A DNA stretch of 44,775 bases from IMG/VR virus record IMGVR_UViG_3300023178_002274, positions 1 through 44,775 of that record; one strand, 5' to 3'. The position numbers and the translations under genes are program-made. The notes under the pieces were generated by a model, which searched no databases, had not been told where the DNA came from, and saw only the letters and a program-made list of their open reading frames with translations. This stretch comes from a virus. The stretch's first letter is position 1; every line of letters starts with the position of its first letter. This document shows positions 1 through 44,775 of this stretch, piece by piece.

Positions 1-479
1 AATATTAAATGATAACTGCTCAAAATGCAAGAACTTTTTGTCTTTTCTATGTAATCTTTTGTATTCATAATAACGCCTTTTAGATGATCAAAGTTATCTG
101 TTTTCATCCATTTAGCGTACTGTTCTTTGTCATAGCCAATACAACTAAAACGTATAAAATCAATGCCAGCATCAATTACTTGCTTCATAAAATCGCCAAC
201 TAGAAAACTGCCATTTGTATACATGAAAGTTTTAAATCCACGTTTTTTGCAGGCTTCAATATACTTAGGTAAATCTTTTGCCATTGTTGGCTCGCCACTA
301 CCTTCAAGATTGATTACAGGCTTACCTGGTAGTTGATCAAGAATTTTTTCGAATTGCTCAAGAGGCATTTTGCGTGTCCATTCTTTTCCACGACCGGTAG
401 TTTGAGGACACATATCACAAGTGTAATTACATCCACCAAACACTTCTACAACAGCTCTTTCTAAATTAGGCAATTTCAA
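1..479 (-). CDS. Radical SAM protein, partial (C-terminus off the left edge)
   Basis: The translation shows a CxxxCxxC iron-sulfur motif (CNYTCDMC, residues 17-24) followed by an EGSGEP stretch resembling the SAM-binding GGEP motif, so this is a radical SAM enzyme. About 159 residues are in the window and the rest lies beyond base 1. An in-frame TAA at 483-485 closes the frame upstream, and the only start codons before the cysteine motif are TTG at 477-479 or TTG at 471-473; the first has AGGA about ten bases upstream. It overlaps the end of the preceding gene by 14 bases, as expected in this tightly packed operon. Unlike the two paralogues at 2036-4781 it has no room for N-terminal cysteine motifs, so it belongs to a different subgroup. 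The substrate is unknown; a role in modifying a sugar or peptide with its neighbours is inference. Confidence 0.8.
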   Translation of the reverse strand, partial: MKLPNLERAVVEVFGGCNYTCDMCPQTTGRGKEWTRKMPLEQFEKILDQLPGKPVINLEGSGEPTMAKDLPKYIEACKKRGFKTFMYTNGSFLVGDFMKQVIDAGIDFIRFSCIGYDKEQYAKWMKTDNFDHLKGVIMNTKDYIEKTKSSCILSSYHLI

Positions 480-1254
480 TTTTTATATCCTTGTCTAAGT
501 ATGTAGTTGTTAGATATGGTGCAAGCAAGTATGCTTTTAACACACCTCTTAAATTTTTTGCATAAGCAAACACTGTGTTTTCTCCAGTATCCCAATCAAC
601 ATATTCTTTTGTAATAGTATCAAAGTTATGGTTTAAACTTGTGTTCATCCAAAACTTTTTAACTTCAAAGAAAATATTTTCTGTACTAATATTCATAGCA
701 GTTTGTTCAAAATGAACATGCGGTATAAGAGATCCATGATCTGCTGTTAACATCATTGCTATTTCTTTGTACTTATAGTAATCATGTAACTCGGTTTTGT
801 TGTTAAAAATACGTTTCCATTTTACTTTTTTGCCACCAGTATTAAATGCAAGGCATTCAATTTCATCTGGTCCAAACAAGTCTAATACTTTATTTCTAGA
901 TCCGCCCGGATGAATAAACCATTTTGCTGTATCTGCATTGCCTCTTGACACCCAGTGAGCACCTACAGGATTTTGCATTTTTCCATCACGCAGAAAGTCT
1001 CTAGTTAACCAAACACACTTAATATATGACTCTGCGTTTTGTGCCCAACTAGTCCAGCTTTGCTCTTTAAAGTACTCTGGATAATGATGTACACCTGTTT
1101 CAAAAAATCTTTTAATATCTTTAATTAACTGTAGGGTGTCAAACTTAATATCTTTTTTTGGTATGTCCAACAAACCTAAATGTTCTTCAGCATGTTTAAA
1201 CTTATAGAATAAGTTCCAGTGTTCCTTTGGCATTGGTAGTGTTTTATAAATCAT
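466..1254 (-). CDS. Hypothetical protein in accessory operon (262 aa)
   Basis: I do not recognise this family. The 262-residue product is rich in aromatic and charged residues, has no signal peptide or membrane segment, and carries no motif I can name; a central stretch around HWVSRGNADTAKWFIHPGG is the most distinctive. The start codon overlaps the stop of the SGNH hydrolase gene by four bases (ATGA), and its own end overlaps the start of the partial radical SAM gene by 14 bases, so it is almost certainly translated as part of the same transcript. By context it could take part in the same modification pathway, but nothing in the sequence shows an activity. Confidence 0.75.
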   Translation of the reverse strand: MIYKTLPMPKEHWNLFYKFKHAEEHLGLLDIPKKDIKFDTLQLIKDIKRFFETGVHHYPEYFKEQSWTSWAQNAESYIKCVWLTRDFLRDGKMQNPVGAHWVSRGNADTAKWFIHPGGSRNKVLDLFGPDEIECLAFNTGGKKVKWKRIFNNKTELHDYYKYKEIAMMLTADHGSLIPHVHFEQTAMNISTENIFFEVKKFWMNTSLNHNFDTITKEYVDWDTGENTVFAYAKNLRGVLKAYLLAPYLTTTYLDKDIKIEIA

Positions 1255-2051
1255 AATAATTTTTTAACTTCCTCTGCAAAAATTTTATGAGCTTCAAGGT
1301 TGAAATGCCCTCCTGGCATTTTTGACATAGGAGGAGCAATCAAAGACATATTAAGTTTTATGTCGAGGTGTTTTTTAAGTTCGTTTATCATAGGAACACG
1401 CTCATCTTCTTTGTACCAATTATTAATATGTGTTAAACTCCAGTTCCATAAACAACTATCAAGCAAATATAATTTTATTTTGTTTGCTCTACAGTATCCA
1501 ATAAGTCCTTGTATACTGTTCCACGAGTGGTAAAACAAATCTACAGTGTTATGATGCAGATACCAATATTCAGTAACTGCATAATCAGGACCTTTGCCTT
1601 GTGTAAGTGTATGACTGTAGAGCTGTTTAAACGGTTCTTCGTAGTTATTTTGAGTATGCGAACTAGGATGAGCATAACGATCACAACTAGTTAACATTAC
1701 TATTGCTGTAAGATTCTTACTTCCTTTTAACTTTTCTAGTTTATAAATTGTACGTAAACAAATTTCTTGATTACTTAATCCACCATTAGATATATTATAA
1801 ACAGTATTTTTCTTATTATTTAAATATGCCGGCCATGCCATACTTTTTTCTAATTCATAGTATTCAAATCTTTTGTCTCTAGGTAACGCTTCTACACAAT
1901 CTTTAAACTTCCTATCCAGTTTTTGAAGATACGGAGGTATTTCTGTGGTATTATCTATACAGTTTTGCGTATACCCAGGAATTAAATTGTCAGCCGCCAG
2001 TTCTACACCTGCTGTAAAACTATCTCCAGCACAAACTATTGTTCTTCCCAT
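1251..2051 (-). CDS. SGNH/GDSL-like hydrolase
   Basis: The N-terminus has the block I signature of SGNH hydrolases, GDSFTAG, placing the nucleophile at Ser11. A glycine-rich NGGLSN segment is a plausible block II, and a GGHFNLEAH stretch near the C-terminus (His249) resembles block V. The usual catalytic Asp two residues before that His is Gly here, and no clear GxND block III is visible, so activity may be altered or the acid may come from elsewhere. Family members hydrolyse esters, including acetyl groups on sugars, which fits a neighbourhood of glycosyltransferase-like genes; this role is inference. At 266 residues it is of ordinary length. It overlaps the upstream radical SAM gene by 16 bases and the downstream gene by four. 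Confidence 0.75.
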   Translation of the reverse strand: MGRTIVCAGDSFTAGVELAADNLIPGYTQNCIDNTTEIPPYLQKLDRKFKDCVEALPRDKRFEYYELEKSMAWPAYLNNKKNTVYNISNGGLSNQEICLRTIYKLEKLKGSKNLTAIVMLTSCDRYAHPSSHTQNNYEEPFKQLYSHTLTQGKGPDYAVTEYWYLHHNTVDLFYHSWNSIQGLIGYCRANKIKLYLLDSCLWNWSLTHINNWYKEDERVPMINELKKHLDIKLNMSLIAPPMSKMPGGHFNLEAHKIFAEEVKKLL

Positions 2052-3394
2052 GAGTCATGTACTCCTTTACAATATTCATAGAAATCTGCATACTGTGGAA
2101 ATGTCTTAAGCAAGTTTGTTCCTAGTCTTTTATCATTTTCTGTAAAGAAACTATAAAAGTCTCGTTGTCCGTTTTTAATTTTCTGTGGGTCTACAGGATT
2201 TTGATACATATAATCTCGTACACGTTGCATTTTAGCAACTTCTACATCTGTAAAATAATCGCTATTTGCTTCCATATACTTTAAATGCTCGTCCATATAG
2301 AATTTAAAACTATCAGGTAAAATGTTTAGCATCCAATGAGGCGGTTCTTTTAAGTAAGGCGTATCAAATCCAATTGCATCTTTGCCATACTGTTTACGCC
2401 ATTCAATTACTTTGGCCAGGAAATTGTCAAATGTAGCAACACACAGCACGTTAAAAGTACACATAATGTTTACTTTGAATCCACGTTCAATTGCTTGTTT
2501 AAAATTGCGTTCCCAATGATCGCATTTTAAACCTGTACGCATATACTCTGCTTGTTCTCCCCAACCTTCAATTGATGTAAACAAACTAAACTTACGAATT
2601 TTCTTTTGTTCTAATAAACTTTCAATCCTATCATACAGTCTATCAATCTTGTTCGTTGTTACGCCAAGATTACTGTTTAAACTTATTTCTAGTTGCGGTG
2701 CAGGTTCTTTCTCGAGCAAATCAAAAAACTGCATAGCACCCGGATTCATTAAAGGCTCACCACCTGTAATTCTTAGTGTATGCAAATCTTTACGTAGGTC
2801 GGGCCACCATTTCCAAAATGCTTCAATATACGGATTTTCATCTTTAGGTGCATAGTAACGTCCGTTGTCTAAGAATTCAATACCATATTGATTATATGTT
2901 AGATCATAATTACCATGTTTTTTGATTTCATCCATCCACAGTGTGCTTGCTTGTGGGCAACAGTAACCGCAACGATAGTTACATCCGTTGCCAAAACTAA
3001 CTTCAAGATACTTTGGATTTACATTTTCAAGATAATTTAGTTTTGCTAGATTTTCAATTTCTGATTCTGCCCAATCACTCGAACTATGAATCATTCTATC
3101 CGAAATTTGATCGCCTTCAAGATCTTCAATGTTCCAACAATAATAACATTCTTCTGGACGGCCTCCTTCGAGCATTGTCTTACGTTGTTGCTTCTTCCAA
3201 CTTGTATTGTGCAATGCACTAGGATCTGCTTTAATTTCATTAAGAGGAATATGCTGAGGTCTTGGATGATAACAACTGTGATTATCGCCCGTGTGTAAGT
3301 ATAATGTTTCATGCAACCATTTCATTGCACAAAATCCTACACCAACTTTGTTTAATCTATCACGTACTTCTTTAATTTTATTAACTTGCGTCAT
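2036..3394 (-). CDS. Radical SAM protein with N-terminal twitch-like cysteines (copy 2)
   Basis: The radical SAM CxxxCxxC motif is at Cys138, Cys142 and Cys145, followed by an ITGGEPLMNP segment matching the GGE SAM-binding motif. Ahead of the core are further conserved cysteines (Cys41 in CYHP, Cys83 and Cys86 in ECYYCW) that are shared with the adjacent paralogue. Such cysteines normally form a C-terminal SPASM/twitch auxiliary cluster; here they are N-terminal, as in the family known as N-terminal-twitch radical SAM proteins. Such enzymes modify peptides or sugars, but the substrate here is unknown. The 452-residue protein overlaps its paralogue by 14 bases and the SGNH gene by 16, so the group is probably translationally coupled. 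Confidence 0.88.
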   Translation of the reverse strand: MTQVNKIKEVRDRLNKVGVGFCAMKWLHETLYLHTGDNHSCYHPRPQHIPLNEIKADPSALHNTSWKKQQRKTMLEGGRPEECYYCWNIEDLEGDQISDRMIHSSSDWAESEIENLAKLNYLENVNPKYLEVSFGNGCNYRCGYCCPQASTLWMDEIKKHGNYDLTYNQYGIEFLDNGRYYAPKDENPYIEAFWKWWPDLRKDLHTLRITGGEPLMNPGAMQFFDLLEKEPAPQLEISLNSNLGVTTNKIDRLYDRIESLLEQKKIRKFSLFTSIEGWGEQAEYMRTGLKCDHWERNFKQAIERGFKVNIMCTFNVLCVATFDNFLAKVIEWRKQYGKDAIGFDTPYLKEPPHWMLNILPDSFKFYMDEHLKYMEANSDYFTDVEVAKMQRVRDYMYQNPVDPQKIKNGQRDFYSFFTENDKRLGTNLLKTFPQYADFYEYCKGVHDSWEEQ

Positions 3395-4781
3395 TCCAAA
3401 AGTCCTTTAGCTCGGGAAAAGTATTTAAAAAATCTGTTCCTCTGCGAGCATCATGCTGAGAGAAAAACAACTTAAAATTTTTCTCTGCTAATTGTTTGTT
3501 AAAATTTGTGTCTGCTGTAATCCATTGTATAAGTCTTTTAACTTTACTGATTTCAAAATCACTAAATCCTTGAAATTCGTTGCCGTCGCCGTCTTTGTTT
3601 GCTTCCATAAATTCTACACAACGTTCTAGTTCTGTAACGTGTTCAGGCATAAGTTTAGGATTTAAATAATCTGGATTTGTAAGTTGTGGAATATCAAACC
3701 AAATCATTTGTCTGCTTGTACTATATTGCTTACGTAACTGTAATATATTTTGTAAGTATTCGTAAATGCCAAAGTAACTTAGTGTATTAAAAGTAATAAT
3801 AAAAGTTAAACTGTGTCTGTCGCATTGTTCCAAATACTGCTTTACATTTTTTAACAATGTATCAAATTCTAACCCGTTGCGAATGTATTCTGCTTGTTTA
3901 CCCCAACTGTCTAAACTTGCAAACAACATAAAATGATCTACACAAGGAGCAACATCCTGCATTGCATCGATAAACTTTTGCCATTGACCTTTAGGCGGAC
4001 AACAGTTACTTGTAATACTTAAATGCAAATCTTCTTTTGGATTATTTTTTACATAGTCAAAAATCTTAAATGTGTTTTTATCCATTAAAGGCTCTCCGCC
4101 TGTCATACGAAAAGTTTGTAGTGTAGGATAAATTTCAGGAAACCATTTCCAAAATGCTTCAACATAAGGATTGTCCGGGCTGTTGTTTACCGGCTCCATA
4201 TATTGCATGTCATTGTGTTTTCTATCAGCAAGCATATACGGTCCTTGCTTATCAATTTCTTTCATCCATTCTGTGCTAAGAACAGGTGAACAATAAGAAC
4301 ACTTAAAATTACATGCCTGATTAAAATTTACTTCTACATAGCGTGGGCGAGCATTGCCGTCAATGCCTAACTGCTTTGCTTCTTCAATAAGTCCTGGTTC
4401 AAATACGTCTTTACTTCTGTATGCTCTGTCACTAAGTTGATTGCCGCTATCTTCAATCTGCCAACAAAAATCGCATTCAGGCGGACGTATACCGTTTAAC
4501 ATTAGTCCACGTTGTTGCTTTTTATGTTCTGTGTTGTGCAACGCACTAGGATTGTCTTCTAATTCTTTTAGAGGAATATGATGGCTTTTAGGATGATAAC
4601 AACTGTGTGTTTTTCCTGTGGGGATATGTATGCTTACATTAAACCATTTAGCCAAACAGAAACTAGGACTGACTTTGTTAAGTTCTTCAAATACATACTC
4701 CGCATCGTGCATGTATCTAGATTCAAACTTGCCGTCAATCTTACGTAGTTCATTTCCTTTTATATTTCTATTATACTTCAT
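3381..4781 (-). CDS. Radical SAM protein with N-terminal twitch-like cysteines (copy 1)
   Basis: This 466-residue protein carries the radical SAM motif at Cys157, Cys161 and Cys164 and a MTGGEPLMDK segment for SAM binding. It shares with its downstream neighbour an N-terminal block containing CYHP (Cys61), the SALHNT and KKQQR segments, and a CxxCW pair (Cys103, Cys106), which look like ligands for an auxiliary iron-sulfur cluster placed before the catalytic core. The two genes are clear tandem paralogues that have diverged considerably, suggesting two related reactions rather than a recent duplication. Its start overlaps the stop of the glycosyltransferase-like gene by four bases (ATGA). Twitch-bearing radical SAM enzymes often act on peptides or sugars; the actual substrate cannot be told. 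Confidence 0.88.
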   Translation of the reverse strand: MKYNRNIKGNELRKIDGKFESRYMHDAEYVFEELNKVSPSFCLAKWFNVSIHIPTGKTHSCYHPKSHHIPLKELEDNPSALHNTEHKKQQRGLMLNGIRPPECDFCWQIEDSGNQLSDRAYRSKDVFEPGLIEEAKQLGIDGNARPRYVEVNFNQACNFKCSYCSPVLSTEWMKEIDKQGPYMLADRKHNDMQYMEPVNNSPDNPYVEAFWKWFPEIYPTLQTFRMTGGEPLMDKNTFKIFDYVKNNPKEDLHLSITSNCCPPKGQWQKFIDAMQDVAPCVDHFMLFASLDSWGKQAEYIRNGLEFDTLLKNVKQYLEQCDRHSLTFIITFNTLSYFGIYEYLQNILQLRKQYSTSRQMIWFDIPQLTNPDYLNPKLMPEHVTELERCVEFMEANKDGDGNEFQGFSDFEISKVKRLIQWITADTNFNKQLAEKNFKLFFSQHDARRGTDFLNTFPELKDFWNDAS

Positions 4782-5701
4782 TCAGGATCTATTACAAACT
4801 GCTCTGTGCTGTTTCTACTTGGGTTTTTATATACTGTCTTAAAAAATTTGCTTTGATTAGGTAATAGTGGGTTAGCATCAATTGGAATTTCTAACTCATT
4901 AATTAAGTCATTGCCTAATCGCTGTATGTGGAACAATAACTCAGATCCTTTGTCTTTTTCATTTTCCCACATATTGTTTAGATATGTAAAATCACGAACG
5001 TTAATGTAATCCCAATCTGTACACATTGTCATATAAAGCCCTTGTCTTGCTCCGTAGATTGCCCATAAGCCGTTTTCTACATCTGCACCCACCATTAACC
5101 AAATCCAAAGCCTGTGTAAATTTTTCCAATGTCCGTTTAAAAAGTCTTGCTTACTTGGCTTGACGCCTTGATCAAGTGCCATCTTAACGCCTTCACGGAA
5201 GCCAGCTCTCCATGCTTGGTGTGGAGTTTCGTTATTATGCACAAGACTATAACAACTGTTTTGCTGAATGTATTTTAAATCCCAACAAAAGTCTACTTGT
5301 GCATGTGGATTGTCTGGATCGGCATTTTCGTGTGTACGCATATTAAGTACATAATCTTTAGGCCAGCATTTAAGGCCGCCATTGCCATACATAAGTCCGT
5401 TGATTGCATTTTGTCCACACCAACTAATAACACAATTTTCTAATTCTGCATTTTCATCAAAGTCTAATTCTTGTTGTAAGAAATCCGCTGATACAGTATT
5501 ATCACCATCGACTGTGATAAAGCGAGGAGTTTCACTTAGTTCTGCACAGGCTTTGTGTGCCGCATCTGATCCTTCCACACCGTGTACTCGTTTTGCCCAA
5601 GGAACTTTTGTAAGTAAATCTGCATAATTCTTTTCTGCATTGGGCTCGTCGTATGACAAGTAGATAATGTCATAGTCAATAATTTTTACCTTTTGTGTCA
5701 T
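4778..5701 (-). CDS. GT-A-like glycosyltransferase (307 aa)
   Basis: The start resembles a GT-A nucleotide-sugar-binding fold: an alternating N-terminal strand (DYDIIYLSYDEP), a helix, and then FITVDGDN with a DxD at Asp65-Asp67, the usual metal and nucleotide-diphosphate site. The rest of the 307-residue protein is rich in Trp, Asn and Tyr, with no membrane helix, so it is likely soluble. It overlaps neighbours on both sides by four bases. I infer glycosyl transfer from the DxD context and from two further glycosyltransferase-like genes nearby; the acceptor could be a host surface glycan, a virion protein or DNA. The family-level call is moderately sure; the sugar and acceptor are unknown. 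Confidence 0.6.
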   Translation of the reverse strand: MTQKVKIIDYDIIYLSYDEPNAEKNYADLLTKVPWAKRVHGVEGSDAAHKACAELSETPRFITVDGDNTVSADFLQQELDFDENAELENCVISWCGQNAINGLMYGNGGLKCWPKDYVLNMRTHENADPDNPHAQVDFCWDLKYIQQNSCYSLVHNNETPHQAWRAGFREGVKMALDQGVKPSKQDFLNGHWKNLHRLWIWLMVGADVENGLWAIYGARQGLYMTMCTDWDYINVRDFTYLNNMWENEKDKGSELLFHIQRLGNDLINELEIPIDANPLLPNQSKFFKTVYKNPSRNSTEQFVIDPE

Positions 5702-6234
5702 TTAATTTCCTCGATAACGTACTTGTCGAAAGATCCTTTAGTGTATATACTATACTCATTTGGTCTAAAAGTAAACCTAACTTGCTTAGGTTTGGTAAAA
5801 TTAACCTTAATTAAGTCTAACAAATAGTGAGGATTATCTTTTTTAGTAATACTAAACGAAAAATCTTGATCTAAAAGTGTTTTATCTTTGAGTTTTTCAA
5901 GCAACTGAGGATTTAGATTAAACACAATTATGTTTTTATTATATTTTACTGTTGCTTTTATATCGTAGTCCTCGTTTAGCTCTCTAAACTTATGAATAGA
6001 GTCATATACAACCGTTTCTTCTTTTCGATTGACTAACTTAAAATTTTTAACTTTTGTGTCATATACAACTTTATATACATCTTTGTTTTCCTTAAAAGAA
6101 AGTATAGGCTCTACTTGATCAAATTTAACCTCGATATAGTCAGTACCGTCCTCAAAACTAGGTCCAACACTTATAATGTCACCGGTCATTCTTTCAAATG
6201 TAACATACTGCGGTGGTGTAAAGTCAACCTGCAT
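5698..6234 (-). CDS. Hypothetical protein (178 aa) between glycosyltransferase genes
   Basis: I do not recognise this protein. The translation is dominated by alternating hydrophobic and charged residues typical of beta strands, with no cysteines of note, no signal peptide and no membrane segment. The N-terminus (QVDFTPPQYVTFERMTGD) suggests an all-beta domain of the kind found in virion accessory proteins, but that is only an impression. The start overlaps the end of the upstream glycosyltransferase-like gene by 11 bases and its stop overlaps the next gene by four (ATGA), so it belongs to the accessory operon. Confidence 0.72.
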   Translation of the reverse strand: MQVDFTPPQYVTFERMTGDIISVGPSFEDGTDYIEVKFDQVEPILSFKENKDVYKVVYDTKVKNFKLVNRKEETVVYDSIHKFRELNEDYDIKATVKYNKNIIVFNLNPQLLEKLKDKTLLDQDFSFSITKKDNPHYLLDLIKVNFTKPKQVRFTFRPNEYSIYTKGSFDKYVIEEIK

Positions 6235-7048
6235 AAGATACCTCTAATTTTTTAATCATTTCATCTGTAAGAAAATCGTTTTCTGTATAGTGAACAACTT
6301 CTCTTTGTTTATAATTGCCAAAGAATAAATCTCCGTCATAGTAACTAGGTATTTTTTCTTGCCAACTAAATGTTTCTTCTGACCAGCCTTGTATTTTTGG
6401 CTTCATATGAACAAATCTTGGAAAGTCTTTTGTTTTATTTGTAACTTGATCTTCAATTCCTAATAACTTAACTGCGATTGCCGCAGTTCTATCCATACTA
6501 GGTTCTTTAGGATACTTTTTAGGAGAATATTTTCCATAAAATAACTCCCAATTATTATTAATCAATTCTACCATTTTATAAAATTCTAATGCTATATCAG
6601 ATTTTTTAAAATAATGAAACGCCATATAGATGTCCGGCAGGTCATTTACATAAAACATTTCTCTGTAATAGTTATATTTTACAGGAGTGCCTCTGTAAGT
6701 ATTAATATGGCTAGTAAAATATAATTCATACTTGGCTAGATAGTCCCACCAATGGCTTATATCAGTGCAAAAGAACATATCACTGTCAAGAACAACTGTT
6801 TCTTCATATGGTGATACATGATATAACTTCCATCTATGCTCTGTAGCAAACCTATCAGTAGCAGTATCTTCCAACCAGGGTGTTTCAATTACCTCATCAA
6901 ACACTTCTCGATAGTAATTAGGAATAGGCGTATGTGTTACCAAAGAAACATTGTTTATTTTTTGTGTTTTTTTGATGCTCAAGGCACATACATATGCTTG
7001 TTTTACATAATCTAAACCTTGTGCAAAAATTAAATAGCCTTTACTCAT
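6224..7048 (-). CDS. Glycosyltransferase-like protein, paralogue 2
   Basis: The protein begins MSKGYLIFAQ, followed by LDYVKQAYVCALSIKKTQ, a pattern seen at the start of GT-A enzymes (family 8-like) where a strand leads into the nucleotide-binding helix. A VVLDSDMFF segment (Asp88-Asp90) provides the DxD metal site. It is a paralogue of the gene just upstream, which has the same N-terminal arrangement (MSKG, DYVKQA, LSPYNETILLDTD) at nearly the same spacing. The 274-residue length fits a single catalytic domain, with no membrane segment. It overlaps the upstream paralogue by eight bases and the downstream unknown by 11. Donor and acceptor cannot be told. Confidence 0.72.
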   Translation of the reverse strand: MSKGYLIFAQGLDYVKQAYVCALSIKKTQKINNVSLVTHTPIPNYYREVFDEVIETPWLEDTATDRFATEHRWKLYHVSPYEETVVLDSDMFFCTDISHWWDYLAKYELYFTSHINTYRGTPVKYNYYREMFYVNDLPDIYMAFHYFKKSDIALEFYKMVELINNNWELFYGKYSPKKYPKEPSMDRTAAIAVKLLGIEDQVTNKTKDFPRFVHMKPKIQGWSEETFSWQEKIPSYYDGDLFFGNYKQREVVHYTENDFLTDEMIKKLEVSYAG

Positions 7049-7898
7049 TTGCTAACGCCTTATTAATTGTATCATTAAGTTCGTACTTGTTCATAATATG
7101 TACATCTAAATCTTTTACTGTCAAACAAGTGTACTGTCCGTGATACCCTTTCTTTTCAATCATTAATTCTATTTTGTTATCCTGAACTTTAAGAGGAATA
7201 TCTCTATCAAGAGTGTAATACATCTTGGTTGGCAAATCTTTAACAAAATCGCCTGAAGAAAATCCGTTTAAAATATGTGCGGCAATAGCAAAAGCATGAT
7301 CGTTCCTAAAAGTTACAGTACCAACGTTGAAAGTCATTGCATAATGGTCATAATTTTCTTCAACATGTCTAAGTGTATCAAAGAACAGTTTAGCTTTTCT
7401 TGATTTTTTAAAATAAACTGCTGTTGCCCAATAAAAGTCAATACCACTATCATTAATATAATTAAATTCTCTAGTATTTCTCCATCTTGCCAAGTCAGTA
7501 GCATGTCTATTAAACATTAGGCTTTGCTTTGCATTGAAACATTTAAGTAACTGCTTGCTATTAATAATGTAATCTGTATCTAGCAGGATTGTTTCGTTGT
7601 ATGGCGATAGTTCGTAAGCCATTGATCTATGTTTATTATTAAATGGCAAGCTATTCCAATGGAATGGTCCATTATAGTAACGCTTCCATGTTGCAGATTT
7701 ACTTTTTTCTACAGAAATAATTTGATCAAACATATCCTTTTCCTTAGGATATGCTTCTTCAATGTATTCTGATTCGCTAGTGATAAGAGTTACAGGCAAT
7801 CTAAGAAATTGCTCGGAACGTTTTGCTAAAAAAATTGCTTGCTTCACATAATCAATCTGAGGATTGTTAAATGCAAAGCATATAATACCCTTTGACAT
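7041..7898 (-). CDS. Glycosyltransferase-like protein, paralogue 1
   Basis: A 285-residue GT-A-like protein. It starts with a strand (GIICFAFNN) and helix (DYVKQAIFLAKRSEQ), and has a TILLDTDYI segment whose DxD (Asp107-Asp109) is the expected metal and nucleotide-sugar site. It shares this architecture and the preceding SPY-E-T block with the gene downstream, so the two are tandem paralogues. The start codon shares one base with the stop of the 114-residue gene upstream (TAATG), implying translational coupling. The position near the front of the early-type operon suggests it is made soon after infection; its target is unknown. Confidence 0.7.
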   Translation of the reverse strand: MSKGIICFAFNNPQIDYVKQAIFLAKRSEQFLRLPVTLITSESEYIEEAYPKEKDMFDQIISVEKSKSATWKRYYNGPFHWNSLPFNNKHRSMAYELSPYNETILLDTDYIINSKQLLKCFNAKQSLMFNRHATDLARWRNTREFNYINDSGIDFYWATAVYFKKSRKAKLFFDTLRHVEENYDHYAMTFNVGTVTFRNDHAFAIAAHILNGFSSGDFVKDLPTKMYYTLDRDIPLKVQDNKIELMIEKKGYHGQYTCLTVKDLDVHIMNKYELNDTINKALANE

Positions 7899-8242
7899 TA
7901 ATCTAGTAGTCCTGAAACTGATCTGTTTTTAATTAGTTGCGAATATTCTGTATGATATTTGTTAGAGGCACTAAAGTAAACATTTGTAACCTCTGTCAAA
8001 AACTTTTCTAAGTTCTTAATTTCAAACGGAGTACCGTTGTCATCTGTTAAAACTGCTGAAGTTTGTTTTGATTGCACTAAAAAGTTAACAAAATTTACAA
8101 GATCTTTTGTGGCTGTAAATTTGCCGCCTTGTGTATAAAACACAAGTTCGTCTTGATATCTATCTTTTAGTACTTGTTTCTGATTTTGAAGTGTGATATT
8201 GTAATTTGAAAAATCTATTGCCTGTTTTAGTCTATCGTCCAT
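7898..8242 (-). CDS. Small conserved phage protein (114 aa), first gene of accessory operon
   Basis: A 114-residue soluble protein starting MDDRLKQAIDFSNYNITLQNQK, mostly helical in character with a central strand-rich part, without cysteines or membrane segments. It resembles a small protein of unknown function that I recall from marine T4-like phages, usually near structural genes; I could not verify this. It is the first gene after the consensus promoter at 8268-8296 and has a good ribosome binding site, AGGAG, eight bases before its ATG. Its stop shares a base with the next start (TAATG). It could be a virion accessory protein that happens to lead the operon. Confidence 0.8.
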   Translation of the reverse strand: MDDRLKQAIDFSNYNITLQNQKQVLKDRYQDELVFYTQGGKFTATKDLVNFVNFLVQSKQTSAVLTDDNGTPFEIKNLEKFLTEVTNVYFSASNKYHTEYSQLIKNRSVSGLLD

Positions 8243-8267
8243 AAGATACTCCTACACTGTATTGTGT

Positions 8268-8296
8268 ATTATAAACTATTTAACGGGCAATGTCAA
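8268..8296 (-). promoter_or_regulatory. Consensus sigma-70 promoter of the accessory operon
   Basis: On the minus strand the -35 box reads TTGACA (8291-8296) and the -10 box TATAAT (8268-8273), with a 17-base spacer: a 12 of 12 match to the bacterial housekeeping consensus. Transcription would start near 8262, about 20 bases before the first ATG. The promoter lies in the 66-base gap after the last tail-fibre-type gene and drives the genes from 8242 down to the left edge. The same exact arrangement precedes gp55 and gp47, so it is an early-type promoter read by host polymerase without phage factors. Confidence 0.85.
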
Positions 8297-8308
8297 GAGT
8301 TTTTTAAA

Positions 8309-9235
8309 TTATGAAAGGTTTCTTGCATTAGCAAACACAGGCTTATTAACATTAACACTGTTTACGTTATTTGGTCTATTACATTGCACTGTGCTTGTTG
8401 TTCTCGGCGTTACTGCTTCGTCGAAGTTTGGATTTGGACCTTTGTCGTCGTTGAAATAAATTCTAAAACGTAGTACAGGTCCGTCGGTTGCATCTTCTTT
8501 TGCCTGAATTGTAAAATCGTTATCGGCATAAGAGCTTGCAGTTTTTGTAAAAATAGTTTGATACGATGTAGTTAAATCAGTATGTCCAATAACTGTGCCT
8601 TCTGATCCATTGCTTGTAGCAGAATGACCAAATCTTACTAGTCCAACATTAGTAAGTAAGTTTCTCCAGTCAGTATCAATTGCACCGCCTCCTGAAGCAA
8701 GACTTCCACTAAACACAATTTCGCCGCCAGCATTAAAAAATGCACGTCTATGATCACTTGCTGTCATATTAGTTGTAGTGCCGTCACCATTAGTAACGTT
8801 GTATGCTTGGAAAGTTACAGTAACTTCATGATAAATTGTGCCGTTCCAGTCTGTGTCTGTAAAGGACGAAACACCCGTTTCAACACCAGACTGTCCTGTA
8901 GCAATATTTAAACGGTCGGAAACAACGTCTAAGCTCAGTGCTTCAAACTCTGCCATACCTTTTTTAGTAGTAGGATTAGAATCTTCAATTAAGTCGCCAA
9001 CTGCCATATCAGCAATTTCGCTAGGCAAAGAACCTGTCTGGTGTACCCTTGCTTTCTTAATATCTTCAAACAGCCTTGACATATGATCTGCTTCGACTGT
9101 TGCATTTGCTGAAACTTGGAAACTTGATAGTGCCTGCCCGTATCCTTCGTCGCCTGCACCTTTACCCATTACACCGTTAATTCTTGCTTGTAACTGGTTG
9201 TAACGAGCCGCTGTAATTGTATCGCCTACTGCCAT
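8309..9235 (-). CDS. Virion structural / tail fibre-associated protein (308 aa)
   Basis: This 308-residue protein begins MAVGDTITAARYNQLQARI and has an N-terminal helical segment followed by a Thr/Ser/Gly-rich beta-structured body and an Asn-rich C-terminus. The N-terminus resembles structural proteins of marine T4-like phages of unknown exact function (recollection). It is the last gene of the virion block and has its own late-type promoter octamer at 9264-9271. A fibre-associated or adhesin role is inferred from composition and from three fibre genes upstream. No enzyme motif is visible. After its stop at 8309-8311 I see no hairpin terminator before the next promoter. Confidence 0.72.
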   Translation of the reverse strand: MAVGDTITAARYNQLQARINGVMGKGAGDEGYGQALSSFQVSANATVEADHMSRLFEDIKKARVHQTGSLPSEIADMAVGDLIEDSNPTTKKGMAEFEALSLDVVSDRLNIATGQSGVETGVSSFTDTDWNGTIYHEVTVTFQAYNVTNGDGTTTNMTASDHRRAFFNAGGEIVFSGSLASGGGAIDTDWRNLLTNVGLVRFGHSATSNGSEGTVIGHTDLTTSYQTIFTKTASSYADNDFTIQAKEDATDGPVLRFRIYFNDDKGPNPNFDEAVTPRTTSTVQCNRPNNVNSVNVNKPVFANARNLS

Positions 9236-9263
9236 TGTTAACTATCCTATTATCTACTAGTTT

Positions 9264-9271
9264 TATTTATA
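9264..9271 (-). promoter_or_regulatory. T4-type late promoter, exact TATAAATA
   Basis: The minus strand reads TATAAATA, the full T4 late promoter octamer recognised by the gp55-type sigma factor, 28 bases before the ATG at 9235. It lies across the 3' end of the upstream fibre gene. A gp55 gene is present in this window at 41910, so the cognate factor exists. It would allow the 308-residue gene to be expressed independently of the long upstream transcript. Confidence 0.75.
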
Positions 9272-10748
9272 CTTTTAAAAGACATTCAACAAGTTTTTCT
9301 GATGCGTCACTATTTGATTCTAAAGCAATACCTACTAAGTCACCGGCACCTTCTGCAGATGCAAGCCCATTCTGTGCAACAAAAACTCTATCGCCTTTAT
9401 TAACAGCACCAAGAATTCTAACAGGAACACGCCCTTTAAGTGCAAGTGCTTCACCTTCTGCATCTGCATTCATTAAGTATGCTGGCTTTTCACTAATTAC
9501 ACCAACTGCAACGTCTCCAGGTTGTGCAACGTCTGCTTCAAAATCTTCATTAGCTGAAATTGCCATTACTGTGCCAACCGGTGAATCTCCAGTTGCAGTA
9601 CTGTATACTTCTGCTAAGTCAGCATATTTTGCTTGTGTAGCAGTACCGATAAATTCGTTTGCTGTAATATTTGCACTAGCATCTCTAATTGCAACTGTGT
9701 TGTTTGTTGCAGAAGTAGACCCTGGTAAGTCACTACCACTTACTCTTACAGCAGAACTTGATGTAGCAAGACCATTGAACGAATTAGCATACATTGTTCT
9801 CCATTTAAAACTAGCACTTCCTAGATCAAACGAAACTGTTGTAAGTGGATTGATGCCTGTTTCTAATACCTGTGCAACGTCGACTTCTTGTGCGTTATCA
9901 GTAACGCTAAATTTAATTTCGTTGCCTACTTGGTTTTTAATAACACCTTCATTGTCATTTTCAATAGCAATTAATAAATCGTTTGACGTTCCTACTGTTA
10001 GTCCAGCGTCTGTAAATCTTGCAATAGTATTAAATACTGCATCTTCGCCTGGAGTAGATTGAATAAAGTTAGCCGCGTCAACTCCGCCTAATTTAAGTGC
10101 GTTTGTGGCTGTACCCCAATATCTATGATCCGAACTTGTGACACCTAGTGTACTATCTGTAGTATTACGGAGTGTTAATCCTTGACGTATAACATCAAAT
10201 CCAGTAATAGCATTTTCACTATCGCTACTATCAATTGTAAATTGTGTAGAGCTAGTTATAAAAATTGTTTCGTCATTTACAACTGCTCTAATAACTGTTT
10301 GAATGTTTCCTACAGTATCTCTAACTTCTGTAGTAACCATTTGGGTAATAGTATCGCCTTGGCTTTGTGGTCCAATTAAAACAAATCCTCCGTCTCCGGA
10401 ATTAGCATACAATTGATTGTTCTCGTTATCCCACCAAAAATCGCCTTCTGTTAATCCAACTGGCTGTGTTGTGCTTACTTCTGCACCGCCTGTTGTACGG
10501 AATTTTGCACCGTCATAAAATTTTAATTTACTGTTCGAACTATCAAACCAAATCTGTCCGCTGATAGGTCTTGCAGGTGATTGTGAACTACTGAAGTTTT
10601 CAAGCAGTGAAACTAGATTTTCATTTTCAATTTCACCATAGCCTGCATAGTTTTTACCAACTAACTTCAGATCCGTTGTTTGGTCAATGGTACCGTCCTC
10701 AACAACTGTAAGTTGGGTTCCGTTTGTCCTATTAATAATGTATGCCAT
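9267..10748 (-). CDS. Tail fibre-like protein with shared N-terminal module (493 aa)
   Basis: Residues 1 to about 120 form a module shared with the next two upstream genes: a MAYIINRTNG start, an LVGKNYAGYGE stretch, LENF, and GQIWFD. This conserved end probably attaches the protein to the tail, while the remainder differs. The C-terminal third (YADLAEVYSTATGDSPVGTV onward, with a GRVPVRILG segment) resembles C-terminal domains of phage fibres that fold as trimers, some of which cleave themselves; I cannot confirm cleavage. The protein is rich in Thr, Ser, Asn and Gly, as fibres are. It has a late-type octamer 26 bases upstream of its ATG. Receptor binding is the likely role. Confidence 0.78.
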   Translation of the reverse strand: MAYIINRTNGTQLTVVEDGTIDQTTDLKLVGKNYAGYGEIENENLVSLLENFSSSQSPARPISGQIWFDSSNSKLKFYDGAKFRTTGGAEVSTTQPVGLTEGDFWWDNENNQLYANSGDGGFVLIGPQSQGDTITQMVTTEVRDTVGNIQTVIRAVVNDETIFITSSTQFTIDSSDSENAITGFDVIRQGLTLRNTTDSTLGVTSSDHRYWGTATNALKLGGVDAANFIQSTPGEDAVFNTIARFTDAGLTVGTSNDLLIAIENDNEGVIKNQVGNEIKFSVTDNAQEVDVAQVLETGINPLTTVSFDLGSASFKWRTMYANSFNGLATSSSAVRVSGSDLPGSTSATNNTVAIRDASANITANEFIGTATQAKYADLAEVYSTATGDSPVGTVMAISANEDFEADVAQPGDVAVGVISEKPAYLMNADAEGEALALKGRVPVRILGAVNKGDRVFVAQNGLASAEGAGDLVGIALESNSDASEKLVECLLKV

Positions 10749-10774
10749 TTTATTATTACCCCTGAATTACAATG

Positions 10775-10782
10775 TATTTATG
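10775..10782 (-). promoter_or_regulatory. T4-type late promoter variant CATAAATA
   Basis: The minus strand reads CATAAATA, a 7 of 8 match to TATAAATA with only the least constrained first base changed, located 26 bases before the ATG of the 493-residue fibre gene, in the 35-base gap and edge of the previous gene. Spacing matches the other late motifs in the window. Confidence 0.6.
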
Positions 10783-10783
10783 C

Positions 10784-12577
10784 TTATACGCTAGATGTTA
10801 AATCTTGTATATAAGCCCATTGGCCCCCTACTACTCTAAATAGTTTCAATGTTCTGTCTACAGTCAATGCCACATTACCACTAACGTTAGTAAATGTCAA
10901 GTCTGCGATAACACTTTCAGAACCATCATCATTACCGTTTCCGTCTAATTTCTGTACTGCAACTGTAGTTTTTTGTAGTGCCGCAACAAGATCTGCTGAT
11001 TGGAAAGTTGCTGTTGCACTTGTTGTATCAGTACAATGTATTTTTGCTTCACTGCCGTTTTCTTTAGTATTAGCAGGTGCAATATCTTCTAACACACTTG
11101 CTATTTGGTTATTTGTTAAACCTGTAATATCTAAAGCAAGTGATAGTGTTTCTGTATTAATTGCACTATCTACATAGGCTTTTGTTGCTACATCCTGAGC
11201 ATTTGTAGGATCTGCAACGCCTGTAATCTTTTGATTGTTTGTAATATTAATATCGCCGGCACTGGTGATATTTAATCCGCCACTTGTTGTAGTTATAGTT
11301 GTACCGTTAATATTAGTATTGTCTACATCTAATGATGTTAGTGTGCCAATGCTTGTTAAGCCAGGTGCTGTAGTTCCTGTAATAAGAGTTACACCGCCTG
11401 ATCTTAATGTATTATTTTGAATATCTATGTTTACATTAGATGTCCAAGAATTAGTAACTTGGTTCCAAAGGAATTCTTTGCCTCCTTGTGCAGACTGTAA
11501 TATAATGCCGCCGCCATCTGCTTGTAAATCGCTAATTAGTGTACTATCATCTGTAATACCTAATTCAATATTTTTATCTTTAACACGTAGTACTTCAGTT
11601 TCAATACCAATTCTTGAACCTTCAATAATTAAATCGCCGCTAATTCTAGCGTCACCATTTACATCTAATGTATACTCAGGCAATGGTTGGAATAATCCAA
11701 TATGTTTGTCTGTTGTTTTGATTGTAATTGCATCAACCGGACCGTCTGTTGTTCTAACACGAACTCTGTAGTCATGTCCAGTAAGTTGGTTTTCAGTAAC
11801 AAACGTTGTACCTAGTACATAACTTTTATTGTTTTGTGATAAACCAACAGTAATACCATTACTATTTTGTACAATTAACGATCCGCTTGTAGTACCGTTT
11901 GTATCTGCTGGAAGAAACTGTGCCGCACGTCTTAAGTTTCCATTTGCATCAATAAGTGCATCTGCTTGAGCCGCTGTACCGTTCCATCTAAAATCAACTT
12001 CAGCAGTATTAAATCCTTTTTTAAGTTGTCCACTAAATCCCGGAATTTCTTGTCCAACACCCGGTGTAAAATCAATGTTAGCAAACACACCAACAATACT
12101 GTTACCAATGTAAAACTTAATAACTGTACGACTTGTATTCTGTGTGTCAAGTATTGTATCAACAACTGTTCCTGTAATACCTTGGAATGCACTATAGTCT
12201 GGACCAACTAATACTAAGTCAGTACCATCAAAAAAGTACATTTGGTTTGTTTCGTTGTTGATCCAAAGGTCGCCAGCAACCATGTTAGGCTGTTGTGCAG
12301 AAACAATAGGGCCGCCGCCTGTAGTAAACTCTGTTCCTGTATATACTTTTAGTCTATTAGTACTTGTATCCCACCAAAGTTGACCTGCTAATGGATTTGC
12401 CGGTGCGGAAGTGTTAGCAAAATTTTCAAGCATTTTAACAAAGTTTTCGTTAATGCTTTCGCCAAACCCTGTATAATTACGACCAATGAGCGAAATATCA
12501 GTTGAAGTTGTATCTAACTGTCCATCTGCTAGGTCAGTTAATAGTCCTCCATTTGTTTTATTAATTTGATAACTCAT
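10784..12577 (-). CDS. Tail fibre-like protein with shared N-terminal module (597 aa)
   Basis: This protein carries the same N-terminal module as its neighbours (MSYQINKTNGG, SLIGRNYTGFGE, MLENFANTSAP, GQLWWD). The middle holds fibre-like beta segments such as ISGDLIIEGSRIG, and TNAQDVATKAYVDSA, a short motif widespread in phage tail fibres near coiled or trimeric regions. The C-terminal 100 residues form a compact domain with no known motif. Its start shares one base with the stop of the collar-domain protein gene (TAATG), so the two are coupled. It is most likely a receptor-binding or fibre-linking protein; which part of the tail it joins is unknown. Confidence 0.8.
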   Translation of the reverse strand: MSYQINKTNGGLLTDLADGQLDTTSTDISLIGRNYTGFGESINENFVKMLENFANTSAPANPLAGQLWWDTSTNRLKVYTGTEFTTGGGPIVSAQQPNMVAGDLWINNETNQMYFFDGTDLVLVGPDYSAFQGITGTVVDTILDTQNTSRTVIKFYIGNSIVGVFANIDFTPGVGQEIPGFSGQLKKGFNTAEVDFRWNGTAAQADALIDANGNLRRAAQFLPADTNGTTSGSLIVQNSNGITVGLSQNNKSYVLGTTFVTENQLTGHDYRVRVRTTDGPVDAITIKTTDKHIGLFQPLPEYTLDVNGDARISGDLIIEGSRIGIETEVLRVKDKNIELGITDDSTLISDLQADGGGIILQSAQGGKEFLWNQVTNSWTSNVNIDIQNNTLRSGGVTLITGTTAPGLTSIGTLTSLDVDNTNINGTTITTTSGGLNITSAGDINITNNQKITGVADPTNAQDVATKAYVDSAINTETLSLALDITGLTNNQIASVLEDIAPANTKENGSEAKIHCTDTTSATATFQSADLVAALQKTTVAVQKLDGNGNDDGSESVIADLTFTNVSGNVALTVDRTLKLFRVVGGQWAYIQDLTSSV

Positions 12578-14595
12578 TAGCCCCCTACTCCTGTATAAAT
12601 GATATAGTTCATTGTTGTGAACGGTTGCATAACATCAAATGGCTCGCCAACTGAACTTTGAGTCAGGATACCACCGGACGTTGGATATGCTTGTCCTGCT
12701 TGCGAACCTGTTGGTGCATCGTATTGAATACCTTCTGGGTCTGTAGGAACACCTTGAATATCTCTAATAACATAGTACTGGTCACCTGATGGTCCACGTA
12801 AATCGTGTTCGTGTTCTGGTAAGTTTTCAACAGCAATGTTTTTCTTCTCATCACCACCTGATTGTCCAATAACATCTGCTGAAACGTTTGTTACCCTGCC
12901 CGAGCTTGATCCGCCCATGTTGTCAGCACCTAATGGTTGTCTACCTCTTAAGTCAGGTACAGCAAAGTTACCTGAAGTTGTAAGTGCTTGGTCTTTATAT
13001 CTATAACTAATAATTCTAAACAGTTCTAAGTAGTCAGCAATTCGATACTCACTACCATCACACAATAACCATCCTGCAGGTGCAACAGCACCTGCATATG
13101 GAGTAACTACACCAATTGGTGTAGTTGGAACAGCATCAAGCAAGTTACGCTGTGAGATTTTATATACACCCGGTGTACCTGATGTTCTGTTAATAATAAA
13201 TTCGTCGTCAATATTTGACACAGAAACTTCTGTCTTATCAGCAATAAATGTATTACTAATTGTTGTTTCAAACTGTTTAGTTGTGCCGCCTGTTTGTCCA
13301 TCAAATGATATTTGCGTCGAACTAACGTCACCTGTAATTTGGAATGTTGTTGCTTGTGCTAGTTTGTTTGTGCTACCAGAACGTCCTGATACTGTACCAG
13401 TAACGTTACCAACTAAGTTACCAGTAAACGATGTAGCATAAACATTTGCCCACTTAGTTGTACTAGTACCTAAATTATTTGTATTGTTGTTTTGTGGAAC
13501 AATATTTGAAGAATTAATTTGGTCATTAAATGTTGCTTCTTGTCCAACAAACAGTTTTTTAGCAATACCAATACCGCCTGTTGTTCTAATACTACCTGTA
13601 CCAATACTGCTTGAATCTGTAGTGCTGTTTACAATTAATTCACCACTGCTTTGAATATTACCAGTAACGTCTAGTGCTTCTACTGGGCTTTGGTTATTAA
13701 TACCAACTTTTTCTGTAGAGTCGACTCTTAGTACATTTTTCTGCACACCTAAGTTGTTTACTCGCAAATCAATACTTGCACCAGATGTTAAATTACTAAT
13801 AACGCCTGAACTTCCTTCTACAGCAAAACTAATAAGTCCGTCTTGTCCAACTTGTAAACCAGTGTTATTTCGAATAACAATAGGGCTAGTTGTTGTACTT
13901 GTAATGTCTGTTCTTAAAAAGTTAGTAGATGGTACTGTTGCATCTCCAACAACTAATCCTTCTGCTTTTTCTGCTGTACCGTAGTACTTTAGTGCATCGC
14001 CTGTTGCGTTTACTGACGATAAATTAAAGCCTGGCTTAATTCCTGTAAATCCCGGAATAGTTGCTTTAGGTGTAAATTCTTTTGTAGAGTAAATTACAAT
14101 AACACGACCTTGTACTTCAACTTGTAACACAGTGTAGTTAATATCGTCTGTACCAACTAGTACTGTCGGTTTAGTACCAGTAAGCAAACCGTCACTGAAT
14201 TCAGGACCAACTAGTGTCCATCCAGAACCTGTAAAAATGTACAACTGGTTATTGTCTGTGTCGCTCCATAAATCGCCTGCAATAGCAGTAGCGGCGTCTG
14301 GCTCATTGTCACCTTTCTTAATACCACTAGCATTTACCCAACTAGTACCGTCATAAATTTTAAGACTGTCAATTCCTGGAGTATTATCATACCATAGTTG
14401 ACCTTCAACTGGGTTTTCTGGAGCAGTAGTGCTTGCAAAATTTTCTAGTATTTGTAGGAAGTTTGTACCAATAACAGCACCATAACCACTAGATCCTGAA
14501 CCAGGAATTCTTAATGTTGTAGTGTCATTAATAGTTCCGTCTTCAACGGTAATGCTTCCTTTGTTAGGGTCTGTATAGTTAATATTATAAGCCAT
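12577..14595 (-). CDS. Tail fibre protein with tail collar domain (672 aa)
   Basis: The N-terminus carries the shared attachment module (MAYNINYTDPN, SSGYGAVIGTNF, ILENFASTTAP, GQLWYD). The central part is Thr/Asn-rich beta structure. Residues about 495-560 match the phage tail collar domain known from T4 short tail fibre gp12: PAGWLLCDG, a segment around YLELFRIISYRY, then FAVPDLRGRQPLG. The C-terminus contains a His-containing stretch (ENLPEHEHDL), in the style of metal-binding trimeric fibre tips. It is the best candidate for a receptor-binding fibre. Both ends use TAATG junctions with neighbours. It is longer than T4 gp12 (527 residues). Confidence 0.88.
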   Translation of the reverse strand: MAYNINYTDPNKGSITVEDGTINDTTTLRIPGSGSSGYGAVIGTNFLQILENFASTTAPENPVEGQLWYDNTPGIDSLKIYDGTSWVNASGIKKGDNEPDAATAIAGDLWSDTDNNQLYIFTGSGWTLVGPEFSDGLLTGTKPTVLVGTDDINYTVLQVEVQGRVIVIYSTKEFTPKATIPGFTGIKPGFNLSSVNATGDALKYYGTAEKAEGLVVGDATVPSTNFLRTDITSTTTSPIVIRNNTGLQVGQDGLISFAVEGSSGVISNLTSGASIDLRVNNLGVQKNVLRVDSTEKVGINNQSPVEALDVTGNIQSSGELIVNSTTDSSSIGTGSIRTTGGIGIAKKLFVGQEATFNDQINSSNIVPQNNNTNNLGTSTTKWANVYATSFTGNLVGNVTGTVSGRSGSTNKLAQATTFQITGDVSSTQISFDGQTGGTTKQFETTISNTFIADKTEVSVSNIDDEFIINRTSGTPGVYKISQRNLLDAVPTTPIGVVTPYAGAVAPAGWLLCDGSEYRIADYLELFRIISYRYKDQALTTSGNFAVPDLRGRQPLGADNMGGSSSGRVTNVSADVIGQSGGDEKKNIAVENLPEHEHDLRGPSGDQYYVIRDIQGVPTDPEGIQYDAPTGSQAGQAYPTSGGILTQSSVGEPFDVMQPFTTMNYIIYTGVGG

Positions 14596-15206
14596 TATTC
14601 ATTGAATCCTGATAAACTTTGTACCCTAACTGTGTAATCAATTTGAATAAGTCTATTCAACGATTTTTGTACTGGGTGAAAAATTACGTGTGTTAGCAAT
14701 CTACCTTGTCCGTCTGGACTGTATGCTAACAAACCTAGTTCGTCAAATACATATAAACTGTTTGCATTTGCGGAATTATCAATAGCATCTTGTCCATCTG
14801 GCTCACCGTAGTCTAACAAACAAGTTACTAGAATGTCTGTGTAGTTTGTGCCGCTTACGTGGCGTGTTTCAATCTTGTTTCTAGTAGGATCAACATTGTT
14901 TACACTTCTATCATCTACAATTTTCTTAAATGTTTGGCTATATAGGCTTGCATTTGTACCTGTGCTGTTTGGTGTTAAGTATGTAATAATACCAGTAGGA
15001 TCAATGCTAGTACCACCATTACCAAACGCCATTTCATATATGAAACCTGTGCCTTGATTACTTAAACTTTCTGCTAACGAGATACTCATATTCTCGTAAT
15101 GAATTGCATTTCGCTTGTCTACAATAACCTCTCCGGAAGAGGGGTCCCATATCTTAATATGGCCTTGTAGTAACGTACCGTTTGTGTCTTTAAATTTGTC
15201 TGTCAT
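14595..15206 (-). CDS. Virion-associated protein downstream of the giant gene (203 aa)
   Basis: A 203-residue protein that begins MTDKFKDTNGTLLQGHIKIWD and is rich in Thr, Asn and Asp, with mixed alpha-beta character and no membrane segment. I recall similar proteins at this position in marine T4-like phages, annotated only as structural. The position between the giant baseplate-region protein and the fibre genes suggests it connects fibres to the baseplate; this is inference. It has its own late-type octamer at 15226-15233, and its stop shares a base with the next start (TAATG). Confidence 0.75.
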   Translation of the reverse strand: MTDKFKDTNGTLLQGHIKIWDPSSGEVIVDKRNAIHYENMSISLAESLSNQGTGFIYEMAFGNGGTSIDPTGIITYLTPNSTGTNASLYSQTFKKIVDDRSVNNVDPTRNKIETRHVSGTNYTDILVTCLLDYGEPDGQDAIDNSANANSLYVFDELGLLAYSPDGQGRLLTHVIFHPVQKSLNRLIQIDYTVRVQSLSGFNE

Positions 15207-15225
15207 TTTTTGATCCTATACACTA

Positions 15226-15233
15226 TATTTATT
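15226..15233 (-). promoter_or_regulatory. T4-type late promoter variant AATAAATA
   Basis: The minus strand reads AATAAATA (7 of 8 match to TATAAATA), 19 bases upstream of the ATG at 15206. It straddles the last codons of the giant gene. Its position suggests the fibre block from 15206 to 8309 can be transcribed separately from the 15 kb giant gene. Confidence 0.6.
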
Positions 15234-18200
15234 CAGGTAGCTCGGCTTCTTTGGATTTCAAGAAGCGTGTGATTGAATTTTCTACATCTTCTAGTGATTC
15301 TCCAAGCGGCGTCCATAGTTTTCCTTGTTTTTTAACTATAATTATGCTTTCTCCTAGCACAGGGGTTCTAGTAAGAACTAAGTTGCTATTTTCAACAGTA
15401 AATTCTGCTGGAACAGTAACATCGCCTTCCGGCGAATCTTGATTGACCGTGATATCAAATACTTTTACGGCTGATTTTCTTAGTCTCTTGCCTCCGACAA
15501 ACACTTCTAGTTCATTTACCGATGACGGTGTGTACCCTAAATCAAAGGTATTTGTACTGTCGTCGCCGGTGTGTTTAACTTGTACTGTTTCATCTTTGTA
15601 TGGAATAGTTTGTGTATAACCTTGATTATACACAACACTGCCTGCATCATGTACATGTTTAACACCTGTTCCTAGTGTGCCTCGTGTAAGTTGTTTTAGT
15701 TTGTTACCTTCTTTAACAAAATACTCAATTCTTTCGCTGTTAATAAAAATTACACCTGGTAAGTTAATTGCACTATTTGGCTCTGGTAATCCTTCGGCAT
15801 TTTCAAGCACAATCTTATTATCAAACACGGATAAATCTTCTGCTAGTCTGTATGCACGATCATCACCTAAACGTTTATATACAGTTCTATTAAAGATATC
15901 TTTAAACTGTCTAAACGCAAATCTATTAGAAGTAATACCTGTAGTACCAAATTGAATTATGTCAATCTGATCGTTGTCTGCTATTTCATTTAAAATTTTA
16001 ACAAAGTTTCCATCTTCTGTAACATAGTAGTCTACATTAGGAGTTAATAGATCTCCGTTAATAGTTACCCAAGCATATTGAGAGTCTTTTGCTTTAATAT
16101 CTAATTTAATAAGTCCATTTCTTAATCTGTGATATTCTTCATGGTCATCGGTACCAACTGTTAATGTTACCCTATTAACTGCATCGAGTCTTGTTCTTTC
16201 AATTGCTTGTACATCATGTTTTGCAAAATTATATATAGACACTGTGTCACCGTCAGCAGGGGCATCATTTAATGTTACTGTTGCTACGGTGTCAGCAACT
16301 GTTAAAGTATAATCTGCATCAGCAGTTACAAATATTTGAAGTCTGTCACCATCTTCTCCTACTCCATCAAACAACTCAACTGAGCTGTTAAACGGTCTAA
16401 TGATATAATCAACTGCTGGCACAAGTGCTTTGCCGTTTAGTAGTAAAACAATATCATCACTGCCTAGTTTGCCTGGCGGTTGTTGGTATGTTCTTAACTG
16501 ATATTCTCTTGCTGTTGAAATAACAAATTCTTCCTTGTATCCTGCGGAAAGTATCTTGTTATTCTTTTTAACAATAATATTTGATAATAAAGGTATTGTT
16601 GCAAATGGAATTCTTGACAATGCAAATGCAGAAGTTGATCCGTCACCTGTAAACGTATCAATACCAATCTGACTAAATGTTTTTTCTGTCCCGGTATATA
16701 TTGCAAAATTAATAACTTTGCCTTCTTCCGGCGGCAAACCAAAGTCAAATCCAATTTTATTATTAGCAGTTTCTATAACAACATATTCCGGTTCTTCTCC
16801 ATCCATAGAAAGATATGAATTTGATTCTTCTGTATAAGGAACATTTGATTCATATACAATAGTGCTTCCGTCTGTTTCAAACGTTCCAATATCTAAAATA
16901 CCGTTACCATTTGAGGTTAATGAAATAATATTAATTTCATCTGTGTTTGACAACGCACTATCAAATGTTACAGTTTTGTCTTTGTAGTTTACAGTATAGT
17001 TACTAACAACTATGCCGTTAACTTTAACCATAAGTGCATCTTTGTTTTGTGGTAGGAAGTCAAACTTGTAAGTTAATACACTACTATCTGCAGAATATAC
17101 ATTACTGCTGATTTCACTTCCGCCAGTTCCTACTCTGTGGAACACTTTAATATCAACTGTATCTAAAACTTGTCCTGGAACTAGTTCTTCGGGACCTTTC
17201 GATGTAGTCGGTGTTACAAAACCGTCACCGTCAATATTAATATCTTCTGCATTAATACCTTTTGCTGTTGTATATCTTAAATTGCCTCCATCAACAAGTG
17301 TATCATATGACTTAGGGTCAGGAATGAAACTACCATCACTAGTTTCTTTGCGGATAACAATAATGTCGCCTGCTTCTGTTGGAATTAATTCTTCATCAAT
17401 AGTTACTGTTGTAGTTGTGCCGTCGCCTGTGATACTACGCATTTTAGCATTTTTGTTTGTGATAGACGTACTATCTTCACTGCTTGTCCATGCTTCGTCG
17501 TCAATACGTACACCATTTAAGTATACATTGTAAACAACTCCATTTTCTAAAGGCTGATTTAATTCAAATACACTTGTGCTTCCATCTAGAACAAAAACTT
17601 CATCTTCGTAAGTAGTATCAAATACATCAAAAGCACTTTCATTCCATCTGTCGGCGTTCCAACCTGCTCCGCCGCCAAAGTCAATACTTGTAACTTCTAC
17701 GCCGCCGTAATCAACACCATCCATTAGCTGTGATAAATCGTTTGCAAGTTGTCCAGTAGTAGGATTGTACAGTAAATTAATTCTATCTTGTGCATCTAAC
17801 AGTTCTGTACCTTTTTTGTACTGAACTGTGATTTCGCTATTTGCATTAGGTGCTGTATTAAATAGGATTCTGCCTTTATATCTATCGTACCCTTTAGTAG
17901 TATCCTTCTTGTTATCATATGTGTATTGACTTCTTAACGCCTCAACACCATTTACAAGCACTGTAATATTAGTGCTAATAACATTCATAGGATATTTTAG
18001 TTCAAATACTTGTTGATTAGGCTGTGATGTAAATGTTTCAGTTTCATCAAGTGTTGTAATTAAGAAATTACCAGTAGTTCTATCAAATTTAACAACAACA
18101 TGAGCACTTCTAATTTTTCCGTTGCCTAGTTGTGCGGCCGCTCTACCAGCAGATCCGTCATCATCAAGACTTCCTTCAATAATAATTTCAGGTGGTGTAA

Positions 18201-21200
18201 TATATCCAGATCCTGGCTTAGTAACTTTAATGTTTGTAATCTTGCCAGCACCAATAAATGCTTCTGCTTTTGCACCAGAGCCGCCACCGCCTACAATTTT
18301 AATAATAGGTTTACTTAGATAACCGCTACCGCTATCAGCAATAACAATATCTGTTAATTCAAAGCCGACATTTTCTGCCCAATGTCTATTTGGATATGAA
18401 CTAATATCTGCAATGCCAGTTAAAATCTCACCATCAACAACTTGTACTTCTGGTGCATGTATTTTACCTAATACTGCATTGTACTTAGGAGGTAGATCAA
18501 AGTCTGTTGCTACAATACTGTTAGTTTCAGTTTTTTCATATGAGCTAACATATTCTCTAACCTTAGTCTTAAATGGCTTTGCTTCATTGACATAATCTTC
18601 GTAACTAGACAAGTTATCATTTTGGAATGTAATCTTTTGTGCTAGATCTCCAAAGTTGTGTTTTGCTTTTACAAAACTTGTTTTAAATGCCCAGTCTACA
18701 AAATTCTGTTCTGAGAATACATAACGCAATCCTACAAAGAATAATTTATTCCATTCAATTTCTAAATCATTAATATAAATTTTGTTTTTAACTACATCTA
18801 AAATAATTCTTAATTCAGTAATTGGTTGTACATCATAGAATTGACTATCGTAACTGATACCGTCGTAACCTGTATTAGAAATTAATGTATCGTAGATTTG
18901 TTGTTTAAACTGAATAGTTCCGTTTTGTCTACCAATAGTTTCATAGTTTACAGTATAATCTACATTTTCTTGATCATCAACTTTACGTAGCAATAGCCAA
19001 CCGCCGCTACCAATACTTGTGATCTTAACAACTTGACCGACTGTAACATTGATGCTATCTAACTGATATGCATAATCAATTGTGTGGTTAATTACCGTAA
19101 ACTGATTATAGCCAGTCTTGTACCAATCAATATATTCCCAATATAACGATACATCATATGCCTGGCTTTCTACCCGGCTATAAGTACCTGAATAAGAATA
19201 TATTGCCCATCTGCCGCCGATGTTTTCATCGCTGTTTACTAATACAGAGAACTTTCTAATTGAAATTCTTGCACTATTTGAATAGTTTTTACCAGATTTA
19301 AGAATACGTACTCTTGCAATAGATCCGTTTTCATCTATAGTAATATCTAATTCTGCATCCTGACCTTTTGAATCAATAATTTTGTACGTAGGTGCAACTG
19401 TGTAGCCTTGACCTTTGTCAGTAATAACAATATCTACAATTCGACCGTTTTCGATTACAGGACTAATTACAGCCGGTTTAGCAGAACTTACGTTTACAAA
19501 TCTTAATTCTGCAACAGTATCAACAGTAGTATCGTATTTTCTTTCTGCAAATGCTGGTGCAGGATCTTTATCGTCTAAACTAGAAATATCATATGCATCT
19601 AAAATTAAAATGTCTTTAATAACATAATTAATTCTTTCAATAGTTTGCTTGAGTGCTTCTTTTCTATTTACAAACCAACTTTGTCTTGGTACATTTTGAT
19701 TACCATACTTTTGTTTTGCACTTAGATTTAAATCAGGCACAGGACGGTTTTGTAAATCATAACCAACTAAACTGTCAATCCACTTATCTTCAACAATCTT
19801 AGAAGGCTTACTTGTTTTAAGTCCGTCAGTAACAATTTGATATTCTCTATGAATGTTTTGTTGTTGATTTTCATTAATCCAATATCTAATGCTTAGTGCA
19901 ATATCGTTATCTCTAATTAAACTTTCACAATTATGTAAAGCAAATTGACTATTGCTATTCATTGTTAGATACTTGTAATTTTGACTATCTGGATCTTGGA
20001 TATACTGTGATACATCATACGCACTTACAAATCTACCCGGAACGTTCGGAATTGTTTTCTTACCTTTGACCCAGAAATAATATTTTGTGCTAAACGTTTT
20101 GCTCGCAGTATCATAAACACGTTTACTACTATATGCATTATCTCCGTAAAGAGATTTTCCGCTTATTCCAGCAACGATTCCAGCTTCAGTGTCTGCCCGA
20201 GCGTCCCATCTTGACGGAATAACAGTTGATTCAACCCATTCGTAAATATCAATTGATGCTCCAGTAAACAGTTTGTTAAATTTGTTTGTGCTTGAAATAA
20301 TATCACCTTGGTATGGATTTACAAATTTTGCTGTAGATATATCCCACCAAATTTTTCCAACAAACTCATCTGTTGTAGGATTAAGAGTATCTTCGTTTGC
20401 TGTATTATCAACTACAATATTATACTGTGCAATATCATAAGGTGTTTTAATACTAATTTCTTGTTCAGCAGGTCCTGCAATAGCACCTTGAATTGGATCT
20501 AATATATCTACATATGTAAGTAATTCATTAGTTTTAGTATCATAAAGGAACGCACCATTAAACTTACTAATATCAACTTGATCAATTGGTGATCTTAATT
20601 CAGACCACATAAAAGTATTTTTATCTTTTCTAAAGTCAATTACTTTACCGTTAATATTATTTCCATCTTCAACTTCTTCAGTGTACAAAGTTAATCCTAC
20701 GTACACGTGATTATTAACAATTTTAAAGTTGTCTGCAAAGAAAATTACATCCTTATTATATGAAAGTGTTTGTCCGTACAAAAACTTGTTATTGTAGTTT
20801 TCATATAACTCAATTGTTCCACTGTCTTGATCAACTTGAGTAAATTGTGTAACTTTATTATCAAACGAAGTTTGATCGCCATCAAATGATGTTTTGTTAA
20901 CAATATCACCGCCTACACTACCTACTGCAAGTGTTCCGTTGTTATATTCAACTCTACTACCAAACTGTACGTTTAGTCCTTGATCTGGTCCATAAACTGT
21001 TTGAGATAAAACAAATGTTCCGTTTTGCTGTTGGTAACTGTAAACTGCACCGTTAGCTCTATTAATTGTGTCATTTCTTGACGCACCAATAAAGACAACC
21101 TTACCGTCATTTGAAATAGATACATCGCTACCAAAATTTTCATCTTCAGATAGGTCACTTTCTAAAAGTTGTGAATACTGGTATCTTCCGTTGTTTAATC

Positions 21201-24200
21201 TGTATACTGCAACTTTACGTACAGGATTTACTGGGTCATAATCAACAGTAACAACAAGTACTTGTCCATCTTCACTTACATCGTACTTTTCGCCAAACGC
21301 AAACAAGTTAGTTTGGTTTAGTGTACTATCGCCAATTTCGATACCAGATGTATTTGGCATGAATCCTAAGACATCGCTTGCTTCGGTTACAACTTCCCAG
21401 AACTGAGAATTAAACGGTTGTGCGATTAGGTTTGTAGTTAAACGATAAATTTCACCCGAATATAATACTAGTTCATTTTCGTAATAGTCAATTGTAGGAT
21501 CAAATACGCCTCTGTAATTAGGATCCTTGTTTAACAACCAGTCTGTATCTGCATCTTTTTTGTATACATAAATTTTGCCAGGAAGGGTAGTAGTTCCGTT
21601 TCCTTTAGCATGTATTAATGCTAGATAGGTATTATTATTTTTTCTAATTTTAATTTGATTACCAAACTGTAGCCCGTCTACTGCATCTGGAACTGTATAG
21701 TATCCTAAAGTATTATAGAGCAAGCCGCCGGACTTTTCAAAAAATCCTACAACACCTTCGTTGGTTCTTCCACTTGGATCAGCACTTACATCAATTGGAA
21801 TATTTCTTACCTCTGTCCAGTCAAGGTTTAATCTATTTGGAGGAGTGCTTGTTCTAGTAATACCTGATTTTGTATTTTCAAAGTAAACAAAATATTCTAA
21901 ATCTTCTAATACAGTAGCAGGAGATACTGCTATATTTTCTCCTGTATCAATAACAATCGCTCTACCTGCATTTGTTGTTGCAAGTTCTGAAGAAATAATA
22001 TTACCAATAAGTCTTTCTGTTGAATCATTTAGGAAGAAAGAACAGGTACTAATGTCATCGTTATCGGTACCTAAGCTCCAACCGTCTGTAGCATTTTTAA
22101 CAAAAATCTTAACTCTGTCAAACAATCTAATAACGTTTGTAACTGTTGCACTAGCATTTGTAGTTTGGTCAATGACTTGATCGCCGACTTCCGGAATAAA
22201 TGGATTTCCTTGCAGGTCAAAGTTAGTATACAAAACTACAATTTCACCGTCCCAAATATCATCCACAGTATGTGTGGCTCCATTTAGATAGTCAAATGTT
22301 AATCCAATAGCTTCTGGGCTTTGTACAATATTGTTTACTTTTAGTTCGTTTAAATAAAATCTAAAAGTGTCACCGACTTCTAAATCAGCGTCAACAGGTG
22401 ATCTAAAATACCAGCGAGTATCTAATCTTTCAATTTCTGTTTGGCCTTCAATAAAACTTAGTGTTTCAATGTGGCTAATTGGCGTTACTTGTATAGCACT
22501 TCTAGTTTGTAGATTATCAAAAATGTTATAATAATCTACAGGAGTTGTTGACTCTTCTTGTTTAATAAAGTCTTTGTAAATTAAGTTAGGATTAGTTTCT
22601 GCAACTTCGGTACTATTAAATGTTGTACCTACATCTACATACCACCAACCGTTATATCCTGTGTATTCTGTAGCAAATAATTTTTCATACTCGCCCAAGA
22701 AAACAATTCCACTATACAACTCACCGGTTTCTGCAAAGTCGCCATTTACATCTTTAACATAAATTAAAGTTTTATTATCTGGATTATTAAATCTGTATTG
22801 CACTGTTCCTTTACCTAGTGTACTTGTAATAGTATCTCCTACTCCAGGAACTGCCTGAGTGTTATCAATTAATAGGATAACATCAATTTTATCTACAATA
22901 GTGTGCTGTTTAGTAAAGAACTGTTTATTTAAAACTGCATCGCCGTTAAACGGTGAATACCCTAAAGGAGTTTTAGTAGTAAATTCATTCCATACTGTAT
23001 TAAACTTGTCGCCAACTTTAGATGCTTCATACATATCCGAAGGTGCTCTAAACAATACATGGTTAGTAGCTTCGTCTGCAAAAGAATAGTTTCCTCTAAT
23101 TACATATTCAATATCCGGATATGCTTGTGTTATTGTATCATATTTTTCATCTAGAACAATCGCAGTTGATCTAAATGTATTTAGAGAGGTAATTTCTGCA
23201 GGCTGTACTGTACGTCTAGCTAGCCATAATTCTTCAGTGTATTTTACAATATCACCTTGGTTGTAAGTAATTGCTGGGTCATATTGTCCTACAAATTGTG
23301 ACTTAACATCTGATGCACCTGGAGCACCCACTGCAATATATTTGCCGTCTGTACTTATTGCGACTGACTTGCCGAAGTCGTTATTTGTAGTCCACAAACT
23401 GGCAGGCTCATTAATAGTACTTACTAGGTTAATAGGACCAAAGTCTGTTTGTCTATTATAGATATTAACATTAGAAGTATTAATCGACGAATCATTAACA
23501 CCAGGATTACCTAGCACAAGATTAGCATTATTGCTGTCTATATCAAAACTAGTAGCAAAGTCTACACTAGAAGTATTTGTAATTTCTTTGTCTGCCAAGA
23601 AACGCTTTTCATTTTCTAGCACACTCCATTTTCCACTACCGTTGTCATCCAACCAAACAGTTTCTTTATCATAAAGTTTGGTATCAAAAACAAGTTGGTT
23701 TAATTCTTCTGGAGAACTAATTCTTGCAGGTGTTAAAATTGTTATAAATCCTTCAAGATCTGTATTTTCGCTTCCTGTTCCCTCAACAGTAATTTTATCA
23801 AGTTCTACACTTACTACTTTATAAAACTTGTCAAAAGGAGTATTTACAACACCGAATATTTCTCCCACTTTAACATCAAAAATTCTATCAACTGTTATTT
23901 GGAATCCACTCGATGATTGTGTAGAAGAAAGAACTTTAACATTTGTCGGGCTTGACTTATACACATTCCAACTGTTATCAACATTACCTACCCAAATATA
24001 ACTACCTGTTTCTACACTATCTATATTAAGACTTAAGATATCATCATAAGTTGCAACTGTAAAATCAACATCTTCTTCAGTAACATATCCTGCTGTATTA
24101 ATATAATCTTTAAATTTATATTCTGTAGGGAACGGCTTATGATCGTAATTATTAGGTTTTAAGTAAATGTCTTTTCTTTCAAGTTGTTTAATAAGTGTTG

Positions 24201-27200
24201 TATCTTGAGTATCAATTCTATCAACTAATGTAAATGGCTGAGGACTTAATCTCATATCCTCTTCATTTATCTTAATCTCAAATTCTTCATAACCTGATGT
24301 TGAACCATACTGGCCGTTTAGTATTGCCCATTCTTCAAAAAATTCTAAACTATCTTTGTTAGCACTTCCTAATTTATCAAAAAGTTTTGTAAGAGCATTT
24401 TTTGTACCTTTATCTCTAACAAATCCTTGATAAAACTTAAACTGGCTTACACTGTCTGGAATAATATTTTCCAAGTACTTACGTTTTTGATAGCCAATTA
24501 AATGTTGTGCTAAACGCTGTTGATCAATATCAAAATTATCGCTTTCTAAATCATAAAAATCTGCAAACTGGTTTGTTTTGTATTCAAAGTTTGGAATTAA
24601 GCCTGCTTTAGGTTCTCTTGGTAGTCTAGACCATACAGAATTTTGGAATGATGCGGCACCTGGAATTTTTGTAATTGCAGTATAATAAAATGCTTTATAT
24701 TTTACAATATCTCCAATAGCATAATCTTTCCATGCTGTCCACTCAGTAACTACTGCACTATCATAAATGAAGCCTGGAATATTTAATCCGCCATTCCATT
24801 CGTCTGATCTGTAACCTAAAACTTTAATACGTTCTTGTCTGTATCCGCTAGGCTGGTCAAAGATAATATCTCCAAACACTGTATTATTGTCAATAATAAC
24901 AACATGCTCTTTTTGTACTACTGGAATTTTAATATGATAAATTCCGTCTGCGGTGTTTTTAGTAGCTAGACCAAATTTATTTGATTTGTCTCTAATTGTT
25001 CCGCTAAATTCTGGTTGGAACTTTTTGCCGTCTGCCTTTAATAAACTATAGTCAAAGAAATTATCAAAAATATCATCAACAACTGAATATTCAGATTCAA
25101 ATTCAAGTTTGTCTGCACCCGGACTAAGTGTGATTAATGTTCCTGCCTTCCAACGCTGTAAACTCCAGAACATAAATTCTTTTGCACTAGTTTTCCAAGT
25201 TACAACATCGCCAATTGCTTGGTTATATGTATCAAAAATAAATCCTTGTGATTCTAAATAAGCACCGTATCCTAATAAGAAATCAACAACACCCTGAACA
25301 TCTGGGAATAGAGTACCGTAAGGAACTTCTTGGATTTCTTTGTCAAAGATTTTTGCAAAGGTAGCCGATACTCCGCCAGTTTCAGGCAAGTACGGAAGTT
25401 TAGCAAAATATTCAAGATTAGGTGATTCGTCTGTATTGTGTTTTACAGTTACTCTATAATAACTATCTCCAATTTGTACAAGTTGACCTTGTTCATAAAT
25501 TCTATTTGACTGATAGGTAACAAAATTTTCACTAATACCGCCTATACGAATAGTTGTATCATTTTGCTGTTTTATAACAGGATAAGTTCTAAATGCTGGT
25601 GATGATCTATCATATCCTCGTACAGTATAACCTCTAGATTGTTTTTCAACAATAACACCGCTATAACTATATCTTTCTAAAGGTGTACTTGTGTTTAAGA
25701 AAATATTATAATTTTCTTCCGGAACAAAAATATTTCCTTCGTTATACGGAGTTCTACTGTCTAGTATTAGTTTAAATTTTTCTTGTTGTGTAAATCCGCC
25801 AAGTTTAAATCCTAACTGATAAGAAATATTGTTTATATCAGTTTTGTAAACTGAATACAAATAGTTAGAATTTCCTCTAAGCATTCCTTGCATATAGTTT
25901 ACTAGTCCCGACGTATAAACTCTTTGGTCATCTTCTGCAATGTTAGGAAATACTAAATCTTGCAATCTAATTCTTTTGTTAGTTTCAGAGTAAACAAGTT
26001 CTCCTGCACTATTTCTTACAGTTCTACTTCTATCAAATGCTAGTCCAAAAACTTTTGTAGGCTGATTTACTAGCCATGCAATAATTAATGCAAATGGATA
26101 TTCGCTGTTTCTACGCCATGCAGTTTCAACAGGTGCTTGATCACCAAATTTAAACGAATCTCCTGTACGTGTAGAAATTAGTCCCTGTGCAAATCCTGTT
26201 TCAGAAGGTGCAACAAGATTGCCATCCACGTCTACAGGAATGTGTTTTTGTAAATTCTTATGTCTATGCTTTATTGAATATCTTGGATTTTCAGGATCTC
26301 TAATATATCCGTTTTCTAAATCTTCCCAAAGCACTTTGTTATTTTTAGTGTATGGTGATTCGCCATAAACATCATTAAACCAAGTTGGCTTATTTTGAAT
26401 ACCTAAGCACACCCAAGGTTCTAAATGAGGTCTGTCTGTGCCAAAATACTTTTTGTATATGCCTCTCCAAAAACCTCTTAGAGGTTGGCCTTCTGGATCT
26501 GTAGCATGTGCATAGTTATATGTAAATCCATCTAGATTATTAAAAAACGTATGTTGCGAATAATCAATACTACCTGCATTTTCTAACCATTGGTTAAAAT
26601 CTATAATTAAACTTGGATTAACTTTTTGATCTGTAAATTTAGTTGGATCATTATAAGTATCTTCAAAATCATCAATATTAAAAATACTAGGATCATACTT
26701 AATTTTAATATTATTATGGATTCTTTTTTCAAGTTCTAAAATTAATCCATCTCTATAATCGCCATATGTTTTTACAATCGATCCGTCATGTCCTTGAATT
26801 ACTGTAACTAGTTCAGGATATGCATTAAAGTCTGTTGTATCTTCAACTGCTTCTTTTTTAGTAGCATTTGGCATGAAGAAAATTTTATTAGATCCTTCAA
26901 ATTCAATTGCTTTTACTGTTCCAGTTCCTGCATTTAAATTATCATACTGTATTGCTTCTGCTTCGCTAGTAAACAAAGGATAGAACCAACCTAGTTTATT
27001 TCCTTCGTTCATGTTTTGACTTTTTACGCCATAGAATTTCCAAGGACCTGTAGATTCAGCATCAGTTAAAATAAACGTATCGTCCGAATAAACTTTTGGA
27101 TAATATGCTGGATATAAACCTAGTTTTGTAGGAGTAGGCGGAATCCAACATCCATCTGTGCTATCGTAATCTCTAATAGTAATTAGATCATCTTCTACAA

Positions 27201-30006
27201 TATCTATGCTTAGTTGTACAAATCCTTCAGTAGTAAAAGTATAATCTTTATCTTTAATTAATAATTCACCGTTTCTATAAACGTAAACAGCTCTGTTGTT
27301 TAACTCATCTACGCTATAAGGATTACCAATACTAAAATATTTGTTATCTTCATCTATAACAGTATACTCATATGTAACATAACCTTCGTATGCTAACATA
27401 TCACTAAAATAAAACGCATCATTTTTTGTTTTTTCAGACATCATACGCTGAATAATTTGACTAACTACTGTTTCTACAGAACCGTCAACTCCTAAATTTT
27501 CAGCTGTTTGAATAAAGTTTCTTTTAAACTTAGCATATTCAGTTTTTGCATAGCGAATAGCTCTTGTAATGTCGTATTCTTTTTTAGTTGTATGTAACGA
27601 AGCAAATCCAATTAATCCAGAATGTTGTACAAACTTAGTTCCAAACTTACTTAGATTTGGAAGATCTCTTAAATTACTTGTTCCTGGAAACTCTCCTGTC
27701 CAAGCATTATTATTTTCAGTAATTGTTTTTACATGATCGTTAATTTGTCCTAGTGTAAATTCTTCAATTCCTTCATTATTAGGATTGTTTTGAAGATTAA
27801 TAGGAAATTCGTAATAACCGTTATCATTTTTTGGTGCTGTTGAAACTGTCTTAATAACTAATTTCTGATCTTCAGTTATGTCTGTAAGAAATTGAACATA
27901 TTTTTTAGTAGATCCGTCAATTATATCATATTCGCTAGGTAATACTTTTTTATCGTCAACAAATACACTTACTTGAATATCATTTAATAACGCGGCATTA
28001 TTATAAACATCAATTTCAAAATTATTAAATTGAATGCTTGTATCATACTGTCTAACAACTGGCTGTACACTTTCTCTGTATGCTTTTACCCATGCACTTC
28101 TATAATCAAAATTTTCTCTATTGATGTACTGTTGTAATAATCCTTTACTAACTGATTCAGTAATAACTTGTGTTCCGTCTTGATACTCGAACTCTTGTCC
28201 CTCGAAATCAAAGCTAAAGGTAATGTCACCAGTATTTTCGAGTGTTCTATAAACAATAGGAAATCCTAGTTCAACATCATTTGTTCCTGTTCCTACTTTA
28301 TAAGAAAATATTTTTGTGCCTGTAAATGTTGATGCTTCATAAGAAGAATAACTGTCGCCGTTGTTATCAAAAACATCAAACAAAGGCGGTTGATTGAGTT
28401 GGGTTTTTTGCTGTGCTTCTTTCCAACTACTATTAGAATAGTAATAAATTTTACCTTTGTTTTTTAACCCGTTTGTAACAATTACTGTTTCATTATCTAA
28501 TGGATCAGTATCTTCTGTTTCTCTTAATGCAATTTGACTTTGATTGTTGATTGTAAGAATATCTACTTCGTAAATTTTTCCGTTGACTCTTACATCAGTA
28601 TCAGCATTAAATAAAATTCTCATTCCTTTTACAATATCAACACCATCAATATTGTAACCTAATTGACCTTCAACATTGCTAAAAACATCTTTAGTAAAAT
28701 TATCAATCAAATCAACTGCTGTTTTAGACTTAGATCCAAAATTAAATAATTTTAATCCTGCTTCAAATTCAATAATAGGTCTAATTGCTCTGCTTGTTTG
28801 ATCAACATCAAACGGAATATCTAAAATTTCTGCTGTTGTTTTTAGAACATCTTGATGTACCCATTTGTTATATCTTGTCCATTGATTGCCGTCAACACTT
28901 TGTCTACTAATAACAATATAATCTTTGGTTCCTGCATAACCTAATGCATTATCAAAAGGTTGCTTATCAAAAGGATTTGCATCAAACTCAACATCTCTAT
29001 CTTCAATATAGTCTGCTTGAATTTTTAGATCGTTTGCATTAATAAGTTGAATACTTTTTCCAACACCTTCAACTACATATTCACCTGTGGCATATTTTTC
29101 AGGTAGTACAATACCATCAAACTTTATTTTCATTCCGTTTGATAATTTATGTCCTGAATTTAGTGTATAACTTGTTTTACCAATGATTTCTTCTTCAACA
29201 TTAATTTCACTGTTTTCTTCAATGTTTTGAATTTTAATTAATCCGCTTGCTTCAATACTGTTACCATTTACATAAAATAAGTAATCAGGAGCATTTAATG
29301 GAACTTCAAATGTAACAACACCTTGTTCAACTTCATTTTCAGATAGTCCGTTATTATATAAAAATTCAGTATCAGTAGTATTTTTAGTTCTAATACTAAA
29401 CGGCATGTTAGGTGCGTCTACATTAAATGTATATGTTTGTCCTCTGTATAGAGTCAGTGTAGGATTGCTGTTTACATTATTTCTATCAAATGCATATGCA
29501 CTGTTATCTGTATTATCAACAGGAAATACATCATAAGATAAATCTAAATCTCTTGGCTCGCCTAATACAGTAATACTATCAGGACCGTTTGGTAACCAAT
29601 AGTATTCTCTATAGTTTGTAATCATATCCCAGTTAATGTGTGGATTCCAAGAATAATATTCTTGTTGATTTAATACACTATGATCTGATACGTCTGCTGA
29701 ACGAATTCTTAAACTGTTAATATAGTCTCTATAATCTGCATAGTGAGATACATTTTCTAAATTATCCTTAATTACTAAAGCAGGCTCTAATTGATAGTCT
29801 TGTCTACTTTGAGAAACATCACTAATATAGTTGTCAGTATTTTTAAACGCTTTAGAATTTCTTCTACCAATATATCCGTCTAGTTTTTCAACTACACCTG
29901 GACTAATTAACTGATCTAAAGTAGCAGATAGAAATTTTTCGTTAGCAACTGTTCTAAAATACTTTGGTAATAGATCAGAACTTTTACGTTGTTTATTATC
30001 GGCCAT
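15229..30006 (-). CDS. Giant virion protein (4925 aa), gp7 position
   Basis: One unbroken frame encodes 4925 residues, directly after gp6 with a TAATG junction, the place T4 gp7 occupies (1032 residues). Residues 1-150 are a charged head without a signal peptide. Trp/Tyr-rich segments resembling small carbohydrate-binding modules lie near 1492-1528, 1752-1775, 2240-2262 and 2828-2858. FG-GAP-like propeller blades are near 2207-2227, 2905-2923, 2955-2980 and 3012-3035. Glycine-rich GSGY modules are at about 3520-3592 and 3879-3965. A repeat of the form VNG-x4-6-DY followed by a DxIxI strand occurs at about 680, 905, 4014, 4159, 4324, 4519, 4644 and 4830. The C-terminal 150 residues include an LTRGTLGT stretch. 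Similar very large proteins exist in marine T4-like phages (recollection). Probably a baseplate-periphery protein with adhesive modules; gp7 homology itself is not shown. Confidence 0.85.
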   Translation of the reverse strand: MADNKQRKSSDLLPKYFRTVANEKFLSATLDQLISPGVVEKLDGYIGRRNSKAFKNTDNYISDVSQSRQDYQLEPALVIKDNLENVSHYADYRDYINSLRIRSADVSDHSVLNQQEYYSWNPHINWDMITNYREYYWLPNGPDSITVLGEPRDLDLSYDVFPVDNTDNSAYAFDRNNVNSNPTLTLYRGQTYTFNVDAPNMPFSIRTKNTTDTEFLYNNGLSENEVEQGVVTFEVPLNAPDYLFYVNGNSIEASGLIKIQNIEENSEINVEEEIIGKTSYTLNSGHKLSNGMKIKFDGIVLPEKYATGEYVVEGVGKSIQLINANDLKIQADYIEDRDVEFDANPFDKQPFDNALGYAGTKDYIVISRQSVDGNQWTRYNKWVHQDVLKTTAEILDIPFDVDQTSRAIRPIIEFEAGLKLFNFGSKSKTAVDLIDNFTKDVFSNVEGQLGYNIDGVDIVKGMRILFNADTDVRVNGKIYEVDILTINNQSQIALRETEDTDPLDNETVIVTNGLKNKGKIYYYSNSSWKEAQQKTQLNQPPLFDVFDNNGDSYSSYEASTFTGTKIFSYKVGTGTNDVELGFPIVYRTLENTGDITFSFDFEGQEFEYQDGTQVITESVSKGLLQQYINRENFDYRSAWVKAYRESVQPVVRQYDTSIQFNNFEIDVYNNAALLNDIQVSVFVDDKKVLPSEYDIIDGSTKKYVQFLTDITEDQKLVIKTVSTAPKNDNGYYEFPINLQNNPNNEGIEEFTLGQINDHVKTITENNNAWTGEFPGTSNLRDLPNLSKFGTKFVQHSGLIGFASLHTTKKEYDITRAIRYAKTEYAKFKRNFIQTAENLGVDGSVETVVSQIIQRMMSEKTKNDAFYFSDMLAYEGYVTYEYTVIDEDNKYFSIGNPYSVDELNNRAVYVYRNGELLIKDKDYTFTTEGFVQLSIDIVEDDLITIRDYDSTDGCWIPPTPTKLGLYPAYYPKVYSDDTFILTDAESTGPWKFYGVKSQNMNEGNKLGWFYPLFTSEAEAIQYDNLNAGTGTVKAIEFEGSNKIFFMPNATKKEAVEDTTDFNAYPELVTVIQGHDGSIVKTYGDYRDGLILELEKRIHNNIKIKYDPSIFNIDDFEDTYNDPTKFTDQKVNPSLIIDFNQWLENAGSIDYSQHTFFNNLDGFTYNYAHATDPEGQPLRGFWRGIYKKYFGTDRPHLEPWVCLGIQNKPTWFNDVYGESPYTKNNKVLWEDLENGYIRDPENPRYSIKHRHKNLQKHIPVDVDGNLVAPSETGFAQGLISTRTGDSFKFGDQAPVETAWRRNSEYPFALIIAWLVNQPTKVFGLAFDRSRTVRNSAGELVYSETNKRIRLQDLVFPNIAEDDQRVYTSGLVNYMQGMLRGNSNYLYSVYKTDINNISYQLGFKLGGFTQQEKFKLILDSRTPYNEGNIFVPEENYNIFLNTSTPLERYSYSGVIVEKQSRGYTVRGYDRSSPAFRTYPVIKQQNDTTIRIGGISENFVTYQSNRIYEQGQLVQIGDSYYRVTVKHNTDESPNLEYFAKLPYLPETGGVSATFAKIFDKEIQEVPYGTLFPDVQGVVDFLLGYGAYLESQGFIFDTYNQAIGDVVTWKTSAKEFMFWSLQRWKAGTLITLSPGADKLEFESEYSVVDDIFDNFFDYSLLKADGKKFQPEFSGTIRDKSNKFGLATKNTADGIYHIKIPVVQKEHVVIIDNNTVFGDIIFDQPSGYRQERIKVLGYRSDEWNGGLNIPGFIYDSAVVTEWTAWKDYAIGDIVKYKAFYYTAITKIPGAASFQNSVWSRLPREPKAGLIPNFEYKTNQFADFYDLESDNFDIDQQRLAQHLIGYQKRKYLENIIPDSVSQFKFYQGFVRDKGTKNALTKLFDKLGSANKDSLEFFEEWAILNGQYGSTSGYEEFEIKINEEDMRLSPQPFTLVDRIDTQDTTLIKQLERKDIYLKPNNYDHKPFPTEYKFKDYINTAGYVTEEDVDFTVATYDDILSLNIDSVETGSYIWVGNVDNSWNVYKSSPTNVKVLSSTQSSSGFQITVDRIFDVKVGEIFGVVNTPFDKFYKVVSVELDKITVEGTGSENTDLEGFITILTPARISSPEELNQLVFDTKLYDKETVWLDDNGSGKWSVLENEKRFLADKEITNTSSVDFATSFDIDSNNANLVLGNPGVNDSSINTSNVNIYNRQTDFGPINLVSTINEPASLWTTNNDFGKSVAISTDGKYIAVGAPGASDVKSQFVGQYDPAITYNQGDIVKYTEELWLARRTVQPAEITSLNTFRSTAIVLDEKYDTITQAYPDIEYVIRGNYSFADEATNHVLFRAPSDMYEASKVGDKFNTVWNEFTTKTPLGYSPFNGDAVLNKQFFTKQHTIVDKIDVILLIDNTQAVPGVGDTITSTLGKGTVQYRFNNPDNKTLIYVKDVNGDFAETGELYSGIVFLGEYEKLFATEYTGYNGWWYVDVGTTFNSTEVAETNPNLIYKDFIKQEESTTPVDYYNIFDNLQTRSAIQVTPISHIETLSFIEGQTEIERLDTRWYFRSPVDADLEVGDTFRFYLNELKVNNIVQSPEAIGLTFDYLNGATHTVDDIWDGEIVVLYTNFDLQGNPFIPEVGDQVIDQTTNASATVTNVIRLFDRVKIFVKNATDGWSLGTDNDDISTCSFFLNDSTERLIGNIISSELATTNAGRAIVIDTGENIAVSPATVLEDLEYFVYFENTKSGITRTSTPPNRLNLDWTEVRNIPIDVSADPSGRTNEGVVGFFEKSGGLLYNTLGYYTVPDAVDGLQFGNQIKIRKNNNTYLALIHAKGNGTTTLPGKIYVYKKDADTDWLLNKDPNYRGVFDPTIDYYENELVLYSGEIYRLTTNLIAQPFNSQFWEVVTEASDVLGFMPNTSGIEIGDSTLNQTNLFAFGEKYDVSEDGQVLVVTVDYDPVNPVRKVAVYRLNNGRYQYSQLLESDLSEDENFGSDVSISNDGKVVFIGASRNDTINRANGAVYSYQQQNGTFVLSQTVYGPDQGLNVQFGSRVEYNNGTLAVGSVGGDIVNKTSFDGDQTSFDNKVTQFTQVDQDSGTIELYENYNNKFLYGQTLSYNKDVIFFADNFKIVNNHVYVGLTLYTEEVEDGNNINGKVIDFRKDKNTFMWSELRSPIDQVDISKFNGAFLYDTKTNELLTYVDILDPIQGAIAGPAEQEISIKTPYDIAQYNIVVDNTANEDTLNPTTDEFVGKIWWDISTAKFVNPYQGDIISSTNKFNKLFTGASIDIYEWVESTVIPSRWDARADTEAGIVAGISGKSLYGDNAYSSKRVYDTASKTFSTKYYFWVKGKKTIPNVPGRFVSAYDVSQYIQDPDSQNYKYLTMNSNSQFALHNCESLIRDNDIALSIRYWINENQQQNIHREYQIVTDGLKTSKPSKIVEDKWIDSLVGYDLQNRPVPDLNLSAKQKYGNQNVPRQSWFVNRKEALKQTIERINYVIKDILILDAYDISSLDDKDPAPAFAERKYDTTVDTVAELRFVNVSSAKPAVISPVIENGRIVDIVITDKGQGYTVAPTYKIIDSKGQDAELDITIDENGSIARVRILKSGKNYSNSARISIRKFSVLVNSDENIGGRWAIYSYSGTYSRVESQAYDVSLYWEYIDWYKTGYNQFTVINHTIDYAYQLDSINVTVGQVVKITSIGSGGWLLLRKVDDQENVDYTVNYETIGRQNGTIQFKQQIYDTLISNTGYDGISYDSQFYDVQPITELRIILDVVKNKIYINDLEIEWNKLFFVGLRYVFSEQNFVDWAFKTSFVKAKHNFGDLAQKITFQNDNLSSYEDYVNEAKPFKTKVREYVSSYEKTETNSIVATDFDLPPKYNAVLGKIHAPEVQVVDGEILTGIADISSYPNRHWAENVGFELTDIVIADSGSGYLSKPIIKIVGGGGSGAKAEAFIGAGKITNIKVTKPGSGYITPPEIIIEGSLDDDGSAGRAAAQLGNGKIRSAHVVVKFDRTTGNFLITTLDETETFTSQPNQQVFELKYPMNVISTNITVLVNGVEALRSQYTYDNKKDTTKGYDRYKGRILFNTAPNANSEITVQYKKGTELLDAQDRINLLYNPTTGQLANDLSQLMDGVDYGGVEVTSIDFGGGAGWNADRWNESAFDVFDTTYEDEVFVLDGSTSVFELNQPLENGVVYNVYLNGVRIDDEAWTSSEDSTSITNKNAKMRSITGDGTTTTVTIDEELIPTEAGDIIVIRKETSDGSFIPDPKSYDTLVDGGNLRYTTAKGINAEDINIDGDGFVTPTTSKGPEELVPGQVLDTVDIKVFHRVGTGGSEISSNVYSADSSVLTYKFDFLPQNKDALMVKVNGIVVSNYTVNYKDKTVTFDSALSNTDEINIISLTSNGNGILDIGTFETDGSTIVYESNVPYTEESNSYLSMDGEEPEYVVIETANNKIGFDFGLPPEEGKVINFAIYTGTEKTFSQIGIDTFTGDGSTSAFALSRIPFATIPLLSNIIVKKNNKILSAGYKEEFVISTAREYQLRTYQQPPGKLGSDDIVLLLNGKALVPAVDYIIRPFNSSVELFDGVGEDGDRLQIFVTADADYTLTVADTVATVTLNDAPADGDTVSIYNFAKHDVQAIERTRLDAVNRVTLTVGTDDHEEYHRLRNGLIKLDIKAKDSQYAWVTINGDLLTPNVDYYVTEDGNFVKILNEIADNDQIDIIQFGTTGITSNRFAFRQFKDIFNRTVYKRLGDDRAYRLAEDLSVFDNKIVLENAEGLPEPNSAINLPGVIFINSERIEYFVKEGNKLKQLTRGTLGTGVKHVHDAGSVVYNQGYTQTIPYKDETVQVKHTGDDSTNTFDLGYTPSSVNELEVFVGGKRLRKSAVKVFDITVNQDSPEGDVTVPAEFTVENSNLVLTRTPVLGESIIIVKKQGKLWTPLGESLEDVENSITRFLKSKEAELPE

Positions 30007-33000
30007 TAGTAACTAGATCCTCCGTTGCTAGAAGTACTGCCTGTATTTAAATTTGAACTTACAGTATTGCCTGTTGTTGTAGATTGTACACTACTTACAA
30101 CTGTGCCGCCTGCGGCTTGTATATTAGTTGCTGTAATGCTGTCAATAATTTCAACATTATCAACTGTTGCACCACTAATAAAAATTTCAAAATCTTCTGA
30201 TTTAATTTCATATAAACTACCAAATACCTGAGATTGTTGTTTTGGAACAATAACAAAGTTGCTAATAGATGGTGCTGTTGCTGTCATAACATATGTTGCT
30301 AGTTCTGTAAAACTAAATGTATCGCCAAAGTCCCAGTTATCTAGGCTAAAGAATTCGTTAATTGCGGCAATTACTCGTGTTTTAATTTCGTTATCGTTTA
30401 CAACTTGATCTGGATTTTTAACAACTTTAAATGTTGCTTGAACATCTGGATCTGCTTTTTCGCCAAACAAAACTTTATAAGACACAGGATGATAAATTAC
30501 TTCATCACTAATTGATTTAATCTTATTGATATCTTCACTATACAATAGATATAATTCGTCTGAGCTTGGAGGCTTTGGCATAGCACTTACTGCACCTTTT
30601 AGATACTGTCTAAATGATCTGTCATATTGTCTTGTAAGCAAATAAGTATCCATTATATTACTTGCCGCAGAGTCAAGTCTTGAATTTTCATCTGCACTGT
30701 GAACATACTGGAATTTTAAATTTCCTCTACCTACAAATGCTTGATAGCCACTTTCGATAACTAGTAAACTTCCGCTTATTGCCTTAAAAGTTTTAGTATC
30801 TTCAATATAAAAAACTTGTCCGTCATCGTATTGGCTGTATGCACCGATACTTGATTCGTTTGGTACAACTCTAACACTATTTGCATTATCGTATACAAAA
30901 ATTTCACTGCCTTGATTACTTTGAATCTTTTTCTGGAAAATATATTTTGAACTACTATTAGTTTGAGGTGCAACAAGATTTTCAAAAATATCCGGATCGT
31001 CAATAATGCCATCATTATTTTCGTCGTAGAATCCAACTTCAATCTTTTTAGTGTTTACATATCCGTCAATATCAATATATTGATCAGTGATTTCCCAAAC
31101 AGTGTCTACTGTAAACGGCACTACAGAATCTGGCTGTGTATTAATACTTAAAATTCCAATCTTGTCTTTAATAAGTTTTCCTGTTTTGTTATTAAAAATC
31201 TTTTTAGTGTTATCAAAATAAAAATTAACATCTTGATCACTTTCAAAAAGATAACGTAATCCTCTGTAAGTAATTGTATAGGTTTCGCCATTTGTTTCAA
31301 ATAGTAATAACCAGCTCGAGTCTAGCTCTGCTGAGCTAGTATCGCCTGTTTTACCTAAATTAAACTCACCTAAACTATTCAAGTTTTCTTTAATAATAAC
31401 ACGCCATTCTCTCAAGTTTTGATCGTATCTTAAACCAAAAGTTTTGTAAGCAAAAATTTGATCAACTAGTTGTGTTTTAACATCTGTACTAAGTGTTCTT
31501 GTAAGTTTTGGTCTAATTTCTTTAACTATTGCACCTTCTGGCACCTGCTTGTTAAACTTGATAGGTCCATTGCCGCTGGAGTCAACTTCTGTACCATTAC
31601 CGTTAACACCGATGACTTTAACCCAAAAGTAATCAACAGAGTTAGGATGATCGGCAGATCCACTCATTAGTGTATACTTGTCGCTGTCTACCATAAAGTG
31701 CTGACCTGTTGGTGCAACAAATTTAACTAACGCACCCGATTCTACGAATCTTAATGCACCGCCTGTAAACGTGCCGACTTGAAAACGTGTACCGTTTGTA
31801 TCTTGTAAGTAACCTGTGGATAGGTTTGTATCAGCTGTTGACTGCACAAAACTTGCCTGCAAGTCATCTGTAATAATTCTACTATAATTGTAATGATAAA
31901 AACTGTTAATACCTCTAGTAGACAAAAGAGGTTGTATTAGATTTTCAATATTTCCTTCAATGTCAGTTTGGGTTACAAAACTAAACTGATATTTTTTAGT
32001 AAAAGAATCTTGATAAATTACACCGTCTTGCGAGTATAAGTTTGTGCTAGAATATTTTGCCGTAGGATCTTTTAAATCAAAGTTTCTACTAATACCACTT
32101 GCAATCCTGTTTACAGTTTTTGCTTTAATAATTTCTTGACTAACGTTCAAAGGACCAATTTGATAGTCTTCTGCCGTTATCATTCTGTTTTGTGTATAAT
32201 AAGTTTGTGGAGCACTGTTTCTAATACTTGTGTTAGACTCGCTAATACTTGCATTATCAACATTATATTTTAAACTTAGAGTAATATTAATAGTTTCGAT
32301 TTTACCGACCGAACTTACATATTTTATCGATACTACTGTGTTTGAAATATCTGCAGGTCTAATAGTATATTGTCTATTAGCACTCTGTCTATAATAAACT
32401 CTAAAACTTCCTTTTGGTAGATTACCAAAAACACCGTCGGCAAAAACTAAATTAATTTTATCATCTTGGCGTGTTTGTACAGCAAAAATATTTCTTTTAT
32501 TTTTGTTAATACTATTATATGTTACATTTGTACCGATAGTTGAATCAACTTTTGTCCACAAAGCATTTTCAGTACCTATACTGTTTAGCTTATAAAGCCA
32601 TATATCTGAGTTATTAATGTTTGCTGAATCTATACTAATAATTTGATTTGCACTCGGGGCTGTTACTGTAAAATCACCTGTTTGTAATTGCCCTTGTCTA
32701 AAGTGAACAAAGTATCCAGTGTTGCTACTTGCATTACCTTGGCCATCTTCTCTGTATAGGAAACCCAAACTGTTTCCTGGAAGAGGCGGTTCTTCAATAA
32801 TATTTCCTTCTTTAATTCTACAACTAGTAACTTCAAACTTAGTGCTTTCGCCGTTTACAGTTTTAGAAAAACTATATGTAGGAGTGTTTTGATTAATTGC
32901 ATTAAACTTATAACTCTGTGTTAATACACCAGCTACTGTATCTGATGTGATAGGTTTTCCTACAATATTGTTTACGGGCAGTGCCGCATTAAGAATCTTA

Positions 33001-33470
33001 CGGAACTGTTCTTCCCAATTTTCGTTACTAGGATCGTTCCATGCAACTGTTTGATCTTTTAAATTAAATCCGTTACTATCATAAATTGTTTCTGTTGTTG
33101 ATACAGAGTCGATTTTAAGAAATCCGTTTGCGGCTCTGTTACGCTTAGGATTATAAGACAACAGACGAGCAAGTCTTAAAACACTTTCTCTGCGTTCAGC
33201 AAGCTCAATATAGTTTTCTCTAGCATTTAGATCAACACGGAAAGCAATATTTTGTCCAAGGAAAGCAATAAGATCAATAAGTGCTAGATATTCACTAGAT
33301 TCAATGTAGTCGTTAAAATCTTCTGGATAGTTTTGGCGGAGATATCCAACCATTGTTCGTCTTAAATTATCAAAATCATAAGACTTAAAGTCAGCATTTT
33401 TAAAGGATTGATAAATGCGTTTCCAATCCTCTGCTATAAGTAATCTATTTTGTCTGTCCGTTGTTGGCAT
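30006..33470 (-). CDS. gp6: Baseplate wedge protein gp6 (extended)
   Basis: The N-terminus (EDWKRIYQSFK, RRTMVGYLRQNYPEDFNDYI, LIAFLGQNIAFRVDLNARENY) is the typical start of T4 gp6, the baseplate wedge protein that forms the inner ring and changes shape on infection. The region near residues 1010-1100 (RVIAAINEFFSLDNWDFGD) matches the C-terminal part of baseplate J-type proteins. At 1154 residues it is nearly twice T4 gp6 (660). Residues 816-827 form an exact EF-hand-type calcium loop (DENNDGIIDDPD). The last 40 residues are a Ser/Thr/Gly-rich tail. A late-type octamer lies 19 bases upstream and AGAGGA precedes the ATG. Followed by the giant gene via TAATG. Confidence 0.93.
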   Translation of the reverse strand: MPTTDRQNRLLIAEDWKRIYQSFKNADFKSYDFDNLRRTMVGYLRQNYPEDFNDYIESSEYLALIDLIAFLGQNIAFRVDLNARENYIELAERRESVLRLARLLSYNPKRNRAANGFLKIDSVSTTETIYDSNGFNLKDQTVAWNDPSNENWEEQFRKILNAALPVNNIVGKPITSDTVAGVLTQSYKFNAINQNTPTYSFSKTVNGESTKFEVTSCRIKEGNIIEEPPLPGNSLGFLYREDGQGNASSNTGYFVHFRQGQLQTGDFTVTAPSANQIISIDSANINNSDIWLYKLNSIGTENALWTKVDSTIGTNVTYNSINKNKRNIFAVQTRQDDKINLVFADGVFGNLPKGSFRVYYRQSANRQYTIRPADISNTVVSIKYVSSVGKIETINITLSLKYNVDNASISESNTSIRNSAPQTYYTQNRMITAEDYQIGPLNVSQEIIKAKTVNRIASGISRNFDLKDPTAKYSSTNLYSQDGVIYQDSFTKKYQFSFVTQTDIEGNIENLIQPLLSTRGINSFYHYNYSRIITDDLQASFVQSTADTNLSTGYLQDTNGTRFQVGTFTGGALRFVESGALVKFVAPTGQHFMVDSDKYTLMSGSADHPNSVDYFWVKVIGVNGNGTEVDSSGNGPIKFNKQVPEGAIVKEIRPKLTRTLSTDVKTQLVDQIFAYKTFGLRYDQNLREWRVIIKENLNSLGEFNLGKTGDTSSAELDSSWLLLFETNGETYTITYRGLRYLFESDQDVNFYFDNTKKIFNNKTGKLIKDKIGILSINTQPDSVVPFTVDTVWEITDQYIDIDGYVNTKKIEVGFYDENNDGIIDDPDIFENLVAPQTNSSSKYIFQKKIQSNQGSEIFVYDNANSVRVVPNESSIGAYSQYDDGQVFYIEDTKTFKAISGSLLVIESGYQAFVGRGNLKFQYVHSADENSRLDSAASNIMDTYLLTRQYDRSFRQYLKGAVSAMPKPPSSDELYLLYSEDINKIKSISDEVIYHPVSYKVLFGEKADPDVQATFKVVKNPDQVVNDNEIKTRVIAAINEFFSLDNWDFGDTFSFTELATYVMTATAPSISNFVIVPKQQSQVFGSLYEIKSEDFEIFISGATVDNVEIIDSITATNIQAAGGTVVSSVQSTTTGNTVSSNLNTGSTSSNGGSSY

Positions 33471-33489
33471 TGCTTTTCCTCTTACATGT

Positions 33490-33497
33490 TATTTATT
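33490..33497 (-). promoter_or_regulatory. T4-type late promoter variant AATAAATA (gp6)
   Basis: In the 47-base gap between gp25 and gp6 the minus strand reads AATAAATA, 7 of 8 bases of the T4 late octamer, 19 bases upstream of the gp6 ATG. This position and spacing match the other late motifs, and it is in non-coding sequence, where it has no other explanation. Confidence 0.65.
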
Positions 33498-33517
33498 TGA
33501 TTTAGAAAAGTGCGTAT

Positions 33518-33958
33518 TTAATTTATTCTATTTCGCTCATCAAAATCTAACGTAAGTCGTTCACTTATGTTGTAAGGCAAGTAAGTAAGAGTACACTCGA
33601 TTTGTATGCCGTAATCAAACGTATCTACAACAATGTTGCTTGCGGATACCCTAGGATCATAATTAACAATAGTTGTTACGTTTTCTGCAATCGCTTCTTT
33701 TAGTGTTTCTGTAAGAGGTTCAAAAAGTGCGTCCCAAATAATACACCCAAACTCTGGATTTTCTAGTTTTTCGCCTTGTCTAATATTAAAATGATTCAGC
33801 AGATCTTGTTTAATTAAACCAATATCATACAACACAAAAGAGTCATTGTTAGGATTAACAGTGCTAGTACCTCTATAGGCTTTTGATCCAGGAACAGCCT
33901 TTGGAGCTTCTGGACTTTTTACTGTAATATTCTTATAAATTGGTTTTTCTGCACTCAT
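33518..33958 (-). CDS. gp25: Baseplate wedge protein gp25
   Basis: A 146-residue protein of the GPW/gp25 family, which in T4 links gp6 and gp53 in the wedge and contacts the sheath. The signature is in the middle: IRQGEKLENPEFGCIIWDALFEPL, the conserved gp25 core, followed by a helix and two strands (VDTFDYGIQIECTLTYLPYN). Length is close to T4 gp25 (132 residues) with a short N-terminal extension. It lies between the PAAR gene and gp6, consistent with baseplate gene order. A Shine-Dalgarno-like AGGTGG lies about 12 bases before the ATG, rather far. No enzymatic role is expected despite the family's old lysozyme name. Confidence 0.93.
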   Translation of the reverse strand: MSAEKPIYKNITVKSPEAPKAVPGSKAYRGTSTVNPNNDSFVLYDIGLIKQDLLNHFNIRQGEKLENPEFGCIIWDALFEPLTETLKEAIAENVTTIVNYDPRVSASNIVVDTFDYGIQIECTLTYLPYNISERLTLDFDERNRIN

Positions 33959-33966
33959 ATCAATAT

Positions 33967-34230
33967 TTATCCACCTATAGAAACGTCAGAGGAGCCTGTG
34001 GCTACGTCACCGCAAGTTGCTTGATCTCCTGCAACACAAATTAATTTTCCAAATAACTTTACTGTGGTATTAATAGATGCAACCATTGTTGGCGATGCAT
34101 GTTCTCCTGGACCGTGTCCTTCAACAGCATCTCCATCTAATATAACTAGTTCGTTGTTTATTCTCACAGTGGTTTGACTAGGAATCAAATCTCCACCTGC
34201 TGTGTCGTTATCTCTACATACTCCTGGCAT
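33967..34230 (-). CDS. PAAR-motif spike tip protein (gp5.4-like)
   Basis: This 87-residue protein starts MPGVCRDNDTAGGDLIPSQ, and its VEGHGPGEHASPTMVA and NTTVKLFGKLICVAGDQATCG segments are typical of PAAR proteins, which form a small metal-stabilised cone on the end of contractile-tail spikes. Histidines and cysteines in these segments are likely zinc ligands. In T4 the equivalent is gp5.4 on the tip of gp5. It sits three genes from gp5 and just before gp25. Start and upstream stop share one base (TAATG). The product is short and complete, with no toxin extension. Confidence 0.88.
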   Translation of the reverse strand: MPGVCRDNDTAGGDLIPSQTTVRINNELVILDGDAVEGHGPGEHASPTMVASINTTVKLFGKLICVAGDQATCGDVATGSSDVSIGG

Positions 34231-35000
34231 TATGTTGTTGTATCCGTTGAAGCGGCTTCTGCACCAGGGAGAGGTACATCAGCACTTTCTGGTAAGGCCC
34301 AATTTCGTTTAATACTTCTTACGTATAAACCTTTGTCTGGTCTTGGATCATCCCACCAATAACCACTAACTTTCACGTTGTTTCCTTGATTTCCTCCGTG
34401 AACATTAATTTTTCCGTTACTAGCAATGCTGTCAGCAAATCCAATGTGGCCGCCATCCCTGTCTTTTGCTTTAAAAATTACAACATCATATTTTCTTATT
34501 TGAGAGTAATCTCCGCTACGCCATCCTGGTACTTCAGCACCCCAGTCGTACCATAACTGACTGCCCATTGTCTGCTTACTTTCAATTCCTGCTTCTTCTA
34601 AAGCCCAACTTACAAATGCACTACACCAGTATTGAGGGGGACCACAATTATCACATGTATATGATTGCCTAGCGACTTCATAACATTGTAGAATTCTTGG
34701 GTTTCCCGGATTTCCTTTTTCTGTCCAATCTTGCGTTAGCGTATTTTGTAGTATTGCAACAAGTCTTTCATAGCCTGGATTTTGTGGTACAGGTCCTGGA
34801 TCAATATCCGGATATGTGTTAGATGGCCTTGAGTTGCTTGTATACCCGTTACCAGCAATAGCAGGATTAGAAGGATAGTCTCCTTCTAAGTCATAATAAT
34901 CTAAACGTCCTATATCAGGATTTTGTCTAAAAAATTCTTCTGCTTGATTCAGTGATTGTGGGCTAGTTGCAATTGGTGATGGAATGAATACTTGTCCCAT
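34230..35000 (-). CDS. CHAP-like cell-wall hydrolase in the tail operon
   Basis: Residues about 75-235 match the CHAP/NlpC-type amidase family (the TIGR02594 group by its HGGNQGNNV signature). The catalytic Cys is Cys126 in YWCSAFVSWAL, the His is His185 in DGGHIGFAD, and VHGGNQGNNVKVSGYW lies near residue 200. The first 70 residues are Pro/Asn-rich and could be a tether to the baseplate. There is no signal peptide, and the position between gp5 and the PAAR gene points to a virion-carried enzyme that opens the cell wall during infection rather than a lysis endolysin; either could be right. No overlap with gp5, and GGAG precedes the ATG. Confidence 0.85.
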   Translation of the reverse strand: MGQVFIPSPIATSPQSLNQAEEFFRQNPDIGRLDYYDLEGDYPSNPAIAGNGYTSNSRPSNTYPDIDPGPVPQNPGYERLVAILQNTLTQDWTEKGNPGNPRILQCYEVARQSYTCDNCGPPQYWCSAFVSWALEEAGIESKQTMGSQLWYDWGAEVPGWRSGDYSQIRKYDVVIFKAKDRDGGHIGFADSIASNGKINVHGGNQGNNVKVSGYWWDDPRPDKGLYVRSIKRNWALPESADVPLPGAEAASTDTTT

Positions 35001-35002
35001 TT

Positions 35003-37591
35003 TTAATCTCCGCTTCCGTCGTCTGGTCTACTAGTTGGCTCCGGGTCTGGTTCTCTAATCCAGTCTGGATCAAACTCGCCGTTGGGTAATTTTTTAGCTT
35101 CAAAGAAGCCTAAGTCTTTTGATCTTGAAAGATTATAACCTGTATCTGTTCCAGCAATAGCAAATCTCATATTACCCAAAACATCAGGTTTACCAAAGTC
35201 TTTATATCTATCTTTAAGATAAGCGGCAGCAACTGAACAACTTGCATCTACATCTGTTAACAAAATAGTTGGATCATCGATAATTTTAACACCCTGTGGA
35301 TTAAATTCAGGATCGTCTCTATCTTCATTAACAAGACCTTCATCTATAAGTCCTGCATCTTTACCATACTTTTGGTGGTTTCCTCTTCCAGTTAATTGGA
35401 TTAATCCTCGACCAACAAATTTAGCACCTTCGCCTGTGAAAATGTTTCCTAGATCTCTTCCTGTAGGACCGTGTGGACCGTACACTAGTTCAAAGAATGT
35501 ATTGTAATCTTGTTTAGCAGATTCTATTTCTGCATCGCTGACGTCTCTTGCTTGCCTAAAGATATCTCTAATTCTTGATACCGAAGTTCCTCCATAACCT
35601 CTTTCCTGTGTAAGGGTTAATCCGCTTTCGCTTTCTGCACAAGCAATAGCCGCATATATTTGTTCTTCGTTAAATCCTGCAATACTTCTTAGTTTACTTG
35701 CAAAAATTCTACTGAATGCTTGTTTTTCTAATCTTACTGGTTCTGTATCTGGCGGAATATCTGCTACAAAATCACCAACTCCAGACCCACTAAATGATCT
35801 GCTTCCGGTTCCATCGTTAAGGCTGTTAGGTTGCATGCCAGAACGAACTGCCATCCCTGCTGGGCCTCTAGCAAATGTGTCAGGAGTGCTAGGAGCAAAT
35901 ACGTCTGTGCTGGGACCGCCTGCTCTGGTTTTATCTGGTGTAAATTTAGTTGGATCTAAGTTTTCATGACTGGGCCAAGGCTCGTGTCTTGGAATTCGTT
36001 GTGGTGCTAATGCCGCGTCAGGAGGTGTAGGAACCGAAGGACTTGGTGCTGCCGGTAACGAAGCATCAGTCGGTAGTGGAGGTTCTGCCCCTTGAATATC
36101 AATGTTAGCATCAGACTTCATAATAATATCACCTGTTGCTTTTACACCAAACACATTTCCAGATTGTATCTTAGTTGCTAATCCGCTTTTAACATGTAGT
36201 TCAGCGTCTGCCTTAATTTTAGTTGTGCCTAAACTCCAGGACTCAATATTGCCGTCACTTGTAGTTTTTACGCTGTTATGACCTTCTAGTCCAAGATTGC
36301 TAACACTACCAATGCTCATGTCATTACCACTTACAAGTGTGCCTTTTTCGCTAATAGTTAAACTACCGTTTGCACCTGCATACAAAGAAAAGTCTGCACC
36401 TGCTGTAATATCAAAATTATCGCCAGTGTTTACAGCAAAAGTTGTCCCTGCTGTAAAACTGTGTTTATCTGCAGATGAACTACGCAACTCTTGCGAAACC
36501 ATATTAATGTTTTGTCCAGCATTTAAATTAATATCTCTGTTTGCATGAAAGTTAAAATCTTGATCGCTGTGAATGCTTACGCTATCTTGTGCAAAAATAT
36601 CAATTTTACCATTGCTTGACAACTCTATCCAAGCAGTTCCTCTGCCATTAGCAATATAAATTAAATCTTCTGTATTGTGCATCAAAATTTGATGCCCTGT
36701 TCTTGTTCTAATGCGTGTTAGCTCGTTTGCAGGAAGTGTTGGATCGCCTCCTTCTTCTCCAGCTTCTATGTTTACGTACTCTTGAGGACTATTGCTTGCT
36801 TTACCTTTTCTAAGCAACCTTGAGTCGCCATCATCCATAACAAAACTAGATCCGCCTAGCCTGCTTCTAAACTGTTCAATAGCATCTGTAGAAGGACCGT
36901 AAGATCCTCGCGGAGCACCAGGGCGTTTATCTAACGGGCCCGGAGTTGAAATACCAAATACTGCACTTGGAACTTCACGTCTTGCACTTGAAGTTGTAAT
37001 GCCTCTAATTTCATCTTCTACTAGTCCTTGCTCTTGTAACTGATTTACTCTATCAAGATCTATAGGCTTTGGAAAATTTGTGGGTTGAGCAGATCCTGTA
37101 AATTCGATTGTCTTATTATATTCACCAACTGGAAGTTTTTTACCTTGATATTGTATAGGCGTATTTTCTTCAAGGGTCGATGTAGCCGCATTGCCAGGAA
37201 CCATAAAATTCATGTATTCATCTTGTACACATCCAATCCAATAACACATATTAGATTGGCCTTCAACAAAGATAACCATTACTGTAGTTCCAGGATCAGG
37301 CGGAACTGCCCACATGCCGTAACTTTGTTGTGTGTATCTAAAGCTAGGGTTTGCATTATTACTCTCAACACTCGTAACACCATAAAAAGGACTTAGATAT
37401 CTTGCAGTAATTGTTTGACCTTCTTCTCCTTGATTCGGAGATGTACGTGTTCTTGGCATTAATTGTACTTTTAAATCACCAGAATATTTTGGATCAATAT
37501 GACTTATTACTTTTGCTAAAAAAGGTCCTGCACTTGTTCTTGATAATGCTGTATCAACTTGGTTTTGCGGTGTTCGTTTATCAATTGCCAT
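35003..37591 (-). CDS. gp5: Baseplate hub spike gp5 with C-terminal GH19 lytic domain
   Basis: Residues about 20-130 form the OB-fold typical of gp5 and VgrG (FLAKVISHIDPKYSGDLKVQ, WAVPPDPGTTVMVIF). Residues about 290-497 are repetitive alternating strands (INLNAGQNINM, FDITAGADFSL), the triple-stranded beta-helix needle. A Pro-rich linker follows (about 499-560). Residues about 610-835 are a glycoside hydrolase 19-type (chitinase-like lysozyme) domain with FVGRGLIQLTGRGNHQKYG and an AESESG segment near 650. In T4 gp5 (575 residues) the lysozyme is a different fold and lies between the OB domain and the helix, so this arrangement is distinct. TAATG joins it to the hub-like gene upstream. It should puncture and digest the cell wall. 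Confidence 0.92.
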   Translation of the reverse strand: MAIDKRTPQNQVDTALSRTSAGPFLAKVISHIDPKYSGDLKVQLMPRTRTSPNQGEEGQTITARYLSPFYGVTSVESNNANPSFRYTQQSYGMWAVPPDPGTTVMVIFVEGQSNMCYWIGCVQDEYMNFMVPGNAATSTLEENTPIQYQGKKLPVGEYNKTIEFTGSAQPTNFPKPIDLDRVNQLQEQGLVEDEIRGITTSSARREVPSAVFGISTPGPLDKRPGAPRGSYGPSTDAIEQFRSRLGGSSFVMDDGDSRLLRKGKASNSPQEYVNIEAGEEGGDPTLPANELTRIRTRTGHQILMHNTEDLIYIANGRGTAWIELSSNGKIDIFAQDSVSIHSDQDFNFHANRDINLNAGQNINMVSQELRSSSADKHSFTAGTTFAVNTGDNFDITAGADFSLYAGANGSLTISEKGTLVSGNDMSIGSVSNLGLEGHNSVKTTSDGNIESWSLGTTKIKADAELHVKSGLATKIQSGNVFGVKATGDIIMKSDANIDIQGAEPPLPTDASLPAAPSPSVPTPPDAALAPQRIPRHEPWPSHENLDPTKFTPDKTRAGGPSTDVFAPSTPDTFARGPAGMAVRSGMQPNSLNDGTGSRSFSGSGVGDFVADIPPDTEPVRLEKQAFSRIFASKLRSIAGFNEEQIYAAIACAESESGLTLTQERGYGGTSVSRIRDIFRQARDVSDAEIESAKQDYNTFFELVYGPHGPTGRDLGNIFTGEGAKFVGRGLIQLTGRGNHQKYGKDAGLIDEGLVNEDRDDPEFNPQGVKIIDDPTILLTDVDASCSVAAAYLKDRYKDFGKPDVLGNMRFAIAGTDTGYNLSRSKDLGFFEAKKLPNGEFDPDWIREPDPEPTSRPDDGSGD

Positions 37592-40500
37592 TAAGAAACT
37601 CCTCCAGCAATATTAGGGTCTATTCTATTAGGGTCTGCTATAATAGGAGTAGTAGTTCCCGGAGGATCAACCGGTGTTCCTCCTAATTCGCCCTGCGGAT
37701 CAGTGCCGGATCCGTTATTGTTACCAGGGCCGTTTGGTTCAGGGCCGCCAGTTGCACCAGTTATTCCTGCTTCATCATAGGTGCCAGATGTTTGTACTGC
37801 TAGATCTGTTGCCCTAGTATTATTTGTTATTCTATTAGATTCTTCTTCCCAAATTGTATACATTTCATTATAGCCGTTACTTTGAAGCCAATTTCGTACT
37901 GCATTAGTTCCGCCGAATCGAGCCGCTTGGTTATTCAATCTTTCCACTATCCAATAGTTCATATCTTCTGTTATTGTACCTTCTTGTACGCCTGTATTAT
38001 AAGCATCTTGAAGTTCTAAGAATTCAGCTTCGATTGCATCATTGTCTGCAAACATACTAATATTAGTAGAAGGAGTTAAAGTTTGTCTAGGTCTTCTAAG
38101 TAATTTTAGATCTTGGGTAAACGCACCTCTACTAAAATTACTTGTTACTTCATTAACCTGGTACAACCCACTAAAATCTTTAACGTCAGAAAAGTCGCTC
38201 GCAAAAGTCATTAAACCATCACCAGGATCATAGTCAATAGGAGTCCTAAAGTTAAACAATATATCAACTTGGCCGCTTTCATAGTCCATTGTAAGATCTT
38301 CAGTCATGTTCATATAAGGCGTACTTCTTGCATGATAGTTTCCCATTCCGCTATCCATTAAGTAATAAGGATCTCCTAAAATTTTAATATCCATATCAAC
38401 CAAGTCAACATCAGAATTAATTAAGTTATCCTGGAAGGTTCTAGCTAGAATTAATTTATCATTTTCAGTCATTGCACCGCCAACAAGATTTGGAAGAGAT
38501 CTAGAACCATCTGGCCTTGTTTGAGTCATTGATCCAAAAGTGTTATCTGGATTGGATACACTTTGCGTAATGTTGTCTGATGCTCCGGCTTCATTAGTTG
38601 TTCCTTCACTTTGTTGTGTTCTTGAATTGGTTCCAAAGTCAGGTTCTAAATTGTTAAAAAATTGATTATTAAAATTAATCTGAAAATCTAATACGTCTAT
38701 GTTTTCGCCTGTGTAAATGTAATTGTATTTTCTAGCCGCTTGTTCACGTAACTTATTATAGCTTCTATGACCCCTTGACGGAGAACTAAAAACACTTTCG
38801 TGAACCATATAAGGAAGAACTCTATAAACATAAACCCGTGGCGGACGGCCGAACTGCATCTCATGACGTTCGTTTGAAATATTATAAACCATTGCATCTA
38901 TTCTAAACCACTGAATCATGCCATTTTCATCTGGTTTATTTTTATTTGTGTTAGAATTTTCACCGTATTCTGTAAGCAATACTAATTCTTCTAAAATTCG
39001 TTGTATTGGTGTGCCAGCACGGAATGTTATGGTGCGTTTTGTGGGGTCAAGTGTTAACCCATCTCTGCTATACAGTCCTGTTTCTGAATCATAATTTAGA
39101 AGATTTTGCCCCCAAGGAAGATTGCCTCCAGCAAGGGCATCTGTAATAGCCAATGGTGAATTTCCAATATCATTTACATTTAAATCATTTTCGTTAAATC
39201 TTTTAATATCTTCAGAAATGTTGCTTCTTAGGAATGTAAATCCTCGTTGATTTTGTAGATACTGATAAAATGCAGTTTCACTTTCAACAAATTGTCCAGT
39301 AAGTAATGATTCTTTTGCCGCTTCGGTATCAACTTGTCTCCTTACAAATGAAGGCTGAGCACCAGTGCCTACTTCGTCGTAGCCAGCTGATGATGCAACT
39401 GTAAATGTTGCTCCGTTGCTAGTATCTGAGCTAGTAAACTGCATACGAGCACTTGACGGATCTTTAGGAGTGATAAAAATATAATCGTCTACTTGAGGAC
39501 TATCACGACCAGTAACACCTTTTAATAGGTGTGTATTCAAAACTGATGCTAAACTTTGAACACCAGTTTGTACTATTTCATTAAATGTTTGTCCAGTAAT
39601 TGTAACGTCTGTAGGTAGTGCTTGAACACTATCTCTAAAGGCATTATTGTGATACGGAGTACCTATTACTTTATACGTGCTTCCTCCTGCTTGAACATTA
39701 AATTCACCAAAGCTCCAAGTAAAAGGTATAATTCTAGTCATTTCAGGCAAACGGACCGATTTACCAGTGTGGTCCCATCCTGTAAATTCTATCATAATAT
39801 AAAATGGTGCTTCTATATAATTCCTATGTCCTGCTTCATAAGATGCTATTTGTAATGCTTGTAAAAAAGTACCCATACTATAGGGTTCCATAACTGTAAA
39901 TTCTATATGTGTAGCATTTGTAGATCTTGTACGAGGATTTGCACCAATTAAAGAGTGTATCTGTAAATCATCCATAAAGAATTCAGTTTTTGCTCCACCA
40001 GTTTCAAAACCTGTAGTAGTTTTTGATTTTCCTGCTCCGCCCGTAGTTCTTAAAATAACGTTACGTGCTCCAACACTTCTGTATGTTGCGTCAGGCCTGT
40101 TTAACTCGTCATTAGACAAACAACCCATTGTAAAAATGTAATTAAAATGAGTATATCCATTTAAAGGATTTTTTTGCTTTGTCATTTCAGAAGCTATTGC
40201 TCCTAAGTCTTCTCTTCGAGCGGAACCTAAATCAAATCCTGGGAACATTTGTCCTAAATTTAGATTTCCAGCAAGTTCATCAAAGACTCCTTGTATTCCT
40301 TTAGTGATATCTCCAGTTAGTGCAGAACCTACAGCGGCGACTGCATCTCCTACTTGTTCTTTAATATCATTTAAAATATCAATATTATTAGAGGCTAAAG
40401 AAGTTCCTTGCAGTGCTTCTTGCACTTCTAAAAATTGTGCTTGGGCTTGTTCTGCAAACTGCGGAAGTTCATCACGCAAATCCGAAGCCGCTTGGGATAA

Positions 40501-40635
40501 CGATCCCGACATGTCAGATAAAGCACCATCAAGCGATGCTGAGCCTTGTCTGATTAGTCCATCTGCTGTCCTAACTGCTTCTGAAACGTTTTCTTCTAGT
40601 TGGTTAGCTAGTTGCTGAGGAGATAAATTTCTCAT
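37591..40635 (-). CDS. Large baseplate hub-like protein (1014 aa)
   Basis: I chose ATG at 40633-40635 because AGGAGG lies five bases before it; a longer frame back to 40710 would overlap gp53 and lacks such a site. Residues 1-130 are a helical, Ala/Gln-rich segment. Residues about 240-330 (HIEFTVMEPYSMGTFLQALQIA) and the end (GLYQVNEVTSNFSRG, about 822-838, then TQDLKLLRRP) resemble strands of tail hub proteins such as T4 gp27, which caps gp5. Its position directly before gp5 fits the gp27 partner role, but 1014 residues is far longer than T4 gp27 (391). The C-terminal 60 residues are Gly/Pro/Asn-rich. Hub identity is inferred, not proven. Confidence 0.8.
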   Translation of the reverse strand: MRNLSPQQLANQLEENVSEAVRTADGLIRQGSASLDGALSDMSGSLSQAASDLRDELPQFAEQAQAQFLEVQEALQGTSLASNNIDILNDIKEQVGDAVAAVGSALTGDITKGIQGVFDELAGNLNLGQMFPGFDLGSARREDLGAIASEMTKQKNPLNGYTHFNYIFTMGCLSNDELNRPDATYRSVGARNVILRTTGGAGKSKTTTGFETGGAKTEFFMDDLQIHSLIGANPRTRSTNATHIEFTVMEPYSMGTFLQALQIASYEAGHRNYIEAPFYIMIEFTGWDHTGKSVRLPEMTRIIPFTWSFGEFNVQAGGSTYKVIGTPYHNNAFRDSVQALPTDVTITGQTFNEIVQTGVQSLASVLNTHLLKGVTGRDSPQVDDYIFITPKDPSSARMQFTSSDTSNGATFTVASSAGYDEVGTGAQPSFVRRQVDTEAAKESLLTGQFVESETAFYQYLQNQRGFTFLRSNISEDIKRFNENDLNVNDIGNSPLAITDALAGGNLPWGQNLLNYDSETGLYSRDGLTLDPTKRTITFRAGTPIQRILEELVLLTEYGENSNTNKNKPDENGMIQWFRIDAMVYNISNERHEMQFGRPPRVYVYRVLPYMVHESVFSSPSRGHRSYNKLREQAARKYNYIYTGENIDVLDFQINFNNQFFNNLEPDFGTNSRTQQSEGTTNEAGASDNITQSVSNPDNTFGSMTQTRPDGSRSLPNLVGGAMTENDKLILARTFQDNLINSDVDLVDMDIKILGDPYYLMDSGMGNYHARSTPYMNMTEDLTMDYESGQVDILFNFRTPIDYDPGDGLMTFASDFSDVKDFSGLYQVNEVTSNFSRGAFTQDLKLLRRPRQTLTPSTNISMFADNDAIEAEFLELQDAYNTGVQEGTITEDMNYWIVERLNNQAARFGGTNAVRNWLQSNGYNEMYTIWEEESNRITNNTRATDLAVQTSGTYDEAGITGATGGPEPNGPGNNNGSGTDPQGELGGTPVDPPGTTTPIIADPNRIDPNIAGGVS

Positions 40636-40636
40636 A

Positions 40637-40936
40637 CTAGCCTCCTTGTAATGCTTGCTTGATTCTTTTTCCTTGTGGCAAATAAATCTTTGTGCCCGCA
40701 ACAAAATCATATATAGGATCGCCTAATACATTCATGTTGCGTTGAATGAATACCCACCATAATTTTGAATCTTGGTATAAGTCGTATGCTAAAAGGTCGG
40801 GTCTGTTTTCATATTGAGGTTCTATTTCGTACAAGATATCATCTGCTTCTGCAGGTACAGGTCGAATATCAAGACGATCGAGATAAAATCCACGATTTTT
40901 TGTTTTATAGTATGGACTACTTGCTCCGTACGCCAT
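40637..40936 (-). CDS. gp53: Baseplate wedge protein gp53
   Basis: A 99-residue protein with the conserved gp53 pattern: a N-terminal strand (KNRGFYLDRLDIRPV), a DLLAYDLYQDSKLWWVFIQRN helix that binds gp6 and gp25, and a C-terminal LysM-like strand (AGTKIYLPQGKRI). T4 gp53 is 196 residues, so this is a minimal version. Its start shares a base with the stop of the gp48-like gene (TAATG) and its stop lies within the Shine-Dalgarno spacer of the next gene. Gene order matches other T4-like baseplate clusters. Confidence 0.88.
   Translation of the reverse strand: MAYGASSPYYKTKNRGFYLDRLDIRPVPAEADDILYEIEPQYENRPDLLAYDLYQDSKLWWVFIQRNMNVLGDPIYDFVAGTKIYLPQGKRIKQALQGG
40641..40646 (-). promoter_or_regulatory. 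Ribosome binding site AGGAGG deciding the hub-protein start
   Basis: The minus strand reads AGGAGG, exactly complementary to the 16S rRNA tail, five bases before the ATG at 40635. The intervening bases contain the TAG stop of gp53. It supports starting the hub-like protein here rather than 25 codons earlier. Confidence 0.8.
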
Positions 40937-41829
40937 TAAATATAACCTCTTCCGTTAAGAATTAAATCACCATTAACAAAATCATTCATGTTAAATGCTT
41001 CTTGTTGTGATCTACTATAAATTGGAACACAAGTAACTGCAAACTGACTTTCTACTGGGGCATATGCTACTCCGCCGCCTGTTTCAACTCCACCGTTAAT
41101 ATTAGGTGATCCTAATCCTGTTGCAATGTAGTCAACTTCAGCACCCATATCAAGCGAGAATGTTTGTATAATTACCGGAACAGACTTAAACACATAGTCA
41201 CCATATCCATTTAATCTAACAACCGGTGGCGGATTACCTTGGTTTTCACTGCCTTGTCCGTAATACATTTTTGTTACACTTCTTAAGTAGTGTAAACATG
41301 CTACCCAATATCTTGCTTCGAGTGCGTTCTGCACATGGAAATTGCCGGTAAGCATAATACTGTCAACTTTGCTTCCTTCGTAGCTGAAAAAAGGATAATT
41401 AGTATGTACAGGTTGCATCGCATTGTAATCAGCACTATGTTGAAAGACAACAGATGGTGTATAAGGAAAAGTAAAACCGCCTGTAGTAACTAAGGGAGCC
41501 AGTAAAGGACTTGATTCATACAGCATATCGTTTGGTAAACTAAGTTTTACACGCCAGTCAAAGCCGCTAGATTTAGCAAACTGTGCCGAAGATGTGTCAA
41601 TTGCTGAAAAGGGATTTGCACCCCTTGAAATATTTTTTGAACGTATTTTAGATAGGAAACCTTGAGCACCGCCAATGAAGTCGCCAATGCCACTACCGCC
41701 TGCAAAATCACTAACTGCATCGAATGCATCGTTAATTCCGCCGAATGCACTAGTAACATCTCGTTGGACATTGCTGGCAATGTTTTCTACATCACTTGCT
41801 ACGTTTTTGAAAAATGCACCTATACTCAT
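40936..41829 (-). CDS. Tail-tube cap/junction protein, gp48/gp54-like
   Basis: The 297-residue protein has a helical N-terminus (residues 1-60) followed by a tail-tube-like beta domain: TTGGFTFPYTPSVVFQHSADY, then EARYWVACLHYLRSVTKMYYG and a VIIQTFSLDMGAEVDYIATG stretch. This pattern resembles proteins that cap the baseplate and start the tail tube (T4 gp48 and gp54). Its position before gp53 favours gp48, but the sequence alone does not let me choose. It is the first gene of the minus-strand virion block, with AAGGAG close to its ATG and a late-type motif 18 bases upstream. Confidence 0.72.
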   Translation of the reverse strand: MSIGAFFKNVASDVENIASNVQRDVTSAFGGINDAFDAVSDFAGGSGIGDFIGGAQGFLSKIRSKNISRGANPFSAIDTSSAQFAKSSGFDWRVKLSLPNDMLYESSPLLAPLVTTGGFTFPYTPSVVFQHSADYNAMQPVHTNYPFFSYEGSKVDSIMLTGNFHVQNALEARYWVACLHYLRSVTKMYYGQGSENQGNPPPVVRLNGYGDYVFKSVPVIIQTFSLDMGAEVDYIATGLGSPNINGGVETGGGVAYAPVESQFAVTCVPIYSRSQQEAFNMNDFVNGDLILNGRGYI

Positions 41830-41846
41830 AGTCTCTCCTTATACAT

Positions 41847-41854
41847 TATTTAGT
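41847..41854 (-). promoter_or_regulatory. Probable late promoter (ACTAAATA) of the baseplate block
   Basis: The minus strand reads ACTAAATA, 6 of 8 bases of TATAAATA, 17 bases before the ATG at 41829. It is weaker than the other late motifs, but it lies at the right distance ahead of the first gene of the virion block and no sigma-70 promoter is visible on this strand. Its last base is the first base of the TTGACA box of the divergent gp55 promoter. Confidence 0.45.
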
Positions 41855-41882
41855 TGACAAAGTTATCTACATAGTTTATAAT
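41854..41882 (+). promoter_or_regulatory. Consensus sigma-70 promoter of gp55
   Basis: The -35 box TTGACA (41854-41859) and the -10 box TATAAT (41877-41882) are separated by 17 bases, a 12 of 12 consensus match. Transcription would start near 41889, which coincides with an ATG; translation therefore more likely begins at the TTG at 41910 behind GGAG (41898-41901). It is the only promoter visible for gp55. Confidence 0.9.
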
Positions 41883-41909
41883 AGAACTATGTTAACCGGA
41901 GAATATAAT

Positions 41910-42755
41910 TTGAAAAGAGTAAACTACTTAAACAACAGAGATATACTAAAGCAGATACACAAATCAAAAAACACATTTTGTAGTTATGTTGATCCTGAGT
42001 ATAATCAATACGACATTATCTTAGACGATGTTGAAAAAATTAACATTCGTACTATTGCAGAAGCAAAAAGAAACAAAGCAAAGCGTCTTAGTACCGCAGA
42101 CTACGAAGCACGTAAAGAAGCAGGCGAAAAAGTAAAACAAGCAGATTGTGCCATTCCTTATACAAAGATTACAAAAGAAGAACTAATCTTTCGTGTAATG
42201 ACATTTGATCACATTCCAGACGAACCAGGCAGAAAGAAAACACCAAAGACAGTAGCAGACACTAAAGTAAAACTAAATTTTCCTCCATTTCAACATTTTA
42301 AATTCAACGACGAAGGCGAACTTATCTGCGTAGGTAAAAGTCACTGGGAAGGTGGCATGGAGAACGGAAGTTTTAATAAAAAACACGGAAAGGCTACAAA
42401 CGAACTTGCTCGTATGTGGATGAAACTTTGTGATCGTTATGCTACCCGAGGCAACGTTCGTGGTTACACCTACAACGACGAAATGCGTGGACAGGCTATT
42501 TTACAACTTGCACAAATTGGTTTACAATTTGACGAGTCTAAAAGTCAAAACCCATTTGCATATTACACAGCGGCGGTTACAAATAGTTTTGTAAGAGTCA
42601 TTAATATTGAAAAACGCAATCAAAACATTAGAGACGATATCCTTGAAATGAACGACATGAATCCTAGTTATACAAGACAAGCACAAGGCGAGTGGGAAGC
42701 CAGTGTAAAACGCAACGAAGAAGCTAAGATGAGTGTTTGGAAAGAAAAAGGTTGA
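41910..42755 (+). CDS. gp55: Late transcription sigma factor gp55
   Basis: The product, 281 residues, matches T4 gp55 (185 residues): the start KRVNYLNNRDILKQI aligns with the T4 YVNNKELLQAI region, and residues about 185-235 (YNDEMRGQAILQLAQIGLQF, NPFAYYTAAVTNSFVRVI) align with the sigma region 2 core. It directs RNA polymerase to TATAAATA late promoters. About 100 residues in between (including TFDHIPDEPGRKK and LNFPPFQHFKF) have no match in T4. The C-terminus lacks the hydrophobic SLDFLYE-type clamp-binding tail of T4. I chose TTG at 41910 (GGAG eight bases before) because the ATG at 41889 falls at the expected transcription start. Confidence 0.87.
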   Translation: MKRVNYLNNRDILKQIHKSKNTFCSYVDPEYNQYDIILDDVEKINIRTIAEAKRNKAKRLSTADYEARKEAGEKVKQADCAIPYTKITKEELIFRVMTFDHIPDEPGRKKTPKTVADTKVKLNFPPFQHFKFNDEGELICVGKSHWEGGMENGSFNKKHGKATNELARMWMKLCDRYATRGNVRGYTYNDEMRGQAILQLAQIGLQFDESKSQNPFAYYTAAVTNSFVRVINIEKRNQNIRDDILEMNDMNPSYTRQAQGEWEASVKRNEEAKMSVWKEKG

Positions 42756-42780
42756 CATCTATAGTATTCATATGTATAAT
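42752..42780 (+). promoter_or_regulatory. Consensus sigma-70 promoter of gp47-gp46
   Basis: TTGACA (42752-42757) and TATAAT (42775-42780) with a 17-base spacer again match the consensus in 12 of 12 bases. The -35 box overlaps the last codons and stop of gp55. Transcription would start near 42787, about 22 bases before the TTG start of gp47. Confidence 0.9.
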
Positions 42781-42808
42781 GAATAACATCTAATAGTGGA
42801 GATACAAT

Positions 42809-43819
42809 TTGTTTAAGAAAGCGGCGGTCTTTACCGATATTCATTTTGGTTTAAAAGGCAATAGCAAAATACACAACGACGACTGTGAAGAATTCGTAGA
42901 CTGGTTTATTGAACAAGCCCAAGAACGTGGCTGTGAAACAGCCATTTTTTGCGGCGATTGGCATCATAATCGTAACAGTCTTAACCTAACAACCATGGAT
43001 GCTACTATTCGTAGTTTAGAAAAACTAGGTAAAGCATTTGACAAGTTCTATATGTTTGTAGGCAATCACGATTTGTACTACAAAGATAAGCGTGATGTAA
43101 GCTCTACTATTTTTGGTAAGCATATTGACGGTGTTACTTTTGTTGACGAAATCTACGAAGAAGATGATGTAGCACTTGTTCCGTGGCTTGTTGGCGACGA
43201 GTGGAAACAAATAGAAAACATTAAAGCCAAATACATGTTTGGACACTTTGAACTTCCTAGTTTCTACATGAACGCAATGGTGCAAATGCCAGACCACGGC
43301 GACTTGCGTCCACAACACTTTGTAAATCAAGACTATGTGTTCTCAGGACATTTCCACAAACGTCAGGTACAAGGCAAGATTCATTACATTGGAAATGCGT
43401 TTCCACACAACTATGCAGATGCGTGGGATGACGAACGCGGTATGATGATCCTTGACAAAGAAAACGGTAAAGAGCCAGAATATATTAACTGGTGGAATTG
43501 TCCTAAGTATCGCACAACTAAACTAAGCAAACTGCTAGATCCAGATGCAGACATTATTAAACCTAAAATGTATCTGCGTGTTACATTAGATTTGCCTATC
43601 TCATATGAAGAAGCACAGTTTATCAAAGAAACATATATTAATAAACACGGTTGTCGAGAAATTACACTTATTCCACAAAAACAAATCGAAGAAATTTCAA
43701 CAGAACTTGACATTGAACATTTTGAAAGTGTAGATCAAATTGTTTCAAACGAAATTACTGCTATTGATAGCGATAACTTTAACAAAAAAATGCTACTAGA
43801 CATATACAACGAGCTATAA
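42809..43819 (+). CDS. gp47: Recombination nuclease subunit gp47 (Mre11/SbcD-like)
   Basis: The 336-residue protein has the metallophosphoesterase motifs of Mre11/SbcD: TDIHFG (Asp10, His12), CGDWHH (Asp50, His52), GNHD (Asn86-Asp88), FGHFE (His146) and SGHFH (His181, His183). With gp46 it forms the T4 gp46/gp47 nuclease complex that resects DNA ends for recombination-dependent replication and degrades host DNA. Translation starts at TTG: an in-frame TAG at 42794-42796 rules out earlier starts, GGAG lies seven bases before, and the first motif is only ten residues in. The following gene begins one base after its stop (TAAATG). Confidence 0.95.
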   Translation: MFKKAAVFTDIHFGLKGNSKIHNDDCEEFVDWFIEQAQERGCETAIFCGDWHHNRNSLNLTTMDATIRSLEKLGKAFDKFYMFVGNHDLYYKDKRDVSSTIFGKHIDGVTFVDEIYEEDDVALVPWLVGDEWKQIENIKAKYMFGHFELPSFYMNAMVQMPDHGDLRPQHFVNQDYVFSGHFHKRQVQGKIHYIGNAFPHNYADAWDDERGMMILDKENGKEPEYINWWNCPKYRTTKLSKLLDPDADIIKPKMYLRVTLDLPISYEEAQFIKETYINKHGCREITLIPQKQIEEISTELDIEHFESVDQIVSNEITAIDSDNFNKKMLLDIYNEL

Positions 43820-44775
43820 ATGATTAGAATCAAGGATTTAACTGTAAAGAATTTTATGAGTGTGGGCAACCAAACCCAGGCTGTAGACTTTAACAAAGAA
43901 CAACTAACGTTAGTACTTGGTGAAAACTTAGATCAAGGAGGTGACGATTCTGGCAGTCGTAACGGTACAGGTAAAACAACCATTATTAATGCGTTGAGCT
44001 ATGCCCTGTATGGCCAAGCACTAACTAATATCAAGCGAAACAACCTTATCAACAAAACGAATTCAAAAGGTATGGTTGTCTCGCTTGATTTTGAAAAAGA
44101 TGGAACAGAATATAAAGTTGAGAGAGGACGAAGTCCTACATTTTTAAAATTTTATATCAACAATCAAGAACAAGAATTAACAGACGAGTCGCAAGGCGAC
44201 AGTCGAAAAACACAAGAATTTATCAATGACTTACTTGGTATGAGTCATGACATGTTTAAGCACATTGTTGCCTTAAACACATACACAGAACCTTTCTTGA
44301 GTATGCGTACTAATGACCAACGTGCTATTATTGAACAGTTATTAGGTATTACTATTCTATCTGAAAAGGCAGAAAGTCTTAAAGAAAAAGTTCGCACTAC
44401 TAAAGAAGCAATTACACAAGAAACACTAAAGATTGAAGCAATACAAACTGCTAATAGTAAAATTGAAACTACTATTGAAAGTTTAAAAAACAATCAAAGA
44501 GCATGGACTGCTAAAAAACGTGCTGACATCGAAAAACTACAAAAATCAATTGACGAATTAGAACATTTAGACATTGACGAAGAACTAGAAGCACACGAAA
44601 AATTAGCAAACTGGACTGAATTAAACACAGCAATTACGGCTCTTAATAAAGAAAAAAGCACACTTGAGAGTGCATTACTACGTGCCACTAAATCTGTTGA
44701 AAAGGCAGAAAAAGACATCGCAAATCTTGACGATGCAGTATGTTATACTTGCGGACAAGCATTACATGCTGACAA
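43820..44775 (+). CDS. gp46: Recombination ATPase subunit gp46 (Rad50/SbcC-like), partial
   Basis: The first 318 residues of an SMC-like ATPase are in the window. The start (MIRIKDLTVKNFMSVGN) and Walker A (NGTGKTT, Lys52) are those of Rad50/SbcC and T4 gp46. An EPFLSMRTNDQRAIIEQLLG segment follows, then a Lys/Glu-rich coiled coil (about residues 180-300), and a CYTC pair at 308-311, the zinc hook that joins two molecules. The other half of the coiled coil and the signature and Walker B motifs lie beyond the right edge. It starts one base after the gp47 stop, with weak independent ribosome binding, so it is probably coupled to gp47. Confidence 0.95.
   Translation, partial: MIRIKDLTVKNFMSVGNQTQAVDFNKEQLTLVLGENLDQGGDDSGSRNGTGKTTIINALSYALYGQALTNIKRNNLINKTNSKGMVVSLDFEKDGTEYKVERGRSPTFLKFYINNQEQELTDESQGDSRKTQEFINDLLGMSHDMFKHIVALNTYTEPFLSMRTNDQRAIIEQLLGITILSEKAESLKEKVRTTKEAITQETLKIEAIQTANSKIETTIESLKNNQRAWTAKKRADIEKLQKSIDELEHLDIDEELEAHEKLANWTELNTAITALNKEKSTLESALLRATKSVEKAEKDIANLDDAVCYTCGQALHAD

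Follow-up and report, generated by a model that had tools for sequence, protein, structure and literature searches.

Divergent early and late promoters held in a fixed register at the gp55/baseplate junction of uncultured T4-like phages

Uncultured T4-like phages of one group were found to carry, within the same 36 base pairs, the early promoter of the late sigma factor gene gp55 and a late promoter of the tail-baseplate genes. In the window (the whole stretch of DNA that was analysed, 44,775 b), the two divergent promoters lie at 41847-41901 and face away from each other, with coordinates verified by script (Table 1). Comparison with related sequences revealed both promoters, their fixed register, an upstream element in common with a second late promoter, and the retention of that element where the sigma-70 promoter has been lost. 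We favour, with moderate confidence, the reading that this is an interlocked divergent promoter, in which sigma-70 polymerase makes gp55, the late core and its element lie on the other strand, use of one side would exclude use of the other, and gp55 would repress its own gene.

The gp55 sigma-70 promoter, TTGACA-17-TATAAT, matches at 12 of 12 positions, and its spacer of 17 falls within the 16-18 b looked for. Its transcription is predicted to start near 41889, a position that coincides with the upstream ATG of the gp55 reading frame; the TTG at 41910 behind GGAG, which matches the start in relatives, is most likely the start of gp55. On the other strand, a TATAAATA-like core (compare NATAAATA) stands shortly before the start of a virion gene, as in a T4-type late promoter, with TAAATA 17 b ahead of the baseplate-block ATG 41829. 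It reads ACTAAATA versus NATAAATA at the other late genes of the window, with C for A at position 2, where A was found in 38 of 54 non-junction sites. In T4 numbering the late box lies at -13 to -6, and if this holds here the late start would be near 41841. No TATAAATA with one mismatch or fewer was found on the plus strand from 41174 to 42578, that is, the window's own junction has no late motif toward gp55. Base 41854 was confirmed by script to be common to the late motif and the -35 box, as the preliminary description had stated; that description had confined the overlap to this one base, and the shared DNA extends over about 36 bp.

Table 1. Positions of the promoter elements and genes in the window
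Feature	Position	Strand	Remark
Late promoter core ACTAAATA	41847-41854	minus	hexamer TAAATA at 41847-41852
-35 box TTGACA, gp55 early promoter	41854-41859	plus	script-verified
-10 box TATAAT, gp55 early promoter	41877-41882	plus	script-verified
Conserved upstream element in the sigma-70 spacer	41863-41877	minus	centre 18.5 b upstream of TAAATA; weak dyad
Shine-Dalgarno AAGGAGAG of baseplate gene	41833-41840	minus	
Shine-Dalgarno GGAG of gp55	41898-41901	plus	
gp55 homologue, late sigma factor	41910-42755	plus	281 aa from TTG; ORF opens at ATG 41889
First gene of divergent virion/baseplate block	40936-41829	minus	phrog_12050 virion structural protein, E 5e-45
Late promoter core AATAAATA of gp6-like baseplate gene (30006-33470)	33490-33497	minus	independent second copy of the architecture
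Upstream element of gp6 late promoter TAAATACGCACTTTT	33506-33520	minus	distance from TAAATA same as at the junction

The window has three perfect sigma-70 promoters, against 0.115 per 44,775 b expected from a first-order Markov model of its sequence. A second TTGACA-17-TATAAT promoter, at the end of gp55 (42752-42780), serves a gp47-like gene, and another perfect sigma-70 promoter (8296-8268, minus strand) lies ahead of a small gene (7898-8242) at the edge of the left-end gene cluster. The tail region of the window also holds a 4925-aa open reading frame (15229-30006).

The gp55 homologue matched phrog_12791 (E 5e-81) and also phrog_234, and by sequence it matched 7d7c_F with an E of 9e-5. 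Its AlphaFold2 model (pLDDT 87) aligned with 7d7c_F in VIA-align with a Z of 12.1 and an rmsd of 2.7 over 121 aligned residues. As modelled, the protein carries a sigma-2 core like that of T4 gp55, which places it in the T4 gp55 family. An insert of about 120 aa (residues ~36-157) is absent from T4 gp55. For the model of the insert alone (pLDDT 92), Foldseek returned nothing at E 0.001 or better and the highest VIA-align Z was 2.7; the insert gave no Pfam match. That the insert reads the upstream element described below is speculation.

Relatives were collected by protein search with gp55, taking the best 80 of 600 candidates; these loci and the window gave 81 junctions, two being truncated. 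The TATTTA-TTGAC composite, directly adjacent or one base apart, was present at gp55 in 78 of the 81 junctions and away from gp55 once in about 1.05 Mb, and no early/late composite arose in 200 sequences simulated by the first-order Markov model of the window. The composite at gp55 is not due to chance. Dropping duplicates and short flanks left 67 unique junctions, of which 62 have 1 bp between the late hexamer and TTGAC and four have none; L078 is the sole one without the composite, and the sigma-70 spacer is 17 in all 66 others. The inner register is thus fixed while the outer spacing drifts, since the -10 box lies 21-65 b from the gp55 start and the late core 11-31 b from the baseplate start. 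Across the same 67 junctions, columns -9 to +29 relative to TTGAC (about 38 b, spacer included) are strongly conserved and the flanks are near random. A divergent homologue of the baseplate gene was found in 172 of the 175 loci having at least 700 b of left flank. A comparison of this junction in related phages had been proposed in the preliminary description, and it bears out the two promoters named there, the perfect sigma-70 match and the late motif each being conserved across relatives. The register, locked in 66 of the 67 unique junctions, suggests selection for a joint unit.

To which of the two promoters TATTTA belongs can be read from other sites. None of the 23 other unique sigma-70 promoters that these loci contain has it within 12 b upstream of the -35 box. 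The gp47-type sigma-70 promoters of the relatives, which served as a control, are without TATTTA upstream. A role of TATTTA as a UP-like part of the early promoter is ruled out by these 23 promoters and by its survival where the -35 box has been lost. A scan for the gp55-type promoter pattern in which TATTTA was not required gave at least 72 new loci. Among the matches listed, gp55 lies downstream in 63; one of these starts at the promoter itself and the other 62 all carry TATTTA. Four further listed matches with TATTTA lie within 100 b of a contig end, and the remaining five have neither gp55 nor TATTTA. By its distribution in these loci, TATTTA belongs to the late side. In another phage (three records, L082-L084), a TATTTAGTTGACA...TATACT composite was seen at a different divergent junction, before a non-gp55 gene. 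In L077 and L097, an extra sigma-70-like promoter has been added downstream of the gp55 composite, and this promoter would escape occlusion by a late complex.

The conserved spacer sequence recurs at the gp6-like gene, whose late promoters lie about 5-10 kb from the junction within the virion block and have a similar sequence upstream of TAAATA. Only the junctions (positions -32 to -9 before TAAATA) went into a matrix of the element, with which every other TAAATA site was scored; the cut-off of -12 was picked after the scores were seen, and the medians and the shift test are independent of it. The gp6 site scored at or above -12 in 38 of 41 non-duplicate gp6 loci, and the median over all 55 gp6 sites was -1.2. 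The background TAAATA sites passed in 12 of 637 cases (median -33.3), one of the 12 resembling a gp6 promoter that a contig end has truncated, and the other NATAAATA late promoters of the same loci in 3 of 27 (median -32.2). When the matrix was shifted by one base, the 38 passing gp6 sites dropped to 0 or 2. The element is thus found 11-25 b upstream of TAAATA in a subset of late promoters, and the junction, by sharing this block with gp6, departs from the T4-type late promoter with no conserved sequence upstream of the core. Because no divergent early gene lies at the gp6 promoter, the element there is not attributable to sigma-70, and because it stands in register at gp6, it looks like an upstream part of certain late promoters. 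As a general late-promoter feature it is ruled out, within the group by the 3 of 27 and in the complete genome of PA5oct by 33 NATAAATA sites before script-called genes, at which no general upstream element was found.

The significance of the element rests on its position, since at the cut-off used the element alone is no commoner than in shuffled sequences. A weak dyad is centred 18.5 b upstream of TAAATA, scoring 0.51 at gp6 (shuffled maximum 0.35) and 0.55 at the junction, where a second centre at -26.5 outscores it. The window's own junction and gp6 elements agree at only 7 of 15 positions. Covariation was considered as proof of a single reader protein and was not found: within genomes, junction and gp6 elements matched at 6.79 versus 6.73 of 12 positions (p 0.42, 38 loci), though L048 is striking by eye. 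In 16 long records, a strict pattern of the element was matched in four, no more than with the reversed control. Among long marine records, element-like sites on the minus strand were seen at 3233 of L354 (G001 3233) before a tail-tube-like gene, where an ATG follows TAAATA after a few bases and the transcript is possibly leaderless, and at 9716 of L357 (G001 69716) before a tape-measure-like gene. The gene names are our reading of the translations and these sites are leads, total hits being not above those in shuffles. Half-sites of the GTAG/GCAT type, also leads, were seen by eye 17 b before TAAATA in MIJ3, 121Q and Atu_ph07.

Some lineages have lost or separated the overlap. In a gp55 tree of 64 rows, made by a quick method and with many open forks, L078, L321, L322 and L334 are nested inside clades of coupled junctions; L332 is absent from the tree. 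L078, L321, L332 and L334 have no -35 box at the expected position; their late motif is canonical, with A at position 2, and a new sigma-70-like promoter lies downstream. At unchanged register the element scored 16.7 in L078, 9.2 in L321 and 10.1 in L332; in L334 it scored 5.1, displaced by one base. The median for coupled junctions was 17.6 and the 99.9th percentile for random 15-mers was 4.7. By these scores the element outlives the early promoter, since it is retained in register in L078, L321 and L332 after loss of the -35 box. A freshwater sister clade (L258-L316) contributed 31 unique decoupled junctions. In 29 of the 31 the sigma-70 promoter stands 27-43 b further along, and a late-type TAAATA faces gp55 in 28, in 24 of them as NATAAATA. 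This TAAATA and the one directed at the baseplate genes are 4-6 b apart (TATTTA-N4-6-TAAATA, back-to-back), an arrangement that may form a two-way late promoter. The gp55 gene of this clade probably receives late input too, and this speaks against a universal negative feedback. The four overlap-free lineages and the freshwater clade argue against the overlap or the feedback being essential.

From the layout of the junction we infer start sites, steric exclusion, reading of the element by a protein and gp55 autorepression, which would work as follows. Early in infection, host sigma-70 polymerase would use TTGACA-17-TATAAT to produce gp55; later, gp55-polymerase would use the minus-strand late core to transcribe the baseplate block. 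The upstream element of this late promoter, which the gp6 late promoter also has, occupies the sigma-70 spacer, and the shared DNA would hold one occupant at a time, either polymerase or a protein reading the element. Early firing would delay the baseplate promoter, and late occupancy by gp55-polymerase, perhaps with an element reader, would shut the gp55 promoter. According to the available text of PMC2988020, gp33 cross-links at -39 and -36/-35 in T4 late complexes and the footprint of the clamp lies 13 bp further upstream; contact of gp33 with upstream duplex DNA is described in the accessible part of PMC7892883. Upstream contacts of the T4 type would fall here on the gp55 -10 box, so that two polymerases would not fit. 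The geometry argues strongly for mutual exclusion of the two polymerases, and a fall in gp55 synthesis from late occupancy is less strongly indicated. In the preliminary description, polymerase on the late site would block sigma-70 polymerase on the gp55 promoter, and gp55 might in this way shut off its own gene: the exclusion stands on geometry, and the loss of the overlap in some lineages and in the freshwater clade speaks against the arrangement being necessary. The conserved spacer element, absent from that description, offers a second route to exclusion. More tentatively, the late promoter may have two parts, the TAAATA core and the element centred some 18.5 b upstream, which the gp55 insert or a phage regulator would read. 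Superimposed on the gp55 sigma-70 promoter, this pair would give a one-site early-to-late switch with autorepression.

Packing alone, by which two ordinary divergent promoters came to lie together and were fixed in place by their shared bases, so that they exclude each other without a regulatory role, is a rather unlikely explanation. It fits the divergent order of gp55 and structural genes in nine of ten annotated records (two of the nine with a nucleotidyltransferase-like first gene; the cyanophage is the exception), the promoter spacing that varies among isolates and the existence of overlap-free lineages, and compact packing could be a partial cause of the overlap. It does not fit a register fixed to 0 or 1 bp despite randomised flanks, nor a conserved spacer whose element recurs at gp6; the spacers of sigma-70 promoters are normally not conserved. 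It is very improbable that the spacer serves the sigma-70 promoter itself, through shape or extended -10 effects, and that the likeness at gp6 is coincidental: the element does end inside the -10 box, which accounts for part of the conservation, but gp6 carries it in register without a divergent early promoter and L078, L321 and L332 retain it after loss of the -35 box.

A possible alternative, which we hold to be somewhat doubtful, is that the element is an operator for a tail-gene regulator from phage or host, which, rather than gp55-polymerase, would repress the gp55 early promoter while switching on tail promoters. The weak dyad at both sites and the element-like sites before the tail-tube-like and tape-measure-like genes would agree with such an operator. 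However, no candidate regulator was found, the two sites do not covary, the centre at -26.5 scores higher at the junction, and the extra sites belong to a set of hits that is no larger than in shuffles. Positive instead of negative feedback, with late transcription also feeding gp55, appears improbable. The TAAATA facing gp55 in most freshwater junctions speaks for it, as do the overlapping early and late promoters proposed for RB49 middle genes (in the available portion of PMC2984593), but the window's own junction is without such a motif. An interlocked divergent promoter with gp55 autorepression remains our preferred reading.

Down-regulation of the late sigma factor once the late programme runs has been little discussed, and a switch of 36 bp, easily cloned, opens it to direct testing. 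Were a T4-type late promoter to have an upstream element, the usual description of such promoters as a bare core would need extending. No paper listed by full-text searches described, in its title or abstract excerpt, a gp55 autorepression switch or an upstream element of such late promoters, the collection searched being without most subscription journals.

The late promoters found here resemble those of T4 (gp55/gp33/gp45) in having a TAAATA core roughly one turn ahead of the start. Both gp55 proteins share the sigma-2 fold as modelled, whereas the insert of about 120 aa occurs only in the junction gp55. T4 late promoters have no conserved sequence at the -35 position, as far as the available text of PMC2988020 goes, whereas a subset here carries an element 11-25 b upstream of TAAATA. 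The marine T4-like cyanophages S-PM2 and Syn9 use NATAAATA late promoters, with the same core consensus as here (PMC2984593, available portion). In ACG-2014b, the only cyanophage examined, gp55 is co-directional with its neighbour and this type of junction is absent. In RB49, overlapping early and late promoters at one gene are both thought to serve middle expression (same portion of PMC2984593), whereas here they point in opposite directions and one is aimed at the late sigma gene. In the jumbo phages PA5oct/MIJ3, 121Q, RaK2 and Atu_ph07, the genes are head to head with a late core near an early-like promoter; the junction of the Agrobacterium phage Atu_ph07 reads TATTTAGTTGACAAATTAACTAC, and its gp55 as query returned only itself. 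The spacing of the promoters varies among these jumbo phages and the composite is not locked, unlike in the group described here. Divergent overlapping promoters are known, for example in lambda-type switches, and two polymerases are mutually exclusive at back-to-back promoters. The junction would share this mutual exclusion with lambda-type switches, and differs in that the sigma factor acting at one promoter is made from the other.
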